From Elusimicrobiota bacterium (GTDB lineage Bacteria > Elusimicrobiota > Elusimicrobia > UBA1565 > UBA9628): a stretch of 36,962 bases of DNA. Shown piece by piece: positions 1 through 36,962 of the stretch (within the stretch, counting starts at the first letter, position 1; the number at the start of each line of letters is the position of its first letter). The notes under the pieces are model-generated. The model did no database searches. It was given only the letters and a program-made list of their open reading frames with translations, and was not told the origin of the DNA. The stretch is taken from NCBI GenBank assembly GCA_027451985.1, contig DAIDHS010000018.1, forward strand, positions 15,026 through 51,987, in the 5' to 3' direction. Made by a program: the position numbers and the translations under genes.

Positions 1-566
1 AATTGAACGCCCTCTGGTACGATGGCGATGCGGCCTTTGAGGAATGGAAAATCTTCGAGCAGCAAGTTCCGCCCGAAGCGAGAAAGCGCGGTCGCTTCGC
101 GCCCGTGCAGGAGCTTTGCGTAGCCGGCGAGGGATTGGGCCGTGCGGCCCGTGATGGGGTTGCGCCAGTCGTGGAACGAGACCAGAAGAGGCAGGCCCAG
201 GGCGCGCAGACGCCGGTCCAGCCACGGCACGGCCTTGGTGTAGTCGCCGATGGCGTGGTAGTGGACGGCGTCCACCCGGCGCAGAAGGGGGCCTAGGCGC
301 GCCTCCATAGCGGCCGCGATGCTCTGCGGGCTGCGTCCCTTGTTGAGACGGACCAGCGTTCCCCAGCCAAGGTCCTCATCTTCGGCGCCGCGGATGGGCG
401 CGGCCGCGTATTGCCACAGAAACGGCGCGGCCGCGGCGACCGCATGTCCGCGCTCGGCGTAGCGGCGTCCAAGGTTCGAAAGGACGACGCTGAAGGTGGG
501 ATTGTCGAAGTCGCACTCGCAGAGCAGAAGGATTCTGCGCGGCGCGCGTGCGCCGGGTTTCATCAT
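1..566 (-). CDS. Glycosyltransferase, GT-B/family 4-like, 3' end outside the window
   Basis: The first 188 residues are present; the gene continues beyond position 1. It is a paralogue of the complete glycosyltransferase at 1449-2537. Both share an N-terminal pattern (hydrophobic strand, then CECDFDNPTF or SECSFHNPTF), a WGTL element, an IGDYT element, an SFHD element and the run around LLHGREAT and FGRNLLLEDFPFLKG. These belong to the N-terminal acceptor half of a GT-B enzyme; the sugar-nucleotide half is missing here. The ATG at 566 overlaps the TGA of the upstream hydrolase in an ATGA, so it is probably translationally coupled as the last visible gene of a three-gene operon. The substrate cannot be told. 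The first 80 bases match 1993-2072 exactly. Confidence 0.8.
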   Translation of the reverse strand, partial: MMKPGARAPRRILLLCECDFDNPTFSVVLSNLGRRYAERGHAVAAAAPFLWQYAAAPIRGAEDEDLGWGTLVRLNKGRSPQSIAAAMEARLGPLLRRVDAVHYHAIGDYTKAVPWLDRRLRALGLPLLVSFHDWRNPITGRTAQSLAGYAKLLHGREATALSRFGRNLLLEDFPFLKGRIAIVPEGVQ

Positions 567-1441
567 GTCCGGCCCGCGGCGAGGGACGAAGAGCCCAGAA
601 AGGCCAGAAGCGCCGCCTCGAGCTCGGCGTAACGGGGGTTGGTCTCGGGCCGGGTGACGCGCTCGTGCGCGATGCCGTCTTCCTTGGGGTAGAGGAGGAA
701 GGTTCGTCGCGATTGCGGCGGCAAGGAGGCCATAAAGTCGGCCACCGCGTCCGAGTCGACCGCGGCGTCCACGGCCGTGGCCAGCGCGAAAAATCCCAAG
801 CCGCGCGCGGCGATGGCGGAGAGAAGCTCCGAGCGCGCCGCATCGTTGTCCTGGATGAGCCGGCGCAGCTGGCAGACGGCGTTCAAGGCCATCTTGCCGT
901 AGCGGTTGGCGTCGCCGCGGGTGTCCATGGCCCAGGGATGCACGGCCTTCATGATGGGCGCCACGCCCGGTAGGCAGGCCCAAGGCACGAGGCGGGAAAC
1001 CAGTTTCAAGGCGGGCGTGAACAAGAACACGTCGCCGAAATCGCAGGGCGCCGGACTCGCGCAATTGCGGCGCAGGGCGTCCAAGACGAGAGCCCCGCCG
1101 GTGGAAAATCCGGCCAAGGAGACCGTGCGCCCCAGAGCCGCGGCCGCATCCAGGCCGAAGTCCGTCTCGTCGCGCCACTCCTTGAGCGTGACGCGGAGCA
1201 GATCCTGCGGGCGCGTGCCGTGGCCGGGGAGCAAAATCGCGGCCACGTTGTAGCCTTGGGCGTGGAAGAGGCGGGCGAGTTCCCTCATCGAGTGGGGCGA
1301 GTCGGTCAGCCCGTGGACCATCAGAATGGAGCGCTCGGTTCGTCGGCCGTGGAGGAGCAGGAAAGGCTTGTTGTCTGGGTCGGGAGCCGGGCTTTGCGCG
1401 ATGCGCGCTTGAAATCGCTCGACTGCTTGCGAGCGGGTCAC
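563..1441 (-). CDS. Alpha/beta-hydrolase (lysophospholipase/carboxylesterase-like serine hydrolase)
   Basis: This 292-residue protein has the oxyanion-hole element HGLTDSP (about 43-49) and the nucleophile elbow GFSTGG with Ser113. A probable acid lies at Asp225 or Asp229 and the catalytic His259 in DGIAHE. These are typical of monoacylglycerol lipase or carboxylesterase-like enzymes. No signal peptide is seen, so it is probably cytoplasmic, unlike its secreted paralogue at 11225-12463, which shares GFSTGGAL and DGIAH-VTRP. The GTG start lies just downstream of the glycosyltransferase stop at 1449, and its own stop overlaps the next glycosyltransferase start. Being between two glycosyltransferases suggests deacylation or hydrolysis of a glycan or glycolipid intermediate; this is inference. 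The substrate is unknown. Confidence 0.85.
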   Translation of the reverse strand: MTRSQAVERFQARIAQSPAPDPDNKPFLLLHGRRTERSILMVHGLTDSPHSMRELARLFHAQGYNVAAILLPGHGTRPQDLLRVTLKEWRDETDFGLDAAAALGRTVSLAGFSTGGALVLDALRRNCASPAPCDFGDVFLFTPALKLVSRLVPWACLPGVAPIMKAVHPWAMDTRGDANRYGKMALNAVCQLRRLIQDNDAARSELLSAIAARGLGFFALATAVDAAVDSDAVADFMASLPPQSRRTFLLYPKEDGIAHERVTRPETNPRYAELEAALLAFLGSSSLAAGRT

Positions 1442-1448
1442 GTCCCAA

Positions 1449-2537
1449 TTATAGCAGGTCTAGATAGCGAGCCGCGGCGCTCTCCCAAGTATAGCGGGCG
1501 GCGGTTCGCTTGGCTTCACGGCCCAGCCGCCGGCGCAAAGGCGCGTCCTCTAAGAGCCGCTTCAGGGCGCGCGCGAGCGGGGCTATTTTTCCCGGCGGCA
1601 CCAGGAGTCCCGAGACCTCGTTTCGGATGAAATCCGTCGGTCCCGTGGCGCTGGCCACGACGGCCTTGCCCAAAGCCATGGCTTCGAGCGCTGCCATGCC
1701 GAAAAATTCGTGGCGCGAGGGCAGGACTACGAACTCGCTGGCCGCCATTAAGCCGAGGGTCTCGCGGTGTCCGGACTGGCCCAGGAACCGGACCTTGCCG
1801 GAACGGGCCAGCCCCAGGCGTTCGGCCAATGCGCGGGCTTGCCCGCGCGGGTCATTGCCCGCGAAGACCAGCGGCGGAGGGTTTTCCAGCGCGGCCCAGG
1901 CCATCATAAGGATATCCGGAGCCTTGTAGTAAGCCAGCCACGCGGGGCAAAGGACGAAAGGCGTTTCGGGCGCGCGGCGCGTCAAGGGCTCCAATTGAAC
2001 GCCCTCTGGTACGATGGCGATGCGGCCTTTGAGGAATGGAAAATCTTCGAGCAGCAAGTTCCGCCCGAAGCGCGAAGGCACGGTCGCTTCGCGCCCGTGC
2101 AGGAGGGACGCGTAGCCGGCCACGGATTCGGGCGTGCGGCGGATGGATGGATTGCGGTAATCGTGGAATGAAGCAAGGACAGCGGCCTTGGAGGCGCGCA
2201 GGAGACGGTCCAGCCGCAAGACGGCCTCGGTGTAGTCGCCGATGAGGTGCAGGTGAACAAAGTCCGCCTCTCGCGTAAGCGGCGCGAGTTTGGCGATATT
2301 GACGGAGGGAACGCGGCCGCCGTCGTTTCCCCAAAGGCGCATGAGCGTTCCCCAGGAAGTCCGGCGGTTTTTTGCTCCGCGGGGTTCGGACAGGGTGTAT
2401 GGCGAAAGCGGCGCGGCGACCCGCACGGAGTGTCCGCGGCCGGCGTATTCGAGAGCCAGGCTGTCCAGGACGATGCGGAACGTGGGGTTGTGAAAAGAAC
2501 ACTCGCTGATTACCAGGATCTTGCGCATGGGGGACAT
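1449..2537 (-). CDS. Glycosyltransferase, GT4-like
   Basis: A complete 362-residue GT-B enzyme. The N-terminal half has the open beta-alpha pattern of the acceptor domain. The C-terminal half has the nucleotide-sugar domain, with FLGQSGHRE, the acidic motif HEFFGMAALEAMALGK (about 280-295), then GPTDFI and GLLVPPG. This is the usual layout of family 4 glycosyltransferases, which move a sugar from a nucleotide donor with retention. It is the first gene of a leftward operon (this gene, hydrolase, second glycosyltransferase). The ATG at 2537 is preferred over the ATG at 2528 because it lies next to the AT-rich intergenic promoter region, but no strong ribosome-binding site is visible for either. 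Donor and acceptor are unknown. The 43-residue peptide at 2621 diverges from it. Confidence 0.88.
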   Translation of the reverse strand: MSPMRKILVISECSFHNPTFRIVLDSLALEYAGRGHSVRVAAPLSPYTLSEPRGAKNRRTSWGTLMRLWGNDGGRVPSVNIAKLAPLTREADFVHLHLIGDYTEAVLRLDRLLRASKAAVLASFHDYRNPSIRRTPESVAGYASLLHGREATVPSRFGRNLLLEDFPFLKGRIAIVPEGVQLEPLTRRAPETPFVLCPAWLAYYKAPDILMMAWAALENPPPLVFAGNDPRGQARALAERLGLARSGKVRFLGQSGHRETLGLMAASEFVVLPSRHEFFGMAALEAMALGKAVVASATGPTDFIRNEVSGLLVPPGKIAPLARALKRLLEDAPLRRRLGREAKRTAARYTWESAAARYLDLL

Positions 2538-2620
2538 GTTTTAGTTAAGGTTAATTTGATAAGCCCGAACTTATATATAATAAACAAGTTTGAAGTTTAT
2601 GTTCTGGAGATAAGCAAGGA
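2538..2620. promoter_or_regulatory. AT-rich divergent promoter region
   Basis: This 83-bp gap is strikingly AT-rich against its GC-rich surroundings and separates the leftward glycosyltransferase operon from the rightward small peptide. On the plus strand a perfect TATAAT is at 2576-2581, with TTGATA at 2556-2561 (spacing 14, short) or TTAATT at 2551-2556 (spacing 19, long) as possible -35 boxes. GGAG at 2606-2609 lies 11 bases before the peptide ATG. The minus strand is also A/T-rich, but I see no clean promoter there. Confidence 0.5.
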
Positions 2621-2752
2621 ATGAAGAAGAAAGACGGTGAAAAGCCGAAAAAAGGCCGCGGTGGAAAAAAGAAATACACTGTTCCTGCCTTGACTTTGGC
2701 CGGCAGCCTGCTGTCTGCGGGAGGGCTTTGGGCGGCGGTCGTCGCCCTCTAA
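2621..2752 (+). CDS. Small peptide with YxxPxLxxxG motif, candidate RiPP precursor
   Basis: This 43-codon reading frame is ATG to TAA. Residues 1-18 are highly basic (mostly Lys, Gly and Arg). Residues 19-28 read YTVPALTLAG, an exact match to YxxPxLxxxG, the leader motif known from lasso-peptide precursors and some other RiPP leaders, where it binds a recognition domain. Residues 29-43 are hydrophobic (SLLSAGG then LWAAVVAL). The conserved Thr of true lasso leaders is missing, and no lasso cyclase or protease is in the window. A Gly-Gly at 34-35 could be a cleavage site, leaving an eight-residue core; this is a guess. GGAG lies 11 bases upstream, with TATAAT further up. The radical SAM gene at 5542-8175 supports a RiPP reading. 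The alternative is a single-pass membrane microprotein, since 20-43 could span a membrane. Confidence 0.6.
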   Translation: MKKKDGEKPKKGRGGKKKYTVPALTLAGSLLSAGGLWAAVVAL

Positions 2753-2777
2753 AGTTTTGGCGCGCGGCCGGCGGCCG

Positions 2778-3341
2778 CTAGGACAGCCAATCCACGATGA
2801 CGAATTTCGCCCCCGAGGCGACTTTCTCCCCAGAGTGAGGATGCGTGATGCCGGAGGGAAAGACGACGGCCTTGCCGGGCTCCGGTTCGACGCGGACGTT
2901 TTGCCGCGGGAAGTAGGTCCGCCCGCCGTCGTAGTCCGCGTTCAGGTAACAGACCAAACTGATAATGCGCCCGCTCACCGTGGGACCTGCCCTATCGATA
3001 TGCATCATGATGTGGCCGCCCGCCTCGTAGCGCAGCATCATCGCCTGCCTGGTGGCGTAACGGAAGACGCGGTATTCCCAACACAGCATGGCGGCCGGCT
3101 TGGCTGCGGCTTCGACCGCCGAGAGGTAGCGCTTGAGAAGCCCCGGCAGGGAGCGCAGCCGCAGCTTCGAGACCCACGCGTCGTCATGGTTGACGGCTTG
3201 TACGGTGGCGTAGGGCCAGGCCAGCGCCGCGTCCTCCCAGCGCCGCCTGCGCCGGCCGATGCCGTCAAGGATGTCGCGGCACTGGGAAGGGGAAAACATC
3301 TGGAAACTGAAAATGTCCTGGGCCTCCTGCTTGATTTTCAC
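2778..3341 (-). CDS. Fe(II)/2-oxoglutarate-dependent oxygenase (prolyl-4-hydroxylase-like), copy 1
   Basis: This 187-residue protein has the double-stranded beta-helix signature of Fe(II)/2OG oxygenases. His114 and Asp116 form HID, His169 lies in THPH, and Lys179 is ten residues later, the position of the 2OG-binding basic residue in prolyl 4-hydroxylases. The conserved core NADYDGGRTYFPRQ lies between. Such enzymes hydroxylate or otherwise oxidise a C-H bond using O2 and 2OG. Copy 2 at 4104-4664 is a close paralogue with a nearly identical C-terminal third. The start is GTG, aligned with the MKIK start of copy 2, without a clear ribosome-binding site. It converges on the small peptide gene, and its start is only 11 bases from the divergent gene at 3353. 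The substrate is unknown; the small peptide is a candidate. Confidence 0.85.
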   Translation of the reverse strand: MKIKQEAQDIFSFQMFSPSQCRDILDGIGRRRRRWEDAALAWPYATVQAVNHDDAWVSKLRLRSLPGLLKRYLSAVEAAAKPAAMLCWEYRVFRYATRQAMMLRYEAGGHIMMHIDRAGPTVSGRIISLVCYLNADYDGGRTYFPRQNVRVEPEPGKAVVFPSGITHPHSGEKVASGAKFVIVDWLS

Positions 3342-3352
3342 GCGCGCGATCC

Positions 3353-4126
3353 ATGGCGGCGATGAGCAATAAGCCCGCCGTCCCGCCTCCGCCGCGCCGC
3401 TTGTTCCACTGGACCGACGCCGCCGGGCTTGAGCGCATCGCCGCCGCGGCCGCGTCCTTGCAGGGATTGGCGGGCTTGCGGGCCGCGTGCGCCGCGAAAT
3501 ACGAAGGCTCTCTTCCCCGAGCGCTGGGCGCGCCGGCCGCCCCGATTCTTTTCGGCTGGATCCACCCCGTGACGGGGATGGCGGTCAATCCGGGAGAAAT
3601 CTACGCCGGGCGCGGCGCTCCCCGGGACGCCCGGATGCTCATCGTCGACATCAGGCGCGGCCTTGCGGTCGCCGCAGTCGTGCATGACGCCGCATCCGGC
3701 CGGGTGCGCGCCAGCGTCCCCGCGCCGCCCGGCGGCGCCGATTTGGTTTATCACGAGCTGCGGCACCCCAACGGATCGTCGCTGCGCGAGTGGATCGTTC
3801 TGCGCGCGCGGGCCGTCAAGAGCCTTGCCGCGCTGCCGTCGCGCGAGCTTAAAATCTTTTTGCGTGGGGAAATGGAGAAGCTCGGAAATCCATCCTATCA
3901 ATATCCCGAGCGGCTGCTTCATGGCCGTTCCGCGAGGCTTACGCGGGGCCGCCGGCGCTTTTTTTTGGACGTCACTTCGCTCACGGCGGCGCGCCGGGCC
4001 GTCATCATCCCCGCGATCGAGCGCGTGCTTCGCTTGAGGCCCGATGACGTCCCCGCCGCGTTCAGGCATCCGCTGATTGTTGGTCCGCTCGGCATCCGCG
4101 TCTCTAGGACAGCCAGTCCACGATGA
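3353..4126 (+). CDS. Unrecognised protein with H-Y-E pattern, possible ADP-ribosyltransferase-like fold, copy 1
   Basis: I do not recognise this 257-residue family. It is paralogous to the protein at 4661-5374. Both share LFHWT near the N-terminus, LFxW-HPVTG, then a YA pair, V/IxHE and a GSSxREWxVL strand. His19, Tyr84 and Glu146 sit in the order and local settings of the H-Y-E residues of ADP-ribosyltransferase-type folds (HxT strand, Y strand, E followed by VVxNP in the paralogue). That comparison is inference from pattern only. Neither a signal peptide nor a membrane segment is visible. The ATG at 3353 or the one at 3362 could be the start. The last 23 bases overlap the 3' end of oxygenase copy 2 in convergent orientation. 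It always sits beside an oxygenase, so the two may work as a pair. Confidence 0.7.
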   Translation: MAAMSNKPAVPPPPRRLFHWTDAAGLERIAAAAASLQGLAGLRAACAAKYEGSLPRALGAPAAPILFGWIHPVTGMAVNPGEIYAGRGAPRDARMLIVDIRRGLAVAAVVHDAASGRVRASVPAPPGGADLVYHELRHPNGSSLREWIVLRARAVKSLAALPSRELKIFLRGEMEKLGNPSYQYPERLLHGRSARLTRGRRRFFLDVTSLTAARRAVIIPAIERVLRLRPDDVPAAFRHPLIVGPLGIRVSRTASPR

Positions 4127-4664
4127 CGAACTTGGTTCCCGAGGCGACTTTTTCCACGCCGTGGGGATGCGTGATGCCGGAGGGAAAGATGACGGCCTTG
4201 CCGGGCTCCGGATCGACGCGGACGTTTTGCCGCGGAAAGTAGGTCCGGCCGCCGTCGTAGTCCGCGTTCAGGTAGCAGACCAGGCTGATGATCCGGCCGC
4301 GGATGGTGCCCATGCAATCGATGTGGGGGATGAAGTGGCCTCCGGGCCCGTAGCGCAGCAGCAGCGCCTGCCGGGTGGCGAAACGGAAGACGCGGTATTC
4401 CCAACATAGCATGGCGGCCGGCCTGGCCGAGGACTCCACGGCGCGTCGGTAGGCGTCTTTAAGGGACGATACCCCTCCGAGCGGCGCTTGGTGCGCCAAA
4501 CCGTCCTGGTAATCGACGACGGGTCGCAAATCGTCGGACCATGCCAAGGGCGCGTCTCTCCAGCGCGGAGGACGTTTGGCGAGGAGCCGGAGCGCGTCCG
4601 CGCACTCGGCGGGAGAGAACATCCGGAAGCTGTAGATGTTCCGGCCCTCTTCTTTGATTTTCAT
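4104..4664 (-). CDS. Fe(II)/2-oxoglutarate-dependent oxygenase (prolyl-4-hydroxylase-like), copy 2
   Basis: This 186-residue paralogue of the enzyme at 2778-3341 has the metal triad His114, Asp116 and His168 and the 2OG-binding Lys178, with the same NADYDGGRTYFPRQ core. The ATG overlaps the TGA of the upstream H-Y-E gene (4661-5374) as ATGA, so the two are probably translated together. The N-terminal half differs more from copy 1 than the C-terminal half, which fits duplication followed by divergence in substrate contact. A degenerate third copy lies at 8209-8552. The function is oxidation of an unknown substrate, possibly the small peptide. Confidence 0.87.
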   Translation of the reverse strand: MKIKEEGRNIYSFRMFSPAECADALRLLAKRPPRWRDAPLAWSDDLRPVVDYQDGLAHQAPLGGVSSLKDAYRRAVESSARPAAMLCWEYRVFRFATRQALLLRYGPGGHFIPHIDCMGTIRGRIISLVCYLNADYDGGRTYFPRQNVRVDPEPGKAVIFPSGITHPHGVEKVASGTKFVIVDWLS

Positions 4665-5374
4665 CTGCGCCCGGCGGGCGAGAACTCGGGGAAAGCGGTC
4701 CTCAGCTCTAAGGGGATTCGCCGCGGAGAGAGCCGCGCGACCGCGCGGAGGGCGGGAAGGACGATTTTACCCCGCAGGCCTGGAGAAGTCACGCTTAAAA
4801 AAGCCGACTGGCGGAGCCCCGGAAATTTGCTGACGGCGTGCGCCGCGCGCGGCGGGTAGTCGTAGCGCGGATCGGCGAGCCGCGAGAGCTCTTGCTTGAA
4901 GAAACGCCGCAAAAAACGAGCGTCCGCCGTGAAGCTCTCGACGCATGCGGGATTGAGGACGACCCATTCGCGCACGGAGGAGCCGTCGTCGTAGCTGATT
5001 TCGTGAAAAATCAAATCCGCGCCGCGTGGGATGCGCGGGGCGAAGCGCCGCGGCTTGGCGGGAAGGTTCTTCCCGTCGTGGTCCCGAAGAGCGCACACGC
5101 GCGCGCCTCTCTTGATTTTGAGGGTGAGCAGCCTGGAGTCGCCTGCACTTTCCGCAGCATAGACGACTTTGGGTCCCGAGGCGATTCCGGTTACGGGATG
5201 AGACCACGCGAAGAGGGCTGTCATGGAGCGCAAATCCGGATGGAAACGGTAAAGCGCCGATTCGGGCGGTATCTTTTTGAGCATGAGCCCACCGCTCTTT
5301 TTCGCGTGGCGCGCGAAATGCATTAATTTTTCCGCCGTGGTCCAGTGGAACAAAGTCGCTGGCGCGTTCGCCAT
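4661..5374 (-). CDS. Unrecognised protein with H-Y-E pattern, possible ADP-ribosyltransferase-like fold, copy 2
   Basis: This is a 237-residue paralogue of the protein at 3353-4126. From the ATG at 5374, His10 lies in FHWTTAEKL, Tyr72 in VVYAAE, and Glu136 in SSVREWVVLNP. The last strand pattern (E, then VVxNP) is what many ADP-ribosyltransferase folds show around the catalytic Glu, but overall similarity to a named family is not something I can show. A TTG at 5410 would add 12 residues; the ATG is preferred because the paralogues align better from there. It is coupled to oxygenase copy 2 by an ATGA overlap. The remnant at 8584-8650 shows that a third copy once stood upstream of another oxygenase in the same order, so the pairing is a repeated arrangement. 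Confidence 0.7.
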   Translation of the reverse strand: MANAPATLFHWTTAEKLMHFARHAKKSGGLMLKKIPPESALYRFHPDLRSMTALFAWSHPVTGIASGPKVVYAAESAGDSRLLTLKIKRGARVCALRDHDGKNLPAKPRRFAPRIPRGADLIFHEISYDDGSSVREWVVLNPACVESFTADARFLRRFFKQELSRLADPRYDYPPRAAHAVSKFPGLRQSAFLSVTSPGLRGKIVLPALRAVARLSPRRIPLELRTAFPEFSPAGRR

Positions 5375-5430
5375 GGCAAATAGCTTATCGGAAAATTCCG
5401 TTGATTTCAACGCGAAAAAGCTCTAGCCGT

Positions 5431-5485
5431 CCGTGCGGTCGTCTGCCGCCAAACCTCGGACAAGAGGCATCGCGTCTTGTGGCAT
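5431..5485 (+). pseudogene. Gene fragment of the oxygenase at 8681-9304
   Basis: These 55 bases differ at only two positions from 8953-9007, which encode residues about 92-109 of the intact oxygenase. In the same frame the fragment reads RAVVCRQTSDKRHRVLWHGD and then runs to a stop, so it ends just past the first metal ligand (HGD instead of HTD). The rest of the gene cannot be found. The 131-bp gap 5411-5541 otherwise holds no gene I can support. Confidence 0.75.
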
Positions 5486-5541
5486 GGCGACCTGCTTTCC
5501 TCCGGAGGGCTTTGAGCCTCCGTCATCGTGCCGCCAAGACT

Positions 5542-8175
5542 CTAGGCTTGGGGTTGCGGCTTCAGCCGCCTCGTTCGGTGCGGGCCCTCGCTTCTAAGCG
5601 GCGGCATCAAACGCAGTCCCAGGTGCCTTAATCGGAGCATTCGCTCGAAAAGAATCCGCTGCCGGCCGGATATGTTCGGCGCGCGCGGGGCCAGGGTCAA
5701 GAAATCCCGGTTCTTTCGGATGATCCAGCGTTTCTGCAATAAGTGGCCGAGCGCTTTTCGTACCGCGCCCGGATTCCAATTCTTATCGCGGCCGCGGCAT
5801 GCGCTTGCCACCGCCGAAAACGATTTTATCGTTTCGCAAAAATGGAAAATGAAAGCCTCGATTCCATGCAGCCTGGTTTCCCGCATTTCCGGAGCTTTTC
5901 CGATAGCCAGCGGCCGCGAATCGTAAATATCCACGAATCCGTCGCCGTTGTAATAGGCGAAAATGTTCCGCTCGTGGATGTTTCTCCAAAACTCCAGGCC
6001 GCGCCGAAGTTCGTCCGGGAGCGCGGCGTCCGAACTGGCCGGGCGCGGGGGCGGCAGGTGCGTCAGGGCCAGGATGTCCCCGGCCGCGATAGGATCGCCG
6101 GAGGCGGCGGACGCGCCGGACACGGCGGACGCGCCGGACACGGCCGCCCGTTTGAGGGCTTGGACGCTTTGCAGGCTCATGTTTTCGGCGCTGACGCGCG
6201 CTTCGGGCCGCTCTGGATCGCCAAGAGATTGCGGCGAACGCCGGGAAGGATGATTGCGGCGCGCGGCCAACATTTGTTCGAAGCGCGCCGTCTGGGCCGG
6301 CGTCAGTTTGGAGACGGGGAGCGCCAAATTGAGATAAAGTCCGTCCTCGCACAGCAGCCAGCGCCGCTCGACCAAGGATTGCAGGGTTTTGACGACGTCA
6401 TGCTCGCTCCAGCGGGAGTTCCTCGCCCGGCAGAGCGCCGCGATTTCCCGCGCTCCTAAAAGCGCGTCGGCGGCCTTAAACGCGGCGGCCTCCAGGCCTT
6501 CTAAGATGCACTCGCGCAATTCGGGCGTTCCACCGGTGCGCAGCGGCCGCGAGTCGTAAAGCCGCACAGACTCGCCGTCGCCGTCGCAGGCGAAAAAGTT
6601 CTCCGGCCAAATGGCCCTCCAAAACTCGGCCGTCTTTACCAAGGCTTCGGTGTGCGGCCCGAATATTCTCGCACGGTCCTCGGCGGCGAATTCAAACACG
6701 TAGGCGATATCGCGAAGGACGAACCGCGGCTCTGGGTAAAGGAAGCGGTAGCATTCATGCGGGGCGGGCCGCTTTAACCCGAAATCTTTCCAGTTCTCAT
6801 AATAAGGGCTGAAGCGGTCGATATGAATTTCTCCTTGATGCTGCGGCGGCGGCAGGTGAGTCAAGGAAAGCACGGTTTGAATCAGCTGCGGATAATCATC
6901 CTGATTTTCCCCGGGAAAACCATAAATCATATTCCAAAGCAAATAAACTGCGTTCAAAGCGGCAAGCTTCATGGTTTGAACGTTTTGAATCGTGCGGACA
7001 CCCTTGCGGAGAAGTTTCAGCGCGGGCGTGCTGAAGGTCTCGATGCCGGGCTGCCAAGACAGCACTCCGGCTTCCGCGAGGTCCGCCGCCTGTCCGGGCT
7101 TGATGTTCGATTTGAACTCGCAATAGATGTCCCAATCCGCCGCGAGATTTTTGCGCTGCCGCGCGAGCTCGGGCAGCAAGGTTTTAAAGTAGTCTTGGGA
7201 GAGAATTAAATCGCAGAACATCAGGCGCTGCGCCTGATGGCGCCGATGAAGAGCCGTAATTTCCCGCAGGACCAATTCGGCCTTCTTGGCCCGGAACGCC
7301 ATCGCCTGCCCGGGCAGGCCGCAAAACACGCAGTGCTGCTTCTGGCCCCACCAGCACCCGCGGGAGGCTTCCAGGGTCACGATGGGGGTGAAATGCGCGC
7401 CGGCGCCGGAAAGTTCGAGCTGCTCGAAATAGTCGTCGTGATCCGGCGCCGGCAGGAGGTTCATGTCAATGACGGGCATATGCGCCGGATCTCGCGGCAG
7501 AACTTTCCCATTTTCGCGCATGGAGACCCTGGGCGCCGGAGCGTGGGGTTTGCCGCTCTCGATGTTGCGCGCCAGGGCCAAAAGCGCCTGCTCTCCCTCT
7601 CCGTCGACGACGTAATCTATCCAGTCGCAGCCGCGCAAGGCCGCCAAGCCCATGTCGCCCTCGACATTGGCGCCGCCGAACGCGATTTTGCTTTTGGGGA
7701 AGCGGCCCTTGATGAGCTTCGCCATGAGCAGGCTGGCCGAGTGGTTCCAAAGGCAGGAGGAAAATCCGATGAGGCCGTAGCAGCCCCAGTCGATGCCGTC
7801 AAGGCATTCGGATAGAAAGCTCGGAATCTCACGCTCCACGACGGCGGAAAATTCTTGCGGAGAAACCTTGGCGGAGCGAAGAAAATCCTGCATCCCCGCG
7901 ACGCGAACGATGTCGTCGATGCCTTGGGGGAGCGGCGCTTGCGGCCCTGAGCCGGGGCCGAAAAGATGATAGGCGAAGAGCCATTCAGGCCAGGGCAGGG
8001 CGCCGGTGCGGCTGAGGCGGACGCCTAGGCCGCCCAGGCGGCGGACTAGGCGCATGTAGAGATGGTGGCAGTCCGCTTCGATTCCGTTGTGGCGCAGCCA
8101 GCTTTTGAGGCAGGCCAGGGAGAGGGGCGCTATCTCAATGTCCGACCACGGCATCATGACTAGGGCGACTTTCAT
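5542..8175 (-). CDS. Radical SAM protein of the RiPP maturation type 1 family, with duplicated C-terminal domain
   Basis: This is an 877-residue enzyme. Residues 1-200 resemble the cobalamin-binding-like N-terminal domain (ALVMMPW at 4-10, EWLFAYHLFG, GFSS, FGGANVEGDMGL, VVDGEGE). The radical SAM domain follows, with SRGCWWGQKQHCVFCGLPG giving the CX7CX2C cluster ligands Cys274, Cys282 and Cys285. QPGIETFS, LLRKG, WNMIYGFPGE and DRFSPYY complete the pattern of 'ribosomal peptide maturation radical SAM protein 1' (TIGR03975-like). These enzymes modify precursor peptides with SAM-derived radicals. It is longer than the roughly 600-650 residues I expect: a C-terminal unit (LTHLPPP, EFWR, YDSRPL, a winged-helix-like W...RW stretch) occurs at about 437-640 and again at 703-852, joined by a VSGASA repeat. 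The remnant oxygenase and H-Y-E genes lie upstream on the same strand. Confidence 0.88.
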   Translation of the reverse strand: MKVALVMMPWSDIEIAPLSLACLKSWLRHNGIEADCHHLYMRLVRRLGGLGVRLSRTGALPWPEWLFAYHLFGPGSGPQAPLPQGIDDIVRVAGMQDFLRSAKVSPQEFSAVVEREIPSFLSECLDGIDWGCYGLIGFSSCLWNHSASLLMAKLIKGRFPKSKIAFGGANVEGDMGLAALRGCDWIDYVVDGEGEQALLALARNIESGKPHAPAPRVSMRENGKVLPRDPAHMPVIDMNLLPAPDHDDYFEQLELSGAGAHFTPIVTLEASRGCWWGQKQHCVFCGLPGQAMAFRAKKAELVLREITALHRRHQAQRLMFCDLILSQDYFKTLLPELARQRKNLAADWDIYCEFKSNIKPGQAADLAEAGVLSWQPGIETFSTPALKLLRKGVRTIQNVQTMKLAALNAVYLLWNMIYGFPGENQDDYPQLIQTVLSLTHLPPPQHQGEIHIDRFSPYYENWKDFGLKRPAPHECYRFLYPEPRFVLRDIAYVFEFAAEDRARIFGPHTEALVKTAEFWRAIWPENFFACDGDGESVRLYDSRPLRTGGTPELRECILEGLEAAAFKAADALLGAREIAALCRARNSRWSEHDVVKTLQSLVERRWLLCEDGLYLNLALPVSKLTPAQTARFEQMLAARRNHPSRRSPQSLGDPERPEARVSAENMSLQSVQALKRAAVSGASAVSGASAASGDPIAAGDILALTHLPPPRPASSDAALPDELRRGLEFWRNIHERNIFAYYNGDGFVDIYDSRPLAIGKAPEMRETRLHGIEAFIFHFCETIKSFSAVASACRGRDKNWNPGAVRKALGHLLQKRWIIRKNRDFLTLAPRAPNISGRQRILFERMLRLRHLGLRLMPPLRSEGPHRTRRLKPQPQA
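6105..6140. repeat. 18-bp tandem repeat, two copies, inside the radical SAM gene
   Basis: The 18-bp unit at 6105-6122 is repeated exactly at 6123-6140. On the minus strand it encodes two VSGASA units (about residues 679-690) in the flexible linker between the two C-terminal domains. It looks like a recent slippage event in a low-constraint linker. Confidence 0.85.
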
Positions 8176-8208
8176 GGGCGGAGGCAGTATGATATAAAAG
8201 CTCTCGGC

Positions 8209-8552
8209 TTACGAGAGCCAATCCACGATGGCGAGCTTGGTCCCCGAGGCGACTTTTTCCGCGGGGAATAGGTCCGACCGTCCTCGTAGCGCAGCAGCAT
8301 CGCGGCCGGTTTGGACGCGGATTCGACGGCGCGGCGATGGGCCCGCGCCAGGAAGGGAACGCCGCGTAGAACGGCCTGGTTCGCCAGGCCGTCATCATGA
8401 TCGTACACGGGCTTCAAATCGTCGGACTATCCCAGGGGCGAGTCTTTCCAGCGGGGAGGGCGCTTGGCGATTCGCGCCAGCGCATCCGCGCATTCCCGGG
8501 GAGAAAACATCAGGAAGCTGATAATGCTTTGGCCTTCTTCTTGTATTGTCAT
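8209..8552 (-). pseudogene. Degenerate third copy of the small Fe(II)/2OG oxygenase
   Basis: Starting at the ATG at 8552, the first 41 codons match oxygenase copy 2 closely (EEGQSIISF, MFSPRECADAL, KRPPRWKD). Codon 42, Trp in the intact gene, is TAG (8427-8429). The match continues to KPAAML and then jumps over the segment with the HxD ligands: only LRYE, GRTY and, in a shifted frame, EKVASGTKLAIVDWLS remain before TAA. Two internal deletions, one frame change and a nonsense codon remove the metal site. It lies directly upstream of the radical SAM gene on the same strand, which suggests an ancestral operon of H-Y-E gene, oxygenase and radical SAM gene. Confidence 0.88.
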
Positions 8553-8583
8553 GGAGGTTTTGCCCCGGCCGGACCTATTATAT

Positions 8584-8650
8584 TTAACTTGATTTGGATG
8601 CGCGTCGCACGAAATGGTTTAATTTTTCCGCTTTGTCCACCGCAACGGGT
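8584..8650 (-). pseudogene. Remnant of a third H-Y-E family gene
   Basis: On the minus strand this stretch matches the start of the gene at 4661-5374. One frame gives RWTK (for HWTT) and, after a one-base shift, AEKLNHFVRRASKSS follows (for AEKLMHFARHAKKSG) and then stops. It lies just upstream of the degenerate oxygenase at 8209-8552, in the same order as the intact pair. The remaining ~200 codons are gone. The start of the neighbouring oxygenase is therefore unlikely to be the TTG at 8594, which would read through this remnant. Confidence 0.7.
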
Positions 8651-8680
8651 GTTTCAAAGGAAGTTCCTCGCGTCACGGGT

Positions 8681-9304
8681 ATGCGATTGCCTTCCGGCCG
8701 CCGCATCGAGCGCATGCGAAGGGGCTACGCGCGGCAGAGCTACGCGCGCTGGCCTGGGTTTTTGGACGCGCGGCTTTTAAAGCGCATCCTGCCCAGAATT
8801 CGGGCGGCAGCCTTTCGCGAGCGGTACTATGCGAAGAGCTACCGCGGCATTTGCAGGCACTGGAGCCGTGCGCTGAGCCTGCTGCTAGATCAGCCGCCGC
8901 TGCATGATTGCGTACAGAGGCTTTCCGGCTGCCCATACCCTATTCGCGCCATCCGTGCGGTCGTCTACCGCCAAACCTCGGACAAGAGGCATCGAGTCTT
9001 GTGGCATACGGATCCGCCGACGCTCAATGGCCGCTGGGCCGAGTGCACCTTGTCCGTCAACCTCGGCGGCTCTTATGAAGGCGGCGAACTTGAGATTCGC
9101 GCGCCGGGCGGCAAGAGGCTTATGGCGCGCATCGCCAACAAGAAATCGGGCGACGCGGTTTTGTTCCGCCATACGCTGGTCCACCGCGGCGCCCCGGTCG
9201 TGGGCCCGCGTCCCAAGCTCGTGCTCTTCGTCTGGTTTTCTCTCAGACCTTTGCACCGGGCTGGCAAGCTGAGCCTGCGGGCGCGCAAAGGTGTCCGGGC
9301 ATGA
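8681..9304 (+). CDS. Fe(II)/2-oxoglutarate-dependent oxygenase, divergent type
   Basis: From the ATG at 8681 the protein has 207 residues, with N-terminal half basic and Tyr-rich. The C-terminal beta-helix carries His109 and Asp111 (WHTD), NLGG-YEGGELEIR, and His168 (LVHRG) followed by Arg177 and Lys179 as candidate 2OG-binding residues. It is only distantly related to copies 1 and 2. The frame is open back to a TTG at 8594, but that part overlaps the remnant of another gene; an ATG at 8714 is a further alternative, and no good ribosome-binding site decides. Its TGA overlaps the ATG of the methyltransferase, so the two are probably coupled. A 55-bp fragment of a second copy lies at 5431-5485. 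Confidence 0.8.
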   Translation: MRLPSGRRIERMRRGYARQSYARWPGFLDARLLKRILPRIRAAAFRERYYAKSYRGICRHWSRALSLLLDQPPLHDCVQRLSGCPYPIRAIRAVVYRQTSDKRHRVLWHTDPPTLNGRWAECTLSVNLGGSYEGGELEIRAPGGKRLMARIANKKSGDAVLFRHTLVHRGAPVVGPRPKLVLFVWFSLRPLHRAGKLSLRARKGVRA

Positions 9305-10137
9305 GCGCCGGGCGCGGCGGCTACGCGGGAAAAAAGAAAGGCTACATCCACGGCTATTCCAAGGCCGAGCAAGAGCGGCTCTCGGCGCAAAGCAAGTTTC
9401 TGGAGTCCATGGTGTTCGCGGGCGTGGATTTCTCGCAAACCGCGCGCGTCTTGGAAATCGGCTGCGGCGTGGGCGCGCAGACGCAGATTCTTTTGCGGCG
9501 CTTCCCGAAGATTTTCGTCCAAGGCGTCGACGTCTCGCCCGCGCAGATTTCGCGCGCGCGGGAAAATCTGGCCCGGCCCATCGCGCAAGGCCGCGCGGAC
9601 GTCCGCGTGGCCGACGGCGAGAGGCTGCCATTCGCGGACGCCTCCTTCGACGGGGCTTTTTTCTGCTGGGTGCTGGAGCACCTGCAAAAGCCCCAGGCGG
9701 TGCTCAAGGAACTGCGTCGGGTCTTGAAGCCCGGCGCCCGGATTTTCGGCATCGAGGTGCAAAACGAAAGCCTCTACCTCTACCCCGAGTGCCCCGCGGT
9801 CGCGGCGTACTGGAAAGAGTACAACGACGCGCAGCGCGCTGTGGGCGGCGATCCGTGCGTGGGCGCCAAGACCGGCAACCTTCTGCGCCAGGCGGGCTTC
9901 AAGGACGTGCAAGTCTCCGCGTGGACCAGGCACTACGATCAGCGCGACCGCGCGGCCTATAAGCGCATGATCGACTACTGGCAGCGCCTGCTTTTAAGCG
10001 TCGCGCCGCAGCTCCTGGCCGCCGGACGCGTGGACCAGAAGCTCATCCGCGCGGTCAAGCGCGAGCACGCGCGCCTGAAGTCCCACCCCCAGGGCGTGTT
10101 CTTCTACACGCCGCTGAAGTTCTCCGCCAGCAGATAA
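9301..10137 (+). CDS. Class I SAM-dependent methyltransferase
   Basis: This 278-residue enzyme has motif I VLEIGCGVGAQT at about 44-55, an acidic loop GVDVSPAQI, motif II around ADGERLPFADASFDG, FCWVLEHL and then LRRVLKPGARIFG. This is the Rossmann-type methyltransferase pattern of the UbiE/Methyltransf_11 group. The C-terminal 100 residues, which would set the substrate, are not recognised. The ATG at 9301 overlaps the oxygenase stop (ATGA), and AAAGG lies about eight bases upstream inside that gene. It could methylate the same product as the oxygenase; this is inference from coupling. Inverted repeats follow its stop directly. Confidence 0.87.
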   Translation: MSAGRGGYAGKKKGYIHGYSKAEQERLSAQSKFLESMVFAGVDFSQTARVLEIGCGVGAQTQILLRRFPKIFVQGVDVSPAQISRARENLARPIAQGRADVRVADGERLPFADASFDGAFFCWVLEHLQKPQAVLKELRRVLKPGARIFGIEVQNESLYLYPECPAVAAYWKEYNDAQRAVGGDPCVGAKTGNLLRQAGFKDVQVSAWTRHYDQRDRAAYKRMIDYWQRLLLSVAPQLLAAGRVDQKLIRAVKREHARLKSHPQGVFFYTPLKFSASR

Positions 10138-10253
10138 GGCCCGGGAATCCCGTTCATCGGGGACGCTCGGGATTGACCCTCGCTCGGGCTCCGGCCCGGC
10201 CGCAGGGCCTATGCCCGGGCCTACGCACGCCCCTCGAACGGGATTTCCGGGCC
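10138..10253. terminator. Long imperfect hairpin after the methyltransferase gene
   Basis: The arms 10138-10155 and 10236-10253 pair over 18 bp with one mismatch, and the left arm begins right at the methyltransferase stop. The right arm is followed by a short TTTAT. The 80-bp interior contains further GC-rich self-complementary stretches (GGCCC/GGGCC blocks). It can act as a terminator, but it is much larger than an ordinary one. Confidence 0.55.
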
Positions 10254-10260
10254 TTTATCC

Positions 10261-10383
10261 GCAGGCGCGGAGCGTCCCCTCAGAGAGGCGTCTGAAGGTT
10301 CGGCTTATGCATGCAGCCGAACCGGAAGTCGAGCGAGCCTTCAAACGGCGAGCGTCCTCGATGGGGGGACGCTCCGCGCCTGC
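10261..10383. repeat. Nested inverted repeat, 123 bp
   Basis: Perfect 19-bp outer arms at 10261-10279 and 10365-10383 enclose a second pair (about 10290-10299 with 10339-10348, one mismatch) and an inner perfect hairpin (GGTTCGGCT at 10298-10306 with AGCCGAACC). The element begins three bases after the stop of the leftward gene ending at 10387. It may terminate that gene; the nesting also resembles small palindromic repeat elements. Between it and the hairpin at 10138-10253 there is no gene. Confidence 0.6.
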
Positions 10384-10386
10384 TTA

Positions 10387-11073
10387 CTACTGGGAGAGCG
10401 CCTGGCCGATTTCGCCCATGCGCTTTTGCAGCTCCTTGAGCCGCCGCGCGGCCGCGGCCTCCTGGAGCTTGTGGACGTGGGCGGCGAAGGCGGCCGTAAT
10501 CGGGTCCTTCATCGACTTGACGGCCGCGGTGAAGGCTTGGCTGATCTCGCTGCCGGAGACCGCCACTTGCTGGTAGGTGGCTGCCGCGTCGCTCATGGGG
10601 TTCGCGATGGCCTTGTAGGCCGCCACGTCGATGAGGTCGGGCTGGGAATAAGGCGAGGCGTCCTTGGGTTGGGGCACAACCACGAAGCCCTGCTGGGCGA
10701 AGTGGAAGAACTCCGCAGGCACTTGGATGCTGTGGCCGTTGTTGTCGAGTTCGATGATGGCGCCGTCGCCGGGGGTGGCGTTGGCGTTCATCAGGTAGGC
10801 GTTTAGGTCGCAGTCCCAGTCGATGGGCGAAAGATAGGGCAGGTTGTAGCCGATGGCCATGGTGATGCTTTGGTCCCCGGCGATGTCGCGGGCCAGGGCG
10901 TCCTTGAACGCCGCGACCAGGCGCTCCTGGCGGCCGGCTTCGGGAGCCTTCGTTTGGGCTTGCGCCTGCGCGGCGGTGGCCACGGCCTGCAGACGGGCGG
11001 CCGGATTGGCGCAGGCCAGCGCGGGGGCGAGCAATAAAGAGAGTCCTGCGGCGAAACGGGCGGTTCGGGTTAT
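10387..11073 (-). CDS. Secreted protein of unknown function, apparently with an ATA start
   Basis: I do not recognise the family. In frame from 11073 the protein begins (M/I)TRTARFAAGLSLLLAPALACA, an ordinary signal peptide with cleavage after ACA, then about 205 residues. These include an Ala/Gln-rich stretch, an IDWDCDL element, a VPAEFFHFAQQGF element and a charged, possibly coiled C-terminus (KLQEAAAARRLKELQKRMGE). The frame opens after a stop at 11092-11094 and has no ATG, GTG or TTG before the TTG at 11034. Starting there would destroy the signal peptide. GGGAGGAG lies 12-13 bases before the ATA at 11073, and an ACG at 11076 is another candidate. The protein probably acts outside the cytoplasm. 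Confidence 0.65.
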   Translation of the reverse strand: MTRTARFAAGLSLLLAPALACANPAARLQAVATAAQAQAQTKAPEAGRQERLVAAFKDALARDIAGDQSITMAIGYNLPYLSPIDWDCDLNAYLMNANATPGDGAIIELDNNGHSIQVPAEFFHFAQQGFVVVPQPKDASPYSQPDLIDVAAYKAIANPMSDAAATYQQVAVSGSEISQAFTAAVKSMKDPITAAFAAHVHKLQEAAAARRLKELQKRMGEIGQALSQ

Positions 11074-11224
11074 CGTGGGCGTTCTCCTCCCTTAATATGA
11101 ATATGCGGCGTAAAACGACACCAATATTATAGCGGGACCGCTCCGGGAGCCTTATAGGCCGAAAGTCCCGCGTGACCCGAGTTTTTTGGCCCTCGGCCCC
11201 GGTCACGGCGCGGGAATGGCCGCG

Positions 11225-12463
11225 CTATGGGCGGCCGTCGAAGGACAGGGAAAGCGCGAGCGAGTGGAGGCTTGGGCTTTTGCCCAGGCGCACGGGGCGG
11301 TTGAACGCCGCCGCTTGGGCCGCGGTCTCGGCGCTTAGGAACTGCGCGAGGCCGTCGGTGAGTTGGGCGAAGTGCGCGGCGTTGTTGGTGGGCGTATCCG
11401 GGCGGGTGACGTCCGCGTGGGCGATGCCGTCTTGTTCGGGATAGAGGATGAACCGCGCGCGCGGGCCGGAGAAATTTTGCATGAATTGAACGACCGCCTG
11501 CGGGTTGACGGTCGTGTCCGAGTCGGACTCGACCGTAAAGACGCCCACGCCGTGGTCCTTGATGTCCGCGATGATGCGCGGCGAGACGCGCACGACGGAT
11601 TTGTAGTCGATTAAAGAGCCGATGAGCGCGGGGGTGATGTCGGGCAGGCCGATGGTCACGGGCAGGCGCGGCAGGCGGCCTTGGGCGGAGTTCTCCTCGA
11701 TTTGCGTCTCCAGCTGGCAGACGCCGTTCAAGGCCAGGCGGGCGTAGCGGCCTTGGTAGTAGTCCCGGTAAGGCCCGGGCTTGTCCGCGTCCTTGGCCCA
11801 CGGCGCGGTCGAGGCCCAGGGGTGCACGGCCTCGAAAGCCGCCAAGTCGAGCGGCGAGAGGCTGCAGACGACCGGCGCCTTGCGGTCGTGAATCTGGATG
11901 GCGGGGGAGAACAGGAAGAGATCCTGCAAGTCGAGCGGATGGGCGCCCGCGTAATTCCGGCGCACGAGGTTGAGCGTCAGGGCGCCGCCGGTGGAAAATC
12001 CCGCGATGGACACGCGCCGGCCGATGGCCGCGGCGACTTGCAGGCCCTCGGCGGCCGCCTTCTGCCACTGCGAGAGCTTGACGTGGAGCAGGTCCTTGGC
12101 CGCGCGTCCATGGCCGGGCAGCAGGATGGCCACCACATTGTAGCCGTAGGAATAAAAAATGTCCGCCAGCGTCTTCATCGAATAGGGCGAGTCGCCCAGG
12201 CCGTGGATCATAAGAATCGAGCGCGCGGCTTTTTGCCCGGGCTGGTGGATCATCAGAAAGGGCAGGTTCTCGCCGTAGCAGAGGTGCGTGGGGCTCTTGG
12301 CCGCGCAGGCGGACGGAGACGGCGCGAGCGCCGCGATTTGGGCTTGGAAGGCTGACACGGTTTGGGCGTCGAAGGCTTGGTCCGCGAAAATCGGGGCGGC
12401 CGCGCAGACCAGGGCCGCGGCCAGGCAGGTCGCGCCGCGCCGGAGGTTGATTGGGTTTTTCAT
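11225..12463 (-). CDS. Secreted alpha/beta-hydrolase (serine esterase/lipase-like)
   Basis: This 412-residue protein begins with a signal peptide (basic start, then CLAAALVCAAAPIFA, cleavage near 27). The hydrolase domain has IHGLGDSP (about 87-94), the nucleophile elbow GFSTGG with Ser157, an acid in the SDSDTTVNP region and a His in DGIAHADVTRP. It is a paralogue of the cytoplasmic-looking enzyme at 563-1441 with a longer interior and C-terminus. It would hydrolyse an ester in the periplasm or outside. ATG at 12463 is preceded by AAGGGAC and, 12 bases upstream, by a perfect TATAAT on the minus strand. The stop is followed by the leftward gene ending at 10387 after about 150 bases. Confidence 0.87.
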   Translation of the reverse strand: MKNPINLRRGATCLAAALVCAAAPIFADQAFDAQTVSAFQAQIAALAPSPSACAAKSPTHLCYGENLPFLMIHQPGQKAARSILMIHGLGDSPYSMKTLADIFYSYGYNVVAILLPGHGRAAKDLLHVKLSQWQKAAAEGLQVAAAIGRRVSIAGFSTGGALTLNLVRRNYAGAHPLDLQDLFLFSPAIQIHDRKAPVVCSLSPLDLAAFEAVHPWASTAPWAKDADKPGPYRDYYQGRYARLALNGVCQLETQIEENSAQGRLPRLPVTIGLPDITPALIGSLIDYKSVVRVSPRIIADIKDHGVGVFTVESDSDTTVNPQAVVQFMQNFSGPRARFILYPEQDGIAHADVTRPDTPTNNAAHFAQLTDGLAQFLSAETAAQAAAFNRPVRLGKSPSLHSLALSLSFDGRP

Positions 12464-12474
12464 TCGGGTCCCTT

Positions 12475-12480
12475 ATTATA
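12475..12480 (-). promoter_or_regulatory. -10 element of the secreted hydrolase
   Basis: A perfect TATAAT on the minus strand lies 12 bases before the ATG at 12463, so the 5' leader must be only a few bases long. I see no good -35 box. The rest of the divergent gap to 12597 shows a TTGACG at 12562-12567 that could serve the peroxidase gene, without a convincing -10. Confidence 0.4.
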
Positions 12481-12596
12481 AGGAAGACGACGCCTAGGCG
12501 CTTGAGGCTTCGGGCCTTCTGTGGCCTGGGAGAAAAGACCCAGGGCACGGAGCGTTCCCCCTTGACGAAACGTTGCAGATACCCCACACTAGGGGC

Positions 12597-13694
12597 ATGA
12601 AAATGAAAATTTCGCAGTTTTCTAGGGACAAGGCCGCGCGCGGAGCGCTGGCCGCCGCGGCGGTGGTCACGGCCTTGGCCGCGGTCATCGCGATTATCGG
12701 AGCCTCGTCCGCGCGCGCGCAGTTCGGCGATGACTTCGGCGAATCAGGCTCGAGCTATCCCTATCACGTGCCGCTGGGGTTGAACCCTCCGCCGGTGCCG
12801 GCCGACAACGCGATCACCGACGCCAAGGTCGCGCTGGGCAAAGACCTCTATTTCGACAAGCGGCTTTCCCAAAACGATACGGTCAGCTGCGAGACCTGCC
12901 ACAACCCCATGATGGGCTGGACCGATCACAAGCCCGTCTCGACCGGCATCCACGGCCAGCACGGCACGCGGAATGCGCCTACGGTGCTTAACTCGGCCTA
13001 CAACCAGCAGCAATTCTGGGACGGTCGTGCGCCGAGTCTGGAGAAGCAAATCGAGGGGCCGGTCGCCAACCCCGTGGAGATGGGCTTTAGCCTGGCGGGC
13101 GCGGCCAAGCGCATCGGCGGCATCAAGGGCTACGCGCCGCTTTTTCAGGCCGCCTTCGGCAGCCCCAAGGTCACTTTTGACCGCATTGAGAAGGCCATCG
13201 CGAGCTTTGAGCGCACGGTTCTGACCGGCAACTCTCCTTATGATCGCTACGTCGCGGGCGACACCAAGGCGTTAAGCCCCCAGGCCGCCGCGGGCATGGC
13301 TCTTTTTTTTGGCAAGGCCAACTGCGACGCCTGCCACGCCGGCAAAAACTTTTCCGACGGCGACTACCACAACATCGGCGTGGGGATGAACTCCAAGCAT
13401 CCCGATTGGGGCCGCTACCTCGTCACGAAAGTAGAAGCCGACCGCGGCAAGTTCAAGACTCCGACGCTGCGCGACTTGCCCGAGACCTACCCTTACATGC
13501 ACGACGGTTCGGTCAAGACATTGGCCGAGGTCATCAAGTTCTACAATCAGGGCGGCGAGAAGAACAAGTGGCTTGATCCACAGATCCGCCCGCTTCACTT
13601 GGACGACGCGGAGCAGGCCGAACTGGTCGCCTTCCTTGACGCCTTAAACGGCACGCAGGATCAAGTCGCCCCGCCCAAGACCCTGCCGCAGTAG
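12597..13694 (+). CDS. Di-heme cytochrome c peroxidase (CcpA/MauG family)
   Basis: This 365-residue protein has an N-terminal hydrophobic segment (residues 17-42, signal or anchor) and two c-type heme sites, CETCH (Cys98, Cys101, His102) and CDACH (Cys243, Cys246, His247). Family marks between them include GKDLYFDKRLS, RNAPTVLNSAY, FWDGRAPSLE and AIASFERT. FKTPTLRDL and YMHDGS-KTLAEVI follow. Periplasmic enzymes of this family reduce H2O2 with electrons from small cytochromes; MauG relatives oxidise proteins instead. The ATG at 12597 is close behind AGGGG; the ATG at 12603 has better spacing and would shorten the protein by two residues. The length is normal. No cytochrome partner is nearby. 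Confidence 0.92.
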   Translation: MKMKISQFSRDKAARGALAAAAVVTALAAVIAIIGASSARAQFGDDFGESGSSYPYHVPLGLNPPPVPADNAITDAKVALGKDLYFDKRLSQNDTVSCETCHNPMMGWTDHKPVSTGIHGQHGTRNAPTVLNSAYNQQQFWDGRAPSLEKQIEGPVANPVEMGFSLAGAAKRIGGIKGYAPLFQAAFGSPKVTFDRIEKAIASFERTVLTGNSPYDRYVAGDTKALSPQAAAGMALFFGKANCDACHAGKNFSDGDYHNIGVGMNSKHPDWGRYLVTKVEADRGKFKTPTLRDLPETYPYMHDGSVKTLAEVIKFYNQGGEKNKWLDPQIRPLHLDDAEQAELVAFLDALNGTQDQVAPPKTLPQ

Positions 13695-13712
13695 GGCCCG
13701 CCCGGTCTTTGC

Positions 13713-13741
13713 TATAATTTACTCTCGGCGACAAAAGCCGA
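13713..13741 (+). promoter_or_regulatory. Extended -10 promoter and leader hairpin of ahcY
   Basis: TGC-TATAAT (TATAAT at 13713-13718) is an extended -10 element 20 bases after the peroxidase stop. A short hairpin follows, TCGGC at 13725-13729 with GCCGA at 13737-13741. AGGGGA precedes the ATG at 13769 at a normal distance. The leader is too short for the known SAH riboswitch. Confidence 0.55.
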
Positions 13742-13768
13742 ATTTTCTGCACAGGGGACATATCAAAG

Positions 13769-15082
<1,314 letters not shown>

Positions 15083-15089
15083 TCGCGCC

Positions 15090-16232
15090 GTGATGCGCGG
15101 GCGAGGACGCTTGGCCGCCGCGGCCCTCGCGGCGTGCGGGCTCGCCCTCGCGGCCCCGGCCGCGCCGCTTCGGGCCCGAGAATCTCCCGCGCTTACGCGC
15201 AAAAGCGCGGCGGCTCTCAAGCATGCGCGCGCCATCGCCGCTCGGCTCGATCGGCGCTTGCTCTTGACGGACTCCTTCACGCGCGGCGGCGCAGGCGCCC
15301 CGTTTAAGGGGCTCCTGGGCCGGGCCGGCCTTCAGCCGCTCGAAACCGCGGCGCCTAATCCACCCGCGCCCGCGTTCAAAGAGATACTGCCGCCGCTTTT
15401 GCCCGAGCCGGCTTTGGCGCGCTGCCGGTTTTGGTCCGTCGATTGCCAAAATCCCACGGACGCGAGGTACGAGACCATCGCGGGCCCGGCTTACTCGGCC
15501 AATCCGGACGGCTCCACGAACATCTCAGCGGAGGACGTCGTCCAGGGCGACTTGGACGACTGCTACTTTATGGCCTCTTTGGCCGCCGTCGCCGCCGCGC
15601 ATCCAGACGTCATCCGGCGCATGATCCGGCGGAACGCTGACGGCACGTTTTCCGTGACCTTCTACAAGCGGACTCCACCGTGGGAATTCTGGAAGCCCGA
15701 ATACGAGAAGACGACCGTGCGGGTCGACAATCGCTTTCCGGTCGAACCGAACGATTATGGTCCGCCCACGCCCCTCTACGCCCAGCAGGGACTGGGGGGG
15801 ATTTGGCCCATGGTGGCGGAGAAAGCCTACGCCGCCTACAAGGGTTCCTACGGCGCTATCGACGGCATCCTGGCCGACGGCTTCGCGTCCTCCATCCTTG
15901 AGCTCATCACCGGCAAGGACAGCGCGGTTTACCCCGCGATGATCATCCCGGCGCGGGCGCTGGAAGGCTGGCTTAAGGCCGGCGCCGTGGTGGTCGTGAG
16001 CACTAAAATCGACTTGTCGCCCTGGCTCGGCTCCTGGGCCAAGGCGCTGCCCGGACCCCTCTACCAAAACGGCACGCTGGTGCCGACGCATGATTACTGG
16101 GTCAAGTCCGTGAACGTGAAAAAGGGCACCGTGACCTTGGGGAATCCCTGGGGGTGGGACGATTTTACGACGATCACCATGGGTGAGTTCCGCGCGGAGC
16201 TCAGCATCCTTTATGTCAACCCGGTCCGTTAG
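15090..16232 (+). CDS. Secreted calpain-like (C2 family) cysteine protease
   Basis: A signal peptide (AAAALAACGLALAAPAAPLRA) is followed by a calpain catalytic domain of about 250 residues. VVQGDLDDCYFMASLAAVA holds the nucleophile Cys158. VRVDNRFPV, GGIWPMVAEKAYA and KGSYGAIDGI are the mid-domain marks, THDYWVKSV holds His334 and LGNPWGW holds Asn352. Calpain-type proteases are less common in bacteria than in eukaryotes, and bacterial ones usually occur as secreted or surface proteins without calcium-binding EF hands; none is seen here. GTG at 15090 or ATG at 15093 could start the protein; no strong ribosome-binding site is visible, so it may depend on read-through from ahcY seven bases upstream. 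The lipoprotein gene overlaps its end. Confidence 0.88.
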   Translation: MMRGRGRLAAAALAACGLALAAPAAPLRARESPALTRKSAAALKHARAIAARLDRRLLLTDSFTRGGAGAPFKGLLGRAGLQPLETAAPNPPAPAFKEILPPLLPEPALARCRFWSVDCQNPTDARYETIAGPAYSANPDGSTNISAEDVVQGDLDDCYFMASLAAVAAAHPDVIRRMIRRNADGTFSVTFYKRTPPWEFWKPEYEKTTVRVDNRFPVEPNDYGPPTPLYAQQGLGGIWPMVAEKAYAAYKGSYGAIDGILADGFASSILELITGKDSAVYPAMIIPARALEGWLKAGAVVVVSTKIDLSPWLGSWAKALPGPLYQNGTLVPTHDYWVKSVNVKKGTVTLGNPWGWDDFTTITMGEFRAELSILYVNPVR

Positions 16233-16665
16233 AGCGGCTTGGCCGCGCCGCGCCGCGGGCGCCTGGACTTTGTGCGGGCTTGGGCTGGCCTCGCTGCTCG
16301 CAGGCTGCGCGCGCGTCGAGCGGGCGGCGCTGCCGGCGGGCTTCGCCCAGGCCGGCACCGTCGAGGTCCGCCTGGGCGGCCAGGCGCCGGCGGGAGCCTT
16401 GCGCATTGGGCTCGGCTACGTGCACGCGTCTTCCCCGAAACCCGTATCCGGCGCCGCCCGGATTTTGGAGGCCGGGCTTTGGATTTACGTGCGCGGCAAG
16501 CCTTCGGAGAATCGAAAGGCAGATGTGAGAGCCGGCGAGAGCGTGCAGGCCGGATCCGAGACGATTTTCGTCGAGCGCGTGGAGTCAGGCCCCGGCGCTT
16601 CGGTCCGCCTAGCCTGGCGCCCGGCGGTTCCGGCGAAGGGCTCCAACTCAGCCGGGCGGGGCTAG
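16213..16665 (+). CDS. Small lipoprotein
   Basis: The ATG at 16213 lies inside the end of the protease gene (20-base overlap). The 150-residue product has a lipobox, LASLLAGC, with Cys32 as the lipidation site, so it should be anchored to a membrane. The mature part has alternating hydrophobic strands (VEVRLGG, LRIGLGYVH, GLWIYVRG, IFVERVESG), which suggests a small beta-sandwich. I do not recognise the family. An upstream ATG at 16183 would add residues that spoil the signal peptide. The overlap suggests joint expression with the protease, perhaps as an inhibitor or anchor; this is a guess. Its stop overlaps that of the convergent glucosidase by three bases. Confidence 0.72.
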   Translation: MSTRSVRAAWPRRAAGAWTLCGLGLASLLAGCARVERAALPAGFAQAGTVEVRLGGQAPAGALRIGLGYVHASSPKPVSGAARILEAGLWIYVRGKPSENRKADVRAGESVQAGSETIFVERVESGPGASVRLAWRPAVPAKGSNSAGRG

Positions 16666-19358
16666 TCTACTCGCGCGCCGGCCAATCCCGCCAACAGCGG
16701 CGCCGCGAGCGCCGTCCAGCCGGTCTGGTGCGAAGCGCCCAGGCCCCGGCCCGTGTCTCCGTGGAAATACTCGTGGAAGAGCGCCTCGTTTTTCCAGCCC
16801 GGATCCGCGGCTAAGGGCGAGCCTGGGCCGTAGAAGGGCTTGAGACCTTTTTCGTCCGGCACGAAGAGCCGGGTCAGGCGCCGCGCGAGTTCATCGGCGG
16901 CCTGGCCCAGCGTGACCAAGCGGCCCGAGCCCGTGGGAAACTCGACCAAGAAAGAGTCGCCGTAGAAGTAGTGGTAGCGCCGAAGGGACGAGACCAGGAG
17001 GTAATTTAAGGGAAACCACACCGGCCCGCGCCAGTTGGAGTTGCCCCCGAAGAGGCGCGAGTCGCTCTCGCCCGGCGCGTAGCGCACCGTGCGGGCTTGC
17101 CCGAAGAAGTCGGCCGAGTAGGGCTTTTCCCCATAGGCCTTGGAGAGCGAGCGCACGCCGTAAGGGGAAAGAAACTCATTCTCGTCGAAGACGCGCGAGA
17201 GGACCCGCGCGAGGCGCTCCTTGGATGGCACGGCCAGAAGGCGCAGGTTCCGGGGCGTCTGGCAGCCGTGCAGGAAGGAAATCTGGCCGCAGAGATCCCG
17301 CCGGTGATCCAGGAACCATGTCAGGCGCTTGGCGAAACCCGGATGACGCTCCACCTCGTCAGGCTCGAGCACGTGCGCGGCGAAAAGCGGAATGAAGCCC
17401 ACCGCGGAGCGGAGCTTGACCGGCATTTCTTGGCCTTGGCAGTGGACGTGGCTGTAGTAAAATCCGTCATCCTCGTCCCAAAGCCCGTGGCCGGATAGCG
17501 TGTTCATGGCGTCGGAGATGGCCACGAAGTGCTCGAAGAACTTGGAGGCCATGTCCTCGTAGGCGGGGTTGTCCTTGGCCAGTTCCAAGGCCATGGTGAG
17601 CATGGTCGCGCAGTAAAACGCCATCCACGCGGTGCCGTCGGCCTCCTCGAAATAGCCGCCGCCGGGCAGGGGTTGCGAGCGGTCGAAAGGACTGATGTTG
17701 TCCAGGCCCAAAAAACCCCCGGAGAAGATGTTGCGGCCGCGCACGTCCTTGCGGTTGACCCACCAGGTGAAGTTGAGCAGCAGCTTCTGGAAGGCGCGCG
17801 ACAAAAAGAGCCGGTCGCCGCGGCCGTTTTTTTGCGTGGCGCGGTAGACCCGCCAGCAAGCCCAGGCGTGGACGGGGGGGTTGGCGTCCGAGAAGGCGAA
17901 CTCGTAGGCGGGCATCTGGCCGTTGGGGTGCATGTACCACTCGCGCAGGAGGCGCACCAACTGACCCTTGGCGAAATCCGGATCGATGTCGGCCAGCGCC
18001 ACGCAGTGGAAGGCCAAGTCCCACGACGCGAACCAGGGGTACTCCCACGTGTCCGGCATGGACAAGACGTCGCGCGCGAAGACGTGGGGCCACTGCGCGT
18101 TGCGGCCTTTGAGGCGCTCGGGCGGGGGCTTGGGCTGGGCCGGGTCGCCGTCAAGCCAGTTTTTGACCGAGTAGAAGTAAAACTGCTTGGACCAGCACAG
18201 CCCCGCGTAGGCGCGGCGCGCGACGGATTTTTCGTCTTGGGAGAGCGCGGCCGGAACGCGCTTGGCGTAAAAGGCGTCGGCCTCGGCTTGGCGCTTGGCG
18301 AAAATCCTGGTGAACTCCTCCGAGAACGGCGCGGCCGGAGCCTTGCCCTCGGCGCATAGGCGCAGGCGCAGGACGCGGGACTGGCCGGCCGGGACGTCGA
18401 AATTATAGAGGCCCGCGAACTTGGTGCCCGGGCCTTCGGCGCTCGCGGCCTCCCGCCTGCCGCCGATCACGAAGTCGTGGAAGGCGTCCTTGACCCGCGG
18501 CGACGGGTTTTCGGCGCCGAAGATCTTTTTGAAGTTGGTGTCGTTCTCCGTGAAGAGCGGCTTGGGTAGGCGGCCCTCGGGGTCGTGGCTTAGGAAGAGC
18601 CGCCAGCGGCCTAAAGTCTCGTGCTCGGCCAGGACCTGCAGGAAAGGCGCCGAGGCCAGGGAGATGCGCGGCTTTTGCGGGATGTCCTCGTCCTTGACGT
18701 CGCCCCAGGACCAGGTGTTGCGAAACCAGAGCGTGGGCAAAATCCACAAGGGCGCGGCCTCGGGGCCGCGGTTGGCCACGGTCAAGCGGATGAGGACGTC
18801 GTCCGGCGCGGCCTTGGCGTATTCAACGGTCACGTCGAAGTAGCGCCCGTCCGCGAAGACGCCCGCGTCCTCCAGCTCGAACTCGGGAGCATCCAGGCCG
18901 CGAGCCTTGTTTTCGGAGACCAGGCGCGCGTAGGGGAACTCCGCTTGGGGGTAGCGGTAGAGCGCGCGCATGTAGGAGTGCGTGGGCGTGCCGTCCTGGT
19001 AGAAGTAGCACTCCTTGACGTCCTCGCCGTGGTTGCCCTCGGCGTTCGCGAGGCCGAAGAGCCGCTCCTTTAAAATCGGGTCCTTGCCGTTCCACAGAGC
19101 GGGCGCGAAGCACAGGCGGCCCTCGCGGTCGCTCCAGCCCAGAAGCCCGTCCTCGCCCCAGCGGTAGGCCCGGCTGCGCGCGTGGTCGTGGGGGAAATAA
19201 TCCCAGCACGCTCCGTCAGCGGAGTAGTCCTCGCGCACCGTGCCCCACTGGCGCGCGGACAGGTAGGGCCCCCACAGGCTCCAGTCCGCGCGGCCGGCGG
19301 CCAGATCCTTCAAGCGGCGGGACTCGGCGTCCGGCGGCGTTGATTTTCGCGGGCTCAT
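16662..19358 (-). CDS. GH63-like glucosidase (MGH1-type glycoside hydrolase)
   Basis: This 898-residue cytoplasmic protein matches the bacterial glucosidase family related to GH63 mannosyl-oligosaccharide glucosidase. WSLWGPYLSARQWGTVREDYS and WGEDGLLGWSDREGRLCF mark the N-terminal beta domain. The (alpha/alpha)6 barrel follows, with DTWEYPWFASWDLAFHCV carrying the probable catalytic Asp, PLPGGGYFEEADGTAWMAFY, the WDEDDGFYY segment and GNSNWRGPVWFPLNYLL. Family members hydrolyse alpha-glucosidic bonds; the exact sugar is not known. It is the last gene of the carbohydrate operon, 13 bases after the lactonase stop. It likely trims glucans or glucose oligosaccharides. Confidence 0.88.
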   Translation of the reverse strand: MSPRKSTPPDAESRRLKDLAAGRADWSLWGPYLSARQWGTVREDYSADGACWDYFPHDHARSRAYRWGEDGLLGWSDREGRLCFAPALWNGKDPILKERLFGLANAEGNHGEDVKECYFYQDGTPTHSYMRALYRYPQAEFPYARLVSENKARGLDAPEFELEDAGVFADGRYFDVTVEYAKAAPDDVLIRLTVANRGPEAAPLWILPTLWFRNTWSWGDVKDEDIPQKPRISLASAPFLQVLAEHETLGRWRLFLSHDPEGRLPKPLFTENDTNFKKIFGAENPSPRVKDAFHDFVIGGRREAASAEGPGTKFAGLYNFDVPAGQSRVLRLRLCAEGKAPAAPFSEEFTRIFAKRQAEADAFYAKRVPAALSQDEKSVARRAYAGLCWSKQFYFYSVKNWLDGDPAQPKPPPERLKGRNAQWPHVFARDVLSMPDTWEYPWFASWDLAFHCVALADIDPDFAKGQLVRLLREWYMHPNGQMPAYEFAFSDANPPVHAWACWRVYRATQKNGRGDRLFLSRAFQKLLLNFTWWVNRKDVRGRNIFSGGFLGLDNISPFDRSQPLPGGGYFEEADGTAWMAFYCATMLTMALELAKDNPAYEDMASKFFEHFVAISDAMNTLSGHGLWDEDDGFYYSHVHCQGQEMPVKLRSAVGFIPLFAAHVLEPDEVERHPGFAKRLTWFLDHRRDLCGQISFLHGCQTPRNLRLLAVPSKERLARVLSRVFDENEFLSPYGVRSLSKAYGEKPYSADFFGQARTVRYAPGESDSRLFGGNSNWRGPVWFPLNYLLVSSLRRYHYFYGDSFLVEFPTGSGRLVTLGQAADELARRLTRLFVPDEKGLKPFYGPGSPLAADPGWKNEALFHEYFHGDTGRGLGASHQTGWTALAAPLLAGLAGARVD

Positions 19359-19371
19359 GAGATTTTCAGGA

Positions 19372-20124
19372 TTATTGGGCGAGGAGTTTGGCCGCGGCGC
19401 GGTCGATAAGCCAGAGAAGCCGTCCGTCTTGGGGCGCGACCCTCGCGGCCGGAAGCCGGAGGTCGCCTTCCTTTATAATACGGCGCAGGATCTCGGCCTT
19501 TTCTGCGCCCTCGGCCAAGAACACCACCTCGGCCGCGGCGTCTAGGACGGGGTAGGTGAGCGTCAGGCGCCAAGCATTCTGCGAGGGCGCCCAGTTGGCG
19601 CAGGCCAGGCGCTCGGTCTCGTCGAGCGCGCGGCTGCCGGGAAATAAGGAGGCGGTGTGTCCGTCCGGGCCGATGCCAAGCCAAATCTGATCGAAGCGCG
19701 GCACGCCCGCGTCCTCGAGCCCGAAGGCCCTGGTCAAGTCCGCCTCGTAGCGCCGCGCGGCTTCCTCATGATCCGGCAGCTCGGCCTCGAAACGGAACAC
19801 GTTGGCTTCGGGCACGGGCACGCCAGACAAGAAGGCCTCCTTCGCCATGCGGTAGTTGCTGCGCGGGTCCTCGGGCGGCACCGCGCGCTCGTCGCCCCAG
19901 AAAAACAGGCATTTGTCCCAGGGAATCTCGCGCGCGAGGGGCTCCTGGGCCAGAAGCGCGTAGAAGCCCTTGGGCGTGCTGCCGCCCGAGAGGGCCACGG
20001 TGAAGCGGCCGTTTTTGCGCACGGCGTTTTGCGCCGCTTGGGCGAAGCGTTTGGCCGCACGGCGAAACAAGTCCTCACGGTTTTCCGCGATTTCGATGTT
20101 CGGCGTGGCGGCTCCGGAGCTCAT
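19372..20124 (-). CDS. pgl: 6-phosphogluconolactonase
   Basis: This 250-residue enzyme hydrolyses 6-phosphogluconolactone to 6-phosphogluconate, the second step of the oxidative pentose phosphate pathway. VALSGGSTPKGFYALLA, FFWGDERAVPP and SNYRMAKEAFL are family marks, and LGIGPDGHTASLFPGS holds the catalytic His. The C-terminal LTLTYPVLDAA is also typical. The ATG at 20124 overlaps the zwf stop as ATGA, which is why it is preferred over the ATG seven codons upstream. The order zwf-pgl matches the order of reactions. Confidence 0.96.
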   Translation of the reverse strand: MSSGAATPNIEIAENREDLFRRAAKRFAQAAQNAVRKNGRFTVALSGGSTPKGFYALLAQEPLAREIPWDKCLFFWGDERAVPPEDPRSNYRMAKEAFLSGVPVPEANVFRFEAELPDHEEAARRYEADLTRAFGLEDAGVPRFDQIWLGIGPDGHTASLFPGSRALDETERLACANWAPSQNAWRLTLTYPVLDAAAEVVFLAEGAEKAEILRRIIKEGDLRLPAARVAPQDGRLLWLIDRAAAKLLAQ

Positions 20125-21617
20125 GGCGCGGGGTTCTCGCCGCACTCTCTCCAGGCGCGGCCGTCCCGAGCCAAAAGCTCGTCAGCCTCGCGCGGCCCCC
20201 AAGTGCCAGCGTTGTAGTTGGGGAAGCGCGGTTTTTCAGCGGCCCAGTGCTCTAAAATTGGATCGACCATGCTCCAGGCTGCCTCCACCATGTCCGCGCG
20301 CTGGAAGAGCGTGGCGTCGCCGATAAGCACGTCATGAATGAGGCGCTCGTAGCCGGTGACGAGTTTCTTGCCGAAGTAGTCCTCGTAGCGGAAGTTCATG
20401 TCGACTTGGCCGATTTGCATGGAGGGCCCGGGAACTTTGGCCCCGAAGCTCAAGGACGCTCCTTCGCTCGGCTGGATTCTGATGACCAATTGGTTAGGCG
20501 ACAAGAAATCCACGCCCGCCTTCTGGAACAACAGCACGGGAGGCGCCTTGAACTCGACGCAGATTTCCGCCGAGCGGCGCGCCAACCGCTTGCCCGTGCG
20601 CAGATAGAATGGCACGCCCGACCAGCGCCAGTTGTCGATAAAAATCTTGAGGGCGACGAATGTCTCGGTGGAGGAGTCCGGCGCCACCAGGGGCTCCTTG
20701 CGGTATCCCGGCACCGCGGCTCCGTCGAGCGCCCCCGGCCCGTACTGGCCGCGCACGCAGCGCTTGTTGTCCTCGGCGAAGCTGCGCACCGAACCCAGAA
20801 CCTTGACCTGCTCGTTGCGCACTGCGTCGGCGGAAAACGACGCCGGCGGCTCCATGGCGGTCAGGGTCAACAACTGCGAGAGATGGTTGACGATCATGTC
20901 GCGCAGGGCCCCGGCCTGCTCATAGTAGCCGCCGCGGTGCTCTACGCCGAGTTCCTCCGCGACCGTGATCTGCACGTGATCCACGTAGGCATGGTTCCAC
21001 AGCGGTTCGAAGATGCCGTTGGCGAAGCGCAGGGCCATCAGGTTCTGCACGGTCTCCTTGCCCAAGTAGTGGTCGATACGGTAGATCTGGGACTCGTCGA
21101 AGATTTTCAAGAGCTCGGCGTTCAAGGCCTTGGCCGAGGCGAGATCGCGCCCGAAGGGCTTCTCCACTACGACGCGGCGGAAGCCCTGGGCTTGATCCAT
21201 CAAGCCCGCTTGACCCAGATTCTCGGCAATGGGACCGATGAGGGTGGGCGGCACCGCGAAGTAGAAAACGGCGTTCTTGAAGCCCTTGGTTTTTAGCGCT
21301 TGCGCGAGCGCCCGGCCCACAGCCGGGTCCTTGAAGTTGCCTTGTGCGTACTCGATGCGGCCGGCGAGATTTTTCCAGATGTCTGGGTCGGGCTTGGCGC
21401 CCAGGAAGCCCTCGATGTCCGTGCTTAAGGAGGCGCGGAAGGACTCGGTCGTCAATTTGTCCACGGCCAAACCCAGGATGGCGAAAGGCTCGGGCAGCCA
21501 GTCCTCGGTGGCCAGGTTGTAGAGCGCGGGGATGAGCTTGCGCTTGGTGAGGTCCCCCGAGGCGCCGAAGATGACGAAGGCGCAGGGCTCCGGGTGTAGT
21601 CCGTTTTTTCCGTTCAT
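20121..21617 (-). CDS. zwf: Glucose-6-phosphate dehydrogenase
   Basis: This 498-residue enzyme oxidises glucose 6-phosphate to 6-phosphogluconolactone and makes NADPH. FVIFGASGDLTKRKLIPALYNL at residues 12-33 is the coenzyme-binding start. VVEKPFGRDL and the active-site RIDHYLGKETVQNLMALRFAN follow, then HVQITVAEE, MIVNHLSQLLTLTAMEPP and FYLRTGKRLA. The length is normal. AAGGAG lies six bases before the ATG. It sits 15 bases after gnd and is coupled to pgl. Confidence 0.98.
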   Translation of the reverse strand: MNGKNGLHPEPCAFVIFGASGDLTKRKLIPALYNLATEDWLPEPFAILGLAVDKLTTESFRASLSTDIEGFLGAKPDPDIWKNLAGRIEYAQGNFKDPAVGRALAQALKTKGFKNAVFYFAVPPTLIGPIAENLGQAGLMDQAQGFRRVVVEKPFGRDLASAKALNAELLKIFDESQIYRIDHYLGKETVQNLMALRFANGIFEPLWNHAYVDHVQITVAEELGVEHRGGYYEQAGALRDMIVNHLSQLLTLTAMEPPASFSADAVRNEQVKVLGSVRSFAEDNKRCVRGQYGPGALDGAAVPGYRKEPLVAPDSSTETFVALKIFIDNWRWSGVPFYLRTGKRLARRSAEICVEFKAPPVLLFQKAGVDFLSPNQLVIRIQPSEGASLSFGAKVPGPSMQIGQVDMNFRYEDYFGKKLVTGYERLIHDVLIGDATLFQRADMVEAAWSMVDPILEHWAAEKPRFPNYNAGTWGPREADELLARDGRAWRECGENPAP

Positions 21618-21632
21618 GGCGATCTCCTTAGC

Positions 21633-22628
21633 TTAGAGCCCGTCGGTTTTGTTGGACGACTTCTCCGCGTGGCCGCCGAACTTCTCGCGCATGGCGGAGA
21701 GCACTTTCTCGCCGAAGGTGTGCTCCTCGCGCGAGCGGAAACGCGCGTAGAGCGCGGCGGACAAGACCGGCGCGGGCGCGGCCTGGGACAGCGCGGCCTC
21801 CACGGTCCAGCGGCCCTCGCCCGAGTCCTGCACGTAGCCCGCGTAGCCGGAGAGGTCCTTGTCCTCGGCCATGGCCAGGGCGGTCAAATCGAGCAGCCAG
21901 GAGCCGATGACGCTGCCACGGCGCCAGAGCTCGGCCACTTGGGCGACCGGGATTTGATAGCGCAGCTCGGCAGGGAGCTTGGCGTTCTCCGAGGTCCGGA
22001 GGATGTCGAAGCCCTCGGCGTAGGCCTGCATGAGGCCGTATTCCACGCCGTTGTGCACCATCTTGACGAAGTGTCCGGCGCCCGAAGGCCCGCAATGCAG
22101 GTAGCCCTCCTGTGCGGTGCCGCCAAGCTTGTCCGCTCCCGGAGTCGCGGGCGCCGCGGCTTTTCCCGGCGCCAGGGCCTTGAAAATCGGGTCAAGCCTC
22201 TGCACGGGCTCCTTCTCGCCGCCGATCATGAGGCAGTAGCCACGCTCGGCGCCCCAGACGCCGCCGCTGGTGCCGGCGTCCAGGTAGAAAATTCCCTTGG
22301 CCTTGAGGGCTTGAGCGCGGCGCACGCTGTCCTTGTAGTAGGAGTTGCCGCCGTCGATGATGGCGTCGCCCGCGGAGAGAATTTGGGAGAGCTCGTTCGC
22401 GGTGTCCTCGGTGGGCCCTCCCGCGGGCACCATCATCCACACGGCCCTGGGCGCCTTGAGCTTGGCCGCCAAATCTTTCAGGGACGAGGCCGGCGCGGCG
22501 CCGTCCCTGGCCAAGGCATGGACGTTCTTGGCGTCGCGGTCGTAGCCGACCACCTGATGTCCCGCGCGCATGATGCGGCGCGCCATGTTGGCGCCCATCC
22601 GGCCCAATCCTACGATTCCGATTTGCAT
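21633..22628 (-). CDS. gnd: 6-phosphogluconate dehydrogenase, decarboxylating, short form
   Basis: This 331-residue protein is the short type of 6-phosphogluconate dehydrogenase (about 300-330 residues, against 470 in the long type). [19 protein letters not shown] is the nucleotide-binding start and VGYDRD the next acidic turn. [36 protein letters not shown] and [27 protein letters not shown] are substrate and catalytic motifs. Asp32 after the second strand (GYDRD) suggests NAD rather than NADP preference, as known for some short forms; this is inference. It converts 6-phosphogluconate to ribulose 5-phosphate and CO2. AAAGGAGA precedes the ATG. Its first 19 bases overlap the end of the debranching enzyme gene. 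Confidence 0.95.
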
Positions 22629-24613
22629 GAGAGGCTCTCCTTTGGGGGGGTGCGGCGCTCGTTCGGCGCCAAAACGGACAGATCCAGGCGCAGCGCCTCG
22701 CCCACGGACCAGGCCTGGAACGGGCAGCCCCGGGGCGTAAAAGGCGCTGAGGCGTCGGCGATTTCAGAAACGTGGCCCAAGCCCGCGTCGTCTAAGTGAC
22801 GCAAAAGCGGCGCCAGGAATTTTTGCCGCGCGCGCAGTTTGGCGTCCTTGCTGCTGTTGCGCACGCGCACCCAGGCTTCAACGAAGGCGCCCAGAAGCCA
22901 GGGCCACGCCGTGCCTTGATGGTAAGCGTTGTCGCGCTCGGAGACGCCGCCCTCGTAGTGAGGGCAATAGTCCGGCTCGCTCGGCGCCAGGGTGCGCAGG
23001 CCCAGCGGCGTCCAAAGCTCTCGCTCAACGAGGTCCGCCACGGCCTGAGCGCGCTCGCCGGAAAGCGCGGGCCAGGGAAGTCCGCCCACGGCGAAAATCT
23101 GGTTGGGGCGCACGCGGGCGTCCGCCTGGCCCGCGACGCCGCCGGCGTCGATGACGTCGTAGAGGCAGCCTTTCTCCGCGTTCCAAAATTTATCGGCGAA
23201 TGAATTTCGCGCCTTGTCGCGCAGGGCCGTCCAGGTCGGATTCTTCAATGCCGCGATGCAGAGCGCGTTAAGCCACAAGGCTTGGACCTCGACCGGCTTG
23301 CCCGCGCGCCCGGTGACCGGCTTTCCATCCACGCGCGCGTCCATCCAGGTGAGCGAGGTTTCGGACGTGCCGCAGCGCAAGAGGCCATCCTGGTCCGCGC
23401 CGATGCCGTGCAGCGAGCCCTCGGCGTAGCCGGCGACCGTCTCTTCCACCGCCTTCTCGAGCGTCGCGCGATCTTCCGCGGACAAGACGAGTCCGCCTTG
23501 GTTCGCCGCCTCGAAGAACTCGTGGATGGCCACGCACAGCCATAGGGAGGCGTCGACCGAGGAGTACTCGGGCGCGCCGCCGTCGTCCGGGAAGCGGTTG
23601 GGCGCGAGCCCCCGGTAGAGCGTCTTAGACCACTCCAGCAGGATGCGCCGGGCCTCGTCCAGGCGCCGGGTCGCGAGGCAAAGCCCGCGCAGGGAAATGA
23701 AGGTGTCGCGGCCCCAGTCGGTGAACCAGGGGTATCCCGCGATGACGGTCAGGCCTTCGCCGCGGCGCACGACGTAGGCTTCGGCGGCCTGCTTAAGCGG
23801 CGAGCCCCGCTGGCGGCGCAGACTCTCGGCGTCGCGGAGTTCCTTCCCCCAGCTGGCGGCGTCGGCGCCGGGCGGCGTCTGACTTTTTCCGTCCAGATCC
23901 GGGGTCAGAATCCAGAATGCCGGCGCGATGGACAAATCCCAGCGGAAAACTCCCGGCGAAGCCAAGTCTTCCACGCAGTCCAGGCCACGCGCTTTTTCTT
24001 CCTCGTATAGGAACTGCCTGTACCACAGGGGCGCGTGGGAGTAGGCGCCGTTGGAGAGCGCCGCGACGCCGCAGACGCCTTCGTAGGGGCGCCAGAGCAG
24101 CTCCTGCCCCCGGATTTCCGGATCGAAGCGGAAGGCGGGGTTTTCCCGGTGCAAATCGTGATATCCGCGTCCGGAAAAAAACGGCCGCAAGGCAAGGGTG
24201 ACGCCCTCGCGCGGCGTGAGCAGGCGCCAGGACACCACCGTTGCGCCCGACTCCTTGGCGATGAAGATTTCCTGGCCTATTTCCACGCCGTCTTCCAGGA
24301 CGAAGGTCCAGCGCGGCCAGGGTTTGTAGACGAAGCGCTTCAAGCGCTTCAAGCCGTCGGGTTGGACGACGTCGGGGGGATAGCGCTGGCTCGAGATGGC
24401 GCGGACCTCATCGGAGGAGCGCACCCAAGCGTCGAAGCCGTTGACTAGGACAAAGCGGTCGGCGGGGGGCTTGGCGGCCGCGATGAGGAGCCCGTGGTAG
24501 CGGCGGGTACGCAGGCCCGAGGCCGTGCCGCAGGCAAATCCCCCGCGCCCGTCGGTTTCAAGCCACTCCTGCCGGCGGAGCTTCTCCTCTTGGTACGCCC
24601 CAGAGTCGTCCAT
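22610..24613 (-). CDS. Glycogen debranching enzyme (amylo-alpha-1,6-glucosidase family)
   Basis: This 667-residue protein has the GDE N-terminal domain, with [18 protein letters not shown] and [10 protein letters not shown] (about 18-48), and a C-terminal (alpha/alpha)6 barrel with [58 protein letters not shown] and [19 protein letters not shown] are further family marks. These enzymes remove alpha-1,6-linked branch glucose during glycogen breakdown. It is the first gene of the leftward run to 16662, and GGAG lies four bases before the ATG. The 62-bp gap to the protease gene upstream holds no convincing promoter, so read-through from there cannot be excluded. The combination with zwf, pgl and gnd ties storage glucan to NADPH and pentose supply. 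Confidence 0.93.
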
Positions 24614-24675
24614 GCGCTCCAGGGATCATTGTGCAAAAGCCCGGGGCGCGGGCGCAAATGCCGCAGGGCGGACGC

Positions 24676-27384
24676 TTAGGCGTAGACCGGGGCGAAGATC
24701 GGCAGAGCCTGCGCGGCGGGCTTGCGCGGCGCGAAAGCCTCCGCGGCGCCCGGAGCGGGCTTTTTCTTGGCCGGGCCGATGTTCATGCCGTGGGCCTGGG
24801 CCGCCTCGATGAGGGTCTTCACCGCGGCCGAGCGCACCGCCGCGTCGGTTAGGCCGGCCGCAGCCGTGTAGACGACGTTTAGGGCCGTGGGGATGTCCTG
24901 GGCCGTGGCGTAGCCGTAGAGATGGGGGAAGACCAGGCTCTTGATGATCTCGGCGGCTTTTTCGGAATTCCCCAGGGCCTTGGCCAAAAGCGCGTGCCAC
25001 GCGCCCTCGTAGCCGACCACGCCCATCCAGGCCAGGCCCTGCTCGTGGACTTCGTCGTTGGCGCTGAACTGGTAGTCATTCTGAGTGGTGCGCAGGTAGG
25101 GCTGCTTGGGGTCGTCGAAGAAGTGCTGGCCGATGAGCGGGGTCTTGTCCATGTGAGTGGCGAACATGTCGCCGATGCCCTCGCTTAAGCCGCCGTCAAC
25201 GTAGGGCATGATGTTGTGCGCCGCCGGGGAGGCGGCCATGACGGAATTCAAGACCGCCGAGGCCTGCCCGGGCGCGTAGCCGGCCACGAGGTAGTGGGAG
25301 AGGTGCCCGGACTCGTGGTAGACCACGCCCGGCAGGGTTCCCGTGTTGATGCAGCCGTCGCCCGCCTGGAAGAAGTTGCGCGAGAGGTCCGACGGGTCCA
25401 TATAGGCGTTGCAGTTGTCGTTGATGTTGACGTTGATGACGAACTTGGCGTTCCAGATGCCGTCATTGACGCCGATGCCGTTGGCTTTGTTGAACTCTAC
25501 GAACTTGTAGCCCGCGATATAGGTGGCCACCTGGGCCAGCGCCAAGTCTTCCTCGGAAGCTTTTTTCTTTTTGGCGGCGCTTTCCGCTTTGTAGGCCGAC
25601 GAAGCGGCGCTGTAAATCATGTCGATGGCGCCCGTGATGGTGCGGCTCGTTAAGGAGGCCTTGCCCCGGCGCGTGAGGGCTCCGGCCGGCGGGTTGAAAA
25701 CGACGGTGGTCCCGTCCTTGCCGGCGACGAGCTTGGCCTTGACCTCGATGTTTTTGCCGTCCTGGTTGACAATGGCAAGATTCTTGGAATCGAGTCGGGC
25801 CGTGACCTCCACGGATCCGCCCGCTGGAACCTCGATCGACACGCGGCCTTGGGCGTCCGCCGCGACTTGGCGCCCGCCCGGGAGCGTCACGGTTACGAAG
25901 GGGAGGGGGATGGCGCTCAACTTCGGCGGCGAGGTCATGTCCGCGTCTTTTTTGGGCGCGCGGCCCTCAAAAACGGCCTCGGCCTGGCCTTTCTTGGATG
26001 CGCGCGCGTCGGCGCCCAAGCGCATGTCCCACAGAAAGACCTGGCCCGAGGCAATGTCCACGGCCACGAAAGGATCGACGCCCTGGACCCGGTAGATGTT
26101 GACCGCGTGCCAGCCGCCCAGAAGCTTGGGCGCTTCTTTGGAGAGCGCGCCCGTTTTTTTAGTTTTGCGCGCGAAGACGTCCATGATTTTGTTGAGCAGG
26201 CTCTCGCTGCGGGCGGGCTTCTGCAAATAGACGATCTGCCGCTCCAAAAGCTCGATGTGCGGGGCGGTCGCGGCGGCGGTCATGCGCAGGCGGCGCCAGA
26301 TGCCCAGAAGCATGTCCTCCGAGCTGACCTTTTGGACCGTGTCGACGCTTAAATTGGGGAAAAGCCGGCCGTGCACGCCCTTGATGACGGGCTTGCCGTC
26401 TTCGACTTGGACGATGAAGGTGGCGTTGCCGCCGTAGACCGGCAGGAAGGAGGCGCGCCCGCCTTCGGCCACGCTCTTGCGCTGCTGGCGGAAGGATACC
26501 GCCCACGTCGGCGCCTGGCCCTCGCCGGAGATGAGATGCACGTAGGCCGTGGCCAAATCATCGCTCTTGACGCCATATTGCGGATTCTCGTCGATCATGC
26601 GGCGCAGGGCCTGCTCGACGCTTTGCGGGCTGTCTGGATCGGCGTCGAGGGGGATGTTCGTGAACTGGTTGATGACCTCGGTGTCCGGGATGGAGAAGGC
26701 GCTGACGACGTTTAAGGCCGCGGCCGGCAGGTGGCGGATGTCCGGCACGATGGGGGGCGCATCGAGCAGGACGCCCTTGGGCAGGTGCGGGCTGGGCAGC
26801 GGCTTGATGCTGGGCGGGACGAAGGCCGCGGCGGCGAAGGCACGGGCCGGGGCGGCGCCGTCCCCCGAGTCGAAGAGGCGGCTTAAGGTGCGGGCGGAAA
26901 ACGGGGACTTTCGCGCGGCCAGGCGGCTCAAGCGCGCGAGCAGGGAGCGCGCCGGAGCCTTTCGGGCCGGCGCGGCCGTGGAGGCCGCGGCCTGCGCCTC
27001 CGCGGGGGCCGCAGCGCGCACGGCCTGGGCCGAAGTTCCGGCCTTGGCCGCCGAAATCGAAGCCGGCGCGGCGATGGTCTCAAGAGAGGCTTTCTGCGCG
27101 GCGGCCGCGGGAAGCGCCGCGGCGGCAGAGGGGGCGGCGGCTTGCCCCAGGCCGTTCGGAACGGAGAGATTCAGGTCCGGCAGAGCAGGAACCTCAAGAG
27201 AGCCGGGAAGCGCCGCGGGAAGGGCAAGGCCTCCGGCGGGCAAACCGGGCATGGAGACGCCGGAGGCGTCCGCCGCGTCCGGAGCGGAGCGTTCGATTTG
27301 GGACCACGCCGGCGCCGAGCCGGCGGCCTGGGCCGCCAAAACGAAGAATGAAAGCAGGAGGGATGAGACTTTCTTCATGTTCAT
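24676..27384 (-). CDS. Secreted zinc metalloprotease, M4/M36-like, first of two paralogues
   Basis: This 902-residue protein has a signal peptide (KKVSSLLLSFFVLAAQAAGSAPAWS). A long Ala/Pro-rich region (to about 220) is followed by a propeptide-like region with FTP/PepSY-type strands (around FIVQVEDGKPVIKGVHG and WHAVNIYRVQG). A carboxypeptidase-regulatory-like beta domain comes next (LPGGRQVAADAQGRVSIEVPAG). The catalytic domain has HESGH (His690, Glu691, His694) and GLSEGIGDMF with Glu735 as the probable third zinc ligand, the arrangement of gluzincins such as fungalysin. A Lys-rich internal stretch (about 600) is unusual. It is expected to be exported and to self-process. The ATG at 27378 would shorten it by two residues. 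Confidence 0.82.
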   Translation of the reverse strand: MNMKKVSSLLLSFFVLAAQAAGSAPAWSQIERSAPDAADASGVSMPGLPAGGLALPAALPGSLEVPALPDLNLSVPNGLGQAAAPSAAAALPAAAAQKASLETIAAPASISAAKAGTSAQAVRAAAPAEAQAAASTAAPARKAPARSLLARLSRLAARKSPFSARTLSRLFDSGDGAAPARAFAAAAFVPPSIKPLPSPHLPKGVLLDAPPIVPDIRHLPAAALNVVSAFSIPDTEVINQFTNIPLDADPDSPQSVEQALRRMIDENPQYGVKSDDLATAYVHLISGEGQAPTWAVSFRQQRKSVAEGGRASFLPVYGGNATFIVQVEDGKPVIKGVHGRLFPNLSVDTVQKVSSEDMLLGIWRRLRMTAAATAPHIELLERQIVYLQKPARSESLLNKIMDVFARKTKKTGALSKEAPKLLGGWHAVNIYRVQGVDPFVAVDIASGQVFLWDMRLGADARASKKGQAEAVFEGRAPKKDADMTSPPKLSAIPLPFVTVTLPGGRQVAADAQGRVSIEVPAGGSVEVTARLDSKNLAIVNQDGKNIEVKAKLVAGKDGTTVVFNPPAGALTRRGKASLTSRTITGAIDMIYSAASSAYKAESAAKKKKASEEDLALAQVATYIAGYKFVEFNKANGIGVNDGIWNAKFVINVNINDNCNAYMDPSDLSRNFFQAGDGCINTGTLPGVVYHESGHLSHYLVAGYAPGQASAVLNSVMAASPAAHNIMPYVDGGLSEGIGDMFATHMDKTPLIGQHFFDDPKQPYLRTTQNDYQFSANDEVHEQGLAWMGVVGYEGAWHALLAKALGNSEKAAEIIKSLVFPHLYGYATAQDIPTALNVVYTAAAGLTDAAVRSAAVKTLIEAAQAHGMNIGPAKKKPAPGAAEAFAPRKPAAQALPIFAPVYA

Positions 27385-27453
27385 GGGTCGGTTCGCTTCG
27401 CCGGAAGCCGGCTCCTTTTGTTCAGTATTTGCAAGGCTTGAAAATCCTTTTCG

Positions 27454-30063
27454 TCAGTTCGCCGCCGGCGCCCCCGGCGCGGGCAAGGTGAGGCCGTGGT
27501 CGTTCTGCGCGTGGCCGCGGATGATGTCCGCGTGCGGGATGGTTCCGTCCTGGGCCATGTCCGCGAGCATGGCGTGAGTCAGCGCCGAGGCGACGTTGCC
27601 CGGCTGGACGTAGAGCCAGGTGCGGATGAAAAGCTTGGCGGCGTATTGGAGCGCGGCGGCCTGACCCATCTCAGGGATGAGGTCCTGGTAGGTCTGCCAC
27701 GCCGTGCCCATCTGCGTCTCGCCTTGGCGGTGCGGATCGTCGTTGGGGGCGTCGGAGACGTCGTAGGGCGTCTGGTTCTCCCCGGTGCGGATGATGTTGG
27801 GGTTGGGTAGAGCCGAGGGCGGGTCGGCGCTCAGGAAGAAGCCGTTGCCGATGACGGGGGAGTTGCGGATGAACATGGAGAAAGTGTCCGCGCCCGCTTC
27901 GTTCGACTCGGAGCCGATGATGGGGTCGATGAGCCACTGGATGAAGCGGTTGGCTGCGGAGGCGGCCTCTTGGGCGCTCAGGCGGATCTGTGAGGCGACC
28001 TGGTATTGCCGGTGGCCGAACTCGTGGAGCTCGATGGAGGGCTGAGCGGTGTTCTCCGCGACCAAGGTGATGGTCCCTGCCGCGGCCCCGCGGCGGCGCA
28101 GGCCGATGCGGGCCAGGGCGCGGAAGGCGAGATTCGGCTTGGTCTTGGCGCTGGCGGCGGGCTCCTGGATGGTGCCGCGCTTCATAAGGAAGAACGCATC
28201 CACGGTCGGGTCGTAAAAGGCGTTGGCCACCATCTGCGTGCCGTTGGCGTGGATGCCGTTGCGCAGGGGCTGGAAGAAGCGCGCGTCGCCGCCCAAATTC
28301 AGGACGGACTTGAGCCACTCGATCATCTTATAAGGATAGACGTAGCCGTTGACGTCGGCGTCCAACTGCTCGTTGTCGCCGGTCGGGTTGAGGGTCAAGG
28401 TGACGGGCTGGCCGGGCGTGGCCATCATCGTGGCCACGATGGGGGCGTCCTTGGAGTCCTCGTCGAAAAGCTTGCCGTAGATGCCGTCGAGCTTGACGGT
28501 CACGCGCACGGGCTGGCCGCCGTTGACGCCCGCCGGCACGGTGAAGGAGCCCTGGGCGTCGGTGACGGCGAGCACGTGCCCATCGTCGTCGTAGACGTAG
28601 GTGTTGATGAGCGGCATGGGCTCGGTCGGGCCGTGGTCCTCGCCGTCCTGGGTCAGCGCCGTGCCGCGGGCCTGGACCTGGCCGGAAACCGTCGCCGCGG
28701 GAGTCTCGGCGACGACGCCGAAGCCGCGCCCGGGAAGGCCGCCGTAGCGCATGTCGTCCGGGTTGACCGCGTAGGCCTGGCCCGACTTCACGTCGACGAG
28801 CACGATGACGGCGTTGCCGTCCAAATCGCTGCCCTGGTAGATGTTCATGGCGTGCCACGAGCCCTGGATGAAGGTCAACTGCCGGGTTAAAAACTGGAGC
28901 GCGGGGCCCGAGCCGTCCGAGGAGGCGCCGATCTGCTGGGCCGCGATCTGCTCCATCTGATCATCGGTGTAGTTGACGGTCATGACCGAGGGGTCGATGC
29001 CGGGGACGAATCCGCCCTCGACCGCCATCAGCACGGCCTTGCCGTTCAAGACCTTGATGTGGAAGCGCAGATTGGCGCCTTCCACCGCGAGCGCGTAAGG
29101 GGATCCGCTGATGTCGGTGCCTTCTTTGACCTGGCGGAACACCGCGATGATGGAGTCGGCTTGGTTTCCCGCGCCCGGAAGCCGCACGACGCCGGTCGCG
29201 CGCATGTCCTGGCTGCTGGTGGCGCCGTATTCGGAGGGGCTCTGGTCCACCAAATCGCGCAGCGCCTGCTCGACCGAGGCCAAGTCCGAGGGATCGGCGT
29301 TCAACACGACGGGCTGGGAGCCGTCTTCGAGCGTCTGCGCGGGGGAAAGATAAAATTTGCTCAAGGAGACGGGGCCGCCCTGGCCGGAGACGGGCATAGT
29401 TTTTTTGGTGACCCGGATTCCTGGCGGCAAGGCCAGGGAGGCTTTGCGCCGGCGGCGCAGGATGCCGTAAGAGAGGGCCGAGGGCGATAAAGAGGGGGAC
29501 TTGAGCGCGGAGCCGTCGAAGAGGCTTGTCCCCAGGCCGAGCTTGCGCGCCGCGAAGCGCGCGACGCGGCCCAGAAGTCCTTTGCGCGCGGCCAAGCGGG
29601 GAGCGGCGGCGTGGGACGGGGGAGCCAGGGCGCGGCTGAGCCTTGAAGCGACCGCGGCGGCCGTTTCCGGCGTGGCCGCGACGGCGGAGGCGGGAAGGGC
29701 CGTCTGGGGCGCCGCCAGGTTTTGGACGGAAACGGCGGCGGCACGCGCGGCAGTCTGCGTGCGCGGGGCGGCGGAAAGCGAGGATGCGTCTTCCATCGCC
29801 CGGACGCCCAGCGCGGCGCCGTTTACGGGAAAGGAGAACGCCGCCTGATCGGCCGAGAGCGACGCGCCTAAATCGGAGGGAAGAACCTGCAAGGACGGCG
29901 CCAAGCCCGCCGCGTCCGCCCCGACGATGGCCGGGGCTTCGAACGACGCCGCGCCGGCGTCCTCGGCTTGGGCGCGCAGGGCCGCGGGCGAAAGCAGCTG
30001 CGGCAGCACGACGGCGAAGGATAAAAGGACGGCGGGGATCTTCCGGGCGGTTTTCTTATCCAT
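27454..30063 (-). CDS. Secreted zinc metalloprotease, M4/M36-like, second paralogue
   Basis: This 869-residue protein has the same layout as its neighbour: signal peptide (KIPAVLLSFAVVLPQLLSPAALRA), Ala-rich region, propeptide-like strands (FHIKVLNGKAVLMAVEGGF, WHAMNIYQGSD), a regulatory beta domain (YVYDDDGHVLAVTDAQGSF) and a catalytic domain with HEFGH (His680, Glu681, His684). The third ligand is probably Glu722 in SNEAGADTF, which differs from GLSEGIGD in the neighbour. It starts at an ATG with no clear ribosome-binding site; TATAGT lies 13 bases upstream on the minus strand. The two genes are 69 bases apart on one strand and look like an old tandem duplication. Substrates are unknown. 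Confidence 0.82.
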   Translation of the reverse strand: MDKKTARKIPAVLLSFAVVLPQLLSPAALRAQAEDAGAASFEAPAIVGADAAGLAPSLQVLPSDLGASLSADQAAFSFPVNGAALGVRAMEDASSLSAAPRTQTAARAAAVSVQNLAAPQTALPASAVAATPETAAAVASRLSRALAPPSHAAAPRLAARKGLLGRVARFAARKLGLGTSLFDGSALKSPSLSPSALSYGILRRRRKASLALPPGIRVTKKTMPVSGQGGPVSLSKFYLSPAQTLEDGSQPVVLNADPSDLASVEQALRDLVDQSPSEYGATSSQDMRATGVVRLPGAGNQADSIIAVFRQVKEGTDISGSPYALAVEGANLRFHIKVLNGKAVLMAVEGGFVPGIDPSVMTVNYTDDQMEQIAAQQIGASSDGSGPALQFLTRQLTFIQGSWHAMNIYQGSDLDGNAVIVLVDVKSGQAYAVNPDDMRYGGLPGRGFGVVAETPAATVSGQVQARGTALTQDGEDHGPTEPMPLINTYVYDDDGHVLAVTDAQGSFTVPAGVNGGQPVRVTVKLDGIYGKLFDEDSKDAPIVATMMATPGQPVTLTLNPTGDNEQLDADVNGYVYPYKMIEWLKSVLNLGGDARFFQPLRNGIHANGTQMVANAFYDPTVDAFFLMKRGTIQEPAASAKTKPNLAFRALARIGLRRRGAAAGTITLVAENTAQPSIELHEFGHRQYQVASQIRLSAQEAASAANRFIQWLIDPIIGSESNEAGADTFSMFIRNSPVIGNGFFLSADPPSALPNPNIIRTGENQTPYDVSDAPNDDPHRQGETQMGTAWQTYQDLIPEMGQAAALQYAAKLFIRTWLYVQPGNVASALTHAMLADMAQDGTIPHADIIRGHAQNDHGLTLPAPGAPAAN

Positions 30064-30203
30064 GGTGTCGTAACTATAAGGAATATCCGAGGTTTTTCCT
30101 TGAGACTTTAGGCCCAGCGCGTCCGGTCTTACGGCCTAGGCCCGTTTGGGACCTCGGGACCAGGGCGGGCCAACCGCGGTTTTGGTATGATGACGTCTCA
30201 GAC
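30064..30203. promoter_or_regulatory. Divergent promoter region between metalloprotease and ychF
   Basis: TGG-TATGAT (TATGAT at 30186-30191) is an extended -10 element only 12 bases before the ychF ATG, so the ychF message would be nearly leaderless, and no ribosome-binding site is seen. On the minus strand TATAGT lies 13 bases before the protease ATG. No clear -35 box is visible on either side. Confidence 0.45.
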
Positions 30204-31289
30204 ATGGAAATCGGAATCGTCGGTCTCCCCAACGTCGGCAAGTCGACCATCTTCAACGCGCTCACCTCCGGGCACGCGGCGGCCTCCAACTACCCCTTCA
30301 CCACCATCGAGCCCAACGTGGGCGCGGTGGCCATGCCCGACGCTAGGCTCGAGCGCTTGAGCGCCTTGTTCAAGCCCAAGAAGACCACGCCGGCCTTCGT
30401 GCGCTTCGTGGACATCGCGGGTCTGGTCAAGGGCGCGGCTTCGGGCGAAGGGCTGGGCAACAAATTTCTCTCCCACATCCGGGAGGTCGACGCCGTCGCC
30501 ATGATGGTGCGTCTCTTTAAGGATGCGGACGTGGTCCACACCATGGGCGCGGTCGATCCGCGGCGCGACATCGAGATCATCGAGACCGAGCTTGCGCTCG
30601 CCGACCTGGCCAGCCTGGAGAAGCAGTACGACAAGGTCTCGGGCAAAGCCAAATCTGGCGACAAAGCGGCCAAGGAATCTTTGGCGCTTCTTGAGAAGCT
30701 CAAGGCCGCGCTTTCCGAGGGCAAGCCCGCGCGTTCTCTGGGGCTGGATCCCAAGGCCATCCGCGATTTTTCCCTCCTGACCGCCAAACCCGTGCTCTTT
30801 ATCGGCAACACCGACGAATCGCCGGACGCGGCGCTGGTCGGGGCCTTCGAGGCCGCGGCCAAGGAGCGCGGCGCGCCGGCGGTGGTTCTCTGCGGCAAAA
30901 TCGAGGCCGAGATCGCGCAGCTGGCTCCCGAGGACCGCAAGGTTTTCATGGCCGAGATGGGCTTGGAGATCTCCGGCCTTGAGCGCGTCATCGTGGCGGC
31001 CTACAAGACGCTGGGTTTGCAGAGCTTCTTCACTGCGGGCGAGGACGAGGTGCGCGCCTGGACCGTGCCCGCCGGCGCCAAGGCGCCGCAGGCCGCCGGC
31101 GTCATCCACACCGACTTCGAGAAGGGCTTCATCAAGGCCGACGTCTACTCCTTCGCGGACATCGAGGCGCACCAGAAGGAATCGGTCCTGCGCGAGAAAG
31201 GCCTCATCCGCTCCGAGGGCAAGGACTACGCGATGAAGGACGGCGACGTTTGCTTCTTCAAGTTCTCCGCGCCTTCCGCGGCCAAGTGA
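30204..31289 (+). CDS. ychF: Redox-regulated ATPase YchF (Obg family)
   Basis: This 361-residue protein begins [21 protein letters not shown], a P-loop, then [12 protein letters not shown] (switch I) and [24 protein letters not shown]-like switch II. The coiled insertion ([20 protein letters not shown]) follows, then FIGNTDES in place of the usual NKxD, which is the YchF change that favours ATP over GTP. The C-terminal TGS domain has [20 protein letters not shown]. YchF binds the ribosome and influences stress responses. The frame is open far upstream, but the ATG at 30204 is where family homology begins. Its last four bases overlap the GTG of the next gene. Confidence 0.97.
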   Translation: [361 protein letters not shown]

Positions 31290-32476
31290 GCGCCGGACCG
31301 GCCATCGCCGCGCCGGCCGGGCTTTGCCGCCACTTCGGGGAGTGCGGCGGCTGCTCCCTGCAGAACCTGCCCTATCCGGAGCAGCTCGCGCGCAAAAAGG
31401 CCCGGGTCGATGCGGCCTTGGTAGCCTCCGGCCTCAAGGCCGAGGCCGTGCACCCCTCGCCGGATCTTTGGTTTTACCGGAACAAGATGGAGTTCGGCTT
31501 TAGCGACGTCTACCCGCCGCGGACGGAGGGCCCTTCCTTATATTTGGGCCTCAAGCCCAAGGGCCAGTGGCGGCGCGTGCTCGATTTAGAGGAGTGCCGC
31601 CTGCTCTCGCCCGAGGCGCCGGCACTTTTGGCCGCGGTGCGCCGTTGGGCCGAGGAGAGCCGCTTGCCCCCTTACAACAGCGTGCGCCACCAAGGGTTTC
31701 TCCGCCACTTGGTCGTGCGCGAGTCCAAAAACGGCGGGGAGCGCATGGTCCACCTCATCACCGCGCCCGGGGAGTTTCCGGCCGAGTCCTTCGTCGCGGC
31801 GGTCAAGGCGGCTTACCCGGCCTCGACGATTTTGCGCGGCGCCAACGCGAAAGTCTCCGACACGGCCTCGCCCGATTCCGTGGAGGTTCTTTGCGGGTCC
31901 GGCCGGATCATGGAGATTCTGCGGCTCGGCGGACGCGAGCTGCGCTTTCAAATTTCGCCCGCGTCTTTTTTTCAAACCAACACGCGCGGAGCCGAGGTTC
32001 TCTACGGCATCGCGCGGCACTGGGCGGAGGAGGCGGCGCCGGGGAAAATCCTGGATCTCTACTGCGGGGGAGGCGGCTTCGCCTTGTCGCTCGCGGAACT
32101 CTGCGACAAAGTCGCGGGCGTCGAGTCCAACGCCGCCGCGATCGAGGACGCCAAGCGCAACGCCGGCGACAACGGCGTCTTGAACGCCGAGTTTTACGTG
32201 GGCGCGACGGAGACTCTTTTGCCCGCTCTGCTCGACATCAAGCCCGGCGCGGCCGTGGCCGATCCGCCCCGCGCGGGCCTGCACGCCAAGGCGGCCGCCG
32301 CGCTGCGCGACTGGGGGCCGCCGCTCCTGATTTACGTGTCGTGCAATCCCGACGCGTTGGGCCGCGACTTGGCCGCACTGGCCCCGGCCTACCGCGCCGA
32401 TCGGGCCGAAATGGTGGATTTGTTCCCGCACACCGAGCACGTGGAAACCATCGTCCGTCTGCTTCGGACGGCCTGA
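31286..32476 (+). CDS. RlmD/TrmA-type RNA (uracil-C5) methyltransferase
   Basis: This 396-residue enzyme has an N-terminal iron-sulfur motif C14-X5-C20-X2-C23 (CRHFGECGGC), then NKMEFGF, SFFQTN, the SAM motif LDLYCGGGGFALSLAE, VVAD-type DPPRAGL and the catalytic YVSCNP with the Cys nucleophile; TEHVETIVRL ends it. These are the marks of the m5U methyltransferases of 23S rRNA or tRNA. The [4Fe-4S] ligands favour the RlmD/RumA side, but the TRAM domain usual in RlmD is missing, so the target is not certain. The GTG at 31286 overlaps the ychF stop as GTGA and is preferred over a TTG or ATG inside ychF. Confidence 0.9.
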   Translation: MSAGPAIAAPAGLCRHFGECGGCSLQNLPYPEQLARKKARVDAALVASGLKAEAVHPSPDLWFYRNKMEFGFSDVYPPRTEGPSLYLGLKPKGQWRRVLDLEECRLLSPEAPALLAAVRRWAEESRLPPYNSVRHQGFLRHLVVRESKNGGERMVHLITAPGEFPAESFVAAVKAAYPASTILRGANAKVSDTASPDSVEVLCGSGRIMEILRLGGRELRFQISPASFFQTNTRGAEVLYGIARHWAEEAAPGKILDLYCGGGGFALSLAELCDKVAGVESNAAAIEDAKRNAGDNGVLNAEFYVGATETLLPALLDIKPGAAVADPPRAGLHAKAAAALRDWGPPLLIYVSCNPDALGRDLAALAPAYRADRAEMVDLFPHTEHVETIVRLLRTA

Positions 32477-32489
32477 AGCCCTCGCCGGG

Positions 32490-34775
32490 CTAGGCGTCTA
32501 GATTCGCGCCCGCGAGGCGCAGGGCGTTGGCGATGACCGAGACGGAACTTAGGCTCATGGCCGCGCTGGCGAAGACCGGGCTTAAGAGCCAGCCAAAGAA
32601 AGGAAAAAACGCGCCGGCGGCCAGGGGAACTCCCACGACGTTGTAGACGAAGGCGAAGAAGAGGTTTTGCCGGATGTTGGCCATGACGCGGCGGCTCAGG
32701 CGTCTGGCGCGCAGGGCCGCGGCCAAATCTCCCCGGACCAAAGTGACGCTTCCGCTCTTGAGCGCGGCGTCCGTGCCCGTGCCCATGGCCAAGCCCGCGT
32801 CCGCCTGGGCCAGGGCCGGCGCGTCGTTGACCCCGTCGCCGATCATCGCCACGAGGCGTCCTTCTTTCTGCAGCCGGGCGATCGCGTCCCGTTTTTTCTC
32901 CGGAAGAACATCGGCCAAGACCTCGGCAATGCCCAGGCGCTTGGCCGCGGCCTCGGCCGCGGCGCGCGAGTCGCCGGTGAGCATGATGAGGCGCAGGCCC
33001 TCGGATTTTAGGCGGGAAAGAATTTCAGCCGCTTCCGCGCGCGGCGGATCCTCCGCGGCGACGAGGCCGGCGGCTTTGCCGCCTACGGCCAGGAATATGG
33101 CCGTGCGGCCGTCCGCCGCCAGGCGCGCGGCGCTCTCTTCGATGGCGCCCAGGGGAACGCCGTTCTCGTCCATGAACCTGCGGTTGCCGAAGAGAACCGG
33201 GCGGCCCGAGACGCGTCCCGAAACGCCCAGCCCCGGCCGCGCCTTGAAGCCCTCGGCCTCCGGAACCGCAAGTCCGCGTTCGGACGCGGCCGTCAGCACC
33301 GCGCGGGCCAAGGGGTGCTCGCTGCCGCGCTCGAGGGCCGCGGCCAGCGAAAGGATTTCATCTTCCGTAAAGTTCTCTGCCGGGACGGCGGCGCAGACGC
33401 GCGGCTTGCCCTCCGTCAGCGTGCCGGTTTTGTCCAGGACCAGCGTGTCGACCTTGTGCAGGACTTCCAGCGCGCGGGCGTCGTGAAAGAGGACTCCAGC
33501 GCGGGCGCCGCGGCCCATGCCCACGCGGACCGAGATGGGGGTCGCCAGGCCCAGCGCGCAGGGGCAGGCGACCAAAAGCACGGAGACGGCGCTGACCAAG
33601 GCGTGATCAAGCCGCGGCGGCGGGCCCCACAGGGCCCAAGCCGCGAAGGCGGCGGCGGCCGAGAGAAGCACCGCGGGCACGAAATAGGATGAGACCGCGT
33701 CGGCCAGGCTCTGGACTGGGGCGCGACTTCTCTGGGCTTCCGAGACCATCTGCGCGATGCGGGCGAGCATGGTGTCCCGTCCGACTTTTTCGGCGCGCAT
33801 GAGGAAGCTTCCCTCGACGTTGAGGGTGCCGCCGACCACGGCGTCCCCGCGCCCTTTGGTCTTGGGCCAGGGTTCGCCGGAAATGGCGGACTCGTCCACC
33901 GAGCTTTCGCCTTCCACGAGCGTCCCGTCCACGGGCACGGCCTCGCCCGGCCGCACGCGCAGGACGTCGCCGGGTTTGACCGAGTCGAGCGGCACGTCCT
34001 CCTCCGCTTCGCCGCGCACGCGCCGGGCGGTCTTGGGCGCCAGGCGCAGCAGGGAGCGCAGGGCCTCGCCGGTCTTTTTCCGGGCGCCCAGCTCAAGCAC
34101 CTGTCCTACGAGCGCCAGCACCGTGATGATCGCGGCGGCCTCGAAATAGAGCGGCAGGCGGCCCGCCGCCGTCCTGAAGGCCGCGGGGAAAAGCCCGGGA
34201 GCCAGCACGGCCAGGAGGCTATAAAGGAAGGCCGTGCCCGTTCCCAGGGCGATGAGCGTGAACATGTTGAGCGCGCGGCGGCGCAGGGACTGCAAGCCTC
34301 GCGCGAAAAAAGGCGCTCCCGCCCACAAGACAACGGGGGCCGCCAGCGCGGCCTGCGCCCAAGACCAGGGGGGAGACGAAAGCCGTCCGGCGCTTTCCAA
34401 TCCGGACAGATGGGCCGCGACCAAGGGGACGGCCAGGGACGCGCCGAGGATGAGCCTGCGGCGCATGTCGGACGCCTCGCCGTCCTGGCTTTCGTCCGCG
34501 GCTTGAGGCAAAACCGGTTCGAGCGCCATGCCGCAGATGGGACAGATGCCCGGCCCCTCCTGGACGATCTGAGGATCCATGGGACAAGTGTACGGGCCCG
34601 AGACCGGCGCGGCGGACTCTTCCTGGGAGGGCTCGAGGTAGCGCGCCGGATCGGCCTTGAATTTCTCGAGGCAGCGCGGATTGCAGAAGAAATATTCCGT
34701 GCCGTCCAACGTCCAACTGATGGGCGGCTCCTTGCGCACGGTCATGCCGCAGACCGGATCGATTCGCTCGGCCAT
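32490..34775 (-). CDS. Copper-type P-type ATPase (P1B) with YHS and metal-binding N-terminus
   Basis: This 761-residue membrane transporter would export Cu(I) (or a similar soft metal) with ATP. An N-terminal YHS domain (DPVCGMTV...[11 protein letters not shown], residues 6-40) and a heavy-metal-binding motif (TCPMDPQI...[10 protein letters not shown], about 60-85) replace the usual HMA domain. Eight membrane segments follow, with [11 protein letters not shown] in the sixth, the phosphorylation site [11 protein letters not shown] and the hinge [16 protein letters not shown]. The ATG at 34775 starts [11 protein letters not shown]; the frame is open to 34877, but that part runs into the promoter of the divergent gene. 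No copper sensor or chaperone is adjacent. YHS-containing P1B ATPases are known; that this one is for copper rests on the CPC motif. Confidence 0.92.
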
Positions 34776-34802
34776 GCAGTCATTATGCGATCTTTGCGGC
34801 CC

Positions 34803-34831
34803 TTGCGCCAAAGGCATTCGCGGGCTATACT
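34803..34831 (+). promoter_or_regulatory. Sigma70-like promoter of the gene at 34847
   Basis: TTGCGC at 34803-34808 and TATACT at 34826-34831 are 17 bases apart. GAGG then lies five bases before the ATG at 34847. The expected start of transcription falls near 34838, so the 5' leader is very short. Confidence 0.5.
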
Positions 34832-34846
34832 CGGGCTGAGGCAGCC

Positions 34847-35596
34847 ATGAAAAAAGGCATTGCCGCCGCCGCGGCATTAGCGGCTCTTCTGGCCGGAATC
34901 GCGCCCCTCCGCGCGCAAAGCGGCGCGCAGGATCCGGATTTAAGCGGCATCCAAGCGTCGTTGGGCGCGTCCATAAAGCAGTTCCATCAAGATATGGCGG
35001 GGCAGTCCCAGGAGCGGCGGAAACAAGAGGATAAGAACAATCAAATCCTCCTGCGCGTTCTGGAACAGGCCAAACTTTCGCCCACGGACTTGGCCTCGCG
35101 GGGCTGGACGCCGGAGCAGATTCATTCCCTGGCGCGCGCCATCCTCATCGGCTCCGTGGCGGTTTCCCGCCTGCACGCGGAGTATCCCAGCGCCGTGGCC
35201 GACGCGTACAAAAACACTTGGTGGCACCTCGATGCCGAACTGACCAACCTCGAGCAGTCGGCCGAGGCCGGGATCGCCGAGATTTCGGGCAACGCCCAGG
35301 CCAAGGCCGCCGAGTTCAAGCGCGGCTGCCTCGCCCACCAGCAGGCGGTCTATGCGGCGCTCTCAAGGCAGAGTTTGCCCAGAGTCGAAGTCCGAAAAAT
35401 CATGATCGGAACCGGCCTCGAGCATCATGCGGTGGTCGTCTTTCCCGCCGGCGGCGACTGGAGCCGCGCGGGCGTCGTCTTAGACGGCTGGCTCAACCAG
35501 AGCGCGCAGATCGGCAAGATGACTTTTCCCGTGAGAGCGTGGGAGTCCAATTTCGCGCTTCTGCGCGTCATCGCTTCCGCCCGCCTTGAAGACTAG
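34847..35596 (+). CDS. Secreted protein of unknown function, possible papain-like fold
   Basis: This 249-residue protein begins with a signal peptide ([22 protein letters not shown], cleavage near 23). A helical, Gln/Lys-rich part follows (25-160). The C-terminal part has Cys161 ([15 protein letters not shown]), HHAVVVFP with His193/194 and VVLDGWLNQ with Asp213. A Cys helix, a His strand followed by a hydrophobic strand and an Asp-Trp turn are seen in papain-like cysteine protease folds. This is pattern reading only; I do not recognise the family. It is divergent from the copper ATPase and has its own promoter, so no operon explains its role. Confidence 0.7.
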
Positions 35597-35616
35597 CCCC
35601 GCCCTTGCGTTTGCGC

Positions 35617-35622
35617 TATAAT
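35617..35622 (+). promoter_or_regulatory. -10 element of the tRNA gene
   Basis: A perfect TATAAT lies 19 bases before the tRNA 5' end. No consensus -35 box is visible at the right distance. Confidence 0.45.
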
Positions 35623-35641
35623 CTACCCCGACGCTCGCGAC

Positions 35642-35713
35642 GCGCTCGTAACACAAAGGATAGTGTGCAGGCCTGCGAAGCCTGATATCCAGGTTCGATT
35701 CCTGGCGAGCGCA
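35642..35713 (+). tRNA. tRNA-Arg, anticodon GCG
   Basis: The 72 bases fold as a normal cloverleaf. The acceptor GCGCTCG pairs with CGAGCGC (7 of 7). The D stem is ACAC/GTGT with loop AAAGGATA. The anticodon stem is CAGGC/GCCTG with loop CTGCGAA, and the T stem is CCAGG/CCTGG with loop TTCGATT. The variable loop has four bases and the discriminator is A. CCA is not encoded. Anticodon GCG reads CGC (Arg). Most bacteria use ACG (edited to ICG) for CGU/CGC/CGA, so this isoacceptor is unusual. The first D-stem pair is A10-T25 rather than the common G10-C25. Confidence 0.92.
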
Positions 35714-35733
35714 AGAGCGCTCTTGCGCTCGCC
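35704..35733. repeat. 30-bp perfect palindrome across the tRNA 3' end
   Basis: The sequence 35704-35718 is the exact reverse complement of 35719-35733. Its left arm contains the whole 3' acceptor strand of the tRNA (35706-35713). It could be a terminator or a processing hairpin, but no run of T follows it. Confidence 0.8.
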
Positions 35734-35754
35734 GCAGAGCCGTCATAATCCGCC

Positions 35755-36962
35755 TTGTCCAAAGAAAATCCAGCCGCCCAAGATCGCCGTCGGCGCCTGC
35801 TGGAGAACTCCCGTGTTTTTTGCATTCTACCTTGGGCCAGCGTCAACATCCAGCCGACGGGGGAGGTGTTCCCCTGCTGCGTCGCCGACCGGCACCGTCC
35901 CGTTGGCCTGCTCAACGATTCGCCGCTAGCCGAGATTTGGAATTCGGAGGAATTCAAGCGGCTGCGCAGAAACATGCTGGAAGACCGGGAAAGCCCCGAG
36001 TGCTTCCGGTGCTACGAGCTTGAGCGCGCCGGCTTCCAGAGCATCCGGCAGGAAAACAACGAAACCATGCGGCGCCACTGGCCCGTTGTGGGGCAGACCG
36101 GGCCGGATGGTTCCGTCCCCCATCTTAACGTCGCCTACCTGGACGTCCGGTTCTCCAATGTCTGCAACTTCAGATGCCGGTATTGCTGCAGCGAGTTAAG
36201 TACCGGCTGGCGCGAGGACGAACTCAAGCTTTACGGGCGCGACCGTCTTCCCGCCGTCCTCAAGCCGACGGAGGATCCCGAACGCTTCTGGCGGGATTTG
36301 GAGGCCATTTTGCCCCGCGTCGAGATGATTTATTTTTCCGGCGGAGAGCCGCTCATCGCCCCGGAGCACTACCGGGTCTTGCAGGCGCTCATCGCGAACA
36401 AAAGAGCCCCGGATGTTTCCCTGCTCTACAGCACCAATTTCTCGACTTTGAGCTTCGCGAAGACGGACGTGACGGAGCTTTGGAAGAGCTTCAAGAAGGT
36501 CCATCTCGCGGCCAGCCTCGACGGCATGGGGCCGCAAGGGGAGTATATCCGCAAGAACCAGAACTGGGAGGAGGTACTGCGCCTGCGGCGGCTGATGCTG
36601 GAGAAATGCCCCGAGGTGGGATTCAATCTTGCGCCCACTTTGACCGCCATGAACGCGCTGCATCTTCCGGATTTCCATTGGGACTGGCTGGAGCGGGGCT
36701 ACATCGGCGTCGACGACATCTACATCAACATGCTGGTGGAGCCCGAGGGCTACAGCGCCCAAGTCCTTCCGGATTCTCTCAAGCGCCAAGCGGCGGAGAA
36801 GTACGGAAAGCACGTCGAACGCGTGCGCGCGAAATACGGAGCCGGAACCGGGCGCGTCGAGGCGCACTTCAAGGCCGCCGCGAATTTCATGGCGGCCCGG
36901 GACAAGAGTGAATTGCTCCCGGACTTGCGCCATCGGATTGCTTCCCTGGACGCCGTGCGCAA
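35755..36962 (+). CDS. Radical SAM protein, twitch/SPASM-like, 3' end outside the window
   Basis: 402 codons are present; the gene continues past the right edge. The N-terminal part has FCILPWASVNIQPTGEVFPCC (Cys23, Cys41, Cys42) and later CFRCYE, which look like ligands of an auxiliary cluster. The radical SAM motif is CNFRCRYC with Cys137, Cys141 and Cys144, followed by MIYFSGGEPLI (the GGEP motif) and LAASLDGMG. The only starts after the in-frame stop at 35746 are a TTG at 35755 and CTGs; the first ATG (35974) would cut off the FCILPW part. I take the TTG. It follows the tRNA by 41 bases. The substrate is unknown; relatives with this layout often act on peptides or on sugar or lipid precursors. 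Confidence 0.85.
   Translation, partial: MSKENPAAQDRRRRLLENSRVFCILPWASVNIQPTGEVFPCCVADRHRPVGLLNDSPLAEIWNSEEFKRLRRNMLEDRESPECFRCYELERAGFQSIRQENNETMRRHWPVVGQTGPDGSVPHLNVAYLDVRFSNVCNFRCRYCCSELSTGWREDELKLYGRDRLPAVLKPTEDPERFWRDLEAILPRVEMIYFSGGEPLIAPEHYRVLQALIANKRAPDVSLLYSTNFSTLSFAKTDVTELWKSFKKVHLAASLDGMGPQGEYIRKNQNWEEVLRLRRLMLEKCPEVGFNLAPTLTAMNALHLPDFHWDWLERGYIGVDDIYINMLVEPEGYSAQVLPDSLKRQAAEKYGKHVERVRAKYGAGTGRVEAHFKAAANFMAARDKSELLPDLRHRIASLDAVR

Follow-up and report, generated by a model that had tools for sequence, protein, structure and literature searches.

What does a stretch of Elusimicrobia genome make when it sets the reading frame of a 43-residue peptide among radical SAM, oxygenase and glycosyltransferase genes? 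The window considered here is the whole analysed stretch of 36,962 nucleotides, and the locus in question occupies its left end. We consider the product of this locus to be probably a RiPP (modified ribosomal peptide) that bears sugar, C-methyl and hydroxyl groups, a reading to which the sequence comparisons below lead us to assign a probability of about 0.68. An ORF reading placed all of the named genes in the window, as follows.

1–566, minus strand: GT4 glycosyltransferase a, N-terminal half (59% identity to GT4 b over 182 aa)
563–1441, minus strand: alpha/beta hydrolase (PF12697, 1.3e-9; 4 bp overlap with GT4 a)
1449–2537, minus strand: GT4 glycosyltransferase b (PF00534, 2.3e-26; divergent from the peptide gene)
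2621–2752, plus strand: precursor peptide, 43 aa (ORF and alignments)
2778–3341, minus strand: 2OG-Fe(II) oxygenase OGa (PF13640, 8.1e-15)
3353–4126, plus strand: putative H-Y-E protein 1 (36–40% identity to H-Y-E 2)
4104–4664, minus strand: 2OG-Fe(II) oxygenase OGb (PF13640, 2.6e-16; 64% identity to OGa)
4661–5410, minus strand: H-Y-E protein 2 (4 bp overlap with OGb)
5426–5509, plus strand: OGc-like gene remnant (71% over 28 aa)
5542–8175, minus strand: B12-type radical SAM protein, C-terminal domain doubled (TIGR03975, 8.8e-165)
6256–6693, minus strand: radical SAM C-terminal domain, first copy (modelled as a winged helix, with a weak likeness to PqqD/RRE)
5578–6042, minus strand: second copy of that domain (internal duplication)
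8172–8552, minus strand: broken 2OG oxygenase copy with an internal stop and a frame change (66% to OGb, first 86 residues)
8584–8715, minus strand: possible H-Y-E N-terminus remnant (by eye from the ORF list; below tblastn detection at E 0.01)
8594–9304, plus strand: 2OG oxygenase OGc (PF13640, 6e-7)
9301–10137, plus strand: SAM-dependent class I methyltransferase (PF08241, 1.4e-24; 4 bp overlap with OGc)

The inventory drawn up in the earlier note is borne out by this list: a YxxPxLxxxG peptide (Y19, P22, L24 and G28), a CX7CX2C radical SAM protein that exceeds the TIGR03975 cut-off, three intact HxD...H oxygenases of PF13640 with invariant H114, D116 and H167, one methyltransferase, and a glycosyltransferase–hydrolase–glycosyltransferase set on the minus strand. 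Its suggestion that the locus might reach further left was not upheld by a by-eye reading of the leftward 15 kb, apart from the remainder of one GT4. Just past the window's left edge, GT4 a is interrupted by a scaffold gap (a run of N). Its C-terminus lies on the far side, where contig positions 14832–14930 give a 91% match to residues 330–362. No exporter or leader peptidase was noticed by eye near the locus or in the leftward 15 kb, and a promoter scan returned no promoter-like site upstream of the peptide gene.

Pfam and NCBIfam searches at E 0.1 returned nothing for the peptide. It is one of a family of short peptides, rich in lysine, that carry the lasso-type leader motif YxxPxLxxxGxL. 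A peptide HMM gave 36 matches in 27 of 340 genomes of the phylum, of which 17 were rows from which the model was built and 19 were new; the window peptide is itself a row of both peptide HMMs. Plain short ORFs, with script-chosen start codons, could be read for 33 of the 36, and the counts of 36 matches and 27 genomes retain the other three, namely G001:C254 (an ORF without a start codon) and the long fusions G020:C137 and G015:C9. When ORFs of 25–129 aa at 31 loci and in the window were scanned strictly for YxxPxLxxxG, no more than five distinct peptides emerged, each of this type and each from a locus retrieved by a radical SAM match; we consider this yield to be more than chance.

Within the family the N-termini have diverged while C-terminal tails are held in common, three of the four tail types crossing genera, and this combination points to a leader/core pattern. 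For example, the peptides of G000:C1 and G007:C44 agree at 13 of 14 positions in the tail but at 3 of 17 at the N-terminus, and seven of the codons for the 13 identical tail residues show a synonymous difference only. The KHGVLSIVEGD tail is invariant across seven genomes despite diverged N-termini. At the family level, the sequences display the features by which a RiPP is recognized: a short precursor, a conserved leader, a separately evolving core and adjoining modifying enzymes. For the window peptide, we propose a leader of about residues 1–28, containing the motif YTVPALTLAG, and a core of about residues 29–43 (SLLSAGGLWAAVVAL), which is assigned from the family because the window tail has no orthologue among the family matches.

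The radical SAM protein scores 549.6 bits against TIGR03975, "RiPP maturation radical SAM C-methyltransferase" (cut-off 281.85), and C274, C282 and C285 of its CX7CX2C motif are invariant in it and three relatives. The C-terminal domain is duplicated (37% over 131 aa), and the first copy is modelled as a winged helix with a pLDDT of 93.2. Alignment to PqqD with hhalign gave a probability of 69 and an E of 4.4e-5. In Foldseek the lasso RRE TbiB1 appeared at rank 6 (E 0.12) amid many other winged helices; no match reached E 0.001, the matches listed were mostly DNA-binding winged helices, and no named RRE besides TbiB1 was among the 50 listed. The domain may consequently be described as weakly PqqD/RRE-like.

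The earlier note would have counted itself refuted had homologues of the radical SAM gene never been neighbours of the small peptide or of the oxygenases. That case did not arise: peptide, TIGR03975 radical SAM and oxygenases co-occur in another genus, at G007:C80 and C23. Across nine other TIGR03975 loci the family peptide is present at five, one of them a fusion 7 kb off, and missing at four (G076:C247, G014, G028 and G029); the further scan behind this count kept only L214:7567-7986, its other matches being spurious by eye. Outside Elusimicrobia, 34 loci, several of them on short contigs, gave no convincing family peptide. The four chance matches in that scan (L085, L088, L108 and L112) were judged by eye to be spurious, and S74 fusions would escape it because of its limit on length.

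Oxygenases of two types are also present at related loci (G007:C80, C23 and C76): OGa shares 42% identity with the G007:C80 enzyme, and OGc 30–33% with those of G007:C23 and C76; the start of OGc is more likely the ATG at 8714 than the listed TTG at 8594. The H-Y-E genes were expected to be conserved with the peptide and are not: relatives were found only in this genome in searches of the class, plasmids, genome contigs and viral contigs, of which the pattern-led scans (the two kinds of contig) reach only relatives keeping one of two short stretches. Neither H-Y-E protein has a Pfam or NCBIfam match. Their H-W-T / Y-A / E pattern, which we take to resemble that of ART families, hinted at an ADP-ribosyltransferase, for which profile searches gave no match and the structure model was poor (pLDDT 35). 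The earlier note's idea of a single RiPP pathway is supported in part, by the recurrence of peptide, radical SAM and oxygenases, and not in the conservation of the H-Y-E genes.

To place the family in its genomic setting, components within 6 kb of the 36 peptide matches were compared with those in 20 hand-picked 14-kb control stretches at round coordinates in ten of the peptide genomes. A glycosyltransferase of any kind accompanies 32 of 36 matches and at most 5 of 20 controls. GT4 is the commonest neighbour (25/36 versus 2/20), followed by GT2 (23/36 versus 3/20), radical SAM proteins of the B12 component (19/36 versus 1/20), PqqD (12/36 versus 1/20) and a weakly HprK-like component (10/36 versus 0/20); the NTase component and ABC ATPases (each 7/36 versus 2/20) show little or no excess. 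The census is tilted toward peptide loci because the neighbour HMMs were built from peptide-locus genes, and undercounts at G000:C9 and G000:C1 because the gene caller missed plain radical SAM or GT genes there. Component names such as GT2, rSAM and NTase were given by eye to sequence clusters, of some of which one to a few members were scanned; the NTase member scanned had no family match, and one enzyme within the B12 radical SAM component is AprD4-like, its substrates probably being sugars.

PqqD is also associated with the family at the level of whole genomes. Strong matches (E <= 1e-12, a limit chosen after inspection of the list) occur in 27 of 27 peptide genomes, or 26 of 26 without G001, and in 51 of 208 others, the last figure rising to 82 of 208 at E <= 0.001; within the order, the counts at 1e-12 are 21 of 21 and 8 of 35. 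Both this comparison and the census draw on related genomes and are not independent trials. In the genome of the window, the only PqqD found is a free-standing protein elsewhere, on contig 12.

The GT4s beside the peptides belong to a distinct clade. In a GT4 tree, 41 of 44 peptide-locus GT4s, GT4 b among them, fall on one branch (SH-aLRT 93, below the tool's mark of 95) that holds none of 16 background GT4s, with three peptide-locus GT4s outside it. The background label changes three times on this tree against a shuffled mean of 14.2, and 0 of 500 shuffles were as low. In G000 and G007, every one of the nine best matches to the window GT4, its own locus apart, sits at a peptide locus. The alpha/beta hydrolase, which has a paralogue at 11225–12463 (39% identity), is a candidate trimming or release enzyme. 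The methyltransferase has only generic matches elsewhere, the best in a control locus; both enzymes may belong to the pathway and tailor its product. Beyond the first reading of this DNA, the comparisons indicate that the leader is lasso-type, that GT4 is the commonest neighbour of the family and that the radical SAM protein belongs to a C-methyltransferase family.

In the pathway that we propose, a PqqD-type domain would recognize and bind the YxxPxLxxxG leader, this being the contig 12 protein or else the predicted winged helices at the C-terminus of the radical SAM protein. The radical SAM enzyme would then methylate unreactive carbons in the hydrophobic core, the oxygenases would add hydroxyls to the peptide, and the GT4s would attach sugar to a serine or a newly made hydroxyl. 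The H-Y-E proteins probably work with their paired oxygenases, and leader removal and export would fall to proteins encoded outside the locus.

An unlikely alternative is that the peptide, made by the ribosome, serves to accept or anchor a longer glycan of the cell surface, the GT4 adding the first sugar, other glycosyltransferases extending it, a Wzm/Wzt-type system exporting it, and the radical SAM and oxygenases preparing the peptide or modifying sugars. The several glycosyltransferases per locus would suit such a role, as would GT9 components at 4 and ABC-2 permeases at 6 of 36 sites, a sulfatase component at five sites, the one ABC pair scanned (G007:C44), which is Wzm/Wzt- or TagH-like (below NCBIfam and over Pfam cut-offs), and, at the single LSIVEGD locus that was scanned, an AprD4-like radical SAM (below cut-off) together with a DegT sugar aminotransferase. 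However, no such ABC pair was noticed at the window locus, an ABC permease is found at only those 6 of 36 sites, and the cores vary between loci beyond the needs of a mere anchor. It is similarly a tentative thought, to which we give low odds, that lasso-leader peptides of Elusimicrobia are acceptors on which dedicated GT4s start an exported glycoconjugate, the window peptide being first C-methylated and hydroxylated so that the new hydroxyls carry the sugar and the H-Y-E proteins add a further group.

Somewhat more doubtful is a glycan or lipid tailoring locus in which the peptide is an unrelated small protein, such as a regulator or a GT4 chaperone. Sugars and lipids are also among the substrates of GT4, GT2 and B12 radical SAM proteins, and the commonest partner of the peptide is a glycosyltransferase; against this are the leader motif and its co-occurrence with PqqD, the separately conserved tails with synonymous change, and a radical SAM score far over a RiPP family cut-off. 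Least probable is that the window locus is decaying after block duplication and gene loss, its product perhaps no longer made, as the broken 2OG copy, the OGc remnant, the fused extra radical SAM domain and the possible by-eye H-Y-E remnant might suggest; against this, the ORFs of the peptide, radical SAM, three oxygenases, both H-Y-E proteins, hydrolase, GT4 b and methyltransferase are intact.

If the glycosylated RiPP reading is correct, Elusimicrobia hold a diverse family of glycosylated ribosomal peptides. Such a family would offer ready precursor, tail and enzyme pairs with which to test how a peptide chain acquires sugars and methyl groups, and would supply GT4 enzymes with possible activity on peptides. 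Among the matches listed in the open-access literature, we found neither a publication on this peptide family nor a described RiPP from Elusimicrobia.

The TIGR03975 pathways are of the proteusin type, with a usual nitrile-hydratase-type leader. The radical SAM family is the same here, but the precursor is lasso-type, and a proteusin-type precursor was rejected, there being no leader family match in Pfam or NCBIfam. The proposed glycosylated ribosomal peptide also resembles the glycocins (PMC9266682); the window peptide has no Cys and so, unlike them, no nested disulfides.

The precursors of the linear polyphosphorylated peptides (LPP) of Bacillota vary at the C-terminus and carry a YxxP motif conserved at the N-terminus, and they are encoded at loci with a PqqD-type RRE and many glycosyltransferases (PMC13381572). 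The Elusimicrobia loci resemble these in the YxxP motif, the variable C-termini, the PqqD-type RRE and the wealth of glycosyltransferases, and in the weakly HprK-like component at 10 of 36 sites, whose one scanned member matched at E 0.009, far below cut-off. The window differs in its radical SAM C-methyltransferase, oxygenases and H-Y-E proteins, and where the LPP motif is YxxPxVLxHQxIxFETxxS the window reads YTVPALTLAGSLL, without HQxIxFET. No HprK kinase, NTP transferase or SipW-type peptidase was found among the ten window proteins scanned or within 6 kb.

Among lasso peptides, pseudomycoidin is described as phosphorylated and hexosylated (PMC9266682). The window peptide carries the YxxPx[LVIFA] leader motif, and the PqqD proteins L074 and L025 of peptide loci best match the lasso PqqD model NF033530, below its cut-off. 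A lasso identity was nevertheless rejected: the peptide lacks the penultimate leader Thr, and the B2 leader protease PF13471 is over cut-off in none of six genomes (a weak match in G003, none in G000). No asparagine-synthetase-like macrolactam cyclase was noticed by eye at the peptide loci. The nearest published kinds, lasso peptides and LPP, do not fit this locus. Should our reading be true, the lasso leader and its recognition protein have been put to new use: where a lasso pathway has its cyclase, these loci have glycosyltransferases, C-methyltransferases, oxygenases and enzymes that make sugars.

The 43-residue putative precursor of the window (positions 2621 to 2752, plus strand), with its lasso-type leader motif YxxPxLxxxGxL, belongs, by its sequence, to a recurrent, RiPP-like peptide family. 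The window is an unusual member of this family, in which a C-methyltransferase occurs together with oxygenases and a pair of orphan proteins. No report of the family was present among the literature matches listed, which covered open-access papers. A strict motif scan recovered further peptides of this kind from radical SAM loci elsewhere, both in the window's own genome (G000) and in relatives. A five-sequence HMM gave 25 matches in 18 of 235 genomes of the class, and a 17-sequence HMM, searched against 340 genomes from 100 genera of the phylum, gave 36 matches in 27 genomes and 15 genera, counting its own 17 rows. Thirty-three of these 36 read as plain ORFs (34–74 codons), another two form fusions with a longer domain, and the remaining one is without a start codon.

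The peptides consist of a variable, lysine-rich N-terminus, Y/W-xxP, a hydrophobic residue two positions on, xxxG, xL and a variable tail. The tail types KHGVLSIVEGD (seven genomes), TALA(R/H)SY (five genomes) and MSQKGLMATSIPG (two genomes) cross genera, and FRTFY is found in three genomes of one genus. In the MSQKGLMATSIPG pair, 13 tail residues are identical, yet 7 of the 13 codons differ, and the N-termini agree at just 3 of 17 residues. A conserved tail with codon changes next to a diverged N-terminus is what would be expected if a leader precedes a core under selection. The tail of the window peptide, SLLSAGGLWAAVVAL, has no orthologue among the 36 HMM matches.

The KHGVLSIVEGD tail is invariant across its seven genomes (loci L069, L075 and five further LSIVEGD loci), and at L069 the peptide adjoins a PqqD, a below-cut-off AprD4-like radical SAM and a DegT sugar aminotransferase. 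The residues ICCLTER follow the leader both at L076, about 1824-1934 (G001:C254), in a peptide-like frame with no ordinary start codon, and at L061:6804-7028 (contig C76 of G007, a relative from the same family). The same type of leader is fused to Peptidase_S74 (endosialidase chaperone) at L214:7567-7986 (G007:C105) and L154:8670-9119 (G015:C9) and, by similarity, at L153:7294- (G020:C137). Such fusions would be precursors with a possibly self-cleaving C-terminal follower.

Genes within 6 kb of the 36 peptide sites were compared with those at 20 control loci drawn from ten of the peptide genomes, a census that leans towards the peptide loci because the neighbour HMMs were built from them. GT4 was present at 25/36 peptide sites vs 2/20 controls, GT2 at 23/36 vs 3/20, and any glycosyltransferase (GT4, GT2 or GT9) at 32/36 vs at most 5/20. 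The corresponding counts were 19/36 vs 1/20 for the B12-component radical SAM, 12/36 vs 1/20 for PqqD and 10/36 vs 0/20 for a weakly HprK-like gene; the NTase component and ABC ATPases (each 7/36 vs 2/20) showed little or no excess. Three G007 peptides (C15, C44 and C76), first found by HMM regardless of radical SAM, each lie within 0.8 kb of a B12-component radical SAM.

The nine best matches of the window GT4 in G000 and G007, its own locus excluded, are all peptide-locus GT4s, and the tenth lies away from any peptide locus. A quick tree of 60 GT4s placed 41 of 44 peptide-locus GT4s, and none of the 16 background GT4s, on one branch (SH-aLRT 93). At E <= 0.001, PqqD is found in 27/27 peptide genomes vs 82/208 others; at E <= 1e-12, a limit chosen afterwards, the contrast is 27/27 vs 51/208 (Fisher p 3e-15, relatedness ignored). 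The single PqqD found in the window genome is on contig 12, away from the peptide loci. Free-standing PqqDs at L212:8365-8649 (G000:C12) and L213:2925-3230 (G007:C77), beside which no peptide of this type was found, are candidates for a leader-binding protein shared by several scattered precursors.

The window locus comprises, from left to right:

minus strand, leftmost: GT4 a, truncated by a scaffold gap
minus strand, tightly packed with GT4 a: alpha/beta hydrolase and second GT4
2621-2752, plus strand: 43-residue peptide gene, divergent from the second GT4
next: 2OG-Fe(II) oxygenase OGa, then H-Y-E 1 (plus strand)
next: oxygenase OGb, then H-Y-E 2
5542-8175, minus strand: radical SAM of the RiPP C-methyltransferase family TIGR03975
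next: broken oxygenase
plus strand, right end: oxygenase OGc and methyltransferase

Among 97 relatives, scored for at most nine candidates per genome, we found nine other TIGR03975-type loci. Five of these have a lasso-leader peptide (G007:C23, C80 and C105; G076:C252 and C236), that of G007:C105 being an S74 fusion 7 kb from the radical SAM; at the remaining loci (G076:C247, G014, G028 and G029) neither motif nor HMM found one. No convincing peptide was found at 34 loci from other organisms, which makes the pairing look specific to Elusimicrobia within this sample. For the C-terminal domain of the radical SAM (43-row alignment), the model shows a three-stranded, three-helix fold with a wing (pLDDT 93). 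Its hhalign comparison with PqqD gave a probability of 69 (E 4.4e-5), and Foldseek placed the lasso RRE TbiB1 sixth, among many winged helices (TM 0.64 by target length, E 0.12). Together, these results suggest, without proving, that the radical SAM contains a leader-binding domain of its own, present in two copies in the window.

Sequence comparison indicates partial duplication within the locus: OGa and OGb are 64% identical, H-Y-E 1 and 2 about 40%, and the two GT4s 59%; the C-terminal domain of the radical SAM is present in two copies, and an OGc fragment lies upstream of H-Y-E 2. The GT4 genes also share a near-identical stretch (3-154 and about 1995-2150), right at the scaffold gap, which could reflect either gene conversion or misassembly. 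OGa and OGb are 40–42% identical to the oxygenase of G007:C80, and OGc 30–33% to those of G007:C23 and C76. Relatives of the H-Y-E pair were found in none of the 235 class genomes except its own, nor among 84,980 species genomes or viral contigs by pattern-led scanning, nor in the plasmids searched; the pair looks like a local addition.

The window spans 15026-51987 of contig 18 (assembly 2.4 Mb, 107 contigs). On its left side, HisS lies among the genes of the adjoining 15 kb, where inspection by eye showed no exporter or peptidase. The right flank starts with an unknown protein and a hydrolase paralogue, followed by genes that by eye resemble housekeeping genes. The alpha/beta hydrolase at 11225-12463 is 39% identical to that of the GT4 operon. 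Judged by eye, it has a likely signal peptide, the protein encoded at 15090-16232 has a calpain-like QGxxxDCYF motif, and two large, probably secreted proteins (24676-27384 and 27454-30063) each have an HExxH-like motif.

We infer an order of steps in which each enzymatic activity is assigned from family membership. A PqqD-type domain would recognise the leader, the hydrophobic core would be C-methylated and then hydroxylated, and GT4 would glycosylate a serine or a new hydroxyl, with trimming and export coming last through proteins encoded elsewhere.

The lasso recognition motif is named as YxxP, and glycosyltransferase-fused RREs are reported, in PMC12710340; pseudomycoidin (PMC9266682) is a phosphorylated lasso peptide bearing hexoses. 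Linear polyphosphorylated peptides (PMC13381572) resemble the Elusimicrobia family in a similar YxxP leader, an RRE and glycosyltransferase-rich surroundings. However, three proteins of their conserved set (HprK-like kinase, NTP transferase and SipW-type peptidase) were not recognised at the window locus. Among the sister loci in Elusimicrobia, those that have weakly HprK-like genes may be closer to the linear polyphosphorylated peptides.

Follow-up and report, generated by a model that had tools for sequence, protein, structure and literature searches.

What does a lasso-type leader motif do in a peptide whose surroundings hold no lasso enzymes? The question is raised by a 43-residue reading frame in a 36,962-nucleotide stretch of Elusimicrobiota DNA, which was analyzed as a whole and is called the window here. 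From sequence comparisons, we consider it likely that this frame is a non-lasso RiPP precursor, whose leader would be bound by a PqqD-type RRE acting in trans and whose end would be modified by the enzymes encoded beside it. The features on which the argument draws are the following.

563..1441, minus strand: alpha/beta hydrolase (PF12697), on the same strand as the GT4 gene
1449..2537, minus strand: GT4 glycosyltransferase (PF00534, 92.8 bits), divergent from the peptide
2621..2752, plus strand: putative precursor peptide gene, 43 aa plus stop (translation; family profile E 8.6e-9 without own-genome sequences)
2621..2674, plus strand: Lys/Arg-rich leader start, residues 1-18 (sequence; plan common across the family)
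2675..2704, plus strand: leader motif YTVPALTLAG, residues 19-28, predicted RRE-binding strand (conservation in 26 family members)
2705..2749, plus strand: hydrophobic C-terminal segment SLLSAGGLWAAVVAL, residues 29-43, candidate core with its boundary placed by eye
2778..3341, minus strand: 2OG-Fe(II) oxygenase (PF13640, 56 bits), convergent with the peptide, with an orthologue in the related operon
4104..4664, minus strand: second 2OG-Fe(II) oxygenase, a paralogue (PF13640, 60.8 bits)
5542..8175, minus strand: B12-binding radical SAM RiPP C-methyltransferase, 877 aa (TIGR03975, 549.6 bits, cut-off 281.85)
6256..6678, minus strand: first winged-helix domain copy in the C-terminal part of the radical SAM protein, spanning residues 500-640, with a topology like that of RREs (AlphaFold2 pLDDT 92.9)
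5625..6009, minus strand: second winged-helix domain copy, residues ~723-850 (phmmer E 7e-22 to the first copy)
8594..9304, plus strand: third, more distant 2OG-Fe(II) oxygenase (PF13640, 30.8 bits), of uncertain membership in the system

The peptide frame and its neighbors

The translation of 2621-2752 on the plus strand is MKKKDGEKPKKGRGGKKKYTVPALTLAGSLLSAGGLWAAVVAL, followed by a stop. It bears out the details that an earlier note on this DNA had read from the letters: YTVPALTLAG is an exact YxxPxLxxxG at residues 19-28, the tail behind it is hydrophobic with Gly-Gly at residues 34-35, and no Thr occurs after residue 25, so that none lies past the motif and the penultimate Thr of lasso peptides is absent. 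The resemblance of the motif to lasso leaders was confirmed as real and beyond chance. The window has 125 frames that start with ATG and span 25-80 aa; of these, the 43-residue frame alone contains [YW]xxPx[LIVMF]xxxG, and YxxPxLxxxG arises in 0.1% of composition-matched shuffles of the peptide. Furthermore, a profile built from other genomes only recovers the window peptide at E = 8.6e-9, the next of 773 window frames standing at 0.08. An NCBIfam and Pfam scan of the peptide gave nothing significant (weak lasso_cyano matches only), and the promoter and terminator scan around its gene gave no signal above chance.

The frame lies in a 240-bp gap, with the divergent GT4 gene (to 2537, minus strand) on one side and the convergent oxygenase gene (2778-3341, minus strand) on the other. 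Between the frame and the radical SAM gene are 2.8 kb that include other genes, and the gaps near the radical SAM gene yielded no convincing further precursor candidates. The absence of a lasso cyclase or B-type protease nearby, also remarked upon by the earlier note, was upheld on a wider scale. No lasso enzymes were found among the ten nearest genes, and the lasso B2 transglutaminase-like leader peptidase (PF13471) has no match genome-wide and none over the cut-off in 21 family genomes. The Asn-synthetase-like cyclase (PF00733) is absent from the window's contig, its own-genome matches being on contigs C1 and C15. A lasso peptide is thus ruled out by the missing leader peptidase (genome), the missing cyclase (contig) and the missing Thr.

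Within the window, near-identical DNA in two GT4 genes (1-115 and 1994-2110) suggests recent duplication or gene conversion. At 8172-8552 (minus strand), upstream of the radical SAM gene, another 2OG-Fe(II) oxygenase copy is left as a broken remnant. The frames at 3353-4126 (plus) and 4661-5410 (minus) form a paralogous pair, 40% identical, without a Pfam or NCBIfam match; their HWT...Y...REW(V/I)VL pattern is reminiscent of ADP-ribosyltransferase folds. Elsewhere in the genome, about twelve radical SAM domains are arrayed in 20 kb (C5:40700-60317).

A peptide family and its loci in Elusimicrobiota

A single-sequence search with the window peptide returned weak matches in relatives and a second copy in its own genome, and profile searches added a third. 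Over the phylum, 49 of 341 genomes give family profile matches at E <= 0.02, and those of about 41 genomes are convincing; the genomes searched were mostly draft assemblies, and group and core boundaries were drawn by eye. The frames share a plan consisting of a Lys/Arg-rich start, then YxxPxLxxxGxL, then a short tail. The Tyr/Trp, Pro, Leu and Gly positions of the motif are kept across the family, and among 26 members Pro22 and Gly28 are invariant and Tyr19 is conserved in more than 90%. Two supergroups can be distinguished: a window type with hydrophobic tails of 13-20 residues (SLLSAGGLWAAVVAL, SLSVSNVAFATTLS and SLLLMSQKGLMATSIPG), and a type in which the motif contains HG and the tails are short and more hydrophilic (members KHGVLSIVEGD, KHGALSQTALARSY, KHGSLNSQIASFRTFY and SHGKISEVASAFKP).

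The tail of the window peptide, SLLSAGGLWAAVVAL, is without a close match. Among the relatives, the 13-residue tail MSQKGLMATSIPG is identical in members of two different genera (G000:C1 and G007:C44) with different leaders, and its 13 codons differ by synonymous changes only. The tails of other family groups are also kept, with many third-position changes. These patterns indicate that selection acts on the C-terminal part in the relatives concerned. This short precursor-peptide family of the Elusimicrobia is likely an undescribed branch of gene-encoded natural products, and it is identified here in a phylum for which a literature search combining Elusimicrobia with RiPP or radical SAM returned nothing relevant among its titles.

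The family peptides keep company with modifying enzymes. A B12 radical SAM gene lies within 4 kb of the peptide, mostly within 200 bp, in all ten window-type loci examined; several of these loci have 2OG oxygenases, and GT4 or GT2 genes usually adjoin the peptide. In the window's own genome, each of the three precursors has a radical SAM domain no more than 5 kb away, although such vicinities make up 11% of the sequence (p ~0.0014 under random placement). Loss of the frame in relatives that keep the radical SAM gene, which the earlier note had named as evidence against its proposal, was not what we found: the best relatives of the window enzyme are three G007 proteins, 46-47% identical, and each of them has a family peptide at a distance of up to about 8 kb. 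The nearest same-genus genome (G001, ~86% complete) has a family peptide, one without a standard start codon, and no close copy of the window radical SAM protein. The closest related locus, found in G007:C80 and again as L155 (contigs equal in length at 64,502, same peptide and same PqqD, counted once), is a same-strand run of radical SAM (43%), GT2, peptide MAKGKDKKRKRRPWLKPVLVVHGALTYLATQAGIALAVLP, GT4 and PqqD genes. Its radical SAM protein is a TIGR03975 C-methyltransferase, and its divergent oxygenase is 40-42% identical to those at 2778-3341 and 4104-4664 of the window. As far as sequence comparison goes, this run is the strongest single link joining peptide, radical SAM enzyme, oxygenase, GT4 and RRE.

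Some precursors depart from the common plan. In L181:7558-7983, L189:9862-10743 and L190:8670-9119, the family leader (YxxPxLxxxG plus ~15 residues) is fused to a Peptidase_S74 intramolecular-chaperone domain, and a cut at the start of this domain would leave ~40-45 residues, as in the stand-alone members. L186 has two precursor genes in tandem (454-567 and 629-775) that agree in the leader but differ in their ends, and a single PqqD lies next to them. Precursors from two different genera (L066 ~1750-1960, minus; L069 ~6800-7030, plus) run into a common ICCLTER motif and a tail rich in Arg, which may be a further follower type.

Proposed recognition of the leader and its alternatives

PqqD (PF05402), a discrete RRE, is encoded in 106 of 235 genomes of the class and in all 41 of the family-bearing ones. 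It lies within 1 kb of 19 of the 52 family peptides and within 10 kb of 29, with ~0.6 expected under uniform placement; these co-occurrence and clustering counts ignore the shared ancestry of the genomes. The window lacks a PqqD. The one clear copy of the genome is at C12:42364-42648 (PF05402 match at 42379-42579, 71.3 bits), on a contig other than the window's, among fatty-acid-type genes (by eye) and in a stretch 88% identical in G001. This protein matches the family profile (E 8e-23) and the leader-bound lasso RRE TbiB1 (E 9e-11), and also TfuB1, PbaB1 and LppB. According to PMC13381572, N33 of LppB holds the Pro and D70 the Tyr of a YxxP leader, and mutating them weakens binding; the C12 protein carries N39 and D76 at these places. 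Position 76 is D in nearly all loci with a Tyr leader, whereas with a Trp leader it is E (G007:C80) or else position 39 is A (two loci). The residues of the Trp-leader RREs appear to be in line with the published Tyr/Trp switch, with few independent cases. This relation between leader and RRE residues is directly testable.

The C12 protein was assigned to the window peptide by elimination, since the genome, 95% complete, has no other clear copy, and by its residue signature. The assignment implies that three unlinked precursors share one PqqD. Such precursors would probably be handed to their modifying enzymes by a separate small docking protein. A broader and more speculative arrangement, which we hold to be possible but rather doubtful, is that one chromosomal RRE outside any cluster serves as the hub for several unlinked cassettes of precursor and B12 radical SAM enzyme (three here), with leaders doubling as export signals and some precursors trimmed to 40-45 residues by a C-terminal S74 autoprotease-like domain. 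If true, a single trans RRE for several unlinked precursors means that cluster-based genome mining misses such systems.

The course from binding to product is what we infer from these patterns. Most likely, the Lys-rich leader ending in YxxPxLxxxG would be bound by the C12 PqqD through strand addition, the mode of binding in lasso and LPP systems (see below), and the RRE would offer the hydrophobic end of ~15 residues, SLLSAGGLWAAVVAL, to the enzymes encoded beside the peptide. There, the TIGR03975 enzyme would methylate unactivated carbons, the 2OG-Fe(II) oxygenases would hydroxylate residues, and the GT4 may glycosylate Ser29, Ser32 or a newly made hydroxyl. The leader would then be cut off by a peptidase, possibly a general signal peptidase. 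A dedicated leader peptidase or exporter was not identified.

The earlier note had suggested that the leader is read by a recognition domain within a neighboring enzyme, for example the duplicated C-terminal domain of the radical SAM protein. Reading by a recognition domain is well supported by the conserved family, the universal PqqD/RRE, the enzyme clustering and the conserved tails in relatives. The radical SAM domain is a possible reader but not a needed one, since a discrete lasso-type PqqD exists elsewhere in the genome and the closest operon joins PqqD, radical SAM enzyme and peptide. The modeled fold of the duplicated domain (AlphaFold2, pLDDT 92.9) is a bbb-aaa winged helix, the topology by which PMC12710340 defines RREs, and the window has no PqqD. 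A weak hhalign match to PqqD (P = 0.009 over 75 columns) and the presence of TbiB1 among the Foldseek matches, at rank 31, also speak for this reader. However, the Foldseek matches are generic winged helices and not specific to RREs. Moreover, TIGR03975 proteins from many phyla carry this domain as a rule, and for most of them no YxxP peptide was found nearby, whereas PqqD is present in every family genome and in the operon of the closest relative. We thus regard a RiPP precursor read by this domain instead of a trans PqqD as unlikely.

Slightly less probable still is a small exported peptide that is no RiPP, with a specialized Sec-type signal (Lys-rich start, hydrophobic stretch, A-x-A-like site) of which the motif would be a part. 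Sites of the A-x-A type are seen by eye near the end of most window-type tails (LWA/AVVAL here, AFA/TTLS in C9 and AMA/QSWWGWW in G040), and the Peptidase_S74 domain begins just past such a point in three relatives; but the same leader precedes short hydrophilic tails in many genomes, and an export signal leaves the clustering with PqqD and B12 radical SAM enzymes unexplained. Export and RiPP maturation are not exclusive of each other. The plain membrane microprotein that the earlier note offered as its other option is disfavored, as the same leader is joined to hydrophilic tails in homologues. Together with a non-functional frame resembling a lasso leader by chance, it is very improbable: the last 15 residues are hydrophobic and the gene lacks promoter or terminator signals above chance, but the stretch is short for a membrane span, the family is conserved with a third-position bias in relatives, and PqqD co-occurrence is universal among family genomes. 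The preferred reading remains a RiPP precursor with a leader bound by the trans PqqD.

Comparison with known systems

Recognition sequences of the YxxP type are not confined to lasso systems (PMC12710340), and of the proteins that RRE-Finder collected with its model for discrete lasso RREs, about half were reported not to co-occur with lasso enzymes (PMC7470986). The present family would offer concrete substrates for some of these proteins. The pairing of a lasso-type leader with a B12 radical SAM C-methyltransferase, a 2OG oxygenase and a GT4 is not described in those portions of the literature that were compared.

With PQQ, GeoRSP and SynChlorMet, the system shares a small peptide, a PqqD chaperone and a radical SAM enzyme, but other radical SAM enzymes are used there. 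In addition, the PqqD proteins scanned from relatives, at four precursor loci and in the closest related operon, fall far below the PQQ, GeoRSP and SynChlorMet model cut-offs and are nearest to the lasso PqqD models. The window radical SAM protein is a clear member of TIGR03975 (549.6 bits), a family annotated as acting on ribosomal peptides, which we take to be of the proteusin PoyB/PoyC type. Proteusins, too, have a Val/Ala-rich hydrophobic substrate and a 2OG hydroxylase. However, proteusin precursors have long Nif11 or nitrile-hydratase-like leaders, whereas the window peptide has a short YxxP leader.

Lasso systems with a discrete B1/RRE (fusilassin/TfuB1, TbiB1, paeninodin/PbaB1) share the YxxPxLxxxG leader, and the RRE is a homologue of TbiB1 and TfuB1 in which the Tyr-binding Asp is kept. 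In contrast, the window system has other modifying enzymes and no B2 peptidase, nearby cyclase or pre-core Thr.

Linear polyphosphorylated peptides (LPP) are a non-lasso RiPP class with a YxxP-type leader, a discrete lasso-like RRE and glycosyltransferase-rich loci (Popov et al. 2026, PMC13381572). The system described here shares this kind of leader, RRE and glycosyltransferase content, but its window-type clusters carry B12 radical SAM enzymes and 2OG oxygenases in place of the kinase and the archaeal-type signal peptidase. No HprK-like kinase lies within 10 kb in the window-type loci compared, and the SipW-like archaeal-type signal peptidase TIGR02228 has no match in G000, G001, G007 and G020; this peptidase was dropped as a leader peptidase, being absent from the window-type genomes tested. 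The extended motif YxxPxVLxHQxIxFETxxS given in PMC13381572 does not occur in the window leader YTVPALTLAGSLLS. LPP as defined are thus ruled out by the missing SipW-type peptidase, the missing kinase and the different extended motif.

The sibling KHG-type clusters of Elusimicrobiota share further traits with LPP, namely HprK-like kinases and ORFs with weak signal-peptidase-like matches. Near KHG-type precursors, very long ORFs (L074:2714-6874 and L076:12926-18520) overlap weak TIGR02228 matches, with HprK-like kinases nearby, and the L074 ORF contains right-handed beta-helix repeats; these loci are possibly LPP-like RiPP clusters. Judged on sequence, LPP are the nearest working analogue of the system described here, and the KHG groups are closer to them than the window type is.

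Follow-up and report, generated by a model that had tools for sequence, protein, structure and literature searches.

The paired genes for 2OG oxygenases and orphan HYE proteins probably belong to a strain-specific island for RiPP-type tailoring, in which HYE would be an extra enzyme. The island lies in the window (i.e. the whole 36,962-nucleotide stretch of Elusimicrobiota DNA that was analysed), and its features are listed in Table 1. The first-pass annotation concentrated on the gene pairs and on a possible fold of HYE; it missed the locus context (a TIGR03975 radical-SAM enzyme, a candidate precursor and a GT4 gene), which is more telling than the fold guess.

A strain-specific island

The island is absent from a genome of the same genus (G001). 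There, an abhydrolase gene is followed by a methyltransferase gene with just 69 bp between them; these genes correspond to window positions 593–1456 (88.7% identity) and 9340–10144 (92.5% identity), respectively. Besides the HYE genes, the island contains genes for a B12 radical-SAM C-methyltransferase (TIGR03975), a glycosyltransferase and three oxygenases, together with a Lys-rich ORF of 43 aa. No RRE, leader peptidase or transporter was identified in the island, which counts against a RiPP reading. Promoter, terminator and Rfam scans gave nothing informative.

Table 1. Features of the island and their positions in the window
Feature	Position	Strand	Evidence
Strain-specific island holding all parts listed below	1457–9339	.	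Flanks contiguous in G001:C95 (L071)
GT4 glycosyltransferase	1449–2537	-	PF00534, 92.8 bits
43-aa candidate RiPP precursor with a YxxPxLxxxG leader-like motif; ATG preceded by GGAG	2621–2752	+	Similar peptides at four other TIGR03975 loci
2OG1, 2OG-Fe(II) oxygenase, HxD + HPH conserved	2778–3341	-	PF13640, 56 bits; alignments
HYE1, orphan protein, in the orientation opposite to pair 2	3353–4126	+	Similarity to HYE2 (39% identity, E 6.5e-34)
2OG2, 2OG-Fe(II) oxygenase	4104–4664	-	PF13640, 60.8 bits
HYE2, orphan protein	4661–5374 (ATG 5374; ORF extendable to TTG 5410)	-	Similarity to HYE1
Scrap of 2OG3	5426–5485	+	95% DNA identity to 8948–9007
Scrap resembling the 3' part of the precursor, abutting the 2OG3 scrap	5486–5528	+	74% to 2702–2744; weak, E 0.017 (off-diagonal search)
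B12-binding radical-SAM C-methyltransferase, TIGR03975, Cx7Cx2C, with a duplicated C-terminal domain	5542–8175	-	549.6 bits (cut-off 281.85); CWWGQKQHCVFC
Decayed 2OG, in-frame TAG, middle missing	8210–8552	-	Sequence comparison
Scrap of the HYE N-terminal part	8587–8646	-	77% over 48 nt; 10/15 aa
2OG3, distant 2OG-like oxygenase (alternative ORF start TTG 8594)	8681–9304	+	PF13640, 30.8 bits (cut-off 27); HTD + distal His

Arrangement and duplication of the 2OG–HYE pairs

Two intact pairs and a decayed third had been described, and all are present, the decayed HYE being a scrap of ~48 bp only. The similarity between HYE1 and HYE2 extends over 226 aa, with both frames open, and 2OG1 and 2OG2 are 64% identical. 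Pair 2 is operon-like, with the HYE2 stop overlapping the 2OG2 start at 4661–4664. An operon was rejected for pair 1 because the strands of HYE1 and 2OG1 oppose; these genes lie head-to-head, 11 bp apart, and the 3' end of HYE1 overlaps that of 2OG2 by 23 bp. The decayed oxygenase retains codons 1–86 (66% identity) followed by codons 144–186. The HYE scrap sits at the expected place upstream of it (8600–8646 aligned with 5304–5351; the matching residues are at 8631–8587). The copies are in-place paralogous duplicates of one unit in one genome; the pairing first reported is real, but its repetition does not amount to independent recurrence. NG86 dN/dS estimates are 0.74/1.62 for HYE and 0.26/0.67 for 2OG, and since dN is lower than dS, both are coding sequences under constraint.

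Tailoring enzymes and their occurrence in the phylum

The Cx7Cx2C motif of the TIGR03975 enzyme lies at residue 274; this motif is reported for PoyB/PoyC and the bottromycin C-methyltransferases (PMC5682303). Both 2OG1 and 2OG2 exceed the PF13640 cut-off (27 bits), and their HxD...H ligands are present as HID and HPH. Of the 334 phylum genomes, only 7 have a TIGR03975 match above the cut-off, and only 3 have a match to the 2OG1/2 profile (E ≤ 1e-10). A full-length oxygenase of the 2OG1/2 type is encoded in just one other genome (G007; 42% identity). Some 60 bp separate the start of its gene from a TIGR03975 gene, so that the oxygenase has a radical-SAM neighbour in a second genus. At one TIGR03975 locus of G007 there is, in addition, a gene for an aKG-HExxH peptide hydroxylase (TIGR04267, 40.5 against 40 bits), and GT2, epimerase and UbiA genes lie close by in this genome. 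A 2OG enzyme with a B12 radical-SAM C-methyltransferase is a known RiPP combination, as in PoyI/PoyB/PoyC and EreI/EreB (PMC9505594). GT4 relatives occur at 5 of the 10 other TIGR03975 loci, four of them with E < 1e-18 (tblastn). In PADLOC, the oxygenases match only the CRISPR-associated '2OG' model, which we take as a match to the general 2OG domain.

A candidate precursor peptide

The 43-aa ORF carries a leader motif of the lasso RRE-binding type, a consensus documented in PMC6856326 and PMC13381572. Of the 11 TIGR03975 places listed, five, the window included, have a short Lys/Arg-rich ORF with [YW]xxPx[LI]. Four were identified by motif; an HMM built from these then brought up the fifth (L046, E 0.042), which is placed between GT2 and GT4 genes. 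In 1750 short ORFs taken from other loci, the HMM gave nothing better than E 0.9. All five candidates contain the lasso leader motif [Y/W]xxPx[L/V/I/A/F/Y] (PMC13381572), four of them having been found by a related motif. Lasso-peptide precursor families are their only NCBIfam matches (three of the five peptides, all below cut-off; the best is rhodolasso, E 1.1e-4).

Other results count against the RiPP reading: (i) six of these 11 places lack a peptide of this kind; and (ii) the motif was chosen after the window peptide had been seen, the plain regex matching 6 of 2302 ORFs as compared with 1.85 for shuffled sequences. Left out of the count were L047:1382–1582 (a regex match that is not Lys-rich), L051:13362–13694 (110 aa, judged a shadow frame) and L047:11980–12201 (VKPHLTFLG, beside another radical-SAM gene; weak, E 0.64 and 2.3). 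No NHLP leader peptide is present in the island. In this genome, TIGR03793 matches map to contig C14 rather than C18, and these NHLP-like peptides were rejected as the substrate of the locus because they adjoin a LanM-like gene.

HYE as an orphan family

HYE proteins are about 240 aa long and apparently soluble. They could be placed in no family of Pfam, NCBIfam, PHROGs or PADLOC. An hmmscan against Pfam, including PF14487, PF01885 and PF00644, returned 0 families at E ≤ 10; a whole-genome search found no DarT (PF14487), RNA 2'-phosphotransferase (PF01885) or PARP (PF00644) in its own genome; and no meaningful PDB sequence match was found. A toxin–antitoxin or defence role was rejected, HYE having no PADLOC match. 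The proposal to look for the pair in other genomes led to no further case: HYE homologues were found neither among 57 relatives, nor in viral contigs, nor in phages (tblastn), none was accepted in plasmids (three tblastn matches were rejected, E 0.9), and none of 78 and 36 pattern matches in genome contigs was confirmed. Across 340 phylum genomes, the HYE profile gave only four weak matches (E 0.003–0.008), one of which (L004) was judged spurious because the other strand carries a strong ORF; two of the others (L005–L007) contain stops. None of the ten other TIGR03975 loci has HYE, so that a single genome links it to the pathway, and this too counts against the RiPP reading.

The H-Y-[EDQ] clade of ADP-ribosyltransferases is defined by Hx[ST], a Tyr and the Glu in E-Y-[VI]-[VI], the Tyr motif being Y-F/L-A/S/T in a table of its human members (PMC7955679). 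HYE1 and HYE2 both contain HWT and EW[VI]V, with the Glu before an aromatic-[VI]-[VI]; HWT, Tyr-Ala and E-W-[VI]-V follow one another in the same order in both, and the HWT, YA, HE and GSSxREWxVL residues first pointed out are identical in the two proteins. In HYE2, counted from TTG 5410, the His, Tyr and Glu are H22, Y84 and E148. However, the Tyr motif is YAA/YAG only and fails the strict YFA/YLS-type pattern, so that the triad proposed in the first-pass annotation fits at the His and Glu motifs but not strictly at the Tyr motif. With the Tyr motif loosened after the HYE sequence had been seen, 10 and 33 of 20,000 shuffles contain the motif set; among 287 background ORFs it turns up twice, each time in a copy of HYE2. 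The AlphaFold models (pLDDT 35.5 and 39.9) are unusable at such confidence, and a Foldseek search with the second model, in which 0 of 334 matches had E ≤ 0.001, is meaningless at a pLDDT that low. Comparisons of HYE with DarT and KptA by hhalign were negative, as were shuffled pairwise scores; since most of the control comparisons (DarT with KptA or PARP) were unsuccessful as well, including DarT with KptA in hhalign, these negatives carry no weight. Three apparent high pairwise scorers (L047, L051 and L012) were dropped, as they proved to be an unrelated protein or alignments of low complexity.

The probable explanation and its alternatives

HYE could tentatively be read as an NAD-using enzyme with an ADP-ribosyltransferase fold (H-Y-E clade), acting with the paired oxygenase on a shared target. 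The order of Hx[ST] and E[YFW][VI][VI] in both paralogues, the identity of His, Tyr and Glu in both copies and the rarity of the loosened motif set point in this direction; the strict Tyr motif, the lack of a family or PDB match, the unusable models and the negative, though underpowered, alignment tests point away from it. This reading concerns HYE alone and is compatible with RiPP-type tailoring. Under the latter explanation, we infer the substrate to be the 43-aa peptide, whose Lys-rich leader would bear the RRE-binding motif [Y/W]xxPx[L/I]. The radical-SAM enzyme would C-methylate its hydrophobic C-terminal part, the 2OG oxygenases would hydroxylate it, GT4 may glycosylate it and HYE would carry out a further step on the same product, for which an ADP-ribosyltransferase-type NAD enzyme is one candidate. 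The full combination, a new H-Y-E ADP-ribosyltransferase-fold family working with the 2OG and B12 radical-SAM enzymes on a lasso-type-leader ribosomal peptide to yield a methylated, hydroxylated and ADP-ribosylated (or otherwise NAD-modified) RiPP, is a long shot.

Rather unlikely, in our view, is that the product tailored here is a glycan or lipid of the cell surface, which GT4 would build and whose sugar or lipid carbons the radical-SAM enzyme would C-methylate and the oxygenases hydroxylate, with the short ORF incidental. GT4 genes at several TIGR03975 loci and the places without such a peptide favour this, and the GT, epimerase and UbiA genes near the G007 loci would also suit it, counting against a RiPP; yet peptides with a known RRE-binding motif adjoin four GT4 genes, and Cx7Cx2C is a motif of RiPP C-methyltransferases. 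It is improbable that the copies form a recently shuffled, largely non-functional array in a decaying locus: both HYE and both 2OG frames are intact with dN/dS below 1 and the oxygenase metal ligands are retained, even though HYE1 is inverted with 11 bp between divergent starts, one 2OG is broken, chimeric scraps occur at 5426–5528 and 8587–8646 and G001 lacks the island. If the RiPP-type explanation is right, the island offers a testable precursor–enzyme set for a RiPP-type pathway in which a lasso-type leader would be combined with a glycosyltransferase, with C-methylation by a B12 radical-SAM enzyme and with hydroxylation by 2OG oxygenases; five of the eleven listed TIGR03975 places in the phylum would also gain candidate substrates. 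The catalytic motif of HYE, itself an orphan family, is suggestive.

Comparison with known systems

PF13640 oxygenases of phages (PHROG 61, cyanophage 2OG) belong to the same family as 2OG1 and 2OG2 and share their metal ligands, but the window oxygenases are only 24–36% identical to the phage homologues among those listed. HYE shares the order of HxT, Tyr-Ala and E-W-[VI]-V with the H-Y-[EDQ] ADP-ribosyltransferases (PARP and relatives), and differs from them in its Tyr motif, which is not YFA/YLS, and in lacking profile or structure support. Lasso clusters are defined by a B2 protease and an asparagine-synthetase-like cyclase, and a Pfam scan of 10 window proteins found neither. The island differs from lasso clusters in having radical-SAM and 2OG enzymes in their place, whereas it shares with lasso peptides and LPP-type RiPPs with [Y/W]xxPx[L/V/I] leaders a short Lys-rich ORF with an RRE-binding motif, and with lasso precursor families the sub-cut-off NCBIfam matches. 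Compared with proteusin (polytheonamide, pythonamide)/TIGR03975 clusters, the island differs in the missing NHLP leader, in the presence of GT4 and HYE and in its lasso-type candidate leader, and it shares the B12 radical-SAM C-methyltransferase with Cx7Cx2C, the 2OG-Fe(II) hydroxylase and a SAM methyltransferase next door.

A genomic island with duplicated 2OG–HYE pairs

We compared the window (bases 15026–51987 of contig C18 in the 2.41-Mb source genome) with one other genome of the genus, G001. On a single contig of G001, an abhydrolase (88.7% to window 593–1456) and a methyltransferase (92.5% to window 9340–10144) are joined, with 69 bp between them; window 1457–9339 is therefore an island in the source genome that is absent at the matching G001 site. 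The island contains the glycosyltransferase GT4, a radical-SAM gene, and every gene for 2OG-Fe(II) oxygenases (2OG) and for HYE proteins, an orphan family named after its His, Tyr and Glu residues. Window 10145–12543 is likewise missing from G001 at that site. A broken GT4 copy (59% amino acid identity to the GT4 at 1449–2537) sits left of the abhydrolase, in window 3–539 and just left of the window, and genes for a MauG/MbnH-like di-haem enzyme and a calpain-type (Peptidase_C2) protease (12573–13694 and 15090–16232) lie near the island.

Features of the island and similar short ORFs at other TIGR03975 loci
Feature	Coordinates	Strand	Remarks
GT4	1449–2537	-	glycosyltransferase
Candidate precursor ORF	2621–2752	+	43 aa, Lys-rich; between GT4 and 2OG1
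2OG1	2778–3341	-	PF13640 cut-off passed
HYE1	3353–4126	+	adjoins one of two 2OGs (pair 1)
2OG2	4104–4664	-	PF13640 cut-off passed
HYE2	4661–5410	-	adjoins one of two 2OGs (pair 2)
2OG3 scrap	5426–5485		beside HYE2; 95% match
Scrap of 43-aa ORF	5486–5528		abuts 2OG3 scrap, beside HYE2; 74%, weak
RiPP-maturation radical-SAM C-methyltransferase	5542–8175		TIGR03975, 549.6 bits (cut-off 281.85)
Broken third 2OG	8552–8210	-	in-frame TAG; middle part lost
2OG3	8681–9304	+	distant 2OG-like oxygenase
Similar ORF	L046:6571–6693		
Similar ORF	L048:2830–2937		
Similar ORF	L051:3900–4034		
Similar ORF	L052:14675–14800		

The two intact 2OG–HYE pairs and the decayed one noticed in the first-pass annotation are present, the decayed HYE being only a 48-bp scrap upstream of the broken 2OG. 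2OG1 and 2OG2 are 64% identical, and HYE1 and HYE2 39% over 226 aligned amino acids; dN/dS (NG86) is 0.26/0.67 for the 2OG genes and 0.74/1.62 for the HYE genes. Pair 2 has an operon-like layout with a stop/start overlap of 4 bases, and HYE2 probably starts at the ATG at 5374; in pair 1, HYE1 lies on the opposite strand to 2OG1. The conserved residues proposed earlier (HWT, YA, HE and GSSxREWxVL) align in both HYE proteins, which share FHWT, HPVTG, YA, ADLxxHE and GSSxREW[VI]VL. Given the scraps, the broken 2OG and the paralogous pairs, the recurrence is one unit duplicated and shuffled locally, not independent association.

Radical-SAM gene and related loci in the phylum

The radical-SAM protein contains a Cx7Cx2C motif (CWWGQKQHCVFC), which PMC5682303 reports in the RiPP C-methyltransferases PoyB/PoyC and the bottromycin ones. 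Its C-terminal domain is duplicated (second copy at ~residues 720–850, 37% identical to 510–640). Of 334 phylum genomes, with up to three candidates scored in each, seven carry TIGR03975 genes above cut-off; the matches listed come from 11 places. The 2OG1/2 profile (E ≤ 1e-10) finds three of the 334: the source genome, G007 and G045 (partial). In G007, the 2OG and a TIGR03975 gene are divergent, the 2OG starting ~60 bp away; no TIGR03975 gene lies within the 3.4 kb examined around the G045 match. Near another G007 TIGR03975 gene is a distant 2OG3-like ORF (29.7%, E 3.7e-7; no Pfam match at 1e-3). GT4 relatives are found at five of the ten other TIGR03975 loci, and HYE at none.

At another TIGR03975 locus, L050:10333–11535 encodes an aKG-HExxH-type peptide beta-hydroxylase (TIGR04267 40.5 bits, cut-off 40) adjoining further B12 radical-SAM genes. 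At L047:10987–12201, another short ORF, containing VKPHLTFLG, immediately precedes a further gene resembling a radical-SAM enzyme.

Candidate precursor peptide

The 43-aa ORF has an ATG start with GGAG upstream, and its peptide (MKKKDGEKPKKGRGGKKKYTVPALTLAGSLLSAGGLWAAVVAL) contains YxxPxLxxxG. The literature describes this as the lasso peptide leader motif (PMC6856326) and [Y/W]xxPx[L/V/I/A/F/Y] as bound by discrete lasso RREs (PMC13381572). A motif scan recovered Lys/Arg-rich ORFs of 35–44 aa at three other TIGR03975 loci (L048, L051 and L052), and an HMM built on the four peptides added a fifth (L046, E 0.042) between GT2 and GT4 genes. Peptide-type ORFs thus occur at 5 of the 11 listed places, with none at the other six, wider flanks included for several; in four of the five cases, ~120 bp or less separates the ORF from a GT4 gene, the GT4 start at L046 not being fixed. 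As controls, the plain regex matches 6 of 2302 short ORFs versus 1.85 in shuffles, and the best HMM match among 1750 short ORFs from other loci has E 0.9. In NCBIfam, three of the five peptides match lasso-peptide precursor families only, none reaching cut-off: the L046 peptide matches rhodolasso at E 1.1e-4, and the lasso_cyano matches have E 0.1 and 0.3. A Pfam scan of ten window proteins found no lasso cyclase or protease, so the locus is not classed as a lasso cluster.

Elsewhere in the source genome (L078, G000:C14:12000–31000), three NHLP-leader-like peptide matches stand in tandem at ~8756–9627; their neighbours are a LanM-like gene (DUF4135 + LANC_like) and a GNAT gene, with a pentameric ligand-gated ion channel gene (Neur_chan_LBD) also nearby.

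The HYE family

HYE has no family match in Pfam, NCBIfam, PHROGs or PADLOC and no meaningful PDB match. At E ≤ 0.01 its profile finds 5 of 340 phylum genomes, namely the source genome and four weak matches taken as spurious (one of the four was inspected). Plasmid searches returned nothing for P0001 and three E 0.9 matches for P0002. No relatives were found in the phages, viral contigs or genome contigs searched; in the genome and viral contigs the search was by exact match to short peptide patterns, which would miss distant relatives in other phyla.

The first-pass annotation proposed an ADP-ribosyltransferase-like fold, an idea that, apart from the order of the motifs, is neither backed nor contradicted by the comparisons that follow. 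According to a study of ADP-ribosyltransferase families (PMC7955679), the motifs of the H-Y-[EDQ] clade are Hx[ST], Tyr and Glu in an E-Y-[VI]-[VI]-type context; possible counterparts are H22-W-T, Y84-A and E148-W-V-V in HYE2, and H19, Y84 and E146 in HYE1. Neither protein has the strict set. If YA is accepted as a looser Tyr motif, the ordered set is present in both. Shuffling produces it 10 and 33 times in 20,000, and two background ORFs out of 287 carry it; these lie in L009 and L019, stretches that each include HYE2 itself. AlphaFold with the two-sequence alignment reached pLDDT 35.5 (39.9 when trimmed), and Foldseek with the trimmed model returned zero matches at E ≤ 0.001. Comparison by hhalign with DarT and KptA was negative, as was the DarT–KptA control (shallow sets), and a shuffle-based pairwise test did no better.

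Possible role of the island

The simplest account is that the island is a RiPP-type tailoring locus, in which (i) the radical-SAM enzyme would methylate a peptide; (ii) the 2OG oxygenases would hydroxylate the same peptide; and (iii) HYE may be an additional, lineage-specific enzyme. The presence of GT, epimerase and UbiA genes keeps tailoring of a glycan or lipid alive as a rival account. In the open-access literature, we found no paper on a RiPP/C-methyltransferase/2OG/ADP-ribosyltransferase pairing. For a RiPP-type locus, the polytheonamide and pythonamide pathways offer a precedent: PMC9505594 describes them as pairing a B12 radical-SAM C-methyltransferase with a 2OG hydroxylase, and this island too has a B12 radical-SAM C-methyltransferase together with 2OG oxygenases.
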